A DNA stretch of 64,000 nucleotides from Burkholderia cepacia (GTDB lineage Bacteria; Pseudomonadota; Gammaproteobacteria; Burkholderiales; Burkholderiaceae), in assembly GCF_001039005.1 (NCBI RefSeq), contig NZ_LDWR01000025.1:1-64000 (forward strand), read 5' to 3'. The translations under genes were made by a program, and so were the position numbers. The notes under the pieces were generated by a model. That model was not told the DNA's origin. It did not search any database and saw nothing but the letters and a program-made list of their open reading frames with translations. Shown piece after piece: positions 1 through 64,000 of this stretch (the first letter of the stretch is position 1; each line of letters begins with the position of its first letter).

Positions 1-15
1 TGAAAGTGACTTTCA
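1..15. promoter_or_regulatory. Perfect palindrome upstream of the first gene
   Basis: TGAAAGT-G-ACTTTCA is a perfect 7-1-7 palindrome ending 16 bases before the ATG at 32. Its position fits a repressor or activator site in the leader of the CitE-like gene. It touches the window edge, so a longer symmetric element may continue outside. No regulator can be assigned from sequence alone. Confidence 0.4.
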
Positions 16-31
16 TTTTTAGAGATCAACG

Positions 32-934
32 ATGAATTCTTCGCATCAACCTGTCTGGCGCTCGCTGCTGTACGTCCCCGCCCACGTCCCCCGTTTCGTC
101 GCATCGGCCGCCGCGAGCGACGCCGACGCGCTGATCCTCGATCTCGAGGACAGCGTCCCGGCCGCGTGCAAGGCGGCCGCCCGCGACGGGCTGGCCGACG
201 CCGTGCCGGCGTTGCGCACGCCCGGCCGCGACGTGCTGGTGCGCGCCAACGGCCCGCTCGACCTGCTGGTGCCCGACCTGCGCGCGGCCGTCCGGGCCGG
301 CGTGGACGGCGTCGTGCTGCCGAAGGTGCGCGGCAGCTCGCACGTCGAGGCGATCGACGAGCTGCTGGCCGCGCTCGAAGAGGAAACCGGCGCCCCGCCC
401 GGCGGCACGCGGATCGTCGCGATCGTCGAAACGCCGCGTGCGTTCCAGGCCATGGACCGGATCGCGCGGGCGTCGCCGCGCGTCGTCGCGATGATGCTGG
501 GCGGCGGCGACTTCGCGCTGAACTGCGAAAGCGGCGCGAGCGCCGACGTGCTGCGCGTGCCGAAACAGTTGCTGATCATCGCCGCGCGCGCGGCCGGCAT
601 CCTGCCGCTCGGCCTCGTCGGCGGCCTCGACGAGCTGCGCGATCTCGACGCGTTCGAGCGCATCGCCCGCATGTCCGCGGAGCTCGGTTATGCGGGCGCG
701 ACCTGCATCCATCCGCTGCAGGTCGGCGCGCTCAACCGCGCGTTCCGGCCCGACGACGACGCGGTGCGCGACGCGAACGCGGTGCTGGCCGCCTACGACG
801 ACGCGCGCGCGAACGGGCGCGGCGCGCTGCGCGTCGACGGCAGGATGGTCGACGCGCCCGGCGTCGCCCGCGCGAAGCGCGTGCTCGCGCGTCACGCGGC
901 CGTGCAGGCGCGTACCGGCGGCACGCCCCGGTGA
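32..934 (+). CDS. CitE-like CoA ester lyase (HpcH/HpaI aldolase family)
   Basis: A 300-residue protein of the citrate lyase beta/citramalyl-CoA lyase-like family, TIM-barrel enzymes that cleave or form C-C bonds in beta-hydroxyacyl-CoA esters with Mg2+. The family opening RSLLYVPAHVPRF is at about residues 10-22 and the acidic segment DALILDLEDSVP at about 31-42. IVAIVETPRAF and the C-terminal CIHPLQV follow. Length is normal for the family. It leads a plus-strand group with a porin and an exported MmgE/PrpD protein, and a second CitE-like gene lies at 7451-8323. The substrate is unknown; citramalyl- or malyl-type CoA esters are plausible. Confidence 0.9.
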   Translation: MNSSHQPVWRSLLYVPAHVPRFVASAAASDADALILDLEDSVPAACKAAARDGLADAVPALRTPGRDVLVRANGPLDLLVPDLRAAVRAGVDGVVLPKVRGSSHVEAIDELLAALEEETGAPPGGTRIVAIVETPRAFQAMDRIARASPRVVAMMLGGGDFALNCESGASADVLRVPKQLLIIAARAAGILPLGLVGGLDELRDLDAFERIARMSAELGYAGATCIHPLQVGALNRAFRPDDDAVRDANAVLAAYDDARANGRGALRVDGRMVDAPGVARAKRVLARHAAVQARTGGTPR

Positions 935-1124
935 TGCGCGTGCCGCCCTTCATCGCCGCGCTTCGACCCTGCGTATGCGCAGGTCGCACGATGCGCGTGT
1001 GCGTCCCGCCGCGACGCCCCCCGTTCGCCGCCCGGCCCGGATAGCGTCGCCCCGCAGCACCGCCGCGCCGCTCGACCGGCGCGGCGTCGCAATCCAATAA
1101 ATAAACCCACGAAGGAGACAAGCC

Positions 1125-2207
1125 ATGGGCAAGCGGATGTCCGCACTGTGCGGACTGGGCCTCGTATCGGCCAGCGCCTGCGCGCAGAACACGATCACGC
1201 TGTACGGCGTGGCCGACGTCTATACGGAATTCCTCACCCACCAGGCCGCGCCCGGCGACAAGTCGTCGGCATCGCTCGTGCGGATGGCGTCGGGCGGCAA
1301 GAGCGGCTCGCGCTGGGGCCTGAAGGGCGTCGAGGAACTCGGCGGCGGCTGGCAGGCCGCGTTCCGGCTCGAAAGCGGCATCAACCTGAACAACGGCACC
1401 GGCACCGGCGCGGGCGGCTTCGACCGCTCCGCGTGGGTCGGGCTGCAGCACGAACGCTGGGGCGCGCTGCGGCTCGGCCATCAGTACACGACGCTGTTCG
1501 ACGTCATGGAGCACTATTCGCCGACGGGCGCGTACTCGACGCTGTACGAGCCGGCCGGTGCGATCGTCGGCGTCAACTTCCGCGAGAACAACGTCGCCAA
1601 GTACCTCGCGAAGATCGGCGCGCTGACGCTCGAAACGCACTATTCGTTCGGCGGCACGCCCGGCGCGTTCCAGTCGAACGCCGCCTACGGCGCCGGCTTC
1701 GACTATGCCGGCGGCGCATTCTCGGTCGCCGCCGCGTTCGACAACGTCAACACGCCGCAGCCGGGCGGCTTCGCGCATTTCCGCCGCTACGCCGCCGCCG
1801 CGATCGCGTCGGTCGACCGCGTGCAACTGCTGGCCGGCGTCACGCACGGACAGAGCGGCGTCGCCGCGCCATCGGTCGTGACGAGCTACACGTTCTGGTG
1901 GGCCGGCGTGCGCTATGCGATCACCCCTTTCCTGCAGGCGATCGGCGCGTTCTATTACGAGGACATCCGCGCGCAGAATCCGCCGAACGCGCAGACGCCC
2001 GCACCGCACCCGGCGAACCCGCAGCAGGTCACGCTGCAGTTGAACTACTTCCTGTCGAAAGCCGTCACGGTGTACCTGGCGGGCGGCTACGCGCGCCGCG
2101 CCGCGCTCGATTTCGACAACTACAACTACAACTTTCTCCACTACACGCTGGCCGGCGACCGTGCCAGCAGCGCGGGCGCGGCACTCGGCCTGCGCAAGCT
2201 GTTCTGA
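1125..2207 (+). CDS. Outer-membrane porin (betaproteobacterial trimeric family)
   Basis: A 360-residue porin. The signal peptide MGKRMSALCGLGLVSASACA precedes a mature start QNTITLYGVADVY, the usual first strand of this family, and the chain ends in the C-terminal phenylalanine (LRKLF) used in beta-barrel assembly. The GSRWGLKGVEELGGG and LGHQYTTLFD blocks are typical. GAAGGAGA at 1111-1118 sets the ATG. It presumably admits the acid handled by the surrounding CoA-ester genes; specificity cannot be read from sequence. Confidence 0.93.
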   Translation: MGKRMSALCGLGLVSASACAQNTITLYGVADVYTEFLTHQAAPGDKSSASLVRMASGGKSGSRWGLKGVEELGGGWQAAFRLESGINLNNGTGTGAGGFDRSAWVGLQHERWGALRLGHQYTTLFDVMEHYSPTGAYSTLYEPAGAIVGVNFRENNVAKYLAKIGALTLETHYSFGGTPGAFQSNAAYGAGFDYAGGAFSVAAAFDNVNTPQPGGFAHFRRYAAAAIASVDRVQLLAGVTHGQSGVAAPSVVTSYTFWWAGVRYAITPFLQAIGAFYYEDIRAQNPPNAQTPAPHPANPQQVTLQLNYFLSKAVTVYLAGGYARRAALDFDNYNYNFLHYTLAGDRASSAGAALGLRKLF

Positions 2208-2251
2208 GCCCGCCTCTCCCCCCGTTTCAGGAACCTCCGGAGCCACGCACC

Positions 2252-3721
2252 ATGAACCGCCGCCACTTCCTTTCCACGCTGACCGGCACGGCGCTCGCGC
2301 TGCCGTTCGCCCACGCCCGCGCCGGCGCGCTGCCGGCCGCCGGCGTCACCACCGGCCGCCCCGATCTCGCGCAGCAACTGGCCGACTACGCGGCCGGGCT
2401 GCAGTATCGCGACCTCGACGACGCGACGATCGAGACGATCAAGGCACACCTGATCGACGCGCTCGGCTGCGCGATCGCCGCACACGACGAACGCCCGGTG
2501 CGGATCGCGCGCGATGTGGCGCTTGCGTCGCCGGGCGGCGTGTCGACGATCGTCGGCACCCGCGAGCGCACGAGCCCCGATCTCGCCGCATTCGCGACCG
2601 GCACCGCGCTGCGCTACTACGATTTCAACGACGCATACGCCGGCAAGGAGACCGGCCATCCGAGCGACAACATGTCCGCGTGCCTCGCCGTCGCCGAAGC
2701 GCAGCATGCGAACGGCCGCGACCTGATCCTGTCGATCGCGATCGCGTACGAGATCGCGTGCCGGCTGATGGACGCCGCCGCGATCAGCCCGCGCGGCTGG
2801 GACCACACGTGCTACAGCCTGCCCGCCGTCGCGCTCGCCGCGGGCAAGCTGATGCGCATGCCCGCGCCGCAGCTGGTGCAGGCGGTGAACCTGTCGATCA
2901 ACAGCCATCTCGCGCTGAACCAGACGCGCGTCCAGCAGTTGTCGAACTGGAAGGCGCTCGCCGATGCGGACGCGGCGCGCAACGCGGTGTTCTCGACGCA
3001 GCTCGCGCGCGCCGGGCTGACCGGCCCCGCGCCGATCTTCGAAGGCATGGCGGGATTCTTTCCGCAGGTGTCCGGACCGTTCGCCGTCGACACGCGCGAA
3101 TTCGGCGGGCGCGGCGGTGCGTTCCGGATCGGCAAATGCTTCGTGAAGTTCTATCCCGCCCAGGGGCTCACGCAAACCGCGATTCCGGCCGCGGTCGACG
3201 TCGCCGCGCAGGTCGGCGACCTGCGCCGCATCCGGCGCATCGAGATCGACACGACCGAGGTCGGCTACGTGACGGCCGGCCGCGACCGCGAAAAATGGGC
3301 GCCATCGACCCACGAGACCGCCGATCACAGCCTGCCGTACATCGTCGCGCGCGCGATGCTCGACGGCGACATCACGACCGAGAGCTACCGGCACGACGCG
3401 CTGCAGGATCCGGCGCTGCGCGCGCTGATCGAGCGGATCACGGTGCGCGAGGACCCGTCGCTTACCGCGCGTTATCCGGTGCAGGCACCGAATCGCGTGA
3501 CGGCCGTGTGCGAAGACGGCACGACCTGCACGAAGCAGGTGGACGACCTGCCCGGCTCGCCGACGCGGCCGATGCGGCGCGACGACTACGTCGCGAAGTT
3601 CACGAAGAACTGCCGGCGGCACTGGAACCCGGCACAGATCCGCGCGGCGCTCGATTACCTGTGGCGGCTCGACGAGCAGCCCGACGTCGCGACGCTGCCA
3701 CCGCTGCTCGTCGTCGGCTGA
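2252..3721 (+). CDS. MmgE/PrpD family protein with an export signal
   Basis: A 489-residue MmgE/PrpD-family protein. Family members dehydrate, hydrate, decarboxylate or isomerise di- and tricarboxylates (2-methylcitrate dehydratase, cis-aconitate decarboxylase, iminodisuccinate epimerase). The family body starts near residue 35 with LAQQLADYAAGL and holds HLIDALGCAIAAH and DFNDAY...GHPSDN. The first 28 residues, MNRRHFLSTLTGTALALPFAHARA, look like a twin-arginine export signal with an AxA site. That is unusual, because PrpD enzymes are normally cytosolic. An upstream in-frame extension would run back through the porin gene, so the ATG at 2252 is preferred. Confidence 0.88.
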   Translation: MNRRHFLSTLTGTALALPFAHARAGALPAAGVTTGRPDLAQQLADYAAGLQYRDLDDATIETIKAHLIDALGCAIAAHDERPVRIARDVALASPGGVSTIVGTRERTSPDLAAFATGTALRYYDFNDAYAGKETGHPSDNMSACLAVAEAQHANGRDLILSIAIAYEIACRLMDAAAISPRGWDHTCYSLPAVALAAGKLMRMPAPQLVQAVNLSINSHLALNQTRVQQLSNWKALADADAARNAVFSTQLARAGLTGPAPIFEGMAGFFPQVSGPFAVDTREFGGRGGAFRIGKCFVKFYPAQGLTQTAIPAAVDVAAQVGDLRRIRRIEIDTTEVGYVTAGRDREKWAPSTHETADHSLPYIVARAMLDGDITTESYRHDALQDPALRALIERITVREDPSLTARYPVQAPNRVTAVCEDGTTCTKQVDDLPGSPTRPMRRDDYVAKFTKNCRRHWNPAQIRAALDYLWRLDEQPDVATLPPLLVVG

Positions 3722-3735
3722 CCGGCGTGACCGGC

Positions 3736-4677
3736 CTACGCCACCGCCGCGACGACGTGCCGTTCGAGCGCTTCCGCGACCTCGACGATGCGGCTGCGCA
3801 GCCACGCGTGCGCGTTGCTGCCGTCGTAGCGGCGGTGCCAGTACAGCGACCACGCGACGGGCTCCATCGCGAGCGGCAGTTCGCGGATCACGAGCCGCGC
3901 ATCGTCGAGGCTCAGCGCGTGCCGCTCCGACATGATCACCGCGTACGGCAGCGCGTCCAGCATGTTCGGCACGACGAGCCAGTGCGGCACGTTGAGCGCG
4001 ATGCGCCGCGTGCAGTGCATGGTCGCGAGCAGGTTGTCGATCAGGCTGTGGTCGACCGGGTTGATCGTCACGTTGAGGAAGTCGAGCGCGAGAAATCGCT
4101 CGAGCGTCAGCGGCGCGGCCGCGTCCGGATGGCTGCAACTCATCACGCAGACCATCCGGTCATGAAACACGATGCGCGACGACAGCGTGCCCGAATGTTC
4201 GAGGCCGGCGCTGATTGCCAGGTCGAGCAGCCCCGATTCGAGCGCGTCGGCGGTCCTAGTCGCGCTCATGTGCACCACGTCCATGCCGATATTCGGGCTG
4301 GTCAATCGCATGCAGCGCAGCAGCGCCGGCAGCAAAAGCAATTCGGTGAGATCCGACATGCGCACCGTAAAATGGCGCTCGGACGTAAAAGGATTGAATT
4401 GATAATCCGATTCAAATAATTCCTCGATTTGTTGCATGATTTGTCGAATCGGCATGGCCAGCGCCTGTGCGCGCGGCGTCAATTCCATGCCGACCGCCGT
4501 GCGCGCCAGGATCTCGTCCTTGAACAGGAATCGCAGCCGCGCCAGCGCGTTGCTGACGGCCGGCTGCGTGAGGCCGACCTTCTGGCCGGCCCGTGTGACC
4601 TGCTTCTCCGTCAATAGCGCATCGAGTATGACCAGCAGGTTCAGATCGATCGAACGTAGATTCATGTTTGCGACCAT
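3736..4677 (-). CDS. LysR-family transcriptional regulator, NodD-like
   Basis: A 313-residue LysR regulator. The N-terminal winged helix-turn-helix LRSIDLNLLVILDALLTEKQVTRAGQKVGLTQPAVSNALARLR is followed by an effector domain that spans the rest. The opening matches the NodD/NahR-like subgroup. Two starts are possible: the ATG at 4677 (used here) and a second ATG four codons on that begins MNLRSID; neither has a strong ribosome-binding site. It lies between the plus-strand CitE/porin/PrpD set and the minus-strand operon, so it is the obvious candidate regulator of the locus. The AT-rich 4678-4913 segment is its promoter region. Confidence 0.92.
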   Translation of the reverse strand: MVANMNLRSIDLNLLVILDALLTEKQVTRAGQKVGLTQPAVSNALARLRFLFKDEILARTAVGMELTPRAQALAMPIRQIMQQIEELFESDYQFNPFTSERHFTVRMSDLTELLLLPALLRCMRLTSPNIGMDVVHMSATRTADALESGLLDLAISAGLEHSGTLSSRIVFHDRMVCVMSCSHPDAAAPLTLERFLALDFLNVTINPVDHSLIDNLLATMHCTRRIALNVPHWLVVPNMLDALPYAVIMSERHALSLDDARLVIRELPLAMEPVAWSLYWHRRYDGSNAHAWLRSRIVEVAEALERHVVAAVA

Positions 4678-4913
4678 CCACTAAACAGGTTAACCACCGC
4701 CTCCGATTACGATTGCGAAATTCTGCAATCGGAGCAATCCCCAGATATTTAGTGCAATGCACAAGAATAGTCCAATCTTGACGTATCTATATTTTTAGGT
4801 ATCGGACGATATTGGTTAATTTTTTAAATTAATGGGTCCGTTTTGTGTCGATTCTTCTGAATACCGCGCCAATCGGCCATTTAATTCGCGATTTTCGCAA
4901 CCCGGTCGCGTTG

Positions 4914-4952
4914 AAAAAAATGCGGGCGGCCGCCGCCACAGCCGCCGCCCGC
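4914..4952 (-). terminator. Rho-independent terminator of the CoA-ester operon
   Basis: On the minus strand GCGGGCGGC (4944-4952) pairs with GCCGCCCGC (4922-4930) and is followed by A and seven T (4914-4920). It starts five bases after the stop codon of the cyclase gene. This is a strong intrinsic terminator and marks the end of the operon that begins near 12,975. Confidence 0.88.
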
Positions 4953-4956
4953 AGGC

Positions 4957-5976
4957 TCAAACGGTCGCGACAGGATTCGCCGGCGCGCCGACCAGGCCGC
5001 GGATATGCAACGGCGGCGCGGTCAGCAGAAACCGGTTCCGGCCATGCGCATGCAGCCAGTTCGCGAGCGGCGTCAGGTGCCACAGCTCGCCGAGGTGAAT
5101 GCCGAGCTTGAACAGGCACAGCTCGTGCAGCGGCATCAGTGCGCCCGGCTGCGGGAGCGGCTGCGCATTCTGCGGACGTTCCTCGATCGCATGGTTGTCG
5201 GCCACGAGCGCGGCCAGCCCCGATTCGTCGATCCATTGCAGCAGCCGCGCATCGCTGCTGTCCAGCACGCACGCGGTCGCGACCGTCGCCGGCGATCCGC
5301 CGTCGTCGTTCAGCAGCAGATCGGCGAAGCCGGTGTGAATGCAGACGATGTCGCCACGCTCGACCTGCACGCGGTCCGCCTCCATCACCTGCATCAACTG
5401 CGCGAAGCCGACCTTCGTGCGCGCATCGCCGAAATGACGCCGCAGGTCGATCAGCACGCCGCGCCCCTGCACGCCCGTCTGCGCCATCACCTCGATGCCG
5501 AGCGCGCGCGCGCCGCCCGTCGCGTCGCCTTCCTGCGGCACCCGCAGATGTTCGCCCATCCGGAAACCGTTGTAGAACACGATTTCAGGCACGCCGTCGT
5601 CGTCCGCGTCGAACACGCCGCCCACATGCGACAGGCCGTCCCATTGCGTCGAGAACTGCGAGTGCATACAGAACGAGTCGTCACAGACCACGTCGGTTGC
5701 GTTCGCAACCTGTTCGTCGGCCCGATAACCGAAGTACGGCTTGTCGCCGAGCAGCGCCGGCATGATCGCCGGCGGCCGGCGCCGCGCGTTCAGCCCGCCG
5801 CCGCGCGGCACGTCGAGCGGCAGGCTCAGCGAGAACGACAGCCCTTCCCGCACTTCGGCGACGCCCTGCCGTACCTTGTCCGGCGTCAGCCAGTTCAGCC
5901 GCCCCTTCTGATCGTCGGGACCGAAATCGCCCCAGTTCGAGCCGGGCGGCCGCTTTTTCCAGCGCGGTGCATTCAA
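4957..5976 (-). CDS. Cyclase-family metal-dependent hydrolase (kynurenine formamidase-like)
   Basis: A 339-residue member of the cyclase family (PF04199 type), metal-dependent enzymes including kynurenine formamidase, isatin hydrolase and related amide or lactone hydrolases. The metal-site block reads MHSQFSTQWDGLSHVGG at about residues 104-120, which has the spacing of the family H-x-G-T-H-x-D-x-x-x-H motif. A second characteristic block, VERGDIVCIHTGF, follows. The start ATGA overlaps the stop of the upstream MmgE/PrpD gene, indicating translational coupling. It probably hydrolyses an amide, lactone or related bond in the substrate of this pathway. Confidence 0.85.
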   Translation of the reverse strand: MNAPRWKKRPPGSNWGDFGPDDQKGRLNWLTPDKVRQGVAEVREGLSFSLSLPLDVPRGGGLNARRRPPAIMPALLGDKPYFGYRADEQVANATDVVCDDSFCMHSQFSTQWDGLSHVGGVFDADDDGVPEIVFYNGFRMGEHLRVPQEGDATGGARALGIEVMAQTGVQGRGVLIDLRRHFGDARTKVGFAQLMQVMEADRVQVERGDIVCIHTGFADLLLNDDGGSPATVATACVLDSSDARLLQWIDESGLAALVADNHAIEERPQNAQPLPQPGALMPLHELCLFKLGIHLGELWHLTPLANWLHAHGRNRFLLTAPPLHIRGLVGAPANPVATV

Positions 5977-7454
5977 GATCGGTGTCCTCCTTCAGTACCT
6001 GACGTCAGCGCCGCAAGCCCGTCGAGCGGCGCATCGTCGGCGAGCGCCTGCACCGCGTCGCGCAGCGCGAGCGCGCGCTCCATGCCGAGCTTCGAACTCG
6101 CCGCCAGCACGAATTTCGCGGTGAGTTCCTGTTCGGTCAGCGGCCGCGAATTCGTGCCCTTGCTCGACTCGATCCGCGCCTCGCGCACCTGCCCGTCGCG
6201 CAACTCGACGCGCAGCACCGCCGGCAGGAAGTTCGGAAAGCGCGTGTCGCACCACGGATCGGCCACGCAGCGCACCTTCGCGGCCAGCGCGCGCCGTGCG
6301 GGGTCCTGCGCAAGCGCATCGTCGAAATCGTCGAACCAGACGCCGAGCCCGCCGCCGCCGAGCAGCGCCGCCGCGACCGTGTACGGCCCCGAGAACGCCG
6401 CCGCATAACCGGTCGGCGGATTCGCCTTCAGTTCCGCCGGCTCGCCGATCGTGCGCAGCGTCGACGTCGCGACCCGCAGCTCGGCCGACACCACGTCGTC
6501 CGCCGTCACGCCTTGCGCCTTCAGTTGCAGCGCCGCGTCGATGCCCGGATGCGTGAAGTGGTTGCACGGATAGGGCTTGAAGATGATCCGGCTCGTCTCC
6601 CATTCGTCGCCGAGGCCGCGCAGCACCGCGTCGACGTCGGCAAGGTCGCCGCACCACGCGTGGAAGAAGCCGAAGCGGCCTTCGAGCGCGGTTGGCGGCG
6701 CGGTCACGCCCGCGCCCGCCAGTTCCGCCGCGCTCACGCCCGCGTGCGCCGCCCAGCCGCAGTGGATCCGCTTCACCGAGCCGCCGGTGCGGTTCGCTTC
6801 GAGCAGGCCCGCACCCATGCTCGCGGCAATGCCGAGCGCCGCCGCGATCTGCGCGGCGTCGAGCCCGAACAGCATCGCCGCGGCCGCCGCCGCGCCGACC
6901 GTGCCGCAGATCGACGTCGCGTGCTGGCCGCGCTCGAAGAACACCGAATTGCCGAGCCGCTCGTTGTACGCGGCGACACCGAGCCGGATGCACACCTCGG
7001 TGCCGACCGTGATCGCATCGAGCAGCGCCGCGCCCGACGCGCCGCTCGCCTGCGCGGCGGCGAGCGCGGCCGGAATCACGGACGCGCTCGGATGCAGCAC
7101 CGAGCGCATGTGCGAATCGTCGAAATCCATCGCATGCGCAAGCGTGCCGTTGACGAGTGCGGCGCTCGCGGCCGGCAACCGGTCGGGCGCGCCGATCACG
7201 CTCGCCGGGCCGGTGCCGCCCCAGCGCCGCGCGACCTGCAGCACCGACTGCGCGACCGGTTCGTCGTGCGCGATCAGGCTGTTGCCGACCACGTCGAGCA
7301 CGCGCGCGGCGGCCTCGACGCGCAGCCTGCGTTCCAGCCCTTCGGCGCGCACCTCCGCCGCAAAGCGGCCGAGCGCGCCGACGATGCCGTCGGGCGGCAA
7401 TGGCCGGTTCGTCGTGGTCGCCGCCGGAGCGGAAAGCGTTTCGGGTGTACTCAT
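5973..7454 (-). CDS. MmgE/PrpD family protein (cytosolic)
   Basis: A 493-residue MmgE/PrpD protein with no export signal, unlike the paralogue at 2252-3721. Family landmarks include RVLDVVGNSLIAHDEP, AMDFDDSH...LHPSASVIPAALA and GTVGAAAAAAMLFGL. The start is an ATG whose ATGA overlaps the stop of the CitE-like lyase gene, and its own stop overlaps the cyclase start. Four consecutive genes are therefore coupled. Its likely role is hydration, dehydration or isomerisation of a carboxylic acid feeding the CoA-transferase/lyase pair. Confidence 0.9.
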   Translation of the reverse strand: MSTPETLSAPAATTTNRPLPPDGIVGALGRFAAEVRAEGLERRLRVEAAARVLDVVGNSLIAHDEPVAQSVLQVARRWGGTGPASVIGAPDRLPAASAALVNGTLAHAMDFDDSHMRSVLHPSASVIPAALAAAQASGASGAALLDAITVGTEVCIRLGVAAYNERLGNSVFFERGQHATSICGTVGAAAAAAMLFGLDAAQIAAALGIAASMGAGLLEANRTGGSVKRIHCGWAAHAGVSAAELAGAGVTAPPTALEGRFGFFHAWCGDLADVDAVLRGLGDEWETSRIIFKPYPCNHFTHPGIDAALQLKAQGVTADDVVSAELRVATSTLRTIGEPAELKANPPTGYAAAFSGPYTVAAALLGGGGLGVWFDDFDDALAQDPARRALAAKVRCVADPWCDTRFPNFLPAVLRVELRDGQVREARIESSKGTNSRPLTEQELTAKFVLAASSKLGMERALALRDAVQALADDAPLDGLAALTSGTEGGHRS

Positions 7455-8323
7455 GCCAGTGCTCCACTGAGTCGAAGATTGTTCGCGAGCGCGAGCGTCA
7501 CGCGCGCGTTGGCGATCAGCGGCGGCGCGACCACGCGGCCGTCCGGCAGCACGAACACCGACGACGCCGAGGCCTTGCCGGCCGCCGCATCGACCGCCTC
7601 GAGCACGCGCTCGGCCGCGCGGATCTCGTCCTCCGACGGCGTGAACACCTCGTTGATCACCGCGAGCTGCGACGGATGGATCGCGAAGCGCCCGAGGAAC
7701 CCCATCGATTTCGCGCGCAGCGTCGATTCCTTCAGCCCGTCGAGATCGGGCAGCGTGTGATAGACCGTCTGGATCGGGCCGCTCAATCCCGCCGCGCGCG
7801 ACACGACCACGCAGCGCGCGCGGCACACCTCGAGCGTGAAGTTGTCGACGCCGATCTGCAGGTCCGCACGCAGGTCGCTTTCGCCGAGCCCGATCCGTTC
7901 GAGCCGCGGCGACGCGGTCGCGAGCTGGTAAGCCGTCTCGACGCCGTACGCCGACTCGATCAGGATCTGGATGCCCGCGTCGCAGCCGAGCGCGTCGAGC
8001 CAGCCCGCGACCTCCTGGATATGCTGCGGCAGGTCGCATTTCGGCAGGCGCAGCGCCTGCAGCGCCGGCTGCGCGATCGCGTCGACGTCGTCGCGGCACC
8101 AAGGGCTGCCGATCGGGTTGATCCGCACGTAGGTCGGCTTCGGCGGGCCTTCCGCGAGAATCGCGGCGGCCGCCTGGCGTGCCTCGGCCTTGTGGCTGGC
8201 CGGCACGGCATCCTCGAGGTCGAGCACGATGGCATCGGCTTCGCTTGCATACGCTTTTTCCACCACCTGCGCCTTGTGCGCGGGCACGTAAAGGTAACTG
8301 CGGTATGTTGCGCTGGTTTTCAT
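7451..8323 (-). CDS. CitE-like CoA ester lyase (HpcH/HpaI aldolase family)
   Basis: A 290-residue citrate lyase beta-like protein. It opens with YRSYLYVPAHKAQVVEKAY, followed by DAIVLDLEDAVPASHK and IQILIESAYGVETAYQL, and ends with FAIHPSQLAVINEVF. These are the Mg2+ and CoA-ester binding landmarks of the family. It overlaps the CaiB-type gene upstream and the MmgE/PrpD gene downstream by ATGA. The pairing with a family III CoA-transferase resembles itaconate, citramalate and mesaconate pathways, in which an activated acid is cleaved to acetyl-CoA or pyruvate-type products. Confidence 0.9.
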   Translation of the reverse strand: MKTSATYRSYLYVPAHKAQVVEKAYASEADAIVLDLEDAVPASHKAEARQAAAAILAEGPPKPTYVRINPIGSPWCRDDVDAIAQPALQALRLPKCDLPQHIQEVAGWLDALGCDAGIQILIESAYGVETAYQLATASPRLERIGLGESDLRADLQIGVDNFTLEVCRARCVVVSRAAGLSGPIQTVYHTLPDLDGLKESTLRAKSMGFLGRFAIHPSQLAVINEVFTPSEDEIRAAERVLEAVDAAAGKASASSVFVLPDGRVVAPPLIANARVTLALANNLRLSGALA

Positions 8324-9558
8324 ATCACGCCTCGTTCGGTCAAATCGGCGATCTCGCGCCGCTCCAGTCCCAATGCGCCGAATACTTCGTCGTTGTGCGT
8401 GCCGCGCGCGGGTCCTCCCCAGCGGATCGCGCCGGGCGTGTCGGACAACCGGAACGGCACGTTGTGCGTGCGGAACGCGCCGAGCTCCGCGTCGGGCACC
8501 GACACGACCGAGCCGAGTGCCGCGTACTGCGGATCGCGCAGCACGTCGGCGACGTCGTAGATCGGCGCGACCGCCGCCTGCGCGCGCTCGAATTCGGCGA
8601 TCACCTCGTCGCGCGTGCGCTGCCCGATCCAGCCGCCGACCGCCGCATCCAGCTCGTCCGCATGCTGCGCGCGCTCCGCGCCGTTCGCGAACCACGGTTC
8701 GTCGATCAGGTCCGCGCGGCCGACGAGGCGCATCACGCGCTCGGCGATGCTGTGCGCCGACGTCGACAGCGCGACCCACTTGCCGTCCGACGTGCGGTAG
8801 ACACCGCGCGGCGAGTTGTTCGGCGAACGATTGCCGGTACGCTCGGGCACCCGGCCCGTCTGGTCGTAGCTCGCGACCTGCGCGCCCATCGCGGCAAGCA
8901 TCGTCTCGATGATCGCGAGATCGACGACCTGGCCGCGCCCGGTGTGCTCGCGCGCCTTCAGCGCGGTCATGATCGCAAACGCGGCGGTCAGCCCCGCGAC
9001 CGTGTCGGCAAGCGGAAACGACGGCAGGAGCGGCGGCCCGTCCGCCTCGCCGGTGATCGACGCGAGCCCGCTCATCGCCTCGGCCAGCGTGCCGAAGCCC
9101 GGCCGGCTCGCATACGGGCCGAACTGGCCGAAGCCCGTCACCCGCACGAGCACGAGCCGCGGGTTGATCGCGGACAGCACGTCGTAACCGAGCCCCCAGC
9201 GTTCGAGCGTGCCGGGCCGGAAATTCTCGACGACCACGTCCGCCTGCGCCGCCAGTTCGCGGAAGATCCGCTGGCCGTCGGCCGTGCCGAGATTCAGCGT
9301 GACCGCCCGCTTGTTGCGCGCGAGCACCTTCCACCACAACGGCACGTCGTCGCGACGCGCGCCGTACTTGCGCGCCGGATCGCCGTCCGGATGCTCGACC
9401 TTGATCACGTCGGCGCCGTAGTCCGCGAGCATCGTCGCCGAGAGCGGGCCCGCGAACAGCGTCGCGGCGTCGATCACGCGAATGCCGTCGAGCGGCGCCC
9501 GTTTGGAGGCGTCCGACGCCGCGCCGGCGTCGACGTCCCCGATTTCCACAGTGGCCAT
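8320..9558 (-). CDS. CaiB/BaiF family III CoA-transferase
   Basis: A 412-residue family III CoA-transferase, which moves CoA between carboxylates through an aspartyl-CoA intermediate. RVIDAATLFAGPLSATMLADYGADVIKVEHPDGD at about 28-61 is the diagnostic N-terminal block. NLGTADGQRIFRELAAQADVVVENFRPGTLERWGLGYD follows, with the glycine-rich and catalytic-Asp regions beyond. GGAGA sits before the ATG. It probably activates the pathway acid using succinyl-CoA or a product acyl-CoA. Confidence 0.92.
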   Translation of the reverse strand: MATVEIGDVDAGAASDASKRAPLDGIRVIDAATLFAGPLSATMLADYGADVIKVEHPDGDPARKYGARRDDVPLWWKVLARNKRAVTLNLGTADGQRIFRELAAQADVVVENFRPGTLERWGLGYDVLSAINPRLVLVRVTGFGQFGPYASRPGFGTLAEAMSGLASITGEADGPPLLPSFPLADTVAGLTAAFAIMTALKAREHTGRGQVVDLAIIETMLAAMGAQVASYDQTGRVPERTGNRSPNNSPRGVYRTSDGKWVALSTSAHSIAERVMRLVGRADLIDEPWFANGAERAQHADELDAAVGGWIGQRTRDEVIAEFERAQAAVAPIYDVADVLRDPQYAALGSVVSVPDAELGAFRTHNVPFRLSDTPGAIRWGGPARGTHNDEVFGALGLERREIADLTERGVI

Positions 9559-9660
9559 GCCGTTCTCCAGTCAAATGGATTGCACGGCGCGCCGCGCACC
9601 GACATCGTCTGCATGACTAATCAACATGCAAAGATGCGGGCGCGGCGCGCGACCTGTCGC

Positions 9661-10830
9661 TCAGACGGCGTTGATCCGGTAGATCGGGAAATACGTCTGG
9701 ATCTTCCCGTTCAGGTAGTCGGACGCGAGCTTCGGCACCTCGTCGAAATCGAAGATCTCGGTCGGCTCCTCGCCGATCCAGCCGCTCGTTTCCTGGAAGT
9801 CGCGGATCGTGATGCTGTCGTCGTAGCGCCACGCATGCGTGTGGATGTGCAGGCGGCGGTTGATGCATTCCGTCGCGCGCAGGTTCCACAGGCGCATCCC
9901 GGTCTTCCAGCCGACCGTCGTGACGATGCCGGTGCGGCCGACCACGCGCATCGTCGAGCGATACAGCGCGCCGCCGAGGTTGTCGAGGAAGATCGCGACG
10001 CCGCGGCCGCCGCTCAGTTCGGCGATCGTCTCCGCGAACACACGCTCCGACTCGCGATAGCTCGCCTGATACTCGGGATCGGTCTTGTAGCGCTCTTCGT
10101 CATACGCGAGATTCGGGAACTTGCGGCGATCGACCGGCGTGATGCCGAGCTTCGCGAGCTCCTCGAGGCGCCGGTCGTTGCTCGCCGTCATCGCGACGCG
10201 AAAGCCCTCGCGCTTCGCGAGCTGGAGTTCGGCGAGCGTCGTGCCGCCGCCCCAGCCGAACACCAGGTAGTCGGCCGGATCGACGTCCGGCAACTGCGAG
10301 CGCCAGCAGGCCGACGCCACCTTCCAGTTGTCCCACGCGGTGAAGTAGCGGCCGTACGTTGCCCATTGCAGCAGCGAATGCCGGCTGTCCGTCGGCACCG
10401 CCACGAGGTTGTCGGCGCGCATCTTGGTCCGCTGCGCCATCACGCCGATCGTGCCCGGCGCGTCGTACGCGTAGACGAGTTCGGCGAACCCGTATTCGTC
10501 GCGCTTGCCGAACGGCATCACCATGCAGATCTCGCCTTCCTTCAGCGTCTTCACGCCGCGGCCGCGCTCGACGATGCGCACCAGCGCACCGTTGCCGAGC
10601 ACGATCTTGTCCTCGCGGCGCTGCCGGCAGATGTCGACCGGATTGCGCGACAGCGCGTGGTCGAGGTTCGCTTCCCACGATCCGTACAGCGGCTCGACCA
10701 GCACCTCGTCGGCTTCCAGATCGGAGAATTCGAAGGTTTCGCGACGCAGCTCGCCCGCCACGGGCGCCTGCTTCTTGCTCGGTTCCGGTCCTGCGTAAAG
10801 AACCCATGCATCGGTCTTGATCATCGTCAT
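9661..10830 (-). CDS. MDR-superfamily zinc-binding dehydrogenase/reductase
   Basis: A 389-residue medium-chain dehydrogenase/reductase, distantly like crotonyl-CoA and acryloyl-CoA reductases. The nucleotide-binding stretch YLVFGWGGGTTLAELQLAKREGFRVAMTASNDRRLEELAKLG spans about 200-241. GRGVAIFLDNLGGALYRSTMRVVGRTGIVTTVGW spans about 286-319. No alcohol-dehydrogenase catalytic zinc cluster is evident, so an enoyl-type or quinone-type reduction is more likely than alcohol oxidation. It lies 102 bases upstream of the CoA-transferase gene in the same direction. Confidence 0.82.
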   Translation of the reverse strand: MTMIKTDAWVLYAGPEPSKKQAPVAGELRRETFEFSDLEADEVLVEPLYGSWEANLDHALSRNPVDICRQRREDKIVLGNGALVRIVERGRGVKTLKEGEICMVMPFGKRDEYGFAELVYAYDAPGTIGVMAQRTKMRADNLVAVPTDSRHSLLQWATYGRYFTAWDNWKVASACWRSQLPDVDPADYLVFGWGGGTTLAELQLAKREGFRVAMTASNDRRLEELAKLGITPVDRRKFPNLAYDEERYKTDPEYQASYRESERVFAETIAELSGGRGVAIFLDNLGGALYRSTMRVVGRTGIVTTVGWKTGMRLWNLRATECINRRLHIHTHAWRYDDSITIRDFQETSGWIGEEPTEIFDFDEVPKLASDYLNGKIQTYFPIYRINAV

Positions 10831-10882
10831 GCCTCGTTAAATGGCTCTGTATGAATGGTGCACGCCGAACACGCCGCTTCGT

Positions 10883-11470
10883 TCAGCGCGAAAACGCCTG
10901 CTCCAGTGCCGCCTCCACGTCGGCCGTCGCGGCCACCTGCCCGAGCTTCGGGAAGATCTGCGTCAGCGCGAAGGTCTGCGCGTCGGTGGACGACGTGCTG
11001 ACCGCGTCGCTGACGACGACGACGTTGTAGTTGTTCTCGTATGCCTGGCGCGCCGTCGATTCGACGCCGATGTTGGTTGCGATCCCGGTCAGCACGATGT
11101 CCGTGATGCCGCGCCGGCGCAGTTGCACGTCCAGGTCGGTGCCGGTGAACGCGCCCCACTGGTGCTTCGTCACGACGATGTCGGACGGCGCCACGCCGAG
11201 CGCCGGCGCGAACGCGCTCCATTCGGGGTCGAGATTCGGCGGCGCCGACGGCGCATCCGTCTTGACCTTCAGCGCCACGCCGCCGTCCGGCTGGTAGCTC
11301 GTGTGCACGTAGATGACGGGAAGCTGCAGCGCGCGGAACGCGGTCGCGAGCTCGACCGTCTTCGCCACGACCTGCGCGCCGGTGTACGGCACGACCGGCA
11401 GCGACACGATGCCGTTCTGCAGATCGATGGCGACCAGGGCAACCGTGCGATTGAGCGTCGGAATGGACAT
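10883..11470 (-). CDS. Isochorismatase-fold hydrolase lacking the nucleophilic Cys
   Basis: A 195-residue isochorismatase-like protein. The catalytic-Asp strand VALVAIDLQNGIV is at about 10-22 and the Lys region VVTKHQWGAFTGTDLD at about 98-113. At the usual cysteine position the sequence reads ATNIGVESTAR, with Gly where nicotinamidases and other cysteine hydrolases carry Cys. That fits the true isochorismatase-like (vinyl-ether) subgroup, or an uncharacterised activity, rather than an amidase. It sits 8 bases after the MFS gene and 52 before the MDR gene, in the same operon. Confidence 0.88.
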   Translation of the reverse strand: MSIPTLNRTVALVAIDLQNGIVSLPVVPYTGAQVVAKTVELATAFRALQLPVIYVHTSYQPDGGVALKVKTDAPSAPPNLDPEWSAFAPALGVAPSDIVVTKHQWGAFTGTDLDVQLRRRGITDIVLTGIATNIGVESTARQAYENNYNVVVVSDAVSTSSTDAQTFALTQIFPKLGQVAATADVEAALEQAFSR

Positions 11471-11478
11471 GTAAAACC

Positions 11479-12975
11479 TCACTTCTGTTGGGAGATGGAA
11501 GAAGCGGCGGCATCCAGGTGCCGGCTCGATGCCGCGTTGAGCAGCAGCAGCACGCTGATGACCGCCAGGACAATGGCCAGCTCGCGCAGGCCGCGATCGC
11601 TCGCCGGATGGCCGAGCGCCAGCCCGACGAGCGCAAACGACAGGCTGCCGCCGACATACTGCGCGGTGCGGTACAGCCCCGAGGCCGTGCCGATCCGGTC
11701 GTGCGGCGCGCTCTGGTAGAGCGCCGCCTGGTTGCCAAGATTGTTGAAGCCGTTCGGCACGCCGAACACGATCGACAGCAGCACGATCGACCAGACCGGC
11801 ATCGCGCTGGTGAGGAAACTCATCACGACGCTGCCGACGCACAGCATCGCGGAGCCGATGATCAGCACCGGCCGCGAGCCGTGGCGGTGCGCGAGGCGGG
11901 TCGCGAACATCGTCGCCACGGTGCCGATCCCGGCGACCGGCAGCATCACGAGGCCGGCATCGGCGGCGGACAGGTGCTTGGCTTCCTGCAGCCACATCGG
12001 CAGCGCATAGAAGATCGCGTAGAACACCGCGTAGGTGCCGACGCAGCGCAGGTACGTGCTCGTGAGGGCGCGGTTGTCGCTCAGCATGCGGATGTCGATC
12101 AGCGGCGTCGCGGCCCGTCGCTCGCGCCCGACCAGCATCGGGCACAGAACCAGCGTCGCGACCAGCAGCAGCCAGTCGGGCTCGTGCGATACCGATTGCA
12201 GGAACAGCAGCAGGCTCGCGAGCGTCAGGACGAACAGCGCGACGCCCGGCAGGTCCAGTTCCTTCAGCGTGCTCCGCAGCGTGCGGCGCTCCTGCGCGCC
12301 GCGCGGGACGACGTCGGCCGGAATCCACAGCCATGCCAGCACGAAGGCCAGCAGCACGATCGGCACGTTGATCCAGAAGATCGCGCGCCAGCCGGCGAAT
12401 TGCACGAGCGCGCCGCCGAGCGGCGGCCCGAACGCGACGGCCACCTGCGCCGCGACCGAGATCGCACCGAGGCCGCCCGTCGGCGTCGCGCCGTTCGCGT
12501 GCCGCTGCGACCACGTGCGGATCATCGCCATGCCGGCCGGATACGCGGCGGACGTGCCGATGCCGAGCGCGACGCGCGATGCGATCAGCCACCCGAGCGA
12601 CGGCGCGAACGGCGCGAGCGCGGACGCGATCAATACGATCGCGAGGCCGATGCAGAAGATCCTCTTCGCACCGAACCGGTCGGCGAGTCGCCCCATCGTC
12701 GGCTGGCCGACGGCCGTCGCGAGATAAAGGCCCGACACGAGCCACATCGTGTCGATGCGTTCATGCCCCTGCGGGTTGAACGCCTGCTGGATGCTGACGA
12801 GCGCGACCGCGATCATCGACGAGTTCAGCGCGTTGAGCAGCGTCCCGAGCACGATCGGGCCCACCAGCCGGGACGGCAGGCTCAGGCCCGCCGCGCGCGC
12901 ATTGCCTCCGCCTGCCGGCGTGACGCCGGGGCGCGGGGGTGACGCTTCCGCAGGTCGATCGGGAGTCGTTTTCAT
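11479..12975 (-). CDS. MFS transporter, DHA2/EmrB-QacA type
   Basis: A 498-residue major-facilitator protein with about 14 predicted membrane segments. The motif GRLADRFGAKRIF at about 94-106 is the loop 2-3 signature, and ALGIGTSAAYPAGMAMIRTW resembles the motif C region of drug/H+ antiporters. It is the first gene of the minus-strand operon. In this context it may export or import the pathway substrate or a toxic intermediate rather than drugs. Confidence 0.9.
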   Translation of the reverse strand: MKTTPDRPAEASPPRPGVTPAGGGNARAAGLSLPSRLVGPIVLGTLLNALNSSMIAVALVSIQQAFNPQGHERIDTMWLVSGLYLATAVGQPTMGRLADRFGAKRIFCIGLAIVLIASALAPFAPSLGWLIASRVALGIGTSAAYPAGMAMIRTWSQRHANGATPTGGLGAISVAAQVAVAFGPPLGGALVQFAGWRAIFWINVPIVLLAFVLAWLWIPADVVPRGAQERRTLRSTLKELDLPGVALFVLTLASLLLFLQSVSHEPDWLLLVATLVLCPMLVGRERRAATPLIDIRMLSDNRALTSTYLRCVGTYAVFYAIFYALPMWLQEAKHLSAADAGLVMLPVAGIGTVATMFATRLAHRHGSRPVLIIGSAMLCVGSVVMSFLTSAMPVWSIVLLSIVFGVPNGFNNLGNQAALYQSAPHDRIGTASGLYRTAQYVGGSLSFALVGLALGHPASDRGLRELAIVLAVISVLLLLNAASSRHLDAAASSISQQK

Positions 12976-13362
12976 GGCATCGTCGAGTGGTGGATTCGCT
13001 TCGTTCGAGCAAATTCGAACGTGCGTTCACCTTACCGGGACGATTGCCGTGAATGAAATGGATTGTTGCGATGCACACATTCGTCGCTTGAATGCAGATC
13101 GCGAGCCGGATGCGCAAAAGCGGCCCCGGCAGGCCGGAAATGACGACGACAAACTCGCCGCGCCCCTTGCCGGACGGCCCTATCCCGGGAGCGCGACGGA
13201 TCTTGCCGAATACATACGAAATGATTCGCCCTGCGCGCTTCCACCGGCTGATGACCGTTTTATGCGGCAGTGCGGCGAGAATTCAGAGCGGTCGCTCTAG
13301 ACCGGCACGATGAATGGCATATCGCTACGCGGGGTTGAGCCGCCGGGTGGCGACCTGCACGC
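12976..13362. other. Intergenic region with promoter of the CoA-ester operon
   Basis: 387 bases without a convincing gene. The stretch next to the MFS gene carries the inverted repeat at 13002-13021. The rest, between it and the end of the hutC-like gene at 13363, shows only short out-of-frame openings with no recognisable product. A small palindrome AGAGCG-gt-CGCTCT lies at 13285-13298. Confidence 0.6.
13002..13021. promoter_or_regulatory. Inverted repeat, candidate operator of the MFS-led operon
   Basis: CGTTCGA-N6-TCGAACG, perfect 7-bp arms, 27 bases upstream of the MFS start codon on the minus strand. The position suits a repressor or LysR site over the operon promoter. Which regulator binds is unknown; the LysR gene at 3736-4677 is the nearest candidate. 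Confidence 0.5.
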
Positions 13363-14118
13363 TCACACCTTCCCCGCCAGATGAAACCGCGATGCCGGAT
13401 GCCACAAGCGCACCGACGTCGCGACATGCTCGCCGACCCACGTGCGGCGCCTCAATAACAGACACGGCTCGCCGATTTCCATCACGAGGTGGCGGCGCAC
13501 CTGCGCGTCGGGCTTCTGCGCGTAGATCCGGAACTCCGCGCGCTGGATCGGCGCAAGCCGCACCATGTAGTGATTCGGCGTCTCGACCGTGAAGTCCTGT
13601 TCCAGATACGCGGGAAACAACGCCGGATTGACGTAGCGATCCTCGAACTGGATCGGCTCCTCTTCCTCGTAATGCACGATGCGCGAATGGAACACGGGCC
13701 CTGAACGCAGCCCGAGCGCTTCGACCGCCTCCTGATCGTCGCTGCTTTCGATCAGCAATACGCGAGCGCTGTGCCGATGGCCGCGCTCCGCGATCTCGTC
13801 CGCGATGTTGCGGATTTCCAGCACCGTCGATTCGTAGTGCCGCCGTTCGACGAACGTGCCGGCGCCCTGGATCCGGGTCAGCACGCGCTCGGCGGTCAGC
13901 TCGCGCAGCGCGCGCGACACCGTCATCCGCGCGACGCCGAACTCCTTGACCAGCTCGGCCTCGGTCGGAATCGCGCCGCCGGGCTTCCAGTCGCCGTTCG
14001 CGATCCGTTCGACGACGTAGCGCTTGATCTGCTGGTAGGCCGGCAACGCGCGCGCCGGCACGTCGTCGCCCGGTGCGCTCGCCTGCCGGCCGGCGAGTTG
14101 TCGTTCCGCTTCGTTCAT
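13363..14118 (-). CDS. hutC: GntR-family repressor, HutC subfamily
   Basis: A 251-residue GntR/HutC regulator. The winged helix at about 28-90 includes GAIPTEAELVKEFGVARMTVSRALRELTAERVLTRIQGAGTFV, the classic GntR HTH. The UTRA ligand-binding domain fills the rest (HYESTVLEIRNIADEIAERGHRHSARVL). HutC proteins of this length repress histidine-utilisation genes and are released by urocanate. It is the last gene of the operon SBP-permeases-ATPase-HutH-HutC. An operator matching the subfamily consensus lies upstream of the first gene. The true ligand is uncertain because the adjacent HutH homologue is atypical. Confidence 0.88.
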   Translation of the reverse strand: MNEAERQLAGRQASAPGDDVPARALPAYQQIKRYVVERIANGDWKPGGAIPTEAELVKEFGVARMTVSRALRELTAERVLTRIQGAGTFVERRHYESTVLEIRNIADEIAERGHRHSARVLLIESSDDQEAVEALGLRSGPVFHSRIVHYEEEEPIQFEDRYVNPALFPAYLEQDFTVETPNHYMVRLAPIQRAEFRIYAQKPDAQVRRHLVMEIGEPCLLLRRRTWVGEHVATSVRLWHPASRFHLAGKV

Positions 14119-14189
14119 GCGCCCTCGATCGAATGAATGATGGATCGCCCGCTGGCCGCCGCGATGTCACGGCGGCCGGTCTCCCGCCG

Positions 14190-15683
14190 TTACATCACCG
14201 GCGGCGGCACACCCGCGACGATGCCGGCGGCGATCGCGATGTCGTCCGCGAGCGGCCGGTCGTCCCGGTACGCCGGCACGCGTTCGCGCACATGCCGCCA
14301 CAGCGTGTCGGTGGGTGCGGCCCGCGACGCGCTGCCCGCCTGCAGATCGTAGGCCTGCGCGGCGGCCAGCAGCTCGATCGCCAGCACGCGCGTCGTGTTC
14401 TCGATGATGTCGAGTGCCTTCAGCGCGGCCGGCGTCGCATGGCACAGATGGTCTTCCTGCAGGCCCGACGTGATGCCGCCGTCGAGGCTCGCCGGCCCCG
14501 CGAGCCGCTGGTTCTGCGCGACGAGCGCGACCGCCGTGTACTGCGCGATCATGAACCCCGAACAGGTACCGCCCGGCGTCGCGAGGAATGCCGGCAGCCC
14601 GCTCACGAGCGGATTGACGAGCCGGTCGAGACGCCGTTCGGCGATCGCCGCGACCTGGGCCATCGCCGCCGCGAGACTGTCCATCGCCAGCGCGATGCCC
14701 GCGCCGACCGCATGTGCCTGCGAATGGACGGCCGGCGCGTCGCGCGTGCCGGCCACGATCGGATTGTCGGTCACCGACGCCAGTTCGCGATCGACCACCT
14801 CCGCCGTCACGTCGAACACGTCGCGTGCCGCGCCGTGCACGTGCGGAATCGTGCGCAGGCTGAGCGGATCCTGCGTATGCCGGCCGCTTGCCGCCGCGAG
14901 CATGCCGCTGTCGGCGAGCAGCGCACGCAAGCGCGCGCCGACGTGACCGATGCCGGGCGAAATCCGCAACGCAAGCGACGCCGGGTCGAATGCGGCGAGC
15001 TGCCCGCCGAGGTTCTCGAAACTCATCGCGGCGACCCAGTCGGCCCAGTCGAGCAGCCGCTCGGCGCGGGCCAGCGCGAGCGCGGCCAGCCCCGTCACGC
15101 ACGGCGTGCCGTTGACGAGGCTCAGCCCTTCCTTTGCGCCGAGCACGAGCGGTGCGCGGCCGATGCGGCGCAGTGCCTCGTCGCCGCGAATCCGCTCGCC
15201 GCGGTGGCGCGCATGGCCATGGCCGATGCAGACGAGCGCGACATGCGCCATATGCGTCAGATAGCCGACCGAGCCGTGCGCGGGCACCTCCGGCAGGCAA
15301 TCGTGTTCCAGCAACGCGACGAGCTGGTCGACGACGTCGGCGCGCACGCCGGAATGACCGTGCGCGTAGTTGTTGATTGCCGCCGCGACGATCGCGCGCG
15401 TTTCCGCCGCGCCGAGCGGTGCGCCCACGCCGACCGCGTGGCTCATCAGGATGTTGCGCGACAGCGTGCTCTGCTGCGCCGGCGACACGATCACGTTGCA
15501 CAGTGCACCGACGCCCGTGTTGACGCCATACGCGCGGATGCCGCGCGCGACGATTTCATCGACGAGCTCGCGGGCCGCGACGACGCGCATGCGCGCTTCG
15601 TCGGCGAGTGCAAGCGGTTCGCCTGCGGCCACCGCCGCGATCTGCCGCCAGTCGAGCGGCCTTGCCGAACGGAATACGGTCAT
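14190..15683 (-). CDS. HutH-family protein missing the MIO-forming Ala-Ser-Gly triad
   Basis: A 497-residue homologue of histidine ammonia-lyase. Conserved blocks align along its length: YGVNTGVG (52-59), KEGLSLVNGT (184-193), QDPLSLR (271-277), TDNP (305-308), SGFMIAQ (375-381) and QEDH (409-412). In canonical enzymes GSVG is followed by ASGDLAPL, whose Ala-Ser-Gly cyclises into the MIO electrophile. Here GSVG (137-140) runs directly into YLTHMAHVAL, a gap of exactly three residues, and the following Asp is Tyr. The active-site block before it is otherwise intact and the frame is open, so this is not simple decay. It starts 7 bases after the ABC ATPase gene. Ordinary MIO chemistry looks impossible; a different lyase, mutase, binding or regulatory role is likely. 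Confidence 0.9.
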   Translation of the reverse strand: MTVFRSARPLDWRQIAAVAAGEPLALADEARMRVVAARELVDEIVARGIRAYGVNTGVGALCNVIVSPAQQSTLSRNILMSHAVGVGAPLGAAETRAIVAAAINNYAHGHSGVRADVVDQLVALLEHDCLPEVPAHGSVGYLTHMAHVALVCIGHGHARHRGERIRGDEALRRIGRAPLVLGAKEGLSLVNGTPCVTGLAALALARAERLLDWADWVAAMSFENLGGQLAAFDPASLALRISPGIGHVGARLRALLADSGMLAAASGRHTQDPLSLRTIPHVHGAARDVFDVTAEVVDRELASVTDNPIVAGTRDAPAVHSQAHAVGAGIALAMDSLAAAMAQVAAIAERRLDRLVNPLVSGLPAFLATPGGTCSGFMIAQYTAVALVAQNQRLAGPASLDGGITSGLQEDHLCHATPAALKALDIIENTTRVLAIELLAAAQAYDLQAGSASRAAPTDTLWRHVRERVPAYRDDRPLADDIAIAAGIVAGVPPPVM

Positions 15684-15690
15684 GGCGGCC

Positions 15691-16482
15691 TCAGTTCGCG
15701 GAACGGTCGTGATGGCTCGATACGAACTGTCGGAAGCGCTCCGAGCACTGGCCGCCGAACAGGTCGCCGGGCGTGCCGTCCGAATCGACCTCGCCCTGAT
15801 GCAGGAACATCACGCGGTTCGACACGTGACGCGCAAAACCCATCTCGTGCGTGACGACCAGCATCGTGCGCCCTTCCTCCGCGAGCGAGCGCATCACGCG
15901 CAGCACTTCGCCGACCAGCTCCGGATCGAGCGCCGACGTCGGTTCGTCGAACAGCATCACCTTCGGATGCATCGCGAGCGCACGGGCGATCGCGACGCGT
16001 TGCTGCTGGCCACCCGACAGGTGCGCCGGATAGTAGTCGCGCTTGTCCGCGAGGCCGACGCGCGCGAGCAGCGCCTCGGCCTCCTCGACCGCTTCCGCGC
16101 GGCTGCGCTTCTGCACGCGCAGCGGCCCTTCGACGAGGTTGTCGAGCACCGTCATGTGCGACCACAGGTTGAAGTTCTGGAACACCATCCCGAGCTGCGA
16201 ACGGATCCGGTCGACCTGACGCCGGTCGCCCGGCTGCAGCTTGCCGTCGCGCGCACGCTTCATCTTCAGTTCCTCGCCGGCGAGCGCGACGGTGCCGTCG
16301 TCGGGCGTCTCGAGCAGGTTCAGGCAGCGCAGGAACGTGCTCTTTCCCGAGCCGCTCGCGCCGAGGATCGAGATCACGTCGCCTTCGTGCGCATCGAGCG
16401 AAATGCCCTTCAGCACATGGTGATCGCCGAACGACTTGTGGATGTTCCTGACCGACAGGGCAACGGGAGCAGCGGTGTTCAT
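15691..16482 (-). CDS. Polar amino-acid ABC importer, ATP-binding subunit (HisP-like)
   Basis: A 263-residue ABC ATPase. Walker [10 protein letters not shown] is at about 35-43, the Q-loop in [13 protein letters not shown], the signature LSGGQQQR at about 157-164, Walker [15 protein letters not shown] and the H-loop VTHEMGF. The opening [28 protein letters not shown] is typical of HisP/GlnQ proteins. It powers the two permeases encoded just upstream. The gene lies between the permeases and the HutH homologue in one operon. Confidence 0.95.
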
Positions 16483-16509
16483 CGGATTCTCCGGGAAAGA
16501 GGGATGCGC

Positions 16510-17256
16510 TCAGGACGCGACGCGCCGGGCGTTGCGCGCGGCGGCGGCCGCCTTGCCGGCCGGCTTCGGCGCGCGCAGGTGGCCCGACAACCGCCATTCG
16601 AGCGCGCCGAGCACGCGCACGACGATGAAGTTCAGGCCGAGGTAGATGAGGGCCGCGCACACGAACACCTCGGTCGTCCGGTAGGTCTGCTGGATGATCT
16701 GCTGCGCGACGCCCGTCACTTCCCACACCGTGACGAGGCTGGCCAGCGCGGTCGACTTGACGAGCAGCACGGCTTCGGTCGAGTACGCAGGCAGGCACTG
16801 ACGCAATGCGATCGGGCCGATCACGCGCCGCAGCAGCGCGAAGCCCGACAGGCCGATCGAATAACCGGCCTCGATCTGCCCGACCGGCACGGCCATCAGT
16901 CCGCCGCGCAGAATCTCGGCCGTGTAGCCGGCGGTACACAACGCCAGCGACAGCACCGCGCACACATACGGTTCGCGCAGCAGCGGCCACACGAAGCTCT
17001 CGCGAATCACGCCGAACTGGCCGAGCCCGTAGTACACGAGGAACATCTGGATCAGCAGCGGCGACCCGCGAAACACGAGGATGTATGCGCGTGCGAAGCG
17101 GTTCGGCAGCCAGCGCGGCGACACGCGCATCGTGACGATCACGAGCGACAGCAGGCCGCCGAGCACGAGCGACGCGAAGAACAGGCCGAGCGTGGTCGGC
17201 ACGGCCGCGAGCAACTGGCGCAGCGTGTCGATGAGGAAGGCGAAATCGATGGACAT
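16510..17256 (-). CDS. Polar amino-acid ABC importer, permease (HisM-like)
   Basis: A 248-residue inner-membrane permease of the His/Glu/Gln/Arg family with about five membrane segments. The EAA-type cytoplasmic loop GQIEAGYSIGLSGFALLRRVIGPIALRQCLPAY sits at about 141-174 and contacts the ATPase. Together with the next gene it forms the heterodimeric channel of the importer. Confidence 0.94.
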   Translation of the reverse strand: MSIDFAFLIDTLRQLLAAVPTTLGLFFASLVLGGLLSLVIVTMRVSPRWLPNRFARAYILVFRGSPLLIQMFLVYYGLGQFGVIRESFVWPLLREPYVCAVLSLALCTAGYTAEILRGGLMAVPVGQIEAGYSIGLSGFALLRRVIGPIALRQCLPAYSTEAVLLVKSTALASLVTVWEVTGVAQQIIQQTYRTTEVFVCAALIYLGLNFIVVRVLGALEWRLSGHLRAPKPAGKAAAAARNARRVAS

Positions 17257-17268
17257 GCGTGCTCTCCG

Positions 17269-17991
17269 TCAGTTGCGCGCGAAATTGCGGCGGAACGAGC
17301 GGCCCACGATCGCTTCCGCCCGGTTGAACACGCGGTTCGACAGGCCCGTCATCACGAGGTAGAGCGCGCCGCCCGCGACGAAGAACACGAAGTACTGGTG
17401 CGTCGAGTTCGCGGCGATCTGGCTCGTGCGCAGCAGCTCGGCGAGCCCGGCGACCGAGATCAGCGCCGAGTCCTTTAAGCTCAGTTGCCACACGTTGCCG
17501 ATGCCGGGCAGCGCAAAGCGCAGCACCTGCGGAATCAGGATGCGGCGCAGCACCATGCTGCGCGGCATGCCGATCGAGCGGGCCGCTTCGAGTTCTCCCT
17601 TCGACACGGCCAGCACGGCCGCGCGGTAGACCTCCGCCTGATACGCGCCGGAAATCATCCCGACCGCCAGCGCGCCAATCACGAACGGCGGCACGCCGAT
17701 GAAGCCTTCCGCGCCGAACCACTGGCCGATGGTCGTCACGAGCGTCGAGCCGCCGAAATAGAACAGGTAGATGACGAGCAGTTCGGGCACGCCGCGAAAC
17801 ACCGTCGTGTAGAGGTCGCCGAGCAGGCGGGCGCTGCGGTGGCGCGACAGTTTCGCGGCGGCGATCGCCGCGCCGATCACGGCGCCGACAGCAAGCGCGG
17901 CGAGCGTCAGCGCGACCGTCATCAGCGCGGCGAGCAGCAGCACACCGCCCCAGCCTTCGGTTCCGAAGCCCAGCATTTCAAGGATCGCCAT
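17269..17991 (-). CDS. Polar amino-acid ABC importer, permease (HisQ-like)
   Basis: A 240-residue permease with about five membrane helices. The EAA loop KGELEAARSIGMPRSMVLRRILIPQVLRFALPGIGN is at about 131-166. It lies 12 bases upstream of the HisM-like gene and about 100 bases after the binding-protein gene. The HisQ/HisM pair with a periplasmic binding protein indicates uptake of a basic or imidazole amino acid. Confidence 0.94.
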   Translation of the reverse strand: MAILEMLGFGTEGWGGVLLLAALMTVALTLAALAVGAVIGAAIAAAKLSRHRSARLLGDLYTTVFRGVPELLVIYLFYFGGSTLVTTIGQWFGAEGFIGVPPFVIGALAVGMISGAYQAEVYRAAVLAVSKGELEAARSIGMPRSMVLRRILIPQVLRFALPGIGNVWQLSLKDSALISVAGLAELLRTSQIAANSTHQYFVFFVAGGALYLVMTGLSNRVFNRAEAIVGRSFRRNFARN

Positions 17992-18092
17992 GCGTGCCTC
18001 CCGGCAAGCGTTGAATGGATCGACAGGATGCGTGCCGCCGCGCGTCGCGGTGTCGTTGCGTGTCGCTTACACGGCGGCTGCCGGACGTGCGC

Positions 18093-18953
18093 TTACGGCG
18101 TGACGTCGGTCTTGAACCACTTGTCTGCGAGTTTCTTCACGGTGCCGTCCGCGAGCGCCGCGCCGATCGCCGCATCGAACTTCGTCTTCAGGTCGGCGTC
18201 CTGCTTGCGAAACGCAAGACCTTCGCCCGGCCCCCAGATCGGCCCGCCGAGCTTCGGGCCCGCAAGCACGATCGACGCGTTTTCCTTTTTCTCGATGTTC
18301 GCCGCGTAGTACGTGACGTCGTCGAACGACGCATCGATGCGACCGGCGACGAGGTCGAGATCGCGCTCGGGCGAAGTCTTGTACACGCGGATCGACGCGA
18401 TGTCCTTGAAGCTGTCGTTGATGAATTTCGTATAGACGGTGCCCGACTGGATACCGATCGTCTTGCCCTTCAGCTGCTTGCGCAGCACGTCGACGGTCGG
18501 CTTGTCGGCGTTCGCGTCGCCGGTCAGCTTGACGGCCGGCGCGCCGGGCGCGGCCTTCGGAATGATCTTCGTGTCGGTGACGGCGAACGTCGCCGGCGTG
18601 GCCGCATAGGGGCGCGAGAACAGCAGGATCTTCTCGCGCTCCGGCGTGATCGAGATCGCATCCATCAGGACATCGAACTTGCCGGCCTGCAGGCCGGGGA
18701 TCATCCCGTCCCAGTCCTGCGCGACCATGTTGCACTGAACCTTGATCCGGCCGCAGACATTCGCGAGCAGTTCCGGCTCGAAGCCGCCGAGCTTGCCGCC
18801 CGGCAGCGTGAGGTTCCACGGTGCGTAGCCGCCTTCGAGCGCCACCGTCACCGTCTTCCACTCCTTCGCCTGCACCGGCGCGGCGAGCGTTGCCGCCGCG
18901 GCCGCGATGACGCCGATCGTCTTGACTGCCCACTTGATGCGCTTGCCGTTCAC
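18093..18953 (-). CDS. Periplasmic amino-acid-binding protein (HisJ/ArgT-like)
   Basis: A 286-residue family 3 solute-binding protein. The GTG at 18951-18953 is chosen as start because AGGAGA lies 6 bases upstream; the longer in-frame ATG starts have no such site. The signal peptide ends at AAPVQA, about residue 29. GGYAPWNLTLPGGKLGGFEPELLANVCGRIKVQCNMV and DWDGMIPGLQAGKFDVLMDAISITPEREK are the classic ligand-cleft blocks, with the Cys pair of the HisJ/LAO group. It is the first gene of the importer/HutH/HutC operon and probably captures histidine or a related amine acid. Confidence 0.93.
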   Translation of the reverse strand: MNGKRIKWAVKTIGVIAAAAATLAAPVQAKEWKTVTVALEGGYAPWNLTLPGGKLGGFEPELLANVCGRIKVQCNMVAQDWDGMIPGLQAGKFDVLMDAISITPEREKILLFSRPYAATPATFAVTDTKIIPKAAPGAPAVKLTGDANADKPTVDVLRKQLKGKTIGIQSGTVYTKFINDSFKDIASIRVYKTSPERDLDLVAGRIDASFDDVTYYAANIEKKENASIVLAGPKLGGPIWGPGEGLAFRKQDADLKTKFDAAIGAALADGTVKKLADKWFKTDVTP

Positions 18954-19289
18954 GAGATTTCTCCTTGCGTTGAAGTTCGTCATCCCTTCGGTCATGCAAG
19001 CCGCCTCAGGAATTTGTCTATACAAGCATGCAAGAAGAAAAACGGCAGGACAAGCGTCGACAATAAAAATCGACGCAAACGCGGGAAATCCCTTAATTAC
19101 AGGCCTCCGGCGTGCCTCGTTGCGGGGAATCCGGGCACGAATTTGGTGCAACAGACCTAGACGAATCGCAAGGATGACTAGACAAATTTCGAATTGGATT
19201 ATTGCGCGCTTGCCACGCGACATGCGGAGACAGGCCTGTCGGGCTGACCGGCATTGCGTCTGCGGATTGGATATCCGGTCCATGCGCGA
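18954..19289. other. Leader of the hut-like operon
   Basis: About 340 bases with no gene, comparatively AT-rich near 19,000-19,100. It carries the HutC-type site at 19014-19025. A second imperfect match, GACTAGAC, lies at about 19174-19181. Confidence 0.55.
19014..19025. promoter_or_regulatory. HutC-type operator
   Basis: TTGTCTATACAA contains GTCTATAC, which fits the HutC-subfamily operator consensus GT-M-TA-K-AC on both strands. It lies about 60 bases upstream of the GTG start of the binding-protein gene, where a repressor would block the operon promoter. The operon ends in a HutC-like gene, so autoregulation of the whole unit is the simplest reading. Confidence 0.65.
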
Positions 19290-19492
19290 TCGAGTATTTC
19301 GACCTCGCCAGCCTCAACCTGCCGGCCATTCTGCTGTCGCCGCTCCACGTAGACTGGCGCTACGAACGGTTGCCGAGGGCCACGCCGTGGTATCCCAGTG
19401 TCCGCATCGTTCGGCAACCGGCGATCGGCGCGTGGGATGCAATGGTCGCCAATGCGCGATACGGTTGGTGTCGTACGGGAAGGTTCGCGTGA
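19290..19492 (+). pseudogene. C-terminal fragment of a TPR/glycosyltransferase-9-like protein
   Basis: The reading frame encodes LNLPAILLSPLHVDWRYERLPRATPWYPSVRIVRQPAIGAWDAMV before a stop. This resembles the C-terminal end of long tetratricopeptide/glycosyltransferase proteins (DWRW...SPWYPS-RLFRQ...GDWD). No N-terminal TPR or transferase portion precedes it, so it looks like a gene remnant. Recognition is by pattern only. Confidence 0.5.
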
Positions 19493-19532
19493 GCTTCGCA
19501 CTCAGGCACGGCATCCCGTTCTCCACATAACC

Positions 19533-20531
19533 TCACACCGACGCCACCAGCGCGTTGAACGACGTATCCCACAGCGGCGCGACATTGGCCGGCCCGTCCA
19601 GCACGCCGATCCGGGCGAACACGTCCGCGACCTGCTGATGCTGCGCAACCACGTCGGGCGTCACCGGCAGCAGCGCATAGTCTTCGCTGCGCTGCTCGAA
19701 CATCGCGACGAGATCGGCAACCGGCACGCGCGTCTCGCGGTTCTGCACGAGCGCATAGTCATGAAAATGCCCGTTCGCCCACGCATACGCACGCCGGAAC
19801 CGCAGCAACAGATCGCCGGTCGCCGCACGACGACGCGCATCGTCGAGCGTGCGGGGATTCGCGTAGACCGGGAAATTTCCCGACAGATAACCCTTCCCCG
19901 TCTTCAGCACCCGCGCGCCGTAGCGATTGCGCGCGAGCTGGCCGTTGTAGCCGTAGATCGCCCATGCGTCGATGTCGCCGCGGTCGTACGCGGATAACCC
20001 GTCGGTGGGCGACAGGTTGATCGGCTGGATGTCGTCGAAGCTCAGGCCCGCCTCCGCAAGCTGGCGATACAGGAAATAGTGCGACGTCGTCGCGCGCACG
20101 TAGCCGACGCGCTTGCCCTTCAGGTCCGCGATGCTGCGGATCGGCGTGTCCTTGCGCGCCAGCGTGACCTGGTTGTTCAGGTCTTCGCGGGCACGGGAGA
20201 TGAACCGGACATTCGCTTTCTGGCGCGCGGCGAACACGGCCGGAATCTCGCTGCCCGAGCCGATATCGAGCGCATCCGCATTGAGCGCCTCGATGTGCAG
20301 CACGCCGTTGTTCAGTTCGCGCCAGTCGATCCGGTATGGCGTGTCGCCGAGCCCGGCCGCCTGCAGCAGCGCGCGCCAGCCGCCCTTGTAGGTCGCGACG
20401 CGCAACGTCGTGCCGGCAAGATCGGCGTTGATGGCGGGCGCGGCAAACGCGGCCCGCATGGCCGCGGGGGTCGACACGACGGCGGCGCCGGCGAGCAGCA
20501 GGCGGCGGCGTGCCGCCGAAATTGACGACAT
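19533..20531 (-). CDS. SsuA/TauA-like sulfonate-binding protein
   Basis: A 332-residue periplasmic binding protein of the aliphatic sulfonate/nitrate/taurine group. AGGAG lies 7 bases before the chosen ATG. The signal region ARRRLLLAGAAVVSTPAAMRAAFA has a twin-arginine-like start. LRVATYKGGWRALLQAAGLGD, DALDIGSGSEIPAVFAARQ and LKGKRVGYVRATTSHYFLYRQLAEAGLSFDDI are typical of SsuA proteins. No permease or ATPase gene lies beside it, so it must use a transporter encoded elsewhere or be an orphan paralogue. It fits the organosulfur theme of the following 10 kb. Confidence 0.88.
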   Translation of the reverse strand: MSSISAARRRLLLAGAAVVSTPAAMRAAFAAPAINADLAGTTLRVATYKGGWRALLQAAGLGDTPYRIDWRELNNGVLHIEALNADALDIGSGSEIPAVFAARQKANVRFISRAREDLNNQVTLARKDTPIRSIADLKGKRVGYVRATTSHYFLYRQLAEAGLSFDDIQPINLSPTDGLSAYDRGDIDAWAIYGYNGQLARNRYGARVLKTGKGYLSGNFPVYANPRTLDDARRRAATGDLLLRFRRAYAWANGHFHDYALVQNRETRVPVADLVAMFEQRSEDYALLPVTPDVVAQHQQVADVFARIGVLDGPANVAPLWDTSFNALVASV

Positions 20532-20572
20532 CGGATGCTCCTGTCGATGGGATGAGAAGTTGAACCGTCGCG

Positions 20573-20917
20573 TCAATGCAGCGCCGGAAATCCGTGGCGC
20601 TCGGCCAGCAGTTCGAGGATCCGGCGCGCGTCGGTGACGAAGCGCACGTCGCTGAGCGTCTGCGCATCGTCCGGTGCCGGCTGGTCGTGGCCGAGCACGA
20701 GCACCGGCAGGCCCTGGTGCGCATCGTCGAGTGCGTCGATCACCGTATGCCGCGGCCGCTCGAACCCGACGCGCTTCACGTCGAGGCGGCCGGCGCGGTC
20801 GGGCGCGCTCGCCAGCAGTCCTTCGATCGACAGTCCGTGCGGACAGACAAAACGTTGCCCCGGATGCTTCGGATCGGCAAAGCCCGGTTCCAGCAAAAAC
20901 AGCACATCGCGACTCAT
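20573..20917 (-). CDS. DUF3088-like small protein
   Basis: A 114-residue soluble protein starting MSRDVLFLLEPGFADPKHPGQRFVCPHGLSIEGLLAS, with LPVLVLGHDQP in the middle. It resembles the DUF3088 family, whose function is unknown. The fold looks thioredoxin-like in length, with a single Cys at about residue 25. It is 41 bases upstream of the SsuA-like gene on the same strand and probably cotranscribed. Confidence 0.75.
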   Translation of the reverse strand: MSRDVLFLLEPGFADPKHPGQRFVCPHGLSIEGLLASAPDRAGRLDVKRVGFERPRHTVIDALDDAHQGLPVLVLGHDQPAPDDAQTLSDVRFVTDARRILELLAERHGFPALH

Positions 20918-21404
20918 GTCAAACGGCTCCCGTGTTCGTTGTTCAGCCGGGACGAACGCGCGCTTGCGCGCTCTCCTGTTCCCGGAGCATGCCGGCCCGC
21001 GACCGGATGCCCGACTCTACCGTCACGCCTCGCCCGGCCCTACCAACGTTTTGCGGAATCGATATGCGGGTGCGCGTAGCGCATCGGCCGTGCGCTGCAC
21101 AGCGGGTCGTTGCGTAAATGCATCGCGCACCGAACGGCATGTATTGCGCACATCGAACGATTTCACCGATCGATATGACGGCGATCGCGCATTTCCGGCG
21201 GTCGACGTTCGCCGTCGGTGCGATGCGTTCGCCGCAGCATGCGTGCCGGATGCGATGGCGACGCACATGCCGGGCTTGCGGCATCGCACATTGCAAATCG
21301 GCTGCGCATCGATTTGCAAACCACGGATCGGCCGTTCATCGGAGCGCCCGTCGTCAATAGCATCGTGATCCTCGCAGACGTACCCATAAAAACAGAGGAT
21401 GGTC
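20918..21404. other. Divergent intergenic region upstream of the porin
   Basis: About 480 bases between the DUF3088 gene (minus) and the porin gene (plus) with no credible coding sequence. It must carry both promoters. The clearest element is the 10-bp-arm inverted repeat at 21291-21319. Confidence 0.55.
21291..21319. promoter_or_regulatory. Perfect inverted repeat upstream of the porin gene
   Basis: TTGCAAATCG-N9-CGATTTGCAA, ten-base perfect arms with a nine-base spacer, 85 bases upstream of the porin start. It could be an operator for a sulfur regulator of the LysR type or a hairpin in the leader RNA. No poly-T follows, so it is not an intrinsic terminator. Confidence 0.55.
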
Positions 21405-22589
21405 ATGATCAAGAAATCGGTAGTCCTGGGTTTGGTTTCGATCGGTTCGGTCAGCGCGCATGCGCAGAGTTCGGTCACGTTGTACGGCGTCGTCGATGCC
21501 GGTATCGCCTATACGAACAACCAGGGCGGCGCCAGCAACATCCAGCAGACGAGCGGCAAGCTGAGCGGCAGCCGCTGGGGCCTGAAAGGCGCGGAAGATC
21601 TCGGCGGCGGGTTGCAGGCGGTCTTCACGCTCGAAAGCGGGTTCCGTCCGAGCGACGGCGGGCTCGGCCAGGGCGGCCGCCTGTTCGGCCGCTCCGCGTA
21701 CGTGGGCTTGAGCAAATCCGGCATCGGCACGCTGACGCTCGGCCGCCAGTACGAGCCGATCACCGATCTGGTCGCGCAGTACTCGGGGTCCGGCTTCTGG
21801 TCGCCAGCTACCCATGTGGGCGACAACGACAACATGAACCAGAGCTTCCGGCTGAACAACGCGGTGAAGTTCCGCAGCGACACGATCGCCGGCTTCACGG
21901 CCGACCTGCTCTATGCGTTCAGCAACCAGGCGAACGGCGGCGCGGGCACGGGGTTCTCGAACAACAACGCGTGGGGCGTGTCGGCGAACTACGTGAACGG
22001 CCCGCTGTCGTTCGGCGGCGGTTACGTGCGGTTCAATCATCCGAATGCGACGTCGAATACGAGCGGCGCGGTGGGCGGTGCGACCTCGACCACCGGCAAC
22101 GACTACAGCGGCGCGTTTTTCTACGGGCTGAACGGCGGCGTGCTCAAGCAGCAGATCGGCGCCCTGGGCGCGAACTACGCACTCGGCCGCGCGACGCTCG
22201 GCTTCGCGTGGAGCCACACGCAGCTCAACTATGTCGACGGCTCGTCGCGCAAGTTCAACAACTACGACGTGAACGCGCGCTACCAGATCACGCCGGCAGC
22301 CACGCTGATCGGCGTTTACACGTTCACCGACGGGCGCGCGAGCGGATTGCCGGGCACCGGCGGCCAGACGCTGAAGCCGCGCTGGCACCAGTTCACGCTC
22401 GGTTTCGACTACGCGTTGTCAAAGCGCACCGACCTCTACCTGTCCGGCATCTACCAGCTCGCGGCCGGCGACCCGAGCACGGCAACGGCCGGCGGCTATC
22501 GCGCGGTCGCGGCGATCTCGAACATCGGCAGCGCATCGTCGACGAACCGCCAGGTCGCGGTCGTCAGCGGGCTACGCGTGAAGTTCTGA
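21405..22589 (+). CDS. Outer-membrane porin
   Basis: A 394-residue trimeric porin. The ATG at 21405 is used because AGAGG lies six bases upstream; the ATG at 21399 would abut that site. Signal MIKKSVVLGLVSIGSVSAHA, then QSSVTLYGVVDAGIAY, LSGSRWGLKGAEDLGGGLQAVFTLESGF, RLFGRSAYVGL and a C-terminal LRVKF. It opens the plus-strand sulfur group and could admit small organosulfur compounds. Confidence 0.94.
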   Translation: MIKKSVVLGLVSIGSVSAHAQSSVTLYGVVDAGIAYTNNQGGASNIQQTSGKLSGSRWGLKGAEDLGGGLQAVFTLESGFRPSDGGLGQGGRLFGRSAYVGLSKSGIGTLTLGRQYEPITDLVAQYSGSGFWSPATHVGDNDNMNQSFRLNNAVKFRSDTIAGFTADLLYAFSNQANGGAGTGFSNNNAWGVSANYVNGPLSFGGGYVRFNHPNATSNTSGAVGGATSTTGNDYSGAFFYGLNGGVLKQQIGALGANYALGRATLGFAWSHTQLNYVDGSSRKFNNYDVNARYQITPAATLIGVYTFTDGRASGLPGTGGQTLKPRWHQFTLGFDYALSKRTDLYLSGIYQLAAGDPSTATAGGYRAVAAISNIGSASSTNRQVAVVSGLRVKF

Positions 22590-22721
22590 CGGCACACGCA
22601 ACGGGCGCGGCGCAACAGGCACGATAAGCAAAGCGGGAATCGTTGTTTGCCGCGTCGCGCCCGGTTGCCGAGAATGTCCGTTTCCCCGCGTGCGGCCCCT
22701 GCGCGCGATACGCGTCCGACC

Positions 22722-23996
22722 ATGACCGACTCTCGTTTCCGTCCCCGTCCGCCCCGCACCGGCCGGCGCGCGGCGCTGCGCCAGCTCGCCGGCGGGTGGG
22801 CTGCCGCGATGCTGCCTGCCGGCGGCGCGCTCGCGAGCCAGCCGCTCGTTCCCCTGTCGCCGCTCGACGTGCCGCCGTGGACGCGCACACCGGGCGCGCC
22901 GCTGCTGTCGCCGCCCTACGGCGTGCCGGGGCCGCACGAAAGCGACGTGATCCGCCGCAGCGCCCGCGTGCCCGCACTGCCCGGTTCCGGCTCGTCGATG
23001 ACGCCGCTCGCCGACCTGTTCGGCGACATCACGCCGAACGGCCTCGTCTACGAGCGTCATCACGCAGGCGTGCCGGACATCGATGCGCAACGCCATCGCG
23101 TCGTCGTGCACGGCCTCGTGCGCGAGCCGCGCGTGTTCACGATCGACGACCTGCTGCGCTTTCCGTCCGAATCGCGAATCCACTTTCTCGAATGCTCGGG
23201 CAATACCGGCAGCGAATGGAACGGGCCGAGCGGGCTGCCCGTCCAGTTCACGCACGGGCTGCTGTCGTGCTGCGAATGGACGGGCGTCCGGCTGTCGACG
23301 CTGCTCGACGAAACGGGCCTCGATCCGACTGCGCGCTGGCTGCTCGCCGAAGGCGCGGACGGCGCGGCGATGACGCGCAGCCTGCCGCTCGACCGGATCC
23401 TCGAACGCGCGCTCGTCGTCTATGCGCAGAACGGCGAACGGCTGCGCCCCGAGAACGGCTACCCGGTGCGGCTGATCGTGCCGGGTTTCGAGGGCAATAC
23501 GAACATCAAGTGGCTGCGGCGGCTGAAACTGGTGCGCGCGCCGGAGATGACGCGCGAGGAAACGTCGAAATACACGAACCTGCTGCCCGGCGGCTGCGCA
23601 CGCCAGTTCGTGTTCGAGATGGATGCGAAGTCGGTCATCACGCGGCCTTCGGCCGGCCATCGTCTTGCCGCGCACGGTTATTGCCCGATCAGCGGGTATG
23701 CGTGGTCGGGCCGCGGCCGTATTCGCGCCGTCGACGTGTCGACCGACGGCGGCCGCACGTGGCGGCCCGCGCGTATCGCGGGCGACGTGCGCGATCGCGC
23801 ACTGACGCGCTTCGAGGCCGACTGGATCTGGAACGGCGAGTCGGCCGACCTGCAAAGCCGCGCAACCGACGACACCGGCTACGTGCAACCGACCCGCGAC
23901 GCGCTCGTCGCCGCGCGTGGCGTCAAGTCGCAGTACCACTACAACGGCATCCAGAATTGGCACGTCGGCGCGGACGGCGAGGTGCGCAATGCGTAA
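22722..23996 (+). CDS. SoxC-like molybdopterin sulfite dehydrogenase
   Basis: A 424-residue member of the sulfite oxidase/SoxC family, periplasmic Moco enzymes oxidising sulfite or related sulfur intermediates. A twin-arginine-type signal (GRRAALRQLAGGWAAAMLPAGGALA, about 14-38) is consistent with export of a folded cofactor enzyme. The Moco-ligating Cys is C158 in HFLECSGNTGSEW. GVRLSTLLDETGL, GFEGNTNIKWLRRLKL and the C-terminal dimerisation domain (SGYAWSGRGRIRAVDVSTDGG) follow. The next gene, a cytochrome c, overlaps by 8 bases and is its likely electron acceptor. The start at 22722 is preferred because upstream residues are not signal-like. Confidence 0.9.
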   Translation: MTDSRFRPRPPRTGRRAALRQLAGGWAAAMLPAGGALASQPLVPLSPLDVPPWTRTPGAPLLSPPYGVPGPHESDVIRRSARVPALPGSGSSMTPLADLFGDITPNGLVYERHHAGVPDIDAQRHRVVVHGLVREPRVFTIDDLLRFPSESRIHFLECSGNTGSEWNGPSGLPVQFTHGLLSCCEWTGVRLSTLLDETGLDPTARWLLAEGADGAAMTRSLPLDRILERALVVYAQNGERLRPENGYPVRLIVPGFEGNTNIKWLRRLKLVRAPEMTREETSKYTNLLPGGCARQFVFEMDAKSVITRPSAGHRLAAHGYCPISGYAWSGRGRIRAVDVSTDGGRTWRPARIAGDVRDRALTRFEADWIWNGESADLQSRATDDTGYVQPTRDALVAARGVKSQYHYNGIQNWHVGADGEVRNA

Positions 23997-24513
23997 GCCG
24001 CTTGCGTGCCTGATCGCCACGTCCGTGGCCGTCTCGAACGCGTTCGGCGCGGGCTTCGGCCTCGGGCAGCCGGTCGACCGCGCGGCGCTCGCCGCGTGGG
24101 ACATCGACGTCGCGCCCGACGGCAACGGCCTGCCGCCCGGCGCGGGCGCGGTCGCGCGCGGCGGTCATGTGTTCGCGGACAAGTGCGCGATGTGCCACGG
24201 CGCGGGCGGCGAAGGCGGTGTCGGCGATCCGCTCGTCGGCGGCATCGGTTCGCTCGCGGGCGAACAACCGAAAAAGACGGTCGGCAGCTACTGGCCGTAC
24301 GCGACGACGCTGTTCGACTACATCCGCCGTGCGATGCCGTACAACGCGCCGCAATCGCTGAGCGCGGACGACGTCTACGCGGTCACGGCATACGTCCTCC
24401 ACCTGAACGGCATCGTGCCCGGCGACGCACGGCTCGACGCGCGCTCGCTGCCGCGCGTGCAGATGCCGAACCGCGCGGGCTTCGTGCCCGATCCGAGGCC
24501 GGGCAAGCTATGA
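23989..24513 (+). CDS. Monohaem cytochrome c, sulfite dehydrogenase partner
   Basis: A 174-residue exported cytochrome. The signal peptide MRKPLACLIATSVAVSNAFG precedes a class I haem site C66-A-M-C69-H70. The probable distal ligand is Met116 in RAMPYNAPQSL. It overlaps the SoxC-like gene by 8 bases. Classical SoxD is dihaem; this monohaem size is closer to SorB or short SoxD-like partners. Confidence 0.9.
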   Translation: MRKPLACLIATSVAVSNAFGAGFGLGQPVDRAALAAWDIDVAPDGNGLPPGAGAVARGGHVFADKCAMCHGAGGEGGVGDPLVGGIGSLAGEQPKKTVGSYWPYATTLFDYIRRAMPYNAPQSLSADDVYAVTAYVLHLNGIVPGDARLDARSLPRVQMPNRAGFVPDPRPGKL

Positions 24514-24640
24514 CGCGATGCGATCCGCTCGCCGGAACATCAGGCATCGCCCCCGGCCGAACCGCCGCCACGCGTGCGAGTCGTTGTCGTACGGCTTCGA
24601 TTACGGCTTCGATGCGTGCACACGCCGCAAGGAACCCATC

Positions 24641-25828
24641 ATGAGCGACACCGCCCTCGCCGCCCCCGTCGCGCCGTCGCCGTTCGTCGACGTCCGCTCG
24701 CCGGCGGATTTCCCCGACAGCCCCGTCTCGCGCGTGCTTGCGCAGCCGCTGATGCTCGGGCTGTTCCTGCCGATCCAGGCCGGCGGCTGGAGCGCGTCGA
24801 CGCTGCCGCGCTCGACCGACTGGACGTTCGACTACAACGCCGAACTGGTCGCCCGCGCCGAGGCGCTCGACTTCGATCTCGTGTTCGCGTTGTCGCAGTG
24901 GCTGCCGAAAGGCGGCTACGGCGGCGTGTTCGATGGTCACGCGCTCGATTCTTTCATGACGCTGGCCGCGCTGACCGCGCGTACCGAGCGGATCATTCTC
25001 GTCGCGACGAGCCACGTGCTCTACGGGCCGTGGCATCCGCTGCATTTCGCGAAATTCACCGCGACGCTCGATCACATCTCGCGCGGGCGCTGGGGGATCA
25101 ACGTCGTGACCGGCCACCGCGCGATCGAGCACGAGATGTTCGGCTGGAACCGGATCGAGCACGACCGGCGCTACGACATGGCCGCCGAATTCCTCGATGC
25201 GGTCCAGCAGTTGTGGGCGCAACCGGACAATTTCAGCTACGCGCCCGCGCTGTCGAGCTGGCGCCTGGGCGGCGCCTTCGTGACGCCGAAGCCGCGCTAC
25301 GGCCGCCCGCTGCTGATCAACGCGACCGGCTCGGACGCGGGCATCGATTTCGCGGCGCGCTATTCGGACATCGTGTTCGTCACGAGCCCGGCCGGCCCCG
25401 ACGCCGAGCGTGCGCTCGACGCGCTGCCCGCGCATACCGCCCGCGTAAAGGCGGCCGCCGCGGCACGCGGCCGGACGATCCGCACGCTGCTCAATCCGCT
25501 CGTGATCTGCCGCGAGACAGCGGCCGAAGCACGCGCGTACCGCGACGCGATCGTCGCGCATGCGGACGCAGGCAGCTTCCACCGTTTCGACAGCGACGCG
25601 CATGCATGGCGCGGCGGCATCGAGCAGCGTTCGCAGGCCGCCGCACGCGCGATCGGCGGCAATATCTCGATCACAGGCTCACCCGAAGAAGTCGCCGACA
25701 CCATCGTGCGGCTGCACCGCGCGGGCATCGACGGTATCCAGCTGAGCTTCTACGACTTCAAGCCCGATCTCGACTTCTTTGGCGAGCGCGTGCTGCCGCT
25801 GCTGCGCGACGCCGGCTTGCGGCGTTGA
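24641..25828 (+). CDS. LLM-class flavin monooxygenase, SfnG-like (dimethylsulfone)
   Basis: A 395-residue bacterial-luciferase-type monooxygenase using reduced FMN. MLGLFLPIQAGGWSASTLPRSTDWTFDYNAELVARAEALDFDLVFALSQWLPKGG near the N-terminus and GRWGINVVTGHRAIEHEMFGW in the middle match dimethylsulfone monooxygenase and alkanesulfonate monooxygenase relatives. Its location after a sulfite dehydrogenase pair and opposite two other desulfurisation genes supports organosulfur C-S cleavage to a sulfinate or sulfite. Exact substrate not provable here. Confidence 0.85.
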   Translation: MSDTALAAPVAPSPFVDVRSPADFPDSPVSRVLAQPLMLGLFLPIQAGGWSASTLPRSTDWTFDYNAELVARAEALDFDLVFALSQWLPKGGYGGVFDGHALDSFMTLAALTARTERIILVATSHVLYGPWHPLHFAKFTATLDHISRGRWGINVVTGHRAIEHEMFGWNRIEHDRRYDMAAEFLDAVQQLWAQPDNFSYAPALSSWRLGGAFVTPKPRYGRPLLINATGSDAGIDFAARYSDIVFVTSPAGPDAERALDALPAHTARVKAAAAARGRTIRTLLNPLVICRETAAEARAYRDAIVAHADAGSFHRFDSDAHAWRGGIEQRSQAAARAIGGNISITGSPEEVADTIVRLHRAGIDGIQLSFYDFKPDLDFFGERVLPLLRDAGLRR

Positions 25829-25830
25829 CG

Positions 25831-27192
25831 TCAGGCGGCCGACGCCTCGCGCGCCGCGGCGACGTCACGCACCGGCCGCCGCAACCCGAGATGCTCGCGC
25901 AGCGTATGGCCGGCATAGTCGCTGCGAAACAGCCCGCGGCGGCGCAACTCGGGCAGTACCAGCGCGATGAAATCGTCGAGCCCGCCGGGCAGCGTCGGCG
26001 CCATCACGTTGTAGCCGTCCGCGCCGTAGCGCACGAACCGCTCCTCGAGCTGGTCGACGATCTGCTCCGGTGTGCCGACGAGTTGCCAATGGCCGCGCGC
26101 GCCGGCGATGCGCAGGTAGAGCTCGCGGATCGTCAGGTTCTCGCGTCGCGCGAGCTCGATCGTGAGTGCCTGCCGGCTCTTGCTTGCATTGGTTTCCGGC
26201 AGCGGCGGAATCGGGCCGTCGAGCGGATACGCGGACAGGTCGAACCCGCCCGTGAGGCCCGACACGAGCGCGAGCCCGACCTTCGGGTCGATCAGTGACT
26301 GCAGCGCGTCGAATTTCTCCTTCGCTTCGCTTTCGGTGCGACCCACGACCGGAAAGACGCCGGGCATGATCTTCAGCGAGTCGGGGTCGCGGCCGAACGC
26401 CGCGAGCTGGCCCTTCACGTCCGCATAAAACGCAACCGCGTCGTCGAGCGTCTGCTGCGCGGTGAAGATCACCTCTGCCGTTCGCGCGGCCAGTCGCGTG
26501 CCGGCCGGCGACGACCCGGCCTGCACGACGACCGGATGCCCCTGCGGCGGCCGCGCGACGTTCAGCGGCCCGCGGACCTGGAAGAAGCGGCCGCGATGGT
26601 CGAGCACATGGCGTTTTTCCGGATCGAAGAAGCGGCCCGACGCGCGATCGCGCACGAACGCGTCGTCGTCCCAGCTATCCCACAGGCCGTGCACGACGTC
26701 GGCGAATTCCTCGGCGCGCGCATAGCGTTCCGCATGATCGAAATGCGTATCGCGATTGAAGTTGCGCGCCTCGTGCGCGCTCGACGACGTGACGAGGTTC
26801 CAGCCCGCGCGGCCGCCGCTGATGTGGTCGAGCGACGCGAACTTGCGCGCGATGTGGAACGGTTCGTTGAAACTCGTCGACGCGGTGCCGACGAGGCCGA
26901 TCCGTTCGGTGACGACCGCGAGCGCCGACAGCAACGTCAGCGGCTCGAACTGCGCGACGTAGCTGTGCGCGGTGCGGCTCAGGAATTCGACGTCGTCGCC
27001 GCGCGTGCCCACGCCGTCGGCGAGGAAGACGAGATCGAACTTCGCGGCCTCGGCCGCCTGTGCGAGCCGCGCGTAGTGGTGAAAGTCGACGCCCGCGTCG
27101 GCCTGCGACCCGGGATGGCGCCACGCGGCGATGTGATGACCGGTCGGATACAGGAATGCGCCGAGATGCAGGTGGCCGGTGCGGGTCGTCAT
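25831..27192 (-). CDS. NtaA/SnaA/DszA-family FMN-dependent monooxygenase
   Basis: A 453-residue luciferase-fold monooxygenase. HLGAFLYPTGHHIAAWRHPGSQAD at about 9-32, KFDLVFLADGVGTRGD, GLVGTASTSFNEPFHIARKFASLDHISGGRAGWNLVTS and the long C-terminal helical region are diagnostic of the NtaA/SnaA/DszA group, which includes sulfone and nitrilotriacetate monooxygenases. It converges with the SfnG-like gene (2 bases apart) and lies 68 bases downstream of an SfnB-like gene. It requires a flavin reductase encoded elsewhere. Confidence 0.9.
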   Translation of the reverse strand: MTTRTGHLHLGAFLYPTGHHIAAWRHPGSQADAGVDFHHYARLAQAAEAAKFDLVFLADGVGTRGDDVEFLSRTAHSYVAQFEPLTLLSALAVVTERIGLVGTASTSFNEPFHIARKFASLDHISGGRAGWNLVTSSSAHEARNFNRDTHFDHAERYARAEEFADVVHGLWDSWDDDAFVRDRASGRFFDPEKRHVLDHRGRFFQVRGPLNVARPPQGHPVVVQAGSSPAGTRLAARTAEVIFTAQQTLDDAVAFYADVKGQLAAFGRDPDSLKIMPGVFPVVGRTESEAKEKFDALQSLIDPKVGLALVSGLTGGFDLSAYPLDGPIPPLPETNASKSRQALTIELARRENLTIRELYLRIAGARGHWQLVGTPEQIVDQLEERFVRYGADGYNVMAPTLPGGLDDFIALVLPELRRRGLFRSDYAGHTLREHLGLRRPVRDVAAAREASAA

Positions 27193-27260
27193 GAGAGGGG
27201 TTCCCGGAAAGGAGGCTGCGCGCGGCAGGCGATCGTCGTCGCCGGACCGGCGCGGCCGGG

Positions 27261-28478
27261 TCAGAACACGCGCCCTTCGGTCAGGTGCGTCGTCACGCCG
27301 TTCAACTCGTAATCGCCGATCACGCGCGCCTTGTGCAGCAGCGGGTTGTGGCTGAAGATCGTGCGAAGGTTGCGCCAGTGCCGGTCGAGGTTGTGCTCGC
27401 GCGCGGTCGCGGACGCGCCGCCGACTTCGAACAGCCGCTCGGCCGCATGCAGCGCGAGCTTGCTGACGATCAGCTGCGTGCGCGCGGTCGCGAGTGCGCT
27501 GTCGAGCACGAGCGTGTGCGCGTCGGCGTCGCCCGCTGCGATCGCGTCGGCGGAACGGTCGAGCGCCCGCGCGTTTTCGCGCACGAGCGCATCGATCGCG
27601 TGACTGTGCGCGGACAGTTCGCCGACGATCTGCTGGATAAAATGATCGTCGCGTGCGGTCGGCGCCGGGCTGTGCAGCGCTGGGCGGCCGTGCGCGAGCA
27701 CGTAGCGGCGCGCGTCGGCCACCACGTTACGCACGATCCCCGCGCCGGTCGCGACGAGATGAAGCTGCCGCAGCGCACCGCAATGGCGGCCGACGAGCGA
27801 CGCGCCGTCGCGCGCGGCCACTTCGTCCGCGAACACCTGCACGTCGTCGAGCAGCAGGCTGCCGCTCGCGGTCATGCGCTGGCCCATCCCGTCCCAGTCG
27901 TCGAGCACCTGCACGCCGTCGCGCGCGACGGGAACGATCACGGCAAGCGCGTCGCCCTGCTCGTTCTCCACGTTGATGCGCGCGAAATCGGCAAATGCGG
28001 TGCCCGTCGAATAGTATTTGCGGCCCGTCACGCGATGGTGATCGCCGTCCCGGCGCAGCACGGTCGTGTTCTCGCCCGGCCGCGACGTGCCGCGCTCGGT
28101 CGACGCGCCGCCGAAGATCGCGCCGGCCAGCGCGCGTTCGAGCTGCACGTCGTTGAACGGCGTGCGCGGCGACAGCCGCAGCGTCTCGGTCATGTCGTAG
28201 TGGATGCGCAGCGCGTGCGCAAGATTCGAGTCGGCCGCGGCCAGCGTCGCGATCGTGTCGAACAGATCGACCAGCGTGCCGCCGAGGCCGCCCCGTTCCA
28301 CCGGAATCCGCAGCACGCCCAGCGCCGAGCGCCGGAAGATCGCGAAGCCTTCGAACGGCAGCTCGCGACGCGCCTCGCGTTGCGCGGCATCCTGCCCGAT
28401 CGCATTCGCGAGATCGAGCAGTGCTGCAAGCGCGTCGCGCAACGCGTCGCTCGGATCGACGGCATCACGGGCAGTCAT
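27261..28478 (-). CDS. SfnB/DszC-like acyl-CoA-dehydrogenase-fold oxidoreductase
   Basis: A 405-residue flavoprotein of the acyl-CoA dehydrogenase fold, in the branch that includes the sulfur-acquisition oxidoreductase SfnB and dibenzothiophene monooxygenase DszC. FRRSALGVLRIPVERGGLGGTLVDLFDTIATLAAADSNLAHALRIHY, TGRKYYSTGTAFADF and GMGQRMTASGSLLLDDVQV are typical. It is the promoter-proximal gene of a two-gene minus-strand unit with the NtaA/DszA-like monooxygenase. A Tn3-type end begins 181 bases upstream. Confidence 0.88.
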   Translation of the reverse strand: MTARDAVDPSDALRDALAALLDLANAIGQDAAQREARRELPFEGFAIFRRSALGVLRIPVERGGLGGTLVDLFDTIATLAAADSNLAHALRIHYDMTETLRLSPRTPFNDVQLERALAGAIFGGASTERGTSRPGENTTVLRRDGDHHRVTGRKYYSTGTAFADFARINVENEQGDALAVIVPVARDGVQVLDDWDGMGQRMTASGSLLLDDVQVFADEVAARDGASLVGRHCGALRQLHLVATGAGIVRNVVADARRYVLAHGRPALHSPAPTARDDHFIQQIVGELSAHSHAIDALVRENARALDRSADAIAAGDADAHTLVLDSALATARTQLIVSKLALHAAERLFEVGGASATAREHNLDRHWRNLRTIFSHNPLLHKARVIGDYELNGVTTHLTEGRVF

Positions 28479-28658
28479 TCGGCGGTTCCTTAAGCGAGAA
28501 GATCGGGAGCGTCGCTGCGTGGCGCGATCACGGCATCCGCGACACGGCGCACACGCAGCACGGCAAAGTATAGGGACGCGCCCGACGCGCGTGAAAAACC
28601 GATTTCAGCTTTTGTTATGCGTGCGCCGGGAATGGTCGCGCACCATCGCGTCAGTGCT

Positions 28659-28695
28659 GGGGGGCCCTCAAGAAACGGGTTTTTCGTACGCTAAG
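28659..28695 (-). repeat. Tn3-family terminal inverted repeat
   Basis: A 37-base sequence starting GGGGGGCCCTCAAGAAACGG and ending CGTACGCTAAG. The GGGG start, the internal CTC-AGAAA-CGG and the CGTACGCTAAG end match Tn21/Tn1721-type terminal repeats of about 38 bases. The stop codon of the transposase remnant lies inside it, as is usual at the transposase end. No matching second end was found in the window. Confidence 0.8.
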
Positions 28696-29090
28696 GCGGC
28701 CCGGCCGATTTTCTGTGGTGCAAGGGCCGGAATCGTCCCTTGGCAACGCGTTTGTTGGCGTGCCACACATCATCACCGGTCAGATTGATGTCGTTCCAGC
28801 CGAGCGGCACGACGTGTGAGATCAGGCTGTCGTCGATCTTGCGCTGCTGCCGCAACGCGACGATCGAACACTCCAGATATACCGCGCTCCAGAGCGTGAT
28901 CGCAGCCACTACCAGAAGACGGTAGAAGAACACCGCCCGTGCCAGTGAATTACGGACTTCTCCCTTATTCAGTCCGGCGGACACGCGCCGACGAAGCGCC
29001 AGGGCCTGAAGCCATTTCAGCGTGAACAACCTACGCTCGATCCGCCCGAGTTCGCGCAGGCCGACCGCAAGCCCGTTCTGCCGCGGATAT
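28691..29090 (-). pseudogene. Tn3-family transposase (TnpA) C-terminal remnant
   Basis: The frame reads [82 protein letters not shown] and GRFRPL. These are the last blocks of Tn3-family transposases. Only about 130 of roughly 1000 residues remain. In addition, an in-frame gap of about 19 residues removes the segment normally between FFxRL and the next helix (GEIRDRSFENQRYRASGLN in relatives). The upstream part (29,090-29,215) is not transposase-like. It is inactive. Confidence 0.85.
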
Positions 29091-29287
29091 GCGCTCTGGA
29101 GCAGCCCCTTGAAACACGGACATAACCTCTGCGGGTAGCCTGTTGCGTGAGGCGTGGCGTGTTGGTCGTCGTCATGATTGGTCAACGGTGCAGCGAGATC
29201 GGGTCGAGATATCAATCTCCGCCGATATCATGTCTCCCCACAACCCTGACGACGACCATCGACACGCCATGCGGGCCAGCCTCCCGA

Positions 29288-30910
29288 TCAGCGTCGAGCG
29301 GCGGCTGCCACCGCGGCGGCAGCGTCCAGAATGCCGGCACCGGCGGGGCGCGCGCGGCACGACTGCACCGCCGCGCCGACAGCAGGTCGGGCTGTCTGCT
29401 TGAGGATCTCGGCGATCCGGCGCGGCGTGAGCGTCGGATTGACAGTAAGCATCAGCGAGACCACACCCGTTACCTGTGGCGCCGCCATGCTTGTTCCGCT
29501 ATCCGCACTAAAGGTATCTTTCTGCGGACTGGTTGAACCAGTATTCGAGGTCGACAGGACGTTGGCGCCGGGCGCGCTTAGCAGTACGTCTGCACCGAAA
29601 TTGCTGTCCCACGCACGGCGACCGGTGTTGTCCGTCGAACCCACCGCGATCACACCCCGGCAATTCGCAGGACGGTCCAGGCCGAATTGATTCCCTTCGT
29701 TGCCGGCCGCCACGACAACAGTTGTGCCTCGTGCGATCACGTCGTCTATCGCGCGTTGCATCTCGTCACCACACCGCCCTTTCCCGCCGAGACTGAGATT
29801 GATCACCTTGGCTGGCGTAGGGTTCGCAGGCGCGCCCGGCACGTCGATTCCAGCAGCCCAGCGAAGTCCGTCGATGACATCGCTCATCGGGCCGCCACAC
29901 TTCCCCAGCACCCGGACAGGCAAGATTTTGCCGTACCAATTGACCCCTGCGATACCCATACCGTTGTTGGCTGTGGCGCCAATCAATCCCGCGACTTTCG
30001 TCCCGTGCCAGGAACTTGCCCGAGGATCGCAGTTGTAGAACCGGCTCGACCGGTCGGCCGCTTCTTCACGCGTGACCCAATTGCCCGGATCGATCGCATC
30101 GGGCCCGCGCGCGTGCCCGTTGTTACCTATCGCAATGCTCGTGAGGAAGTCATAGCCCGGTAGTAGATTCGTGACGAGATCCGCGTGCGGCACATATCCG
30201 GTGTCCAGGACCGCGGTCACCACTGTGGGCGCGCCCGTCGTGATGTCCCAGGCTGCCGGGAGGTTGACGCCGACGGTCGGACTCGAGAGATTCCATTGCT
30301 GGGCATAGTCCGGATCCGTTGGTACCGCACGGACGTTCATCATATCGTCCGCTTCCGCGCCGACCACATCCGGGTCCGCAGCGTAGGCGTTGACAAGCGC
30401 TTCCAGCTTGGCGGCAGGGATGATCCGGTCGAACGCAACCAGCGCAGTCGAGGCCGAAAGCATTCGCTCGATATGTGGGCGGTCGGCCCCATCCACAGCC
30501 GCAAAGATCCGTCCGCCAGCGCCCTGCTTGCCCGTCGCCGCGGCGACTCGATCAATCACGGCCGCGATCCGTCGCTCCGGCGTAACGGCGGCCATCGCTC
30601 GCCCAGCAAGGGCGACGGTTTCGAATGGCGACAGCCTTACGATCACGCCTGCCGCACCTTGGCCCCCGGTGGACGAACTCGGTGCCGTCGCCACCTTTGT
30701 ACTGGAAGTACTGCAGTCCGTGTTATCGGTTGTCGTCGCCGGCGGAGTTGGCGGAGTTGGCTTGGTGCTCGTGCCGCCGTCAGCGGCTGGCGGCACGGTT
30801 GAAACATTCGGCAGCTGGCCTCCCCCGCCATCCCCACCACCGCAACCCGTGAGCGTACTAACAACTGCAATAAGGAATACTGATAATCTTGCGTCTGCAA
30901 AAAGCTTCAT
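29288..30910 (-). CDS. Secreted subtilisin-like serine protease (S8), lipoprotein
   Basis: A 540-residue S8 protease. The lipobox LTGC puts the lipidated Cys at 23 after MKLFADARLSVFLIAVVSTLTGC; a longer ATG 10 codons upstream would spoil this signal. A Gly/Pro/Thr-rich linker to about 80 and a propeptide-like region to about 205 precede the catalytic domain: Asp236 in AVLDTGY, His302 in SSWHGTKVAGLIGA, oxyanion Asn404 in AAGNEGN and Ser474 in SGTSMAAPQV. All catalytic residues are present. It lies between the Tn3 and IS6 remnants and has lower GC than its neighbours, so it was probably acquired with that mobile DNA. Confidence 0.92.
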   Translation of the reverse strand: MKLFADARLSVFLIAVVSTLTGCGGGDGGGGQLPNVSTVPPAADGGTSTKPTPPTPPATTTDNTDCSTSSTKVATAPSSSTGGQGAAGVIVRLSPFETVALAGRAMAAVTPERRIAAVIDRVAAATGKQGAGGRIFAAVDGADRPHIERMLSASTALVAFDRIIPAAKLEALVNAYAADPDVVGAEADDMMNVRAVPTDPDYAQQWNLSSPTVGVNLPAAWDITTGAPTVVTAVLDTGYVPHADLVTNLLPGYDFLTSIAIGNNGHARGPDAIDPGNWVTREEAADRSSRFYNCDPRASSWHGTKVAGLIGATANNGMGIAGVNWYGKILPVRVLGKCGGPMSDVIDGLRWAAGIDVPGAPANPTPAKVINLSLGGKGRCGDEMQRAIDDVIARGTTVVVAAGNEGNQFGLDRPANCRGVIAVGSTDNTGRRAWDSNFGADVLLSAPGANVLSTSNTGSTSPQKDTFSADSGTSMAAPQVTGVVSLMLTVNPTLTPRRIAEILKQTARPAVGAAVQSCRARPAGAGILDAAAAVAAAARR

Positions 30911-31426
30911 AGAGATCCACGTATCGTGTTGGCGAAGCATGGCCCCCTCGCCTGGCTCACGATTAATTATAGTTACGGTGTTTCGACTGGTATCTACAAA
31001 CGTATATCGAATTACGGAATTGTAACGTTGCCGGAGGTGATTGTGTAGGATGACGGAATGATGAATGGCAAATCACGCTACCTCGGACGCCGTTTCCCGG
31101 CGCACGAGGAAGCGCCGATAGTGGATCGGCATATCCCCGCCTTTATTCGTCATTCCGTTTCTTCTCGCAATTATCATTAATCTTTAATTAAGCAATTCTA
31201 AATAACAAATATAAAGTATTTCATTTCCGACACCGCAATGATTGGCAATTTCGGCAATGAATTAAATGGCATCAAAAATTACCAGTCAAATCAAATGACA
31301 AATATACACAGGCAACGTTACTCAGAAGTGACTAGTCAAAAAAAACGACAAATCTATACAATTAGCGCTGTCCAGTGGCGGATGAGCATGGACGAGCCGT
31401 CCGGAGTCGATCCTGGTCGCGTCTTG
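30911..31426. other. AT-rich non-coding island segment
   Basis: About 520 bases of markedly AT-rich sequence, especially 31,150-31,370, unlike the high-GC host. No gene is recognised. It probably holds the subtilase promoter and marks foreign DNA between the protease and the IS6 remnant. Confidence 0.6.
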
Positions 31427-32092
31427 CGCTCTGTAAAGTTTGCGGGGAGTTGGCGGCAAGATGACGACATGAAGAAGACAAAATCTCTTTATTTCGCTCT
31501 CCGTAGTACGTCATCGAATATCCGCAGCCGGAAAGTTTTTCGCGCTGGTACGCAGCGAGCCGCCGCTGCACTATGTCGACGTGCCGCTACTTGACAGGAG
31601 CTGAATCCGTGGCCCGTACCTCCACCAAGAAACCGCCGGCCCGGTCGCCCTCCCTCGCGCCGTCGACGAGAACGGTGCCGAACTTGACATCTTGCTGGAG
31701 AAGCGGCGCGATAGGGCCGCAGCCAAACGCTTCTTCCTGCGAGTGCTACGCGCCTGCCCCGCGCCGAACAAGATCGTCACCGATCAACTGCGCAGCTATC
31801 CGGCGGCCAAGGCCGACATTCCGTAACTCGCGAACGTGAAGCATGTTTTCGTCGAAGCCGCTGCGCGCGTGAACAATCGCGCCGAGAACAGTCATCAGCC
31901 CACGCGCGAACGCGAGCGCCGCATGCGTGGCGTTCGACTGCCCGGTCGGACGCAAGCATTTCTGTCGTGCTACGGCCCGATCCGGCAACACTTCGCGCTC
32001 AAGCGCCATCTGCTGCACGCCTCGCTTTATCGAAAACAACTCGCGGCACGATTCGAGGCCCGGCGCCTGTTCACCGGTTTGGCCCAGAATCC
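31427..32092 (+). mobile_element. IS6-family insertion-sequence remnant
   Basis: The left end looks like GCTCTGTAAAGTTTGCGG near 31,429, followed by an ATG-AAG-AAG-ACA start at 31,470 typical of IS6 transposases. In one frame the sequence then gives RAVDENGAELDILLEKRRDRAAAKRFFLRVLRACPAPNKIVTDQL, a stop at 31824-31826, and NRAENSHQPTRERERRMRG with the C-terminal DDE-domain end. The first third is scrambled and most of the N-terminal domain is missing. The element is dead. Its right part runs to the end of the TauD gene at about 32,090. Confidence 0.82.
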
Positions 32093-33071
32093 GTCCACCG
32101 CCGTCTGTGACCTGGGGCGGACGAATGACGCGGCACGCGGCCCAGAAAGGCGCGTCGCCTTCGATCGTCGTGCGGTACAGCTTGCGGCGCAGGTAGTCGG
32201 GCGTGCCGGCGGCGAGATGCATCAGCGAACGGTTGTCCCAGAACACGAGATCGTGCGCGCGCCAACGGTGCCGGTACAGGTGCTCGGCACGCACGCTGTG
32301 CGCGAACAGTTCGTCGAGCAGCGCGCGGCTCTCGTCGTCGGGCAATCCGACGATGCGCGTCGTGAAATGCTCGCTGACGAACAGCGCGTGGCGGCCCGTT
32401 TCCGGGTGCGTGCGCACAATCGGATGCACGACCGCGTCGACCTGCGCGATCTGCTCGGGCGACAGGTTCGGCCGCCACGGGCTGCGCGCCTGCAGTTCCG
32501 CATAACGCGCGAGATACGTGTGCTCGGCGCGCCGTCCTTCGATCGCGCGGCGCAGGTGGGCCGGCAGCGTGTCCCATGCAAGATGCATGTTCGCGAACAG
32601 CGTATCGCCGCCTTCCGCCGGCAACTCCTGCGCGTGCAGCAGCGAGCCGAGGCTCGGTTTCTCCTTGTACGACAGGTCGGAGTGCCAGAAATGGCCCGCA
32701 TCACCGAGCCCGATCGGCTTGCCGTTCTCGACGATGTTCGACACGATCAGCACCTCCGGATGTCCGGCGAGCGCGAACTGGTGCAGCACGTGGATCTGCA
32801 GCGGGCCGAAGCGGCGGCTGAACGCGATGTGCTCGTCCGGCGTGATCCGCTGGTCGCGAAACACCAGCACGTGATGGTCGAGATGCGCGCGATGGATGCG
32901 CGCGAAACCATCGGCGTCGAGCGGCTGCGACAGGTCGAGGCCGATCACTTCCGCGCCGAGCGGCGCGTCGAACGGAACGATGTCGAAGCGCTGCGCCGCA
33001 CTGTCCGGCCGCGCGGCGGGCGGATGCCCGGCGGCAAGCGTTGCAGCGTCGCGGATGGCGGTAGTCGTCAC
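31746..33071 (-). CDS. TauD/TfdA-like dioxygenase with a read-through tail
   Basis: An alpha-ketoglutarate/Fe(II) dioxygenase of the taurine dioxygenase type. The facial-triad block GHFWHSDLSYKEKPSLGSLLHA supplies His and Asp at about 127-132; the second His is in DNRSLMHLAAG near 278. RTTIEGDAPFWAACR would be near the normal end, about 320 residues. The frame then continues for some 115 residues that are antisense to the IS6 transposase remnant, giving 441 residues in all. The native stop was therefore lost when the insertion sequence landed. The domain itself is intact, so activity may survive. It belongs with the sulfur genes on the other side of the island. Confidence 0.8.
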   Translation of the reverse strand: MTTTAIRDAATLAAGHPPAARPDSAAQRFDIVPFDAPLGAEVIGLDLSQPLDADGFARIHRAHLDHHVLVFRDQRITPDEHIAFSRRFGPLQIHVLHQFALAGHPEVLIVSNIVENGKPIGLGDAGHFWHSDLSYKEKPSLGSLLHAQELPAEGGDTLFANMHLAWDTLPAHLRRAIEGRRAEHTYLARYAELQARSPWRPNLSPEQIAQVDAVVHPIVRTHPETGRHALFVSEHFTTRIVGLPDDESRALLDELFAHSVRAEHLYRHRWRAHDLVFWDNRSLMHLAAGTPDYLRRKLYRTTIEGDAPFWAACRVIRPPQVTDGGGRILGQTGEQAPGLESCRELFSIKRGVQQMALEREVLPDRAVARQKCLRPTGQSNATHAALAFARGLMTVLGAIVHARSGFDENMLHVRELRNVGLGRRIAAQLIGDDLVRRGAGA

Positions 33072-33239
33072 GGCACGGCCCCTGATTCGGTCAAAACGCG
33101 AATCTACGAGTGCGTGCCGGACTGCGTCAACGAAGCGATTCGGATACGTTTATCTGCTGCGGTCATAAAGATCGCTGCTCGGGCATCCGCGTGGCAACGG
33201 GCGGTTGCGCCGGGCACGGAGCCGCGCCGGGCGAGGCCT

Positions 33240-34475
33240 TCACGATTCCGTCGACGGATCCGGTACGCGCACGATGCCTTCCGGATAGCGGATATCGATC
33301 CGGCCGTCCCGATCGCGGATACCCATCGACGACACGACCTCCACGCTCGCGCGATCGACGCCTTCGCAAACGGCCAGATTCGTGTTGGTCCGGTAATAGA
33401 CGCGATGGTCGTCGACCGCAAAGAACCGCGTCAGGAACCGCAGGCTTTTGGCATCGATCCCGGGCAGCGGCTTGCGGTAGTTCTGCCCCCACAGCACGTG
33501 GCCGTCATCGTCGATCAGCACGTCGTGGAAAACGCCGCACGCGGTCTCGACGTCGATGTGCCCCGGCTTGGTCACGATCTTGCCGTCGTAAAGAATCTGC
33601 GCGCCGAGCCGCGCATACCGGTAGCCGAGGCCGACCACGCCGGCCGGATCGTCGATGCCGCGCTTGCGCACGCCGGCGCAGAACAGGTGCTTCGCATCCC
33701 GCGCATACGCGCCGCCGATAAGCGTCAGGCTGGCGACATCGGCCTTGACCACGGTCAGGTAGCGTTCGCCGAGACCGTAGATATCGGTGCCGAAATAGTA
33801 GGCCTGCCGCGAATCGCGATACCAGTCGCCGCCCAGCGATTCCAGCGTCACGGCATCGCCATCGGCGACGAGCCCTTCGCCTTCGTCGTCGTAGCTGAGC
33901 GCGGCGCCGCTCGCGTAATAGCGCAGCCCCGACGCATCGACGGCAAAGTTGTCGACCAGATGCCGAAAGCTGCCGAGATCGAAATTGTTGAGCGCACGAT
34001 ACCGATGCCCGCTGCCGACGCGTGCCCATACGCGTTCGCCATCGCTGTGGAACGGTCCGCCGAGCGGCGCCAGCGGCTCGGTCCGCGTGTCGCACCGTTG
34101 CCGCGCCTCGGCCCCCTGCTGGCGTTGCGCCTCCTCCGCGTCGTAGACCGCCTGCTGCTCCGGCGTGACCGCCGATGCATCCAGATGCTGCTGCAGGTGG
34201 AGCGCATGCAGCGATTGCACGGTCGCGATACAGAACACCGCATGCGGGATCGAGCGCAGATACAGCGCCCAGTCCTCGTCGTCGCACCGGTAGAACCAGT
34301 GCACCGCCTCGCCGTCCCATCCGGCCGCATCCGTGCGGGCCAGCAGCGCGGCCTTGACGTCGCCGACCTTGCCGGGCACGACGAAGGAAATGCTGTAGCC
34401 GGTGTCGCCGAAGACTTCGAGGCTGTCGTCCTCGAACAGACTTCGCATCCGTTTTTCCAGTTCTTGTACGGTCAT
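33240..34475 (-). CDS. DKNYY-domain protein
   Basis: A 411-residue protein made of repeated DKNYY-type modules: short beta-rich units where an Asp-Lys/Arg-x-Tyr-Tyr pattern recurs (ASGLRYYASGAALSYDDEGEG, DSRQAYYFGTDIYGLG, DAKHLFCAGVRK, DDHRVYYRTNTNLAV). The N-terminal 150 residues lack the repeats and look soluble (MTVQELEKRMRSLFEDDSLEVFG). There is no signal peptide. The function of the family is unknown. Confidence 0.82.
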   Translation of the reverse strand: MTVQELEKRMRSLFEDDSLEVFGDTGYSISFVVPGKVGDVKAALLARTDAAGWDGEAVHWFYRCDDEDWALYLRSIPHAVFCIATVQSLHALHLQQHLDASAVTPEQQAVYDAEEAQRQQGAEARQRCDTRTEPLAPLGGPFHSDGERVWARVGSGHRYRALNNFDLGSFRHLVDNFAVDASGLRYYASGAALSYDDEGEGLVADGDAVTLESLGGDWYRDSRQAYYFGTDIYGLGERYLTVVKADVASLTLIGGAYARDAKHLFCAGVRKRGIDDPAGVVGLGYRYARLGAQILYDGKIVTKPGHIDVETACGVFHDVLIDDDGHVLWGQNYRKPLPGIDAKSLRFLTRFFAVDDHRVYYRTNTNLAVCEGVDRASVEVVSSMGIRDRDGRIDIRYPEGIVRVPDPSTES

Positions 34476-34583
34476 GGGTTCCAGTCAGGCAAGGGGCGCG
34501 CCACGGCATGGCGCATGCGCCGCGGTCATTCTAACCATGTCGACGCACACCGCCCCTGCCCCCTTCGGGACACGCAAGGCGCG

Positions 34584-34752
34584 TATCCGCCCGGATACGA
34601 AGACGCCGTTGACCCCGATTCCATCCCATCCGGTTCCCGATCGGGTACGAAACAGCCGATCCATAGCCCGTTCTTCGTTTTCGTTTCCGTCCGGATACGA
34701 ATCAGTGCCTGTACCCGCGAGTTGTGCAATACTGTTCCCGATCAGATACGAA
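34584..34752. promoter_or_regulatory. Four evenly spaced operator palindromes upstream of hipB
   Basis: Sites of the form T(A/T)TCC-N4-GGATA-CGAA start at 34584 (TATCC-GCCC-GGATA), 34634 (TTCCC-GATC-GGGTA), 34684 (TTTCC-GTCC-GGATA) and 34735 (TTCCC-GATC-AGATA); each is followed by CGAA. Starts are 50, 50 and 51 bases apart. The half-sites resemble the TATCC...GGATA of E. coli HipB operators but with a 4-base spacer. The last site overlaps a possible -10 (GATACG, 34745-34750) 17 bases after TTGTGC. It is the likely autoregulatory array of the hipBA pair. Confidence 0.75.
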
Positions 34753-34766
34753 GCACGGAGAACGTC

Positions 34767-35051
34767 ATGCCGGAGACCCTGTCCGTCAACACGATCGGCG
34801 CGCTCGCCAACCTCATCCGCGCGGCGCGGCTCCAGCAGGGGTTCACGCGGGACGCACTCGCGAACGCCACGGGGCTCTCGCCGAAGTTCATCAGCCAGGT
34901 GGAAGCCGGGAAGCCGACCGCGCAGATCGGCAAGGTGCTGCTGCTGCTCGGCGAACTGGGCGTGCACCTGCTCGCGCAGTCGTCCATCGAGATTTCGGCG
35001 GAAAACGCGCTCAAGGCCGCTCAACGCCGCAGGAGCCGCCATGGCAACTAG
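34767..35051 (+). CDS. hipB: HipB-like antitoxin, XRE-family repressor
   Basis: A 94-residue Cro/CI-type protein. The helix-turn-helix is at about 9-65: IGALANLIRAARLQQGFTRDALANATGLSPKFISQVEAGKPTAQIGKVLLLLGELGVHL. GGAG lies nine bases before the ATG. It overlaps hipA by 11 bases, the usual antitoxin-first layout. It should bind and inhibit HipA and repress the operon through the four upstream palindromes. Confidence 0.9.
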   Translation: MPETLSVNTIGALANLIRAARLQQGFTRDALANATGLSPKFISQVEAGKPTAQIGKVLLLLGELGVHLLAQSSIEISAENALKAAQRRRSRHGN

Positions 35052-36345
35052 AACGCTGATCGCATCCGCGAACGGGCTGCGTATGGGCACGCTGACCGAC
35101 GACAAAGGCGTCTGGTCGTTCACGTACGACGCGCAGTGGCTGGCCTCGCCGCGCGCGTATCCGCTGTCGCCGGCTTTCGCACTGCGCGCCGGCACCTTCA
35201 CCGACAGCTCGACCGATCGCCCGGTCCAGTGGTTCTTCGACAACCTGCTGCCCGAGGAAGGCATGCGGACGTCGCTCGCGCGCGAGGCGAAGGTCGATGC
35301 CGCCGACGCGTGGGGCCTGCTCGCGTACTTCGGGCGCGAATCGGCCGGCGCGCTCACGCTGCTGGCCGAAGGCGAGCAGGAAGCGGCCGGCAGCATGCAG
35401 CCGCTTGCGCTCGACGAACTCGAACGCCGCATCCAGGCGATGCCCGAGCGCGCGCTGACAGCCACCGCGCCGAAGCGCATGTCGGCAGCCGGCGCGCAGC
35501 AGAAACTGCTGCTGATCCTGCGCGGCGACGCGCCGGACTACGCGCTGTTCGAACCGGTCGGCAGCGAGCCGTCGATGCATCTGCTGAAGCCGGACATGCG
35601 CGCCGCCGGTTACCCGCATTCGGCGATCAACGAGTTCTTCTGCATGAAGCTCGCGAAGCGGATGGGCCTCGACGTGCCGGACGTGCATTTTCTGCGCGCG
35701 CCGTCCGCGTGCTACGTGATCGACCGTTTCGACCGCGATACCGCGGCGGAGCCGGCCGGACGCCTGCACACGATCGATGCGATGCAGCTGCTCAACTACG
35801 ATCGCGGCTTCAAGTACCAGCGCGCGAACGCGGCGGAACTCGGCCGCGCGATCGGGCAGACCAGCACGCGCGCGCTGGCGCGCCTGTCGGTGTTCCGCTG
35901 GACGATTTTCAACGTGGTGGTGGGCAATGCCGACGCGCACCTGAAAAACCTGTCGTTCTTCGTCGATGCGCGCGGCTACCGCCTTGCGCCGTTCTACGAC
36001 ATCGTCAGCACGGTCGTCTATCACACGCCCACGCATCGGCCCGACCATCGCGGCGATCATTGGCCGCACTGCGAACTGACGATGCCGCTCGGCGCGGCGA
36101 CGCGCTTCTCCGACATCGACACGGGTGCGCTGATCGCATTCGGCAACGCGCTCGGGCTCAAGGAGAAGGCGGCCGAAAACGAGCTTCAGCGCTTTCTCGA
36201 ACCGCTCGATCGCAGCGTCGCGCAGACGCTCGATGAAGTCCGGGAAATCGCGCGCCCCGACGCCGGGGAAATCCGCCTGCTGAACTCGATTGCCGCGATG
36301 CCGATCGCGGAAATGAGCCGCGCGCTTCGCCGGACGCAGGGATAG
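35041..36345 (+). CDS. hipA: HipA-family serine/threonine kinase toxin
   Basis: A 434-residue HipA kinase. The N-terminal subdomain FDNLLPEEGMRTSLAREAKVD is at about 66-86. MSAAGAQQKLLLIL (147-160) corresponds to the nucleotide-site loop, and the Lys in MHLLKPDM is K183. The catalytic loop is N296-A-D298-A-H-L-K-N303, with the metal-binding Asp at 320 in FYDIVS. All kinase residues appear present. HipA toxins phosphorylate aminoacyl-tRNA synthetases and promote persistence; the target here is not predictable. Confidence 0.92.
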   Translation: MATRTLIASANGLRMGTLTDDKGVWSFTYDAQWLASPRAYPLSPAFALRAGTFTDSSTDRPVQWFFDNLLPEEGMRTSLAREAKVDAADAWGLLAYFGRESAGALTLLAEGEQEAAGSMQPLALDELERRIQAMPERALTATAPKRMSAAGAQQKLLLILRGDAPDYALFEPVGSEPSMHLLKPDMRAAGYPHSAINEFFCMKLAKRMGLDVPDVHFLRAPSACYVIDRFDRDTAAEPAGRLHTIDAMQLLNYDRGFKYQRANAAELGRAIGQTSTRALARLSVFRWTIFNVVVGNADAHLKNLSFFVDARGYRLAPFYDIVSTVVYHTPTHRPDHRGDHWPHCELTMPLGAATRFSDIDTGALIAFGNALGLKEKAAENELQRFLEPLDRSVAQTLDEVREIARPDAGEIRLLNSIAAMPIAEMSRALRRTQG

Positions 36346-36357
36346 GCGGCTACGGTT

Positions 36358-36381
36358 CCTTGCTGACTCGTGTCAGCAAGG
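36358..36381. terminator. Hairpin between convergent hipA and bla genes
   Basis: CCTTGCTGAC-TCGT-GTCAGCAAGG, a perfect 10-bp stem with a tetraloop. It fills the 37-base gap between the hipA stop and the beta-lactamase stop. It lacks a clear T run on either strand but may serve as a bidirectional terminator or transcript 3' end. Confidence 0.55.
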
Positions 36382-36382
36382 C

Positions 36383-37174
36383 TCAGCCTGGTAATGCGTC
36401 AAGGGACCGTAATACCTGGCGGACGATTTTCTCGCGCTTTGGCAAGTCTTCCATCCGGTTCGGTGTATCGATGTTGAGCGCGAAAAATACCGGGCCGCTA
36501 GGCCATTCAACCCACCCCACCCACCAGCCGATTTTCCCGGTCCACCCGGATTTTGCGCGAAGAATCCAGTCTCGACCCGCCTCATTGATCAGGACATCCT
36601 TGACGATCAACTGGTGTTCGACGCGGAACGGCAATGTGTTGTTGTAGAGACGGCGCAGGAAAGCGACCTGTTCCTGAGCCGAAATGGCAAGATCCCCGTC
36701 GACCCAGAACGGTTCCGCGCCACTTGAAAGCGCATTCCCGTAGGGAATCTTTCGCATATATGCGGCTTCTTTTTCTCGACCGATTTCCTTTGCAAAGCGC
36801 TCGAAAACCCACACAGCCGAGTTGCGTACGGCAGAACGCAAGTCCTGGTCGCGATTCCACGCTTCGATAGGACGCTTTACACCATCCCACGGAATAATCT
36901 GAAACTCGTCGCGCAACACACCGGCGTCGAGTGCAATCAGGCTGTGGGGAATCTTGAAGGTTGACGCGGGCGACAGGCGTTGCGCAGCGCGCTCCCTGTC
37001 GTGCACGAAGACAACTTCTTTGCCGCCTCTCAGGTCGGCTACGACAAGCGTGCCTTGTGCGTTGGCTTCGGTAAAGTATTTGCCCCAGGTTTCGCCGTCA
37101 GGTGCGGCAGCAAACGCGCCACTTGAAACCGCGGCCGTGGCGAAAGAGGCAAGTAAAAAGCGACGTCGATTCAA
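36383..37174 (-). CDS. Class D (OXA-type) beta-lactamase
   Basis: A 263-residue serine beta-lactamase. Signal MNRRRFLLASFATAAVSSGAFA with a double-arginine start. The class D motifs are complete: S71-T-F-K74 (nucleophile and carboxylatable Lys), S119-A-V121, Y145-G-N147 and K208-S-G210, with the Trp-rich GWWVGWVEW after it. It should hydrolyse penicillins and perhaps other beta-lactams in the periplasm. Base composition is somewhat less GC-rich than neighbours. A class-D subgroup cannot be fixed from sequence alone. Confidence 0.92.
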   Translation of the reverse strand: MNRRRFLLASFATAAVSSGAFAAAPDGETWGKYFTEANAQGTLVVADLRGGKEVVFVHDRERAAQRLSPASTFKIPHSLIALDAGVLRDEFQIIPWDGVKRPIEAWNRDQDLRSAVRNSAVWVFERFAKEIGREKEAAYMRKIPYGNALSSGAEPFWVDGDLAISAQEQVAFLRRLYNNTLPFRVEHQLIVKDVLINEAGRDWILRAKSGWTGKIGWWVGWVEWPSGPVFFALNIDTPNRMEDLPKREKIVRQVLRSLDALPG

Positions 37175-37653
37175 TCTTATGTAGTCCTCTTCAAAACTCT
37201 ATCATGGCCAGACCGAGTTCGGCCAGGCAATCGGGGAGCGGACAATGATAGCATTTCACTCCGCGCTTATTTCGCTCGTCGCAATCACCTGTGCTCGGTT
37301 TGTCGACGATTTGTGTTCGTGGTTCTTAATGCCAACCGAACAGTTTTCGATCGCCCGACGCGATTCTCGCCGGCCGCCGACCTGAACGGGAGATCCATGT
37401 CACGGCAACTCACGGACACGGTGCGAACGCGCCGACATCCCGGGCTGCATCACCCTCTCCGAGCGAAGATGACGCTTGCCGCGCACTGTTCATCGCGAGT
37501 CCCAAAGGGTGACAATCGTTCAATTTTCGCTGCGCGGGGCCAAGTAGCATGGATTCCCAGTCGCGCGGGTCAGGCAGGCGCCAGACTTCGGCGTGATGCC
37601 TGCCGCGACGAAATCGTCACGACCAACAACTGCTACATCATTGGAGAAGCGCG
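37175..37653. other. Non-coding region upstream of the beta-lactamase
   Basis: About 480 bases without a recognisable gene. Near the bla start is TGGCC-N11-GGCCA (37205-37225), an inverted repeat with LysR-type spacing that could regulate bla. Nothing else is evident. Confidence 0.5.
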
Positions 37654-37797
37654 ATGAAAAGAGCGAAAGCACTGCTGCTCGTCGGTCTGGTTACGGCTGC
37701 CGCCTTTGCGGCACTGGCGCCCGAGGCGGCGCAGGCGAGCCCCCACAAGGTCTGCCACTCGCATCATCTGCATCGCACCTGCCACTGGGTCCGCTGA
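37654..37797 (+). CDS. Small secreted His/Cys-rich peptide
   Basis: A 47-residue protein with GGAG eight bases before its ATG. The signal peptide covers most of it (MKRAKALLLVGLVTAAAFAALAPEAAQA). The mature part is only SPHKVCHSHHLHRTCHWVR, with five His and two Cys in 19 residues. The composition suggests metal binding or a structural envelope role; similar short His-rich peptides occur in Burkholderia. An intrinsic terminator follows at 37854-37879. Confidence 0.75.
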   Translation: MKRAKALLLVGLVTAAAFAALAPEAAQASPHKVCHSHHLHRTCHWVR

Positions 37798-37853
37798 TCC
37801 ACCCAACGCTCGGTAGCAACACGTACCGGCAGCCCGGGAAAGCAGACACCGCA

Positions 37854-37879
37854 AGCCGATCTCACAGGATCGGCTTTTT
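37854..37879 (+). terminator. Rho-independent terminator
   Basis: AGCCGATC-tcacag-GATCGGCT followed by TTTT. Eight-bp stem, six-base loop and T tract, 57 bases after the small His-rich gene, which it should terminate. Confidence 0.88.
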
Positions 37880-38077
37880 CGTTTCAGGTGGGAGAACGAC
37901 GGCTCAAATCGTCACCGGTTCTGCAACAGGCATTCACTGTTCAGGGCGTCCGTGGCCGCGCCGGGGTGCGTGGATATGTTTACCGGATCGACCGCCCGTC
38001 AAGAAAATCAATCCATCAGGATAAGTTTTCTTATCACAACATCACGATTACAGATTCAAACTTCCATTTTCGAGAAC

Positions 38078-38096
38078 GCCCCGCACGCAGCGGGGC
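38078..38096 (-). terminator. GC-rich hairpin after the twin-transmembrane gene
   Basis: GCCCCGC-acgca-GCGGGGC just downstream of the gene ending at 38106. The T run on the minus strand is weak (GTTCTCG), so it is a possible rather than certain terminator. The 37880-38077 stretch holds no recognisable gene. Confidence 0.5.
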
Positions 38097-38105
38097 GCAC
38101 CCCGC

Positions 38106-38318
38106 TCAACGCCCGATCGGCAACCCGGTCGGTTCGATCCAGCCGAGCTTGTACGCGATCAGCAGCGACAGAAACAGCGTGACCGACAGCCCGACACGTG
38201 CCGCAAGCGACCACGCCATCCGCTTGGACTTCCCGCGATCGTGATTCATGAAGTACAGCGCGAAGATCAGGCTCGCGATGATCAGCGCGAATGCCACGGA
38301 AACCAGCAGAGTTTTCAT
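38106..38318 (-). CDS. Twin-transmembrane protein, DUF2909-like
   Basis: A 70-residue membrane protein with two hydrophobic segments: LLVSVAFALIIASLIFALYFM and VGLSVTLFLSLLIAYKLGW. A positively charged loop HDRGKSKRMAW joins them. It resembles DUF2909 proteins, usually near cytochrome oxidase genes; here that context is absent. Its ATGA overlaps the stop of the upstream gene. Confidence 0.82.
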   Translation of the reverse strand: MKTLLVSVAFALIIASLIFALYFMNHDRGKSKRMAWSLAARVGLSVTLFLSLLIAYKLGWIEPTGLPIGR

Positions 38319-38686
38319 TGGTGTTGCCCTTGAAGATCGGAATCGGCCTGAATCAGTTCGGCCAGTTTTTGCCGTTCGTCGGCGAGGTCGCCGACGCCCG
38401 ACGCCGGCCAGTCCAGCGCGACGCCGTTGCCCAGCGAATCGCGCACGAGCGTCTGGTAGCGCCGATCGTTGATCCGGCCATGGTCAATCGCTTCCGAGAT
38501 CTCGCGCCGGAACGGCAGCGGAAAACTCGCGTACGCACGCGACAGCGCCGCATATTGTCTCGCATCGATCTCTTTCGACGATGGTATGGCAGTCCAGATC
38601 ACCACGGCCACGATGGCCGTGAACGGGATCGCCGTGTAGCGAAGAATGAACTTGGTCGGGGTCATGAAACGGTGGGTCGAAGTCAT
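38315..38686 (-). CDS. Small membrane-anchored protein of unknown function
   Basis: About 123 residues. One N-terminal membrane segment (FILRYTAIPFTAIVAVVIWTAIP) is followed by a hydrophilic helical tail (EIDARQYAALSRAYASFPLPFRREISEAIDHGRIN). The start could be the ATG at 38686 or the one at 38665; neither has a clear ribosome-binding site. It is coupled to the DUF2909-like gene by a 4-base overlap. No family recognised. Confidence 0.65.
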   Translation of the reverse strand: MTSTHRFMTPTKFILRYTAIPFTAIVAVVIWTAIPSSKEIDARQYAALSRAYASFPLPFRREISEAIDHGRINDRRYQTLVRDSLGNGVALDWPASGVGDLADERQKLAELIQADSDLQGQHQ

Positions 38687-38771
38687 CGCGAAGGCGGGCC
38701 GTGCGGCTGCGAAGCCGCGGGCAGGCCGCGCCGCACACATTGTACTGAAAGCCCCATCAGGCCAACAGAGT

Positions 38772-38790
38772 ATGATAATGACATTATCAT
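38772..38790. promoter_or_regulatory. Perfect 19-bp palindrome between divergent genes
   Basis: ATGATAATG-A-CATTATCAT, nine-base arms about one centre base, in the gap between the gene starting at 38686 (minus) and the one at 38907 (plus). It resembles ferric-uptake-type boxes built from GATAAT units, though the spacing (TGATAAT-N3-ATTATCA) is not the standard 7-1-7. A candidate shared operator. Confidence 0.6.
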
Positions 38791-38906
38791 GTTCATCACA
38801 TGATTCGAGAGACCCGGCGCCGTGTGCGAGCGGCCTGCCCGCACGGCCGTCCGGCGCCGGTCTTCCCGTCCGTGCCCGCGATCCGCGGCGATTGAGCGAA
38901 GCCCCT

Positions 38907-39665
38907 ATGCCAGCGCAGTACTTTCGAAACCTGACGGGAAAACACCGCAGCGCGACCGCAAACCGCCAGCTCGGGTTTTCGCTGGCGTTCGTCGCCGGCG
39001 CCGCCAATGCCGGCGGCTTCCTCGCGGTCAGGCAATACACGTCGCACATGAGCGGCATCGTGTCGGCGATCGCCGACCAGACGGCGCTCGGGGACGTGCG
39101 GCTCGCACTGGCCGGCATCAGCTCGCTGGGGTCGTTCCTGATCGGCGCCAGCTGCTCGGCGATCCTCGTCAACTGGGGGCGCCGCCGCGGCCTGCAGAGC
39201 CAGTTCATGCTGCCGCTACTGGTCGAAGCCGCGCTGCTGCTCCTGTTCGGGCTGCTCGGCAGCCATCTCGCGCTGTGGGAGACGTTCTTCGTGCCGGTGA
39301 CCGTCACGCTGCTGTGCTTCATCATGGGGCTGCAGAACGCGACGATCACCAAGCTGTCGGGCGCGGAGATCCGCACGACGCACATGACGGGCATCGTGAC
39401 CGACCTCGGCATCGAACTCGGGAAACTGTTCTACTGGAACCGGTCGGCCGTCGACGTCGACGCGCACGCGGTCATCGCCAACCGCTCGAAACTGAGGATT
39501 CACGGCGCGATGCTCGCGTCGTTCTTCGTCGGCGGCCTGGCCGGCGCGATCGGCTTCAAGCATGTCGGCTACGTGTCGACCGTGCCGCTCGCCGCCCTGC
39601 TCGTCACGCTCGCGATCGTGCCCGTGATCGACGACCTGCTCGCGCTGCGCCGCGGCAGACGCTGA
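38907..39665 (+). CDS. YoaK-like membrane protein (DUF1275)
   Basis: A 252-residue inner-membrane protein with about six to seven hydrophobic segments. SLAFVAGAANAGGFLAVRQYTSHMSGIVSAIAD, FIMGLQNATITKLSGAEIRTTHMTGIVTDLGIELGK and the C-terminal LAALLVTLAIVPV are hallmarks of the DUF1275/YoaK family, of unknown function. It faces the upstream small membrane genes across the palindrome at 38772-38790. Confidence 0.88.
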   Translation: MPAQYFRNLTGKHRSATANRQLGFSLAFVAGAANAGGFLAVRQYTSHMSGIVSAIADQTALGDVRLALAGISSLGSFLIGASCSAILVNWGRRRGLQSQFMLPLLVEAALLLLFGLLGSHLALWETFFVPVTVTLLCFIMGLQNATITKLSGAEIRTTHMTGIVTDLGIELGKLFYWNRSAVDVDAHAVIANRSKLRIHGAMLASFFVGGLAGAIGFKHVGYVSTVPLAALLVTLAIVPVIDDLLALRRGRR

Positions 39666-39752
39666 TCGCGCGCCGGGGCGGCGCTTTCCGCGGTAGCCCG
39701 CCAGGCGGATCGATTATAATTTGATTAACATACCGACCACCCGCGCCCTGCA

Positions 39753-39938
39753 ATGGAAACGAAAACCGCCCGCCTGACCGTCCTGATCGACCCTGCGAAG
39801 AAAGAAGCCTTCGAGATGCTCTGCGCGGAGCAGGATCTCACGCCGTCGCAAGTCGTGCGGCAGTTGATCCGCGAGTATCTCGACCGGCACGGCGTGACGT
39901 ACAAGACCAAAAGCGCGCTCGGCAAGCGCGTGAAGTAA
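39753..39938 (+). CDS. Ribbon-helix-helix (CopG-like) small DNA-binding protein
   Basis: A 61-residue protein, METKTARLTVLIDPAKKEAFEMLCAEQDLTPSQVVRQLIREYLDRHG. A beta strand (ARLTVLID) precedes two helices with the DLTPSQVVRQLIREYL pattern of RHH regulators. No toxin gene lies beside it, so it is not an obvious antitoxin. An AT-rich promoter-like stretch (GATTATAATTTGATTAAC) precedes it. Confidence 0.8.
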   Translation: METKTARLTVLIDPAKKEAFEMLCAEQDLTPSQVVRQLIREYLDRHGVTYKTKSALGKRVK

Positions 39939-39971
39939 CTGCGGCCGCACGGGCCACACCAGCGGCGCCGC

Positions 39972-40808
39972 TTACGCGCCGATTTCCCATCGCCCGTGCG
40001 ACTGCGCACGCCACACCAGCCGCCGCGGATCGACACCTTCCCCGTCCTTCATGCGTCTCGCGGTGGCCGCCAGCTTGAGCTCGCCGGCCCGCGCACACGC
40101 GAGCGCACGCTCGAGCAGGATGCGCAGCGACGGCAGCCGTCGGTCGCCCCTCCACGCAAACGCGATGAAGTTGTTGTCGTCGCCGCACGGCACCAGCGCA
40201 TACGACGAACCGAACACCGATCGCAACTGCTCGAGATGCCGCGGCAGCGCCGGATCGTCGTCCATCAGGTTGATCGCCAGCACGCCGGCTTCGCTCAGGC
40301 GCTCGCGGCACGCGTCGAGAAACGCCGCGCCGGTACACCGGCCCGGCGTGCCGTCGGCGACAAACGCGTCGTGCAGAATCACGTCCGTCCGGATGTCCGC
40401 GCGGTTCACATGATCCGCGCCGTCGGCACACACCACGGCGAATCGCGCATCATCAGCAGGAATCCTGAACACGTCGCGCAGCGCGATCACGTCCGGGTTG
40501 ATCTCGACCGCGTCGATCGCCGCGCCGGGCAGGTGCCGGTAGCAGTACTTCGCCAGCGACCCGCCGCCGAGCCCGAGCATGCAGATATGCGCGGGCGCGG
40601 GCTGCAGCAGCAGGAAGCCCATCATCACGCGCGTATAACCGAGTTCGAGCCGGATCGGATCCCTGAGCGACATGAAGCTCTGCGTGCCGAAATGATCGAA
40701 GTGCAGCGACAGCGCGTGCCGCGTCTCCAGCACGAAAGGCCGGCCGTCGTTCAGTGGCGTCGACAGAAATTCGACAAACGCGTCGTAGGAAGTGCGATCC
40801 TCTGCCAT
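39972..40808 (-). CDS. Spermidine-synthase-like methyltransferase-fold protein
   Basis: A 278-residue protein of the polyamine aminopropyltransferase superfamily. The glycine-rich decarboxyAdoMet/AdoMet loop ICMLGLGGGSLAKYCYRHLPGAAIDAVEINPDVIALRD is at about 75-112, and CADGADHVNRADIRTDVILHDAFVADGTPGRC provides the active-site Asp region. It is shorter at the N-terminus than SpeE, so a true spermidine synthase role is uncertain. Confidence 0.78.
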   Translation of the reverse strand: MAEDRTSYDAFVEFLSTPLNDGRPFVLETRHALSLHFDHFGTQSFMSLRDPIRLELGYTRVMMGFLLLQPAPAHICMLGLGGGSLAKYCYRHLPGAAIDAVEINPDVIALRDVFRIPADDARFAVVCADGADHVNRADIRTDVILHDAFVADGTPGRCTGAAFLDACRERLSEAGVLAINLMDDDPALPRHLEQLRSVFGSSYALVPCGDDNNFIAFAWRGDRRLPSLRILLERALACARAGELKLAATARRMKDGEGVDPRRLVWRAQSHGRWEIGA

Positions 40809-40851
40809 GCCCGGGTAGCCAGATGCAAACGATTGAGCGAAGCGTGCGCGC

Positions 40852-41193
40852 TCAGACCTTCTTCAGGTAGCAGGCCTTCAGCATGAAACCGCCCATGTCG
40901 GTCTTGCAGTCGACTTCGTGATCGCCGCCGACGAGCCGGATGCTCTTGACCTTGGTGCCCATCTTCAGCGTGATCGACGAACCCTTCACGCGCAAGTCCT
41001 TGATCAGCACGACCGAATCGCCGTCCGACAGCACGTTGCCGTTCGCGTCCTTGACGACGTCGCCCGCCGGTTCGTCGCCCGCTTCGGCACCGGCGCCGGC
41101 CGACCATTCATGGCCGCAGTCGGCGCACACGGTCAGCGTGCCGTCCGGGTAAGTGTTTTCCATCGCGCATTGCGGGCAGGCGGGGGCGTTCAT
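40852..41193 (-). CDS. yjdM: YjdM/PhnA-type zinc-ribbon protein
   Basis: A 113-residue protein close in length to E. coli YjdM. An N-terminal zinc ribbon (CPQCAMENTYPDGTLTVCADCGHEW) precedes the KDANGNVLSDGDSVVLIKDLRVKGSSITLKMGTKVKSIRLV domain. The ATG at 41193 is chosen because GGAAG lies five bases upstream; an ATG four codons earlier lacks a site. Despite the historical PhnA name it is not a phosphonoacetate hydrolase. Function unknown. Confidence 0.92.
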   Translation of the reverse strand: MNAPACPQCAMENTYPDGTLTVCADCGHEWSAGAGAEAGDEPAGDVVKDANGNVLSDGDSVVLIKDLRVKGSSITLKMGTKVKSIRLVGGDHEVDCKTDMGGFMLKACYLKKV

Positions 41194-41495
41194 TGCGGCT
41201 TCCATTCGGGGGAGTTGAGTCGATCGAAAAAAATGCCGGGCGAGCAGGCACGTCACCCTGGCGGCATCGACGCGCGTGCCGACGGGTCGGCAGGCCGGCA
41301 TCGGCGCACACGACATTATAATGCAATACACATATATTGCCCGCTGTATTATAATCCCCCACTTCCTGCCATTCATCGGACTTGCCGGCTATTTCACCGA
41401 GATTGCCAGCAAGTTCAAGCAAGATGGCACGCCCCGGTTACCCGATCGGCGCCGCGCACTGATCCCGACGACCCGTCCAGAGGCTATCCGACATC
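41194..41495. promoter_or_regulatory. Divergent promoter region with paired ATTATAAT boxes
   Basis: The 302-base gap between yjdM (minus) and the HPr-like gene (plus). Two identical ATTATAAT palindromes lie at 41315-41322 and 41348-41355, start points 33 bases apart (about three helical turns), in an AT-rich patch. Each contains a perfect -10 hexamer on both strands, so they may be promoters or a repressor pair. Confidence 0.5.
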
Positions 41496-41759
41496 GTGGC
41501 AACCGTTGTGTACGTTGAAATCGGCCCCGCATGGAACCGCAACCGCGGCGGCACCGCACGAAACGCAACCGTCGAAGCGGCACGCGGCTTCGAAAGCGAC
41601 ATCCTGATGATCGCGAACGGGCAAAGCGGCAACGCGAAGGACGGCACGGCAATCGCGTCGCTGCAGGTGCACGGCGGCGCATCCGCGCAGGTGCTGGCCA
41701 CCGGCCCCGACGAGGAAGCGGCGCTTCAGGCGCTGCTGCCCCTGCTGCAAGCGCGCTGA
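41496..41759 (+). CDS. HPr-like protein lacking both phosphorylation sites
   Basis: An 87-residue protein with a GTG start. The pattern ARGFESDILMIANGQSGNAKDGTAIASLQVHGGASAQVLATGPDEEAALQALLPLL matches the HPr phosphocarrier fold. The active-site block GLHARPA is replaced by G18-G-T20-A-R-N23-A, with Thr for the phosphorylated His, and the Ser46 position is Asp (NAKDG). It therefore cannot act as an ordinary PTS phosphocarrier, nor be a Crh-type Ser-phosphorylated regulator. The spacing of the ribosome-binding site (CAGAGG) is long, so the start is moderately certain. Confidence 0.7.
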   Translation: MATVVYVEIGPAWNRNRGGTARNATVEAARGFESDILMIANGQSGNAKDGTAIASLQVHGGASAQVLATGPDEEAALQALLPLLQAR

Positions 41760-41823
41760 CCCGCGCGACGCGATGGCACGGCATGGCCCGTCCATCCCCG
41801 AATCTCCATTCCATGAGGAAGCG

Positions 41824-42045
41824 ATGAGCGACACCTTCACGTCAAACGCCCCGAACCTGTCAGCCTCCGCCATCTGGGCGCTCGAACGCCTCGCCGATGT
41901 TCGCTACGGACGCGATGCGCCGGCGCTCGGCTGGTCGATCGCGCGGGAGCTCGTCAACGCGGGCTTCGTCAGCCATTCCGCACACGGCCGCTCCGGCGCG
42001 TCGATCACGCCCGAAGGTCGGACCTTCCTGAAAAGCCGGAAGTAG
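41824..42045 (+). CDS. Small protein of unknown function
   Basis: A 73-residue protein with GAGGAA six bases before the ATG. It contains SASAIWALERLADVRYGRDAPALGWSIARELVNAGFV and ends in a short winged-helix-like hairpin ITPEGRTFLKSRK, reminiscent of small winged-helix DNA-binding modules. No family recognised. It follows the HPr-like gene by 64 bases. Confidence 0.7.
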   Translation: MSDTFTSNAPNLSASAIWALERLADVRYGRDAPALGWSIARELVNAGFVSHSAHGRSGASITPEGRTFLKSRK

Positions 42046-42184
42046 GTCGCGCGCCGCGGCCAATCAGCTTGATACTTTCGAGCATCGTTTTGGCGATTTT
42101 GCGTCTTACGAGGATCAGCATGCGCTTCTAAAGTGGAGTCACCCCGAACGAACGGGCCTCAACTTTCCAGTCAAGGAGCCAGTC

Positions 42185-42727
42185 ATGAGCCGCATCGCCA
42201 TCCCCGCCATCGAATCCGCCACCGGCGCAACCGCCGACGTGTACGCACAAGTCCGCAAGGTCGCCGGCGGCACCGTCCCCAACCTGTTCGCCGCCGTCGG
42301 CCATCTCGCGCCGAACGCGCTCGCAGCCGTGCTCAACGCCGAAGGCGTGCTCGCCGGCGGCACGCTGAGCAAGCAGGATCTCGAAACGATCAAGCTGCTG
42401 GTCAGCGCCGACACTGGGTGTGACTACTGCGTCGCCGCGCACAACCTGCTCGGCAAGATGACCGGCCTGTCGGCCGACGCGCTGCGCGCGATCCGCTCGG
42501 GGCAGCCGGGCACCGGCGACGCAAAGCGCGACGCGCTGATCCGCTTCGTGCTGAACCTGCAACGGACCAGCGGCACGATCACCGACGACGAATTCGCGGC
42601 AATCCGCGAAGCCGGCTACACGGATGCGCAACTCGCGGAAATCTCGCTCGCGATCGCGCTGACGATCTTCACCAACACGTTCAACCGCATCAACGACACG
42701 GTCGTCGATTTCCCGCCCGTGAAGTAA
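42185..42727 (+). CDS. AhpD-like alkylhydroperoxidase (carboxymuconolactone decarboxylase fold)
   Basis: A 180-residue all-helical protein of the CMD/AhpD family. The redox block C79-D-Y-C82-V-A-A-H86 with a preceding Glu is the catalytic site that reduces peroxides through a disulfide relay. TFNRINDTVVDFPPV at the end is typical of the 180-residue subgroup. It starts a plus-strand run with a peroxiredoxin-like gene and an SDR gene. Confidence 0.9.
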   Translation: MSRIAIPAIESATGATADVYAQVRKVAGGTVPNLFAAVGHLAPNALAAVLNAEGVLAGGTLSKQDLETIKLLVSADTGCDYCVAAHNLLGKMTGLSADALRAIRSGQPGTGDAKRDALIRFVLNLQRTSGTITDDEFAAIREAGYTDAQLAEISLAIALTIFTNTFNRINDTVVDFPPVK

Positions 42728-42863
42728 GCGATATCGCCGGCATCGGGACCACATGCGTCCCGATGCCGGCTCCCCCTCCCTGTTTCGACCGCGCCCGTCC
42801 CGGCCCCGTTGCCGCGACGGGCGCACTGCGTCGATCATCGCCGCGACGCAGGATCCGCCGCCG

Positions 42864-42882
42864 CCATTCCCGCCGGGAATGG
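42864..42882. promoter_or_regulatory. Palindrome CCATTCC-N5-GGAATGG, copy 1
   Basis: CCATTCCC-GCC-GGGAATGG, a perfect 19-bp palindrome about 120 bases before the peroxiredoxin-like gene. The same seven-base arms with the same five-base spacing recur at 46755-46773 before the alkene reductase. The spacing contains the T-N11-A pattern of LysR sites; the LysR at 44506-45411 is the probable binder. Confidence 0.65.
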
Positions 42883-43002
42883 AAGTTATGCGTGCGCGCC
42901 CGCTACCGACGCGAGAGCGCTTCGCCGAAGATGGGTTCCACGACGAGCCGATCGCTCGCCAGCCACGCAACCCGACTTCCATTCATTCACAGGAGATTCG
43001 CC

Positions 43003-43671
43003 ATGTCGCTCCAGGACAAACTCGACGCATTCAAGGCCGACTTCAAGGCGGGCAAGCCGCCGTACCACGCGCCGCCCGAAATCCACCCGATCATGGAACG
43101 CGCGACGGCCGAACTGATCGCGAGCGGCCAGGCCGCCCGTGCGATCAAGGCCGGCGATCGCGCGCCGACGTTCCGCCTGAAGGACCAGGACGGCAACGAC
43201 GTATCGTCCGTCGACCTGCTCGCGAAGGGGCCGCTGGTCGTCACGTTCTATCGCGGCGTCTGGTGCCCGTATTGCAACCTCGAACTGCAGGCGCTGAACG
43301 AGGCGCTGCCGCAGCTCCAGGCGCTCGGCGCGAACGTGGTCGCGATTTCGCCGCAAACAGCCGTCAACAGCCGCAAGTCCGTCCGCACGAATCATCTCGG
43401 CTTCCCCGTGCTGGTCGACGCACACGGCGAGACAGGCGCCGCGTTCGGCCTGCGCTTCAACCTGCCCGACTATCTGGTCGACCTGTACACGATGCTGAAG
43501 AACGACCTGCCGGCATTCAACAACGATCCCGGCTGGACGCTGCCGATGCCGGCACGCTACGTGATCGGCCAGGACGGCATCGTGCTGTACTCGGAAGTCA
43601 ATCCCGACTACACGCATCGCCCCGATCCGTCGGACATGTTCCCCGTCATCGACAAGGCCGTGCACGCGTAA
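43003..43671 (+). CDS. Peroxiredoxin-like (AhpC/TSA-family) protein
   Basis: A 222-residue thioredoxin-fold protein with AGGAG seven bases before its ATG. The active site F-Y-R-G-V-W-C88-P-Y-C91 follows the usual VVTFYRG strand. A 50-residue helical N-terminal extension (LQDKLDAFKADFKAGKPPY) is characteristic of this subgroup. It probably reduces organic peroxides with thioredoxin or AhpD-type partners; an AhpD-like gene lies just upstream. Confidence 0.9.
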   Translation: MSLQDKLDAFKADFKAGKPPYHAPPEIHPIMERATAELIASGQAARAIKAGDRAPTFRLKDQDGNDVSSVDLLAKGPLVVTFYRGVWCPYCNLELQALNEALPQLQALGANVVAISPQTAVNSRKSVRTNHLGFPVLVDAHGETGAAFGLRFNLPDYLVDLYTMLKNDLPAFNNDPGWTLPMPARYVIGQDGIVLYSEVNPDYTHRPDPSDMFPVIDKAVHA

Positions 43672-43742
43672 GCGCGTGCCGCCGCGCCACCGCACGTGGC
43701 GCGGCGACTCTTCCTGTTTTCCTATTTCATCTGGAGTCCTCT

Positions 43743-44459
43743 ATGACCGCACGCACTTTTCTCGTCACCGGCGCGACCAAGGGGATCGGACGCGCGCTTG
43801 CCGAACGGCTGGTGCGCACCGGGCATCGCGTCATCGGCCTCGCGCGCGACGACGCGGAGTTCCCGGGCGAACTCGTTCGCGTCGATCTCGCCGACAGCCA
43901 GGCGACCGGCGCCGTGCTGCAAGCACTCGTGCAGCGGCACGCGATCGACGGCGTCGTGAACAATGTCGGCCTCGTACGCCCGCAGTCCGTCGGCGACGTG
44001 ACGCTCGGCGACCTCGACGACGTACTCGCGCTGAACCTGCATCCGGCCGTCCAGACCGTGCAGGCACTGCTGCCCGGCATGCGCGAGCGCGGCTGGGGGC
44101 GCGTCGTCAACCTTTCCAGCCTGACCGTGCTCGGCATCGTGCAGCGCACCGCGTATGCGGCGGCGAAAGCCGCGCTGGTGAGCTTTTCGCGATCGTGGGC
44201 GCTGGAACTCGCGAACACGGGCATCACCGTCAATGCGGTGGCGCCCGGGCCGACGGAAACGGAACTGTTCCGCGCCAACAATGCACCGGGCAGCGAAGGC
44301 GAGCAGCGTTATCTCGCCGCCGTCCCGATGGGGCGCTTCGGCAAGCCCGACGAAATCGCGGCGGCGATCGCGTTCCTGCTGTCGGACGATGCCGGCTTCA
44401 TGACGGGACAGACGCTCTACGTCGACGGCGGCGCGTCGATCGGCAAGGCGCCGTTCTGA
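43743..44459 (+). CDS. Short-chain dehydrogenase/reductase (SDR)
   Basis: A 238-residue classical SDR. Cofactor loop TGATKGIG at about 9-16, the NNVG motif, the catalytic Ser in VVNLSSLTVLG and YAAAK, and the C-terminal GQTLYVDGGASIG. All catalytic residues (Asn, Ser, Tyr, Lys) are visible. An Arg/Asp after the second strand (IGLARDD) suggests NADP preference. Substrate unknown. Confidence 0.92.
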   Translation: MTARTFLVTGATKGIGRALAERLVRTGHRVIGLARDDAEFPGELVRVDLADSQATGAVLQALVQRHAIDGVVNNVGLVRPQSVGDVTLGDLDDVLALNLHPAVQTVQALLPGMRERGWGRVVNLSSLTVLGIVQRTAYAAAKAALVSFSRSWALELANTGITVNAVAPGPTETELFRANNAPGSEGEQRYLAAVPMGRFGKPDEIAAAIAFLLSDDAGFMTGQTLYVDGGASIGKAPF

Positions 44460-44479
44460 GCGGCGACCACGGGTCGGTG

Positions 44480-44507
44480 AAAACGGCGGCCCTGCCCGGC
44501 CGCCTTC
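44480..44507. terminator. Bidirectional hairpin terminator
   Basis: GGCGGCC-ctgccc-GGCCGCC with AAAA on the left and TTCATT on the right. It sits between the convergent SDR and LysR genes, so it can stop transcription from both sides; the four-A run makes it better for the minus strand. Confidence 0.7.
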
Positions 44508-45411
44508 ATTGCGCCGATGCGGGCTCGCCGTCCGCCAGCGTCTGTTCGACGAATTCGACGAACGCGCGGGCGCGGGCCGTCACGAGCCGGCCGGCCGGAA
44601 ACACGGCCCACAGGTCGATCGGCGGCAGTTCCCAGTCGGTCAGCACGGCCTGCACGGCGCCGGACGCGAGCTCGGGCGAGAACATCCAGCGCGACGCGAC
44701 CGCCAGCCCCATGCCGGCGATCACGGCGGTCCGCATTCCTTCGGCCGCGCTGACGCGCAGGCGCCCTGAAACCGCGACCGCGACTTCGGCACCGTTCCGG
44801 TTGAACGACCAGGTTTCGCCGCCGCCCCGCTGCGAATACACGATCGCCTGGTGACGGGCGAGATCGGCCGGCGCTTTCGGAATGCCCGCCCGCGCGAAAT
44901 ACGCCGGCGTGCCGACGACGAGCCGCGGGCTGCGCGCGATGCGCCGCGCGATCATCGACGAATCGACCAGCTCGCCCATCCGCAGCGCGACGTCGGTGCC
45001 CTCTTCCAACAGATCGATGTTGCGGTCGTCGAGTGCGAGATCGATCTCCAGATCGGGATGCCGGCTCAGGAATGTGTCGAGCAGCGGCAGCACATGCAGG
45101 CACGTGAAGCTCACGGCGGCGCTCACGCGCAGCTTGCCGGACAGGCTCGCGGACGCATCGCGCACCACGTGCTCGGCCTGATCGGCCTCGCGGATCGCGA
45201 GCTTCGCGTGTTCGTAGAAACGCTGTCCGGCGTCGGTCGTCGTAAGCCCGCGTGTCGAGCGCAGCAGCAGACGCACGCCGAGCCGCTCCTCGAGCTGCGC
45301 GATCGACTTCGAGATGGCCGGCTGGCCGAGATTCATCCGCTTCGCGGCCGCCGAGAACGAACCGGCTTCCACGACGCTGACGTAGGTCTCCATTGCCGCG
45401 AGTCGATCCAT
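44506..45411 (-). CDS. LysR-family transcriptional regulator
   Basis: A 301-residue LysR protein of the CrgA/AaeR-like type. The N-terminal HTH MDRLAAMETYVSVVEAGSFSAAAKRMNLGQPAISKSIAQLEERLGVRLL is followed by the substrate-binding domain (GKLRVSAAVSFTCLHVLPLLDTFLSRHPDLEIDLALDDRNIDLLEEGTDVALRMG). It is convergent with the SDR gene. The matching palindromes at 42864 and 46755 suggest that it controls the peroxiredoxin and reductase genes on both sides. Confidence 0.92.
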   Translation of the reverse strand: MDRLAAMETYVSVVEAGSFSAAAKRMNLGQPAISKSIAQLEERLGVRLLLRSTRGLTTTDAGQRFYEHAKLAIREADQAEHVVRDASASLSGKLRVSAAVSFTCLHVLPLLDTFLSRHPDLEIDLALDDRNIDLLEEGTDVALRMGELVDSSMIARRIARSPRLVVGTPAYFARAGIPKAPADLARHQAIVYSQRGGGETWSFNRNGAEVAVAVSGRLRVSAAEGMRTAVIAGMGLAVASRWMFSPELASGAVQAVLTDWELPPIDLWAVFPAGRLVTARARAFVEFVEQTLADGEPASAQ

Positions 45412-45449
45412 GCGCTGCTTCTCCGTGTTCGGGTGCCGTGCGGCACGAC

Positions 45450-45468
45450 CATGCCGGCAGTCGGCATG
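45450..45468. promoter_or_regulatory. Inverted repeat in the LysR promoter region
   Basis: CATGCCG-gcagt-CGGCATG, seven-base arms and a five-base spacer, about 40 bases upstream of the LysR start codon. It shares the 7-5-7 layout of the CCATTCC palindromes but a different base sequence. A possible autoregulatory site. Confidence 0.4.
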
Positions 45469-45512
45469 CCGTTCGCGCAAATTGTAGTACGACGCTCGCG
45501 CGAACCTGGGTC

Positions 45513-45590
45513 GAACCGGCGGCTGCCGCGCTGTTCCTCGCGTCGGACGACAGCGGTTGTGTGGTCGATGGCGGGCGGGCCCGGGTGTGA
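45513..45590 (+). pseudogene. Remnant of an SDR-family gene
   Basis: The last 25 codons before a TGA read EPAAAALFLASDDSGCVVDGGRARV. This matches the C-terminal end of classical SDRs (AAALFLASDDS-FVTG-x-x-x-VDGG) with about seven residues missing after the Ser. Nothing SDR-like precedes it. It looks like the tail of a deleted reductase gene and fills the gap between the LysR and AraC genes. Confidence 0.55.
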
Positions 45591-45627
45591 CAACCGCAAC
45601 CGGAGCGGACAACCGCCCGCTTCGGAC

Positions 45628-46629
45628 CTACTCCGCGTCGCCGGCCTCGCCATCGTCCGGCGCCGCCGCATCGTGCCGGTCGCCGAGCGACTGACGCCGC
45701 CAGTCGCCGGGCGTCATCCCCGCCCAGCGCGTGAAGACGCGGCGAAACGCAGCGACCGACTGGTAGCCGACGTCGGCCGACACGGCTTCGGCGCTGGCCG
45801 ACGGCTGGCGCAGCGCATTCGCGGCGAGGCTCATCCGGATGTCCGTCAGCAGGTCGGCTGCCGAGTGCCCGAGCTTCGACTGGAAGTGACGCATGAACGT
45901 CGCGCGCGACATGCTGCACAGCGCGGCCAGCTCGGGCAGCGTCCACGGCCTCGCCGGATCGTCGAGCATCGCAACGATCGCGGGCGCGAGGCGCGGATGG
46001 CCGGCCAGCGCCAGCAGGCCGGTCGGCGCCTGCCCCGATTCGCTGACCGCGCGCAGCGCGAGCGCGAACAGCGCCGCCGACAGCGCATTCAGGATCGCGA
46101 GGCCGCCGAGCTGCTGCTCGAGCGATTCCGCCCGCATCAGCTCCACGAGGGCGGTCAGCCGCGCGGTGGCGGCCAGCGCGTCGGGCACCCGGCTGTCCGT
46201 CGCCGCGCGCACGACGAGATCCGGCGGCAGGTGGCGCCGGATCAGCCGGTCGTGCGGCGGCGCGACCACGAAGCGTCCGCACAGCATGTCCAGCCGCTCG
46301 CCCGTGCCCGCGTTCTCGCCGATGAAAACGTGACCGCCGGGCCGCTTGATCGCCGGCAGCGCCGGCAGCCCGCTACCGTCGTGCAGCACGTGCGGCGAGC
46401 TGTGCGGCAGCAGCACGAGGTCGCCGCCGCCGAGTTCGCGCACCGTGCCGTCGTCCGGATTCTCGAGGATCGCGCGACCGCGCAGCACGACGTGATACGG
46501 GATCTCGCACGCGGGCGACCGCTCGTACGTAACCGCCCACGGCGCGCCGAACGCGCAGCGGATTTCGAGCTTCCCCGTGACCGTGACGAGCGCGATGAAG
46601 CGGCTGAGCCAATCGGATTCGAGCGTCAT
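45628..46629 (-). CDS. AraC-family regulator with cupin sensor domain
   Basis: A 333-residue AraC/XylS regulator. The N-terminal cupin-like domain (CEIPYHVVLRGRAILENPDDGTVRELGGGDLVLLPHSSPHVLHDG) spans about 40-190. The C-terminal double HTH starts near 225 (GHPRLAPAIVAMLDDPARPWTLPELAALCSMSRATFMRHFQSKLGHSAADLLTDIRMSLAANALR) and ends with SADVGYQSVAAFRRVFTRWAGMTPGDWRRQ. This group often controls adjacent oxidoreductases; here a frameshifted alkene reductase is divergent at 46858. Longer starts exist but do not resemble a conserved N-terminus. Confidence 0.9.
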   Translation of the reverse strand: MTLESDWLSRFIALVTVTGKLEIRCAFGAPWAVTYERSPACEIPYHVVLRGRAILENPDDGTVRELGGGDLVLLPHSSPHVLHDGSGLPALPAIKRPGGHVFIGENAGTGERLDMLCGRFVVAPPHDRLIRRHLPPDLVVRAATDSRVPDALAATARLTALVELMRAESLEQQLGGLAILNALSAALFALALRAVSESGQAPTGLLALAGHPRLAPAIVAMLDDPARPWTLPELAALCSMSRATFMRHFQSKLGHSAADLLTDIRMSLAANALRQPSASAEAVSADVGYQSVAAFRRVFTRWAGMTPGDWRRQSLGDRHDAAAPDDGEAGDAE

Positions 46630-46754
46630 GTCGAGTGATGGAGGCGGATCGGAAGTGCGGCGCGCACACGTCATGCGTCGCGTGAAGTTCCGATTATCGC
46701 GCGGGAAGGCGATGTCATCGCGCGCGGCAGCGTTGCGGGCCGCGTTATTGCCGG

Positions 46755-46773
46755 CCATTCCGCTGCGGAATGG
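46755..46773. promoter_or_regulatory. Palindrome CCATTCC-N5-GGAATGG, copy 2
   Basis: CCATTCCGC-T-GCGGAATGG, a perfect 19-bp palindrome in the AraC/alkene-reductase divergent region, 85 bases before the reductase start. It has the same arms and spacing as copy 1 at 42864-42882. Confidence 0.65.
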
Positions 46774-46857
46774 GTTTTATCGCCGCGGCCGGCCTACTGG
46801 CGCGCGGCGTTCGGGACGAACATCGAGTCGTCCAATACCCGTTCCAAGGAGAACGCC

Positions 46858-47981
46858 ATGAACAAGCTGTTCAATCCGCTGCAGCTCGGCCCCGTCACAC
46901 TCAACCACCGCGTCGTGCATGCACCGGTGACCCGCATGCGCAGCGAACCGGGCAACGTGCCGGGCGACCTGATCGTCGAGTACTACACGCAGCGCGCGAC
47001 CGACGGCGGCCTGCTGATCACGGAGGCCACCGCAATCTCGCCGCTCGCGATCGCGTATGTGGATGCGCCGGGGATCTATACCGAGGCCCAGGTCGCCGGC
47101 TGGAAGCGGGTCGTCGACGCCGTACACGCGAAAGGCGCGCGCATCTTCCTGCAGCTCTGGCATGCGGGCCGTCAGGCGCATCCGGCCAACACGGGCGGCT
47201 TGACGCCCATCGCGCCGTCCGCGCGGCGCTCGCTCGAACATGCGGCGATCCGCGATGTGCACGGCGGGATTACCGAAGCCGAACTCGTCGAGCCTCGTCC
47301 GCTCGCGCTGCACGAGATCCCGGGCATCGTCGAGCAGTTTCGCGCCGGCGCGCAACGCGCAAAGGCGGCCGGTTTCGACGGGGTCGAACTGCACGCGGCG
47401 AACGGCTACCTGCTCGACCAGTTCCTGCTCGACGGCGCGAACGACCGCACCGATGCCTACGGCGGCCCGATCGAGAATCGCGCGCGCTTCCTGTTCGAGG
47501 TCGTCGATGCGACGGTGTCCGTCTGGGGCGCCGGGCGCGTCGCGGTGCGGTGCGGCTGTCGCCGAGCGGTTCTTACGGCACGGTATCCGACAGCGATCCG
47601 CACGCGACGTTCGGTTATGTCGCGCGGCGCCTGAACGACTACGGTCTCGCGTATCTGCACGTGATCGAGCCGCGGATTCGCGGCAACGAGGAAAATGCGG
47701 ACGCAAGCGAACACGACGTATCGGCGAAGGACCTGCGCCAGGCGTTCCACGGCACGATCGTCGCGGCCGGCGGCTTCACGCGCGACAACGCGGAACAGAT
47801 CCTCGCGGATGGCCACGCCGATCTCGTCGCATTCGGCCGCATGTTCATCTCGAACCCCGATCTGCCGGAACGGCTCCGGACCGGCGCGCCACTGACGCGC
47901 TACGACCGCACGACGTTCTATGGCGGCGATGCGCGCGGGTATACGGACTATCCGTTTCATCGGGAAGCCGCGGTGGCGTAA
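46858..47981 (+). pseudogene. Old Yellow Enzyme alkene reductase, frameshifted
   Basis: An FMN-dependent ene-reductase (NemA/OYE) gene. The first frame encodes MNKLFNPLQLGPVTLNHRVVHAPVTRMRS, LQLWHAGRQAHP and GFDGVELHAANGYLLDQFLLDGANDRTDAYGGPIENRARF, then breaks at about residue 230. A 5-base duplication (TGCGG-TGCGG, 47546-47555) shifts the frame. The rest (RLSPSGSYGTVSDSDPHATFGYV... GRMFISNPDLPERL...FYGGDARGYTDYPF) continues in another frame to a stop at 47981. Joined, the two parts make a full-length protein of about 370 residues. As it stands the first frame stops at 47634. Either a true recent pseudogene or a sequencing error. Confidence 0.88.
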
Positions 47982-48056
47982 CGCGGGAGCGGCTGCTTGC
48001 GCGGGCGAGCGTCCGGGAAATCCGCACGTTCGCCGTCGCACAGGCCGGCAGAGGGC

Positions 48057-49184
48057 TCAGAACCGGTGCCGAATGCCGACGATCGCGAGCAATTGCGAAT
48101 TCGTGCCGGCGTCGACGTTGTACGACCCGATCACGGCCTGGGCCGGCCCGCTCCCGTTGAAGCCGTTCGCGTGCTGATAACCGACGGTCGTATAGAGGTC
48201 GGTGCGCTTGCTCAGCAGATAGTCGACGCCGACGTTGACCTGGTGATAACGCGCGGACGAATCGCCGTCCGACCACGTGAAGTGGTAGCCGACGATGGCC
48301 AGCAGCGCCGGCTGCGCCTGCCATTGCGCGAACGCGGAACCGTTCCTGTAGCGCTCCGCATGCACGAACGTCGACGACGCGTCGGGACGGTATTCGCTGA
48401 AGCTGAACGCCGCGCCGACCGTCACGTTGCCGATCGCATATTGCGCACCGGCACGCGCGATCCCGATCGAACGGGCCGACGCATACGCGCGACTGACCGC
48501 GCTTTTGAAGAACGAATCGGCCGACGACACGCCGCGCGTCGAACGAATCGCATTGCCGTTGTCGACGTGCAGGTAGCCGGCCGCCGCGCTCAGCGGACCG
48601 TCGGCATAACCCATCGCGCCGGAATACACGAGGCCCGATCCCGACGCGCCGGCCACGCCGCCCGGCGCGGCCATCGCCGCGACCGTCACGCCGTGCCATG
48701 CCGCGCTCGTCCATTTGACCGCGTTGCTGAACGTCACGCTGCTGTCGTAGTTGTCGACGTCGCCGGGCGGCGCGAAGAGCCCGCTGAACGCGTCTGCCGT
48801 GATCGGCTGCACGAGGTCCGTGACGGGATCGTTCTGCCTGCCGAGCGTCAGCTTGCCCCACGTATCGGACGCGATGCCGACGAACGCCTTCGAACCGAAC
48901 AGCCGCCCGCCGTCGAGCTGCCCGCTCGCGACGTCGAAGTTGTTTTCCAGCGTGAAGATCGCGTTCATCCCGCCGCCGAGACCCTCGCTGCCGGTCAATC
49001 CCCATTCGTTCGACGACAGCGCGCCCGACGACATCGACACACGCGACTGCCCTCCTTCCGCGTGATTCAGATAGGCGATTCCCGTATCGATCGTGCCGTA
49101 CAGCGTGACCGAGCCTTCCGCGCGTGCGGCGACGGAAAGCGAAGCCGCAACGACGGCGCCTGCAATCAGCATGCAATTTTTCAT
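48057..49184 (-). CDS. Outer-membrane porin
   Basis: A 375-residue porin. Signal MKNCMLIAGAVVAASLSVAARA, then EGSVTLYGTIDTGIAYL, LTGSEGLGGGMNAIFTLENNF and RLFGSKAFVGI, ending GIRHRF. The ATG at 49184 is used because only it gives a proper signal peptide. It lies before the galactosaminoglycan locus on the same strand as the glycoside hydrolase genes. Confidence 0.93.
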   Translation of the reverse strand: MKNCMLIAGAVVAASLSVAARAEGSVTLYGTIDTGIAYLNHAEGGQSRVSMSSGALSSNEWGLTGSEGLGGGMNAIFTLENNFDVASGQLDGGRLFGSKAFVGIASDTWGKLTLGRQNDPVTDLVQPITADAFSGLFAPPGDVDNYDSSVTFSNAVKWTSAAWHGVTVAAMAAPGGVAGASGSGLVYSGAMGYADGPLSAAAGYLHVDNGNAIRSTRGVSSADSFFKSAVSRAYASARSIGIARAGAQYAIGNVTVGAAFSFSEYRPDASSTFVHAERYRNGSAFAQWQAQPALLAIVGYHFTWSDGDSSARYHQVNVGVDYLLSKRTDLYTTVGYQHANGFNGSGPAQAVIGSYNVDAGTNSQLLAIVGIRHRF

Positions 49185-49377
49185 CGTGTCTATGGATAAG
49201 TACTGCGAATCGATATGAACGAACGTCGTCAGGACGTCGGCCGTGCGTTGCGCATCGGTTTCGGGCCGCGCCGGTTCACGGCATCGTGACGCTCGCGGAC
49301 GCGCACGCCTGGGCACGCGGCGTGCGCGCGCGAGCATCAGTCACACGGGTTCGCCCGTCGCGGCGGGCGCGGCCGGA

Positions 49378-50259
49378 TCAGGATGCTTCGCAGCTGAACC
49401 GGTAGCTGTCGTCGAGCTTCTTCGCCAGCACGAGCGTGCGCATGTTCAGGGCGCGCGCCGCATCGCACAGCGTGCGCTGCCCGCTCGGCGTGCGGTACTT
49501 GCTCGCGTACTCGGCGTTCAGCACCGGCTTGTTCTTCGATGTGAACACCGTGTAACCGCCGCACTCCTTGTGCTCGTTGCATTCCTCGTTCACCGCGAAA
49601 TCGAACGACGGCTCGAGAGCCACGAGCTGGTCGACGTCGTTCTTCAGCCCGACCGCCAGATTGCGCTTGTGCGCCTCGTTGGCGATGAACACGTTGAACG
49701 CATACTGATCGCTGTCCTGCAGCGGGAAACCCGTGTCGTTCGCATAACCGTCGACGTTGTCGGGCTCGACGCCGTCGCACCCTTTCGACACCGCGCGATC
49801 GAGGCGGGCCGTCATGATGTCCCGGACGTTGCTCGAACGGATGTCGAGCCAGCGCTCGCCTTCCCAGTCGTCGAGCTTCTTGCCCTGGTCGGATTCCTTG
49901 AACTTCGAGAAATCGGGCCGCCAGTTCTCGGAACTCCCCGCCGAGAAATAGCAGACGACCTTGCGCCCGGCCTGCTTGAGCGCCGCGATGGTCGCCGGAT
50001 CGGTATCGAACAGGTCGATGTCGTAGATGGCCACGTCGTAGGACGTGTTGAGCTTGCCCCTGAGCTGCCATTGCCACGTGTCGGATACGACGGGCGCCCA
50101 GTGCGAGCCGGCACGCACGGGCGTCGGCGCGGCCGGACGGGTCGCGGCAAAGGCCTTGGACGACAGCGGGTCGGATGACCCGTCGCCGCAGGCCTGCAGG
50201 ATCGATGCGCACAGCGCGAGCGCCGCGACACACGAAAGGTTGCGTACGGTTTTTTTCAT
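49378..50259 (-). CDS. GH114 endo-alpha-1,4-polygalactosaminidase-like lipoprotein
   Basis: A 293-residue secreted enzyme resembling endo-alpha-1,4-polygalactosaminidases (GH114). The lipobox is LQAC at about 21-24, and GGAG lies eight bases before the ATG. Family blocks include WQWQLRGKLNTSYDVAIYDIDLFDTDPATIAALKQAGRKVVCYFSAGSSENWRPDFSKF, LDDWEGERWLDIRSSNVRDIMTARLDRAVSKGCDGVEPDNVDGYAN and FAVNEECNEHKECG. Asp and Glu residues in DGVEPDNVD and NEEC are the likely catalytic acids. It should cut alpha-1,4 galactosamine polymers such as Pel or fungal galactosaminogalactan, releasing sugars for the intracellular aga genes. It is followed by the GH36 gene's operon-mate order on the minus strand. Confidence 0.85.
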   Translation of the reverse strand: MKKTVRNLSCVAALALCASILQACGDGSSDPLSSKAFAATRPAAPTPVRAGSHWAPVVSDTWQWQLRGKLNTSYDVAIYDIDLFDTDPATIAALKQAGRKVVCYFSAGSSENWRPDFSKFKESDQGKKLDDWEGERWLDIRSSNVRDIMTARLDRAVSKGCDGVEPDNVDGYANDTGFPLQDSDQYAFNVFIANEAHKRNLAVGLKNDVDQLVALEPSFDFAVNEECNEHKECGGYTVFTSKNKPVLNAEYASKYRTPSGQRTLCDAARALNMRTLVLAKKLDDSYRFSCEAS

Positions 50260-50328
50260 CGATGCTTCTCCAGTGGAGGGGTCGGGATGACGAATGGAAC
50301 TGCGGGTTGCGGAACTGCCGGGTTGCTC

Positions 50329-50366
50329 GGTGACGCGAGATGATGCCGGGTGACGCGAGGTGACGC
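50329..50366. repeat. Short direct repeats between GH36 and GH114 genes
   Basis: GGTGACGCGAG occurs at 50329-50339 and 50349-50359, and GGTGACGC again at 50359-50366. The periods are 20 and 10 bases. This is local tandem structure in the gap before the GH114 gene; no function evident. Confidence 0.6.
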
Positions 50367-52502
50367 TCAAGCGTCGAGCGGTTCGGCGCGCAGCAGCGCC
50401 GCATGCTCGAAGCGCAATGTGATCGCGGCCTGCCCGGGTGCGACGTGGCCGACCGTGCGATTGCCGTTCGCGTAGTCGACGATCCGGTACAAGCGGTCGG
50501 GCTGCAGGCCGCGCAGCGCGATGGAGCCGCTCCAGCGGTCGGCGTAGAACGCGTAATGCAGCACGCCGTCCTTTTCCACGACGTGCGCCTCCGGCTTGTC
50601 GAACGCGATGTCGTAGAGCTCGCCGCGATAGCGGCCCTCGGCGAGCCGGTGCGCGTTGTACACGCCGACCCAGTGCCGCCACGCCTGCTCGTGCTCGGGT
50701 GTCAGCAGGAACGAGTTCTTCGGCTTCGGATCGACGGGCCACGTGAACTTCGTCGAGATGACGGCGCCGACGCCGACCGCCGACGCGAAATCGCGCCCGC
50801 CGTCGCTCAGTTCGACGTGGTCGCCCGCATACGCGGACGACGCGCCCATCAGCGCCTTCAGCGTCTTGCCCTTGTGGCGAACCTGCCAGCTCGACAGCGG
50901 ATCGGACGCGGGCGCCTGGTCGATATAGCGCATGTTGTGGAACGCGTACGCGGTGCCGCACGGACACACTTCGACGACGGCGTCCGGCTTGAGCGCATGC
51001 GCGGCGTCATGGAACACGCGGTAGAAATCCGCGAGATGCTCGACCGACTCCTCCGGCCGCGCGTGCTGGTGCGCGGGGTTATAGCAAGGCGCGACGCCGT
51101 TCAGGTGCTGGCCGTCGATCTTCATCCCGTCGAAACCCCACTCACCGATCACCTTCTTCACGAGCGTGGCGATGTGCGCCTGGGTCTTCTCGTAGGCCGG
51201 GCACAGATAGAAGCTGTTCCACCACGTGATCGCCTGCGGCGCGCCGTCCGCGTCGAGCAGCAGCATGTCGGTGTTGTCGTGCAGTTCGTCGCTGCCCGGT
51301 GCGACCGCGAGCGGCGCGATCCACAACCGCGCCTTCTGCCCGCGCGCATGGATGTCGTCGACGAGCGCCTTCATGTCCGCATCGCCGGCCGGGAATTTCG
51401 CGCGGTCGGGCACCCAGTCGCCGGTCCGCCGTTGCCAGCCGTCGTCGAGCACGACCCACTTGAAACCGAGCGCCTGCACCTTCGGCAACGTGGCGCGCAC
51501 GTAGTCGAGGCTGAACTGGCGCTCGTAGCCCCACGCGCACCAGATCGGCTCGTACGCGCTTGCCGGCGGCGGCGGCGCATGGAACCCCTGCGCGCCCATC
51601 ATCTGGCGGTAGGTATCGAGCGCGACGAAATAGTCGCCGTCGTGCAGCATCACGAACGCGGTCGGCGTGTCGAGCGTCGCGCCCGGCGCGAGCGTCACCG
51701 TCTTCTCGCCGCGCAGGCCGAGCGCGACTTCGTTGCGCACCGCCTTCACCGGCAGCGACACGAGGCGCGGCACGGTGTCGAGATGGCCGAGCGCGATGCC
51801 CTGGTCGCGCCGCCACACGTCGACGACGGGCGTGCCGCCGCCGTAGTCCGACGCGTTCATGCCCATGAAATTGCGCTGGTCGAAGCCGGCCTTCACCGGC
51901 TGCACCCAGTCGCGCCGGTCCGCATGGCTCGCGCCCGAATAGGTCCAGTAGCCGCCCGCGCCGGCGGCGGCCGGCAGCAACCGGTGCGCGCCGACGTTCC
52001 ATGCGCGGATGTCGGCCGCCTGCGCGCCGACATTGCGAAACTGCGTGTCGATCAGCGCGACACCCGGCCGCGCGTCGAGCAACGTGATGCGCAGCGTCTT
52101 CTCGAAGCCCTCCGCCGAGCGCCCGACCAGCCGCAGTTGCCGCCCCGAGCCGAACGCGGTCGCGACTTCCGCATGCGCGGCGTCGACGATCGCGAAGCGG
52201 TCGATCGTGCGCACCGGCCGCGTGTCGGGCGCGGGGCCGTCCGGCGTCGGCGCCGGGGCCGGGCCGATCAGCTGTTCGAGCGTCTCGCTCGTATCGAAAC
52301 GGGTCAGCGCGCGCGTGCCGCCGCCTCGGCGGACGGCCAGCCGGCAGCGCATCGCCGAATCGAACTCGATCACGAGCCGGTCATCGCGCAGCGCGACGCG
52401 CCGCGGTTCGCCGCCGTGGGCATCGCGCACGCCGACACCGACCAGGATCGGGCTCGCCGCGCCGGCGGCCAGCCACTGCACGAACGCGCGCCGCGTGGTC
52501 AT
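50367..52502 (-). CDS. GH36-type alpha-galactosidase/alpha-N-acetylgalactosaminidase
   Basis: A 711-residue glycoside hydrolase. A Tat-like signal MTTRRAFVQWLAAGAASPILVG directs export. The N-terminal beta-sandwich (to about 320) precedes the TIM barrel: CAWGYERQFSLDYVRATLPKVQALGFKWVVLDDGWQRRTGDWVPDRAKFPAGDADMKALVDDIHARGQKARLWIAPL. The nucleophile is the Asp of GFDGMKIDGQHLNG. A C-terminal beta domain follows. Retaining alpha-galactosidases and alpha-N-acetylgalactosaminidases share this fold, so the galactosamine context favours an alpha-GalNAc/GalN bond. It is divergent from the EamA-aga operon across the AgaR-type site. Confidence 0.85.
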   Translation of the reverse strand: MTTRRAFVQWLAAGAASPILVGVGVRDAHGGEPRRVALRDDRLVIEFDSAMRCRLAVRRGGGTRALTRFDTSETLEQLIGPAPAPTPDGPAPDTRPVRTIDRFAIVDAAHAEVATAFGSGRQLRLVGRSAEGFEKTLRITLLDARPGVALIDTQFRNVGAQAADIRAWNVGAHRLLPAAAGAGGYWTYSGASHADRRDWVQPVKAGFDQRNFMGMNASDYGGGTPVVDVWRRDQGIALGHLDTVPRLVSLPVKAVRNEVALGLRGEKTVTLAPGATLDTPTAFVMLHDGDYFVALDTYRQMMGAQGFHAPPPPASAYEPIWCAWGYERQFSLDYVRATLPKVQALGFKWVVLDDGWQRRTGDWVPDRAKFPAGDADMKALVDDIHARGQKARLWIAPLAVAPGSDELHDNTDMLLLDADGAPQAITWWNSFYLCPAYEKTQAHIATLVKKVIGEWGFDGMKIDGQHLNGVAPCYNPAHQHARPEESVEHLADFYRVFHDAAHALKPDAVVEVCPCGTAYAFHNMRYIDQAPASDPLSSWQVRHKGKTLKALMGASSAYAGDHVELSDGGRDFASAVGVGAVISTKFTWPVDPKPKNSFLLTPEHEQAWRHWVGVYNAHRLAEGRYRGELYDIAFDKPEAHVVEKDGVLHYAFYADRWSGSIALRGLQPDRLYRIVDYANGNRTVGHVAPGQAAITLRFEHAALLRAEPLDA

Positions 52503-52889
52503 GGGCGCACCTCGCGGCAAAGCGGCGCGCCGGCGCCGCCGACGGCCGGCGCGCGCCGGGTTGGCCGGCCGGCAAACCCGGCGGGCCGAAGAAATCGAAA
52601 GGAAAAGCAAGCGTTCATACGAGGTTCCTCGTGAAGAAGGGCTGTGCGCCGACACATCCGCATCGTGCAGATCGGCAATCTAGTTCATCTTTCGTTTTCT
52701 TTCGTTTGTGGTTTACACTAATAACGAAAGATATCGAAAGAACATAGATTGGCGGCTCCCGGCAGGTGATTCTGATGTTTCTTTGTGAAACACCGTCGGG
52801 AGTGGCCCATCGATTGCTTCCGAGTATGCTCGCTCAGCGAAAAACGAAAGCATTCGACGGTTCTGAATCATCTTCGAAAGACGCGACCG
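52503..52889. other. Divergent regulatory region of the galactosamine locus
   Basis: A 387-base gap between the GH36 gene (minus) and the EamA permease gene (plus). It is AT-rich in the middle and carries the four-box array at 52689-52740. More CGAAA-type boxes lie nearer the permease (CGAAAAACGAAAGC at 52840-52853 and TTCGAAAGACG at 52873-52883). No gene seen. Confidence 0.65.
52689..52740. promoter_or_regulatory. AgaR/DeoR-type operator array
   Basis: CTTTCG at 52689 and 52699, and the inverted CGAAAG at 52725 and 52735. Each pair is ten bases apart and the two pairs are mirror images about 52714.5. This direct-plus-inverted pattern of CTTTCG boxes is that of AgaR (DeoR-family) sites. The DeoR gene at 57276 encodes the likely binder. 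The array should control both the GH36/GH114 arm and the permease-aga arm. Confidence 0.75.
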
Positions 52890-53792
52890 ATGCAAAACAA
52901 CTGGCTTGTCCACGCGCTCGTCACGACCCTGCTGTGGGGCGTGTGGGGCGCATTCACCGGTTTGCCCGCCGAACAGGGCTTCCCCGATACGCTGATCTAC
53001 GTGGTGTGGGCGTTCACGATGATTCCTCCCGCGCTGGTCGCGCTGGGGCGCGCCGGCTGGCGCGTGCGGCACGACAGCCGCTCGCTGGCGCTCGGGCTGG
53101 CCATCGGGCTGCTCGGCGCGGGCGGACAGATGCTGCTGTTTCGCGCGGTCGAATCGGGGCCGCCGTATCTCGTGTTCCCGATCGTGTCGCTGTCGCCGGC
53201 GCTGACGATCGCGCTGTCGTTCCTGCTGCTGCGCGAACGCACGGGCAAGCTCGGCCTGGCCGGGATCGTGCTCGCGCTCTGCTCGCTGCCGCTGTTCGAT
53301 TTCCAGTCGGGCCAGGGGCCCGCCAGATTCGGGTTGTGGTTCGCGCTCGCGCTGCTGGTGCTCGTCGCATGGGGGCTGCAGGCGTACTTCATCAAGATCG
53401 CGAACGCGTCGATGGATGCGGAATCGATCTTCTTCTACATGGCGCTGACCGGCCTGCTGTGCGTGCCGTTCGCGCTGTGGATGACCGACTTCGGCCGGAC
53501 GATCAACTACGGGATCAGCGGCCCGGGCCTCGCCGCCGTCATCCAGGTGCTGAACGCGATCGGCGCGCTGACGCTCGTCTACGCGTTCCGCTTCGGCAAG
53601 GCGATCGTCGTGTCGCCGCTCGTCAATGCGGGCGCGCCGTTGCTGACGTCAGTGATCTCGATGGCCGTCACCGGCACGGCGCCGACCGGCAGCAAGCTGA
53701 CGGGCATTGCGCTGGCGCTGCTGGCCGCGCTGCTGCTCGCGCTGCAGCCGGAAAACGCGACGGCCGCCAACGCAGCGGGGGAATCGGCGTGA
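52890..53792 (+). CDS. EamA/DMT-family permease
   Basis: A 300-residue inner-membrane protein with about ten hydrophobic helices in two EamA repeats. Helices include MQNNWLVHALVTTLLWGVWGAFTG, AIGLLGAGGQMLLFRAVESGPPYLVFPIVSLSPALTIALSFLLLRER and the mirrored second half. The stop overlaps the GTG start of the next gene by 4 bases, indicating coupling. As the only transporter of the locus it is the probable importer of galactosamine or N-acetylgalactosamine, an uncommon role for this family. Confidence 0.88.
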   Translation: MQNNWLVHALVTTLLWGVWGAFTGLPAEQGFPDTLIYVVWAFTMIPPALVALGRAGWRVRHDSRSLALGLAIGLLGAGGQMLLFRAVESGPPYLVFPIVSLSPALTIALSFLLLRERTGKLGLAGIVLALCSLPLFDFQSGQGPARFGLWFALALLVLVAWGLQAYFIKIANASMDAESIFFYMALTGLLCVPFALWMTDFGRTINYGISGPGLAAVIQVLNAIGALTLVYAFRFGKAIVVSPLVNAGAPLLTSVISMAVTGTAPTGSKLTGIALALLAALLLALQPENATAANAAGESA

Positions 53793-55084
53793 ACTACCTG
53801 CTCGATCTCGTTCGCCGTCACAAACAGTCGCCCCGGCACGCATCGCGCGGCGGGCCCGCGATCGGCATCCCGTCCGTGTGCTCCGCGCATCCGGTCGCGA
53901 TCGCCGCCGCGCTGCGCGAATGCGCGGCGCTCGATCGCCCCGCGCTGATCGAAGCGACCTGCAACCAGGTCAACCAGGACGGCGGTTATACGGGGATGAC
54001 GCCGCACGACTTCCGCCGCTACGTGTTCGACATCGCCAGGCGCGAACGCGTGAGCCCCGACGCGATCCTGCTCGGCGGCGATCACCTGGGCCCGAACGCG
54101 TGGCGCCGGTTGCCGGCCGCGCACGCGATGGACAAGGCCGAGACGATGGTCGCGCAGTACGTCGCGGCCGGTTTCCGCAAGCTTCATCTCGACTGCTCGA
54201 TGTCGTGCGCGGACGATCCGTCGCCGTTGCCCGAAGCCGAGATCGCGGCGCGCGCCGTGCGCCTGTGCCGCGCCGCCGAACACGCGTGGGCAGCCGGCTC
54301 GCCGCGCGGCGAGCCGCCGGTCTACGTGATCGGTACGGAGGTGCCGGTGCCCGGTGGCGCGCACGAGACGCTCGACGCGCTGGCCGTCACCACGCCGGAC
54401 GCGGCCGGCGCGACGCTGGCGCTGCACCGCGACGCATTTGCGCGCGCGGGCCTCGACGATGCGTGGTCGCGCGTGATCGCGATGGTCGTGCAGCCCGGCG
54501 TCGAGTTCGATCATCACCAGGTCATCGACTACGACGCCGGCAAGGCCCGCGCGCTGAGCGCATTCATCGAACGCGAACCCGCGCTCGTATTCGAAGCGCA
54601 TTCGACCGATTACCAGACGCCCGACAATCTCACGCAACTCGCACGCGATCACTTCGCGATCCTGAAGGTTGGACCGGGCGTGACCTTCGCGATGCGCGAA
54701 ACGCTGTGGGCGCTCGCCGCGATCGAGCGCGAATGGCTCGGCCGCGACGACGGCTTCATCGCGACCGTGCTCGGCGTGATGCGCGACGAACCCGCGCACT
54801 GGCGCGACTACTACGCGGCCGGTGCACAGCTCGATCTCGACCTCACATACAGCCTGAGCGACCGGATCCGCTACTACTGGACCCATCCGGCCGTGCAGCG
54901 CGCGTGTGCCGACCTGCTCGCGCGTCTCGACGCGTCGCCGCCGCCGCTCACGCTGATCAGCCAGCATCTGCCGCGCCAGTACGAGGCCGTCCGCGAAGGG
55001 CGGCTCGACCTGCGTGCCGGCGCCCTGTTGCAAGACGGCACGGCCGCCGCCGTCCGTCCGTATCTTCACGCGTGTGCCGCGTGA
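53789..55084 (+). CDS. GatZ/KbaZ-family protein, probable D-tagatose-6-phosphate 4-epimerase
   Basis: A 431-residue GatZ/KbaZ-like protein. The GTG start overlaps the permease stop, and GGGGGA lies eight bases upstream. GIPSVCSAHPVAIAAALREC, LIEATCNQVNQDGGYTGMTP, LLGGDHLGPNAW, GFRKLHLDCSMSCADD, VIGTEVPVPGGAHE and FEAHSTDYQTP are family landmarks. GatZ/KbaZ were described as accessory subunits of class II tagatose-bisphosphate aldolase. A stand-alone Agrobacterium homologue is a D-tagatose-6-phosphate 4-epimerase. No aldolase or tagatose-6-phosphate kinase gene lies here, so the epimerase role is favoured: tagatose-6-P to fructose-6-P. Confidence 0.82.
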   Translation: MNYLLDLVRRHKQSPRHASRGGPAIGIPSVCSAHPVAIAAALRECAALDRPALIEATCNQVNQDGGYTGMTPHDFRRYVFDIARRERVSPDAILLGGDHLGPNAWRRLPAAHAMDKAETMVAQYVAAGFRKLHLDCSMSCADDPSPLPEAEIAARAVRLCRAAEHAWAAGSPRGEPPVYVIGTEVPVPGGAHETLDALAVTTPDAAGATLALHRDAFARAGLDDAWSRVIAMVVQPGVEFDHHQVIDYDAGKARALSAFIEREPALVFEAHSTDYQTPDNLTQLARDHFAILKVGPGVTFAMRETLWALAAIEREWLGRDDGFIATVLGVMRDEPAHWRDYYAAGAQLDLDLTYSLSDRIRYYWTHPAVQRACADLLARLDASPPPLTLISQHLPRQYEAVREGRLDLRAGALLQDGTAAAVRPYLHACAA

Positions 55085-55106
55085 CCGACTCTCCTCTGAA
55101 CTGCTC

Positions 55107-56276
55107 ATGGAATTTTTCGACCTCGATCCCGCTGACCTTGCCCGCCGCCACGCCGCCCACACCGCGCGCGAAATCGCCCAGCAGCCCGACGTATGGCCCG
55201 ACGTTCACGCGGTCGTCGACGCACAACGCGCGGCGCTCGACGCATTTCTCGTGCCGCTTCTCGCCGATCCCGGCCTGCGCATCGTCCTGACGGGCGCCGG
55301 CAGCTCGGCCTTCATCGGACAGTGCCTCGTCCCCGCGCTGCGGCACCGCTTCGGCGGCCGCGTCGAAGCGGTGGCCACCACCGACATCGTCGCGTGCCCC
55401 GGCGAAACGCTGCAGCCCGGCGTGCCGACGCTGCTCGTCTCGTTCGCGCGCTCGGGCAACAGCCCCGAAAGCGTCGCGGCCGTCGAGCTGGCGGACCGCT
55501 TCGTCGACGGCTGCCACCATCTCGTGTTCACGTGCGCGGCCGACGGCATGCTGAACCGGCACCTCGGCACGCATCCGCGCGCGCACGTCGTGCTGCTACC
55601 GGAGGCCACGCACGACCAGGCGTTCGCGATGACGTCCAGTTTCAGCGGCATGCTGCTCGGCGCGGCCTGGGCCTTCGACGTGACCGGCATGCCGGTCGAA
55701 CCGCTGGCCAACGCCGCGTGCACGCTGCTGCGCGAGCAGGCATCGCGGATCGCCGCGCACGTGCGGCAGTTGCCCGAGCGCGTCGTCTATCTCGGCAGCG
55801 GCACACTGCTCGGGCTCGCGCGCGAAGCCGCGCTGAAGCTGCTGGAGCTGACCGACGGGCTGATCGTCGCGATGGCCGAATCGCCGCTCGGCTTCCGACA
55901 CGGCCCGAAGACGTTCCTGGACGAGCGCACGCTCGTCGTCGTGCTGCTGTCCGGCGATCCGCATACGCGCCGCTACGATCTCGACCTGCTGCGCGAACTG
56001 CGGCGCGAAAACCGTGCGGCCGGCATACTGTCGGTCGGCGTCGCGCCGGCCGACGGCACCGCAACACTGCCGTCCGACGACGACCTGACCGTGCCGCTAC
56101 CGCCTGGCCTGCCCGATCTCGCGCTCGCGCCCGTTGCGCTGATTCTCGCGCAGTGCTTCGCGCTGCTCGCATCGCTGCGGCTCGGGCTCACACCCGACAA
56201 TCCGAGCGCATCCGGCACCGTCAACCGCGTCGTGGCGGGCGTCACCATTCATCCGTATGCGGGGCAGCCCACATGA
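55107..56276 (+). CDS. agaS: AgaS-like galactosamine-6-phosphate deaminase/isomerase (SIS domain)
   Basis: A 389-residue sugar isomerase with two SIS domains. First: RIVLTGAGSSAFIGQCLVPALRHRFGGRVEAVATTDIVACPGETLQPGVPTLLVSFARSGNSPESVAAVELAD. Second: VVYLGSGTLLGLAREAALKLLELTDGLIVAMAESPLGFRHGPKTFLDERTLVVVLLSGDP. AgaS converts galactosamine-6-phosphate to tagatose-6-phosphate with loss of ammonia. The gene overlaps the kinase gene downstream by ATGA. Confidence 0.9.
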   Translation: MEFFDLDPADLARRHAAHTAREIAQQPDVWPDVHAVVDAQRAALDAFLVPLLADPGLRIVLTGAGSSAFIGQCLVPALRHRFGGRVEAVATTDIVACPGETLQPGVPTLLVSFARSGNSPESVAAVELADRFVDGCHHLVFTCAADGMLNRHLGTHPRAHVVLLPEATHDQAFAMTSSFSGMLLGAAWAFDVTGMPVEPLANAACTLLREQASRIAAHVRQLPERVVYLGSGTLLGLAREAALKLLELTDGLIVAMAESPLGFRHGPKTFLDERTLVVVLLSGDPHTRRYDLDLLRELRRENRAAGILSVGVAPADGTATLPSDDDLTVPLPPGLPDLALAPVALILAQCFALLASLRLGLTPDNPSASGTVNRVVAGVTIHPYAGQPT

Positions 56277-57247
56277 CTCCACTCTTTCTCGGCATCGACG
56301 GCGGCGGCACGAAAACCGCCTTCATGGTGATCGACCAGCAAGGCCGTATCCTCGCGCGCCATGAAACGACCACCAGCTACTACCTCGAAATCGGCATGGA
56401 TGCGCTGCGCACGCTGCTCACCGACGGCGTGCACGCGGTGCTGGCCGCGGCGGACGTCGCGCGCGACGAGATCGCGTACGCGTTCGCCGGCTTGCCCGCC
56501 TACGGCGAGGACAGCCGCCTGCTGCCCGAACTCGACGGCCTGCTCGCCCCGTTGTTCGACCACGGCCGCTACCGGATCGGCAACGACATGGTGTGCAGCT
56601 GGGCCGGCACGCTGGCCGGCGGCGACGGCATCAGCATCGTCGCCGGCACCGGGTCGATCGCGTACGGGCAGCTCGAAGGCCGCACCGCGCGCTGCGGCGG
56701 CTGGGGCGAGATCTTCGGCGACGAGGGTTCGGCGTATTGGCTCGCACGCGAAGGACTCGCCGCGTTCTCGCGGATGGCCGACGGCCGCGTCGCTCGCGGG
56801 CCGCTGTTCGACATCGTGCGTGCGCACTTCTCGCTCGAACACGACCTCGACCTGTGCGCGGCGGTGAATTCGGGCGCCGTGCGCAGCCGCTTCGCACAGT
56901 TGTCGCGGCTCGTGATCGATGCGGCGCGCGCGGGCGACGCGCACGCGCATGCGCTGATCGAACGCGCGGCCGACGAACTCGCGCGGCTCGCGGCCGGCGT
57001 CGCGCGCGCGCTCGACTGGCCGCCCGGCCAGCCGCTGCCCGTGTCGTATTCGGGCGGCGTGTTCAACGCGGGGGCACTCGTGCTCGATCCGCTGCGCGAT
57101 GCGCTCACCCGCGTCGTGCCGCATGCCGTGCTCACCGCGCCGCGGCTCGGCCCGCATGTCGGCGCGGCCGTGCATGCGGCCCGGCTGGCGGGCCGGCCGC
57201 TCGGCCCGTCGGCATTGCGTGCGCTCCAGCCCGGGCAGGGGTTTTGA
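56273..57247 (+). CDS. BadF/BadG-type amino-sugar kinase (AgaK/NagK-like)
   Basis: A 324-residue ASKHA-fold kinase. The phosphate-1 loop LFLGIDGGGTKTAFMV opens the protein; FAGLPAYGED, DMVCSWAGTLAGGDGISIVAGTGSIAYG, CGGWGEIFGDEGSAYWLAREGL and SGGVFNAG follow. N-acetylglucosamine and N-acetylgalactosamine kinases of this family phosphorylate the 6-hydroxyl. Here it probably makes galactosamine-6-phosphate or GalNAc-6-phosphate for AgaS. Confidence 0.88.
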   Translation: MTPLFLGIDGGGTKTAFMVIDQQGRILARHETTTSYYLEIGMDALRTLLTDGVHAVLAAADVARDEIAYAFAGLPAYGEDSRLLPELDGLLAPLFDHGRYRIGNDMVCSWAGTLAGGDGISIVAGTGSIAYGQLEGRTARCGGWGEIFGDEGSAYWLAREGLAAFSRMADGRVARGPLFDIVRAHFSLEHDLDLCAAVNSGAVRSRFAQLSRLVIDAARAGDAHAHALIERAADELARLAAGVARALDWPPGQPLPVSYSGGVFNAGALVLDPLRDALTRVVPHAVLTAPRLGPHVGAAVHAARLAGRPLGPSALRALQPGQGF

Positions 57248-57275
57248 TATCATTTCGGCTCCCTGTCTTGCCGAA

Positions 57276-58094
57276 ATGGACATGCCCGCTCACCGAGTGC
57301 CTCCATCGCCTGCCGTCGATCACGCGCCGCTGCTCGTCGAGGAACGTCGACGCCTGATCTGCGAACTGGTCCGCGAACGGGAGAAAGTCACCGTCGAGGA
57401 GCTGGCCGAGCGTTTCGGCATTTCGCTCGTCACGGTGCGCAGCGACCTGAATGCGCTCGCGGCGGCCGGCGCGGTGCTGCGCACGCACGGCGGCGCGCTC
57501 GTGCTGCGCGAGAGCGACGAAGTGCCGATCGCGGTCAAGCAGAAGCTCCGTCACGCGGAGAAGGTGCGGATCGCGACGGCCGCTGCCGCGCTGATCGGCG
57601 ACGGCGAAACGATCCTGCTCGACTCGGGCAGCACGACCGAGGAAATCGCAAAGCAGATCCTCGCGATGAAGCTGCAATCGCTGAACGTGATCACGAATGC
57701 ACTCAACGTGGCCGTGCTGCTCGCGGCCGCGCCGCACATCAACCTGATCATGCCGGGCGGTCAACTGCGGCCGAATTCCTATTCGCTGTCGGGTCCGCAG
57801 GCCGTCGTCGCGCTGCAGGGGCTGTACGCGGACCGGCTGTTCCTCGGCGTCGACAGCCTCGACCCCGAGATCGGCCTGATGACGCCACACCTGCTCGAAG
57901 CACAGCTCAACGCGCAGATGCTGAAGATCTCGCGCCAGGTGATTGCGGTAGCCGATTCGTCGAAACTGATGAAGCGCAACCTGTCGGTGATCGCGAGCGT
58001 CGAGCAGCTCGACATGCTGATCACCGATACGGGCGCCGATCCGGCCGTGGTCGACGACCTTCGGCAACGCGGTATCGACGTGCTGACGGTCTAG
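57276..58094 (+). CDS. agaR: DeoR-family repressor, AgaR-like
   Basis: A 272-residue DeoR regulator. The N-terminal HTH LVEERRRLICELVREREKVTVEELAERFGISLVTVRSDLNALAAAGAVLRTHGGALV and the C-terminal sugar-phosphate sensor DGETILLDSGSTTEEIAKQI, VITNALNVAVLLAAAPHINLIMPGGQLRPNSYSLSGPQAV and ADRLFLGVDSLD are typical. It is 28 bases after the kinase gene. It probably represses the locus through the CTTTCG array at 52689-52740. Confidence 0.9.
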   Translation: MDMPAHRVPPSPAVDHAPLLVEERRRLICELVREREKVTVEELAERFGISLVTVRSDLNALAAAGAVLRTHGGALVLRESDEVPIAVKQKLRHAEKVRIATAAAALIGDGETILLDSGSTTEEIAKQILAMKLQSLNVITNALNVAVLLAAAPHINLIMPGGQLRPNSYSLSGPQAVVALQGLYADRLFLGVDSLDPEIGLMTPHLLEAQLNAQMLKISRQVIAVADSSKLMKRNLSVIASVEQLDMLITDTGADPAVVDDLRQRGIDVLTV

Positions 58095-58126
58095 CCGTTC
58101 CATTCAACACCTCCCCGGAAACCACG

Positions 58127-58666
58127 ATGCCGCCCGTCTCTTCCCCGCCCGTTCTCGACACGCCGCGCCTCGTCCTCGAAGGCCATCCGCTCGGCGATTT
58201 CGACGCGCTCGCCGCGATGTGGGCCGAGCCGGATGTCGTTGCGCACATCTTCAACGGCGCGCCGTCCGCGCCGCGCGACTCGTGGATGCGCATGCTCGCG
58301 TATCGCGGGCTGTGGCCGCTGCTCGGTTACGGCTACTGGGCGATTCGCGAGAAAGCGTCGGGCCGTTATGTCGGCGATCTCGGCTTCGCGGATTTCCACC
58401 GGATCGTCGAACCGTCGATTCGCGGCGTGCCGGAAGCCGGCTGGGCGCTCGCGACGTGGGCGCACGGCAAGGGTTATGCAACCGAAGCGCTCGCGGCCGC
58501 GCTTGCGTGGCTCGATACGCAGCAGCGGTTCGAGCGCAGCGTGTGTTTGATCGCGCCGACGAATGCCGCGTCGATCCGCGTGGCGGAGAAAGCCGGGTAT
58601 GGTGAGCCGACGCGGATCCGCTTCAATGACGCCGATTCGTTGCTGTTTTCACGCAAGAGCCGGTAG
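58127..58666 (+). CDS. GNAT-family acetyltransferase (RimJ-like)
   Basis: A 179-residue acetyltransferase of the RimJ/RimL type. LDTPRLVLEGHPLGDFDALAAMWAEPDVV at the start, GDLGFADFHRIVEPSIRGVPEAGWALATWAHGKGYATEALAAALAWLDTQ in the acetyl-CoA motif A region, and IAPTNAASIRVAEKAGY (motif B) are diagnostic. Substrate unknown. It follows agaR by 32 bases but looks functionally separate. Confidence 0.9.
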   Translation: MPPVSSPPVLDTPRLVLEGHPLGDFDALAAMWAEPDVVAHIFNGAPSAPRDSWMRMLAYRGLWPLLGYGYWAIREKASGRYVGDLGFADFHRIVEPSIRGVPEAGWALATWAHGKGYATEALAAALAWLDTQQRFERSVCLIAPTNAASIRVAEKAGYGEPTRIRFNDADSLLFSRKSR

Positions 58667-58696
58667 GCGCGGGCGTCCCGGCCGCCAGGAATCGAG

Positions 58697-58918
58697 TCAC
58701 CTAGCCACCGGTTCGTAGAAGTGCTCGAAGTGGCCGTGGTCCATCGGCCAGCAGTTTCCGCACTCGTCGAGCAGAATCCAGTCGCCCGGCATCACCGAAC
58801 GCCAGCCTTCCGGCGTCGCGACCGCCCACATGCCCTGATGGCGCTCCACCCGGTCATGGTCGCCGTCGACGAACCACCGGGTTGCCTCGACATGACTGGT
58901 GCGTTTTCTGAATCTCAT
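58697..58918 (-). CDS. Small phage-like protein of unknown function
   Basis: A 73-residue protein with GGGGGTG just before the ATG. FRKRTSHVEATRWFVDGDHDRVERHQGMWAVATPEGWRSVMPGDWILLDECGNCWPMDHGHFEHFYEPV resembles small proteins common in phages (KxxxVEAxxW...GDWI). There are two Cys. It sits 22 bases after the gene above and is probably cotranscribed. Confidence 0.7.
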   Translation of the reverse strand: MRFRKRTSHVEATRWFVDGDHDRVERHQGMWAVATPEGWRSVMPGDWILLDECGNCWPMDHGHFEHFYEPVAR

Positions 58919-58940
58919 GTCACCCCCTAGGAAACGAATA

Positions 58941-59324
58941 TCAGCCTCGCGTGGCCGGCCGGGCAGCGAGTCGCGTACCCGCGCGGGAAGAAACACAGCG
59001 CGATGCCGCAGCGCCCGCGTCGAGCGACCTCTGGTGCGCCTTCAGCTCGTTCGTCGCTACCCCGGTCTCATGCAACGCCATCCGGCACTCGGCGACGAGC
59101 GCCAGCAACGTTTCGCGTGCGGCGGTGGAGATCCGGACATCGATCTCCTGCATTCTCCTGAGCGCCGCAAGAACCTCGTCCGGTTGATCGGGCGCAAGCG
59201 CAGCCACGAACCTCAAACGTGTCTCGGCGGCCCGGACAGCCTCGCTCCAGTCGGCCCGCTCAATCGCGACTTCGATCGCGTTCGTGAGCGCATCGAGATT
59301 TTGGACGACTTGCAGCGTTACCAT
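58941..59324 (-). CDS. Small helical protein, FliT-like
   Basis: A 127-residue protein with AGGAG seven bases before the ATG. It is almost all helix (LDALTNAIEVAIERADWSEAVRAAETRLRFVAALAP and EVLAALRRMQEIDVRISTAARETLLALVAECRMAL). The pattern resembles flagellar chaperone FliT-type proteins, but no flagellar genes are nearby. The final 25 residues are low-complexity and may be a frameshifted tail. Confidence 0.65.
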   Translation of the reverse strand: MVTLQVVQNLDALTNAIEVAIERADWSEAVRAAETRLRFVAALAPDQPDEVLAALRRMQEIDVRISTAARETLLALVAECRMALHETGVATNELKAHQRSLDAGAAASRCVSSRAGTRLAARPATRG

Positions 59325-59995
59325 TTCGCACTCCTGTCAATAGCTCGTTGTCCGCTTGCCTGCCCGTCGAGAGCCGGTACGACGCGAACCCGACCCGTAC
59401 GCGTTCGATTCCGGGCATGCGCGAGATGACTCGACGCTTCGATACGACCGGGAAACAGAGGCGTCACGGGACGTCATGCGCACGTGTCAGGTGCGGGGAT
59501 TGTAGGGAACGATACGCGGCGACGTCGGTAATATTTTGTATTGATATGTCGAGTAACCTTGCCTGGCCTCGCATCGGCCCGCGCGGGCGACGTTCGCGAC
59601 AGCGGGTTTTCGCAAACGTTTTCGCCTGAAGAATGCCCGAACACGGCCTTGCCGAACTGTTCGGGCGGGATGCGCGACGGCGCCATCAACAGCACCGCGA
59701 GATTCTGCATCCCGCACTGCTTGCCATGCTTGTCGAGCGCCAATGATCGCCCAAGCGGCATGCAAGCCGTGTACGGAGCCGGATTTACAACCTGGCTTCG
59801 TCGAGACACAACCCGATCAGCGGACCCTCATCCCGCTTGACTTCATCGACGCGCCAGTCGTAAATGCCTCGATGACCGGGCGATCGACACCCGCGGCCTG
59901 CCCACCCGGTCGAATCGCTTCCGCCCGCGCGCGGGCAGCGTGGTGCCCGTCGAGAAGCCAATCACGACCCTCCGCGCCCATTGACGAGACAACCG
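59325..59995. other. Non-coding or degenerate region
   Basis: About 670 bases without a gene I can name. A minus-strand open stretch at 59,474-59,809 encodes GKQCGMQNLAVLLMAPSRIPPEQFGKAVFGHS, which looks protein-like, but its second half does not. It may be a decayed gene. Nothing else recognised. Confidence 0.45.
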
Positions 59996-60700
59996 ATGCG
60001 ACTCCGACACCGCCGAACGCGCTTTGGCACATTGGCCACGCCGGCGCTGCTGTCCGCGCTGTTTCCGTCGGTCAGCCATGCCGAAGCGGGCGAACTGGGC
60101 GGCATCGCGATGGCCGCGGTCACCTTCTCGTCGACAGTCTGGGTCGTGCTGACGGTGGTGGTATTCGTGTGGTTCCTGCGCCGGCTGCCGCTGCTGAAAC
60201 GGCTCGCGTGTACCGTGCTGTTTTTCTGCCTGCCCGCATTGTTGATCGGCGGCATGGCCCTCTGGGAATACGCGCTCGACGGCTACACCGACAGGCCCGA
60301 GGTCACGACCAAACCGCTGGTGGTGCTCGGCGTCACCTTCCCGCCCGGGAGTCAGGCCCACTACGACGGCGCCGGCGGCTTGTTCGGCTGGGGCGCAAAA
60401 CGCACGCTGCAGTCGATTCACGGCCCCCGCCCCGTCCTGCTGGGCAACGTGCCGATCGACGGCCTGATCTTCATCCCGGAAAACTGTTGCGACCGCGCCA
60501 GGGCTGAAGTCAGCGCAGGTACGATCGTCGACGGATTGCCTTGCGGCGATGCGATGTTCGACCTCACACCGACGGGCCCTGCGTTGAGGTCGTGCTTTCT
60601 CGCCGCGCCGGTTACGTGGCACGGGAATCCATTAGCCGCCGGGTCCTATATCGACCTCACGGCACCGATGGGTCTCCAGGGATTGCAGGACACGAAATAG
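59996..60700 (+). CDS. Membrane-anchored protein of unknown function
   Basis: A 234-residue protein. A possible signal (LATPALLSALFPSVSHA) precedes two membrane segments (MAAVTFSSTVWVVLTVVVFVWFLRRL and RLACTVLFFCLPALLIGGMALWEYAL). A periplasmic beta-rich domain with four Cys follows. The start may be the ATG here or a TTG five codons upstream. No family recognised. Confidence 0.7.
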   Translation: MRLRHRRTRFGTLATPALLSALFPSVSHAEAGELGGIAMAAVTFSSTVWVVLTVVVFVWFLRRLPLLKRLACTVLFFCLPALLIGGMALWEYALDGYTDRPEVTTKPLVVLGVTFPPGSQAHYDGAGGLFGWGAKRTLQSIHGPRPVLLGNVPIDGLIFIPENCCDRARAEVSAGTIVDGLPCGDAMFDLTPTGPALRSCFLAAPVTWHGNPLAAGSYIDLTAPMGLQGLQDTK

Positions 60701-60743
60701 ATCCCGGCAACGCGTCGTAGCCGACCCTTCGCGACACCAGATA

Positions 60744-60766
60744 CGCGCGGCCTGCTCCGCCGCGCG
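60744..60766. terminator. Hairpin between convergent genes
   Basis: CGCGCGGC-ctgctcc-GCCGCGCG, an eight-bp stem, in the 82-base gap between two convergent genes. There is no T tract on either side, so only a weak terminator is implied. Confidence 0.5.
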
Positions 60767-60782
60767 CATCCCGTCCCAGCCT

Positions 60783-62639
60783 CTACCGGCACGAATAGTT
60801 CGCCGCATCCTTGATCGACCCCGAACCGTTGTACGTGGCCTTCGTCGGATACATGCACACCGGCTGGCTCGCGCTGCCGTCCGCCGATGTCAGCGTGATG
60901 CTCGTCGGCGCGCTCCCATGCTCGACCCAGTCGACCAGCTTCGCATACAGGTCCTGCCGGTCGGCGTTCGGCAGCGGCACCGTATTCGCCGTTTGCGCGG
61001 GGCCGGCCGTGCCGTTGACACCGCCGTAACCGCTGCAATGCCCCATGCCGGGAACCAGGAACAGCCGGTCGAACTGCTGCACGGCCGGGATTCCGCCCAT
61101 CCGGCTCGCCACGCGTTCGTAGTAGTTAATGCTGCCGGACGGCGTGATCAGCGGATCGGCGAGACCGTGGTAATGCAGCACCTTCGCGCCGGTCTTCACG
61201 AGCCCCGACAGATCCGGATTGTCGGTATTGATGTTGCCGAACGACGGCTGCAGCGCGATGCCCTGATCGTATGCGTTCGCAAGACCCGCATAGCTCAGGC
61301 CCTTCCACTTGTTCGCGCCGTTTCCGGTCGCGTTCGCGAAGCTGGACCCTGCGATCGTCGGATCCTGCAGTTCCAGCGCAACGAGGTCGGTCGAGATACT
61401 GAACGGCGACGATCCGGCCAGCGCGCCGGTAAGGGTTCCGCGCATCAGGCCGAACCACAGCTGATCGCTCGCCAGCGACGTTGCCGTGCCGATGTCGGCA
61501 GCCGGGCTCGGCACCGAACCGTCGCGCGTCATCCCGTACCAGGTCTTGTTCATCGACGTTGCTTGCGCGGCCGTCACGCACGCGGCCGTTGCATTCGTCC
61601 CCGTGACGGCGCCGATCTTCACGCCGGCGCACAGTACGTTCGCGTCCTGAGTCGGATCGTAGCGACACTGGGCCGGATCCATCAGATAACCCAGATGCTG
61701 GCCGCCGACCGAATCGCACGCGCTCACGGCCGCCCCCGACAGCAGCGTCTGTTGCGCGTCGGTCAGCGTCACGCCGCCCAGATCGTTTTGCGCGACGACC
61801 TGCGGATAGAGCTCGTTCGTAATGAACTTCGACCAATTAAACGCAGGCGCGCCGTTCAGATAGCCGTCGTAGTCGGACGGATTGTTCTGCACCTCGTTGT
61901 AGCCCTGCCGGCCGCCCGTCGAGCAGCCGTCCCAGTACGCGTACTTCTGCGGCGTCGCATAGTACGCGGCGACCAGTGCCTTCGTCTTCAGCGCCAGCTC
62001 GTGCAGGCTCCGCTGCGCGAAGTCGCCCCACAGCGTCGTGTTGATGGTCCCGTCCGGATTCATCGCAAACGAGCCGTTCGTGACGGCATGACCGGTGTCC
62101 GTCGTGCCGACCACCGCACCCTCGGCGGCCGCGATCGTCGCCGCGCCCGGCACGCCACCGGCGCTGGCGATCTGCGTCGGGTCGTCATAGGCGCCGCCTT
62201 GCCAGCCGCCGCCGCCGAGATTGTGGATCCGGTGATTCCAGTTCGACGGCGTGGGCAGCCAGATTTCCATGCCGATGCCCGCTGACGTCGACGGCGCGCC
62301 CGCCGGCCCCGCATTGCCCGGGCCGACGTTCAGCTTGACGAGACACAGATCGCTTCCGGCAACCGGCGTCGCGGACGTGGCCGCCGATGCAGCGAGCACG
62401 AGCGGATCGCCAGCCTTGAACGCCTTCACGGCAATCACGGTGGTGTTCGCGTCCGGCGCGAAGCGCGCTTTCATCGTGTCGTTGCATGCCAGCGCAACGG
62501 ATGTCGCGCCGCCGCCGGACGCCGCCACGTCGTGATCGTTACAGCCTGACAGCGCCAGGCTTCCGAGCGCGGATGCGACCGCCACTACCCCCAAACGCCA
62601 TCCACTGCGGCCGTCGTTGCCGCCGATCGTCGATTTCAT
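60783..62639 (-). CDS. Tannase/feruloyl-esterase-family lipoprotein
   Basis: A 618-residue alpha/beta hydrolase of the tannase/feruloyl esterase family. The lipobox LSGC puts the lipidated Cys at about 33. WDGCSTGGRQGYNEVQNNPSDYDGYLNGAPAFNW holds the nucleophile Ser in the CSTGGR motif, and LVPGMGHCSGYGG near the end carries the catalytic His with the family Cys pair. DPAQCRYDPTQDANVLCAGV is the calcium-type loop. It cleaves aromatic esters such as gallate, ferulate or related polyphenol esters at the cell surface. The porin gene is 91 bases upstream on the same strand. Confidence 0.92.
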   Translation of the reverse strand: MKSTIGGNDGRSGWRLGVVAVASALGSLALSGCNDHDVAASGGGATSVALACNDTMKARFAPDANTTVIAVKAFKAGDPLVLAASAATSATPVAGSDLCLVKLNVGPGNAGPAGAPSTSAGIGMEIWLPTPSNWNHRIHNLGGGGWQGGAYDDPTQIASAGGVPGAATIAAAEGAVVGTTDTGHAVTNGSFAMNPDGTINTTLWGDFAQRSLHELALKTKALVAAYYATPQKYAYWDGCSTGGRQGYNEVQNNPSDYDGYLNGAPAFNWSKFITNELYPQVVAQNDLGGVTLTDAQQTLLSGAAVSACDSVGGQHLGYLMDPAQCRYDPTQDANVLCAGVKIGAVTGTNATAACVTAAQATSMNKTWYGMTRDGSVPSPAADIGTATSLASDQLWFGLMRGTLTGALAGSSPFSISTDLVALELQDPTIAGSSFANATGNGANKWKGLSYAGLANAYDQGIALQPSFGNINTDNPDLSGLVKTGAKVLHYHGLADPLITPSGSINYYERVASRMGGIPAVQQFDRLFLVPGMGHCSGYGGVNGTAGPAQTANTVPLPNADRQDLYAKLVDWVEHGSAPTSITLTSADGSASQPVCMYPTKATYNGSGSIKDAANYSCR

Positions 62640-62730
62640 ATCGTCCCTCCGTCTTCTTTCGTGTTATTTGCCTGCTTGAAAGCGAACCGGCGCGCACCGA
62701 TTCGCTCCGTGGTCGTTCGAAGCGACTCGC

Positions 62731-63867
62731 TCAGAACATGTGCCGGATACCGGCCATCACACCGACCTGGTTTTGCCCCGGTGCGGGCGTCGTGCCGCCA
62801 CCGCCGGCGCTGATCGTGAAGGCGGCGTGCGCGCTGTTGGCGAGGTACGCGCCCTGCAGATAAACGGCCGTCTGCTTCGACAGGAAGTAGGTGCCGCGCA
62901 ACGCGCCGAGCGTCGCGCGTGCATCCTGGCCCGAGACGTTGACGTGATAGACGCCGCCATCGACCAGGAAAGCGGGCGTCACGTAGTAATTCGCGGTGAG
63001 ATAGAACAGGTTCGAGTGCACGTTCGGGCCGCCCGACGAATCGGTGTCCACCCAGCGACCGATCCAGCCGCCGCCGAACTTCACGCCGAACGCGTTGACG
63101 TAGCCGTTGACCTGCGCGCGGTCGTCCTTGTCGCCGTTCGACGTCAGCGGCATCGGCTTGAGGCCGTCGAAGAAGTTCGCGGCAGCGGTCGCGCCGCCGC
63201 CGCGCTGTTCCTCATACGACGCGGCCGCGCCAAACGACGTCGAATCGTATTTGAGCATCGCCGACCACAACCGGCACACGGTCATGTCGCCGGGCGTCGA
63301 GCCCGCGCACGTACCCTGCCCCGGCGAGTTTCCCGTCCCGGCCGAATCGCGGCCGAACGAGTACATCGCGCCAGCCGTCCATCCGCCGAACTTGCCGCGC
63401 CACGCAACGGCGTTATCGGCGCGGCCGTTCGGGATGTACGCGTCGAGGGACGGCAGCCCGTAGATGTTCGGGCCGAGCAGGTCGGAATCGAGCACCGCGT
63501 AATACGTCATCGTGTACTGACGGCCGAACGACAGCGTGCCGTACGGGCTGTCGATTCCGACCCAGCTTTGCCTCCCGAACAACCTGCCGCCCTGTCCCAT
63601 CGTGCCGCTGCCGACATTGAAACCGCTCTCGAGCGCGAAGACGGCCTTGTAACCGCCGCCGAGATCCTCCGATCCGCGCAGCCCCCAGCGCGACGGCAGC
63701 TCGCCGGTGATCGAAGGCATGCGCACGATGCCCTTCCCCTCGGCATTGGCGTGCGACACGTATTCGACGCCCGTATCGATCACGCCGTACAACGTCACGC
63801 TGCTTTGCGCAAAGCCTGCCGTCGTGAATCCGAGCAAAGCTCCGCCTACGAGATGCTGAAATCTCAT
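62731..63867 (-). CDS. Outer-membrane porin (tannase-linked)
   Basis: A 378-residue porin. Signal MRFQHLVGGALLGFTTAGFA, mature start QSSVTLYGVIDTGVEYV, LRGSEDLGGGYKAVFALESGFNV, RLFGRQSWVGI and C-terminal AGIRHMF. It is probably cotranscribed with the tannase-like gene and could admit phenolic acid products. A palindrome lies 40 bases upstream. Confidence 0.94.
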   Translation of the reverse strand: MRFQHLVGGALLGFTTAGFAQSSVTLYGVIDTGVEYVSHANAEGKGIVRMPSITGELPSRWGLRGSEDLGGGYKAVFALESGFNVGSGTMGQGGRLFGRQSWVGIDSPYGTLSFGRQYTMTYYAVLDSDLLGPNIYGLPSLDAYIPNGRADNAVAWRGKFGGWTAGAMYSFGRDSAGTGNSPGQGTCAGSTPGDMTVCRLWSAMLKYDSTSFGAAASYEEQRGGGATAAANFFDGLKPMPLTSNGDKDDRAQVNGYVNAFGVKFGGGWIGRWVDTDSSGGPNVHSNLFYLTANYYVTPAFLVDGGVYHVNVSGQDARATLGALRGTYFLSKQTAVYLQGAYLANSAHAAFTISAGGGGTTPAPGQNQVGVMAGIRHMF

Positions 63868-64000
63868 TCCGTCTCCAAACGTTGATAGGGGTAATTCTCG
63901 TTTCTTCGGATAACTGATCAGCTATCCGGAATCGATGGATTTATTTCCGCTGATTCGACGCTACGCCCGCCGATGTACGGCAAGCGCGAAACGCGGGTTC
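63868..64000. promoter_or_regulatory. Promoter region of the tannase-linked porin, with palindrome
   Basis: CGGATA-A-CTGATCAG-C-TATCCG at 63907-63928, a 22-bp palindrome with one mismatched pair, 40 bases upstream of the porin start. It is a candidate operator for a regulator outside the window. The rest of this stretch shows no gene. Confidence 0.5.

Follow-up and report, generated by a model that had tools for sequence, protein, structure and literature searches.

The gene at 14190..15683 of the 64-kb stretch of Burkholderia cepacia DNA analysed here (contig NZ_LDWR01000025.1, positions 1 to 64,000; the window) encodes a protein of the aromatic amino acid lyase family that lacks the Ala-Ser-Gly triad from which the MIO electrophile of histidine ammonia-lyase (HAL, HutH) is formed. 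This protein is probably an MIO-independent trimethylamine-lyase, which would convert hercynine (N-alpha-trimethyl-L-histidine, or histidine betaine) into urocanate and trimethylamine. We infer this substrate and reaction, the roles of two active-site tyrosines and the control of the operon by HutC from sequence, gene context and phylogeny. The features concerned are the following.

13363..14118, minus strand: HutC-type GntR/UTRA repressor, encoded directly downstream of the lyase (TIGR02018 283.8 bits, cut-off 220; GntR and UTRA)
14190..15683, minus strand: MIO-less aromatic amino acid lyase family protein, proposed hercynine trimethylamine-lyase (497 aa, open frame)
15261..15275, minus strand: GSVG-Y codons, residues 137-141, corresponding to GSVG-ASGD of MIO lyases (from translation and alignment)
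15691..16482, minus strand: HisP-like ABC ATPase, 7 bases upstream of the lyase (HisP 357.7 bits, under the cut-off of 466)
16510..17256, minus strand: ABC permease, ArtM/HisM-like (PF00528; family scores under cut-offs)
17269..17991, minus strand: ABC permease, HisQ-like (PF00528; family scores under cut-offs)
18093..18953, minus strand: periplasmic substrate-binding protein, SBP_bac_3, HisJ/ArgT-like (PF00497 match of 114.1 bits with the longer frame 18093-19157; presumably with a GTG start at 18953)
19013..19026, minus strand: HutC-operator-like palindrome CTTGTATAGACAAA, some 60 bp ahead of HisJ, the first gene of the importer

A lyase fold without the MIO triad

First, G137-S-V-G140, encoded at 15275-15264, is followed directly by Y141-LTHMAHVALV, and alignment to histidine ammonia-lyases places this single Tyr where they have ASGD, with three residues missing and Asp changed to Tyr. 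The exact loss of the triad, and with it of the MIO-forming residues, had been read here in the first-pass annotation, and is borne out by both translation and alignment. The same is true of its observation that other blocks of the family persist in a frame open over 497 residues, namely YGVNTG, KEGLSLVNGT, QDPLSLR, SGFMIAQ and QEDH. Second, the protein has the domain and the fold of a HutH, with a PF00221 (Lyase_aromatic) match of 496.3 bits and an AlphaFold2 model of the complete lyase fold at a mean pLDDT of 91.4, residues 405-409 being below 50. Third, it scores 447.2 bits with the HutH equivalog TIGR01225, below the cut-off of 539.15, compared with 696.7 for the canonical HutH of the same genome. 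When compared with solved structures using phmmer, its top matches are histidine ammonia-lyases (7tqr, 285.7 bits; P. putida HAL, up to 262.3 bits), with ergothionase 6s7j ranking below them at 173.8 bits. The equivalog score was also considered as a marker for MIO and discarded as unreliable, since a triad-deleted type, L114, passes at 541.8 bits.

Conservation of the deletion

Relatives were taken as the best 80 loci of 511 found in a search of genome contigs, and GS[V/A]G-Y is present in all 80, in 69 by motif and in 11 by reading. The deletion is also present in all of 20 further loci from other genomes, which came from searches of 369, 385 and 201 genomes and complete the set of 100 loci used below; a 21st extra locus, L221, is a canonical HutH and is excluded from all counts. 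In the 369-genome search there were 68 matches at E<=1e-20, and the 30 loci returned, which are stronger than the remaining matches, were read: the deletion is present in two of them, the locus of the window itself and that of G386, and the other 28 are canonical. The 385-genome search gave ten matches at E<=1e-90, nine with the deletion, one of which (G018) is L079, already in the set, and one without it (G403). The 201-genome search gave 17 matches at E<=1e-90, 12 of which were read. The 100 loci include many near-copies from Burkholderiaceae, so that these counts overstate the independent evidence; the two genome collections may also contain some species twice.

In comparisons with six relatives, the window gene gives a dN/dS of about 0.09-0.25 (dN 0.036-0.229, dS 0.354-0.928). 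With the deletion shared by 100 of the 100 relatives read and dN/dS this low, a pseudogene, or a gap unique to this isolate and accompanied by decay, an outcome of which the first-pass annotation had warned, is ruled out. What was found is the situation it had proposed to look for, namely, a conserved clade of triad-less homologues in a conserved ABC importer and HutC context. In addition, 177 plasmid records match the window protein at E<=1e-80, and among the 25 matches listed, 17 label the gene as histidine ammonia-lyase, five have no feature and three are without annotation. Both records that were inspected combine this label with a GSAG-Y site, and the reading proposed here, if true, corrects it.

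Active-site residues

The 101 clade sequences (the window protein and 100 relatives) were aligned with other MIO-less types and with 66 MIO lyases, picked for having ASGD, and are described here in P. putida HAL numbering. First, every one of the 101 clade sequences retains Tyr53, His83, Asn195, Gln277, Arg283 and Glu414. Second, the stretch Ala142-Ser143-Gly144-Asp145 is one Tyr in every clade sequence; Tyr280, present in 66/66 MIO lyases, is Leu in 101/101; and Phe329, again present in 66/66, is Ala (85 sequences) or Pro (16). Phe329 and Asp145 of HAL matter for MIO formation, and the titles of PDB structures include the HAL mutants F329A, F329G and D145A. Third, position 386, which is Val (55/66) or Ile (8/66) in MIO lyases, is Tyr (Y382 in the window protein) throughout the clade, and Lys in all five ergothionase-type rows as well as in 5/5 rows of each of two other MIO-less classes. 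So the residues that build MIO are gone, and those that would bind and deprotonate a histidine-like substrate stay. The window protein is set apart from known HutH enzymes (P. putida 1b8f; Thermoplasma acidophilum 7tqr) by the absence of Ala-Ser-Gly, Asp145, Phe329 and Tyr280 and by a score under the HutH cut-off, and a canonical HutH co-occurs with its clade in 21/21 genomes tested.

This pattern bears on the suggestion of the first-pass annotation that the protein could be a binding or regulatory subunit. A catalytically dead pseudo-enzyme that binds histidine or urocanate, or a regulatory partner of HutH, would be in keeping with the lost triad, the neighbouring HutC and the fact that all 21 genomes tested have a canonical HutH. 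We consider it highly improbable: the losses concern MIO-specific residues, whereas the base and the substrate-binding residues are kept in 101/101 sequences, the fold is complete, the gene is encoded with importers and inside hut catabolic operons of relatives, and a canonical HutH lies within 8.2 kb in only nine of 100 loci.

Relation to ergothionase

The available part of PMC13405746 describes ergothionase as an enzyme without MIO that releases trimethylamine and has been confirmed in few organisms, and that of PMC7653990 also covers ergothionase and gives hercynine as the precursor of ergothioneine. Ergothionase (Treponema denticola 6s7j/6s7q; Burkholderia sp. HME13) has the same aromatic amino acid lyase fold as the window protein, and like the window clade it keeps the equivalents of Tyr53, Gln277, Arg283 and Glu414 and has Leu for Tyr280; trimethylamine, its leaving group, is also the one that we propose for the window lyase. 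However, ergothionase has two residues in place of the triad and retains the Asp that follows them (EG-D or EA-D), it keeps Phe329, and it has Lys at the position of Tyr382, whereas the window clade has one Tyr for ASGD and has lost Phe329. Position 386 is presumably equivalent to the essential Lys384 of the T. denticola enzyme. Since the Lys common to ergothionase and the two other MIO-less classes is Tyr here, their mechanism cannot be carried over as it stands.

PF00221 genes were listed for 21 genomes chosen from the 80 loci, plus the window genome, and their sites were read for all but two short fragments in G017. Besides canonical ASGD, we found triad-deleted GSVG-Y sites in the clade of the window protein (P0001), in L114 and in L115/L117, and sites that are one residue shorter, namely, GEA/GEG-D (ergothionase 6s7j, P0002 and L135-L137, and also L138-L140), GAA-D (L130-L134) and GCA-D (L141-L145). 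The most divergent sequences, L146 and L147, were left out of trees and counts. In a careful tree of 45 rows, from which the trait columns were removed and the GEG-D rows L138-L140 left out, ergothionase-type (including 6s7j), GAA-D and GCA-D rows occupy one side of a branch with support 100/99, and the P0001 clade (16 rows, 100/100) is found on the other, together with the MIO lyases. Given this position, the absence of MIO in the window's clade looks separate from that in ergothionase, whichever state is older. A quick tree unites the P0001 clade, L114 and L115/L117 with an SH-aLRT of 87, whereas no more than 11% of the bootstrap trees behind the careful tree recover this grouping.

The window genome has three PF00221 genes, namely, a canonical HutH in a hut operon (contig C126), P0002 (contig C146) and the window lyase. 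The best structure match of P0002 is ergothionase 6s7j (265.6 bits vs 163.3 for the next), and nearby are a thiourocanate hydratase (NF058530 1051.9 bits, cut-off 930), an S-Me-THD-like protein and an amidohydrolase. The role of ergothionase in this genome therefore seems to be taken by P0002. There is no urocanase, and so no thiourocanate hydratase, near the window lyase, the two urocanases of its genome being on C126 and C146; and the one lyase-operon urocanase that was typed, from L163 in the genome of Burkholderia sp. Leaf177, is a true HutU (939.5 bits, cut-off 375) that fails the thiourocanate hydratase model (658.2 vs a cut-off of 930).

Ergothionase, our first guess for the identity of the window protein, was rejected on the site alignment, the urocanase typing and the tree. 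A second lineage of ergothionase, acting as a trimethylamine-lyase on ergothioneine or its sulfonate, would share the fold without MIO; it appears very unlikely, given the different site and Lys, the 100/99 branch, the separate homologue P0002 and the HutU of the lyase operon, and given that 12 of the 21 tested genomes have only one urocanase. As for the new enzyme class that the first-pass annotation had also entertained, the novelty of an MIO-less lyase of this fold does not hold, since ergothionase (6s7j) is already such a trimethylamine-lyase; what does hold is that its site, tree position and context set the clade apart from ergothionase, which makes it likely that the clade acts on another substrate. 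The window lyase should work like ergothionase, from which it differs in site, clade and context, and it is not an MIO histidine ammonia-lyase.

Operon organization and the hut context

The importer and the HutC repressor that the first-pass annotation had placed beside the lyase were confirmed, and the arrangement is conserved in relatives. In the window, CTTGTATAGACAAA is the only site within two mismatches of CTTGTATATACAAG, a type of palindrome which we take, from pseudomonads, to be the HutC operator. The window thus holds both a HutC-type repressor and a putative operator-like site, as a member of a hut regulon would. Of the 74 relatives with HisJ, 50 have a site of this kind upstream of that gene within two mismatches and 56 within three. 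Among 1480 random windows drawn from these loci, some of which may include real sites, 36 contain one within three mismatches. The 18 HisJ loci without an operator-like site upstream include all nine rhizobial ones (5-6 mismatches). In L060-L063 the palindrome upstream of HisJ is perfect, and hutU, too, is preceded by a close copy of it. Elsewhere in the window genome, canonical hutH is closely preceded by two sites, each with three mismatches (L007, 10608 and 10653), and the ergothionase locus (L006) has no operator-like site within three mismatches. There are 48 copies of the word TGTATATACA, spread over 29 of the 100 loci, for an expectation of 0.0 by Markov simulation, and five scrambled words occur 0 times. 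These sites and the adjacent repressor gene suggest that HutC would control the operon. A further neighbour, an SsuA-like gene at 19533-20576, led us to consider an ergothioneine-sulfonate lyase, which was dropped: the gene has a match in 4/80 loci, at 28-30% identity and 6.4-6.6 kb away.

Beside the window lyase there are only HutC and the importer, with no hut enzymes or betaine-type transporters near. For the 100 loci, neighbours were identified by tblastn of labelled genes within 8.2 kb. A hut gene is near the lyase in 90 loci (HutC in 76, HutU/I/F/G in 31, canonical HutH in nine); ten have no hut gene within this distance, and eight have neither a hut gene nor a HisJQMP, BCCT or ProXWV transporter nearby. 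The gene order is HisJQMP-lyase-HutC in Burkholderia and Paraburkholderia, with HutC downstream of the lyase in most of their loci; HisJQMP-lyase-HutU-HutD-HutI-HutF-HutG in L060-L066 (Caballeronia and Burkholderia sp. Leaf177); HutF-HisJQMP-lyase-HutI-HutH-HutG, with HutC and HutU divergent, in Kaistia L071; ProXWV-lyase-HutU-HutD in L214-L216; and HutU-BCCT-lyase followed by HutI or HutH in most of the family of G386. In the Leaf177 genome (G008; L065/L163) the sole urocanase is the one in the lyase operon, and HutH is on another contig. Based on these hut genes near the lyase, with HutU in its operon, we read the product of the lyase as urocanate, which it would deliver to the hut pathway.

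All 21 chosen genomes have a urocanase, and all have a canonical HutH with ASG at 602 bits or more, so the lyase is not needed for plain histidine. This weighs against an MIO-independent lyase that would turn histidine, or N-alpha-mono- or dimethylhistidine, into urocanate and ammonia or a methylamine. Such an enzyme obeys the same product logic as one for hercynine and suits the histidine-type importer of 74/100 loci, and an N-methyltryptophan-oxidase-like gene after the lyase in eight rhizobial loci (family named for L081 only: NF008425, 414.2 bits, cut-off 257) hints at partly methylated histidine, in that it fits a metabolism of N-methylated histidine. Nevertheless, besides the resident HutH, pairing with BCCT transporters (see below) points to a quaternary amine, and the available part of PMC12535398 reports that an MIO-deficient phenylalanine ammonia-lyase mutant lost hydroamination of two acrylates tested. 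We thus regard a histidine or methylhistidine lyase as unlikely.

Betaine transporters and the substrate

At the thresholds used here, the importers beside the lyase in the 100 loci are HisJQMP-like in 74, BCCT in 11 and ProXWV in four, with none of these in 11. The commonest type, HisJQMP-like, points to 'amino acid' and not to 'betaine'. Pfam confirmed BCCT for L195 (390.9 bits) and OpuAC for L075, L158 and L227 (224.8 bits). Among 201 genomes of the family of G386, where up to seven candidates per genome were scored in the lyase and BCCT searches, the lyase is present in 17. An orthologous BCCT (E<=1e-150) was found in 16 of these genomes, each time directly adjacent to the lyase, and at the same threshold in none of the other 184. 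The 17th lyase genome (G815, L227) has an OpuAC betaine-binding protein near HutC. Hut operons with a ProXWV-type importer are known from S. meliloti (HutXWV), and ProXWV-type importers encoded at hut loci are able to transport histidine as well. L075 and L214-L216 resemble these operons in that a betaine-family ABC importer adjoins hut genes; unlike in S. meliloti, the importer is followed directly by the MIO-less lyase, and other lineages have BCCT or HisJQMP instead.

Hercynine would be the substrate that is at once of the histidine type, a quaternary betaine and a source of urocanate. The substrate details may vary inside the clade, as in L217-L220 the lyase has no hut neighbours and a PhyH-type dioxygenase gene is nearby (PF05721, checked for L217 only). 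For the window lyase, this context leaves some room for another histidine derivative, for instance a ring-methylated histidine betaine, whose product would pass to HutU directly or after another step; such a substrate has little probability, because the complete hut operons of L060-L066 and Kaistia L071 need no extra step.

Proposed mechanism and implications

For hercynine, we propose the following sequence of events. The ABC importer would take up hercynine, which the lyase would bind the way histidine ammonia-lyase binds histidine. Tyr52, equivalent to HAL Tyr53, would take the beta proton, and trimethylamine would be expelled to leave trans-urocanate, which would enter the ordinary hut pathway (HutU, HutI, HutF, HutG) and lift HutC repression. 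The changes of ASGD to Tyr, Phe329 to Ala or Pro and Tyr280 to Leu would make space for the N-trimethyl group, and cation-pi contacts with it may be provided by Tyr141 and Tyr382. MIO works via nucleophilic attack by the amino nitrogen of the substrate, for which this nitrogen needs its lone pair. The quaternary nitrogen of hercynine has no lone pair, and therefore MIO is useless for this substrate; for a betaine substrate, the loss of MIO follows. If true, this provides a simple test case for why a built-in cofactor is abandoned.

A hercynine lyase was not found in the open-access literature, subscription papers being outside this search. The available part of PMC8550315, citing Warren 2013, describes quaternary ammonium compounds, including hercynine, as abundant in soil, and that of PMC3826126 reports hercynine in nine of ten cyanobacterial strains. 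In desert soil crust, according to the available part of PMC4595634, histidine betaine was depleted although no tested isolate took up any, from which its authors inferred that other microbes use it. The reading proposed here, if true, would provide genes, importers and a pathway for the use of histidine betaine in soil, as well as a further bacterial source of trimethylamine.

It is tempting to speculate beyond the window's clade, although with odds that we place slightly below even, that MIO loss is a signature of lyases for quaternary (betaine) substrates in separate parts of the tree of this fold, one being the side of ergothionase and another a triad-deleted branch near histidine ammonia-lyase. 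The triad-deleted branch would then consist of amino-acid-betaine trimethylamine-lyases, with hercynine as the substrate of the window clade and another aromatic betaine, e.g. tryptophan or phenylalanine betaine, as that of the rhizobial L115/L117. In L158, a lyase of this rhizobial type is encoded beside an OpuAC-type betaine importer and CoA-transferase and beta-oxidation-like genes.

Genes flanking the lyase operon

Adjoining the operon of the MIO-less HutH-like lyase P0001, positions 19533-25828 of the window hold a gene for an SsuA-like binding protein (145.5 bits, under its cut-off of 163.5) and then plus-strand genes, in what looks like a sulfur/sulfonate module:

within 19533-25828, +, porin-like gene (named by eye)
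within 19533-25828, +, molybdopterin oxidoreductase
within 19533-25828, +, cytochrome c
within 19533-25828, +, luciferase-like monooxygenase

Beyond the HutC gene, a second set of genes is co-directional:

within 4957-12975, MFS carrier, isochorismatase-like, ADH-like, CoA-transferase III
within 4957-12975, CitE-like (named by eye), MmgE/PrpD, cyclase

Since their sole match among 80 clade loci was the CoA-transferase, at 31% in L010 (the MmgE/PrpD query being mis-framed), these genes are probably unrelated to the lyase operon.

The same genome also carries an ergothioneine-type catabolic cluster (L006, C146:38000-57999), at about 9305-18881 of that locus:

L006 cluster, ergothionase homologue P0002
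L006 cluster, carrier-like gene (named by eye)
L006 cluster, thiourocanate hydratase
L006 cluster, S-Me-THD-like protein
L006 cluster, amidohydrolase

Neighbourhoods of related lyases

In eight rhizobial loci (L076, L078, L080-L084 and L086), an N-methyltryptophan-oxidase-like FAD enzyme is encoded directly 3' of the lyase (for example, L081 9472-10638), and perhaps acts on partly methylated histidine. No hut genes neighbour the alphaproteobacterial lyases of L217-L220. Near each lies a gene for a PhyH-type dioxygenase, checked against Pfam for L217 alone (example region, L217 5077-8500). It is directly divergent from the lyase in L218; in L217, L219 and L220 a gene that looks LysR-like by eye stands between the two. 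CCTGTATATACAGG occurs at the lyase start or just upstream in all four loci.

Rhizobium G018:C3 (L158) encodes a pair of distinct MIO-less lyases separated by about 8 kb:

L158 8274-13355 and 17683-19998, regions of the two lyases

Each adjoins a gene for an OpuAC-type betaine-binding protein. The triad-deleted one also adjoins a CoA-transferase gene (PF02515) as well as 3-hydroxyacyl-CoA dehydrogenase-like and enoyl-CoA hydratase-like genes (named by eye), and its substrate is possibly another aromatic betaine.

Further lyase types and automatic naming

A triad-deleted lyase of the L114 type is found in Trinickia:

L157 5141-6703, L114-type lyase

It retains both Tyr280 and Phe329 and, despite the missing triad, scores 541.8 against the NCBIfam HutH equivalog, above the cut-off of 539.15, so that the automatic name histidine ammonia-lyase is misleading. 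None of the four GAA-D, GCA-D or GEG-D lyases scanned reached an NCBIfam cut-off. These further MIO-less types occur in L130-L134, L138-L145 and L161 (6655-14059), the last encoding a GCA-D lyase together with a thiourocanate hydratase (1061.5 bits).
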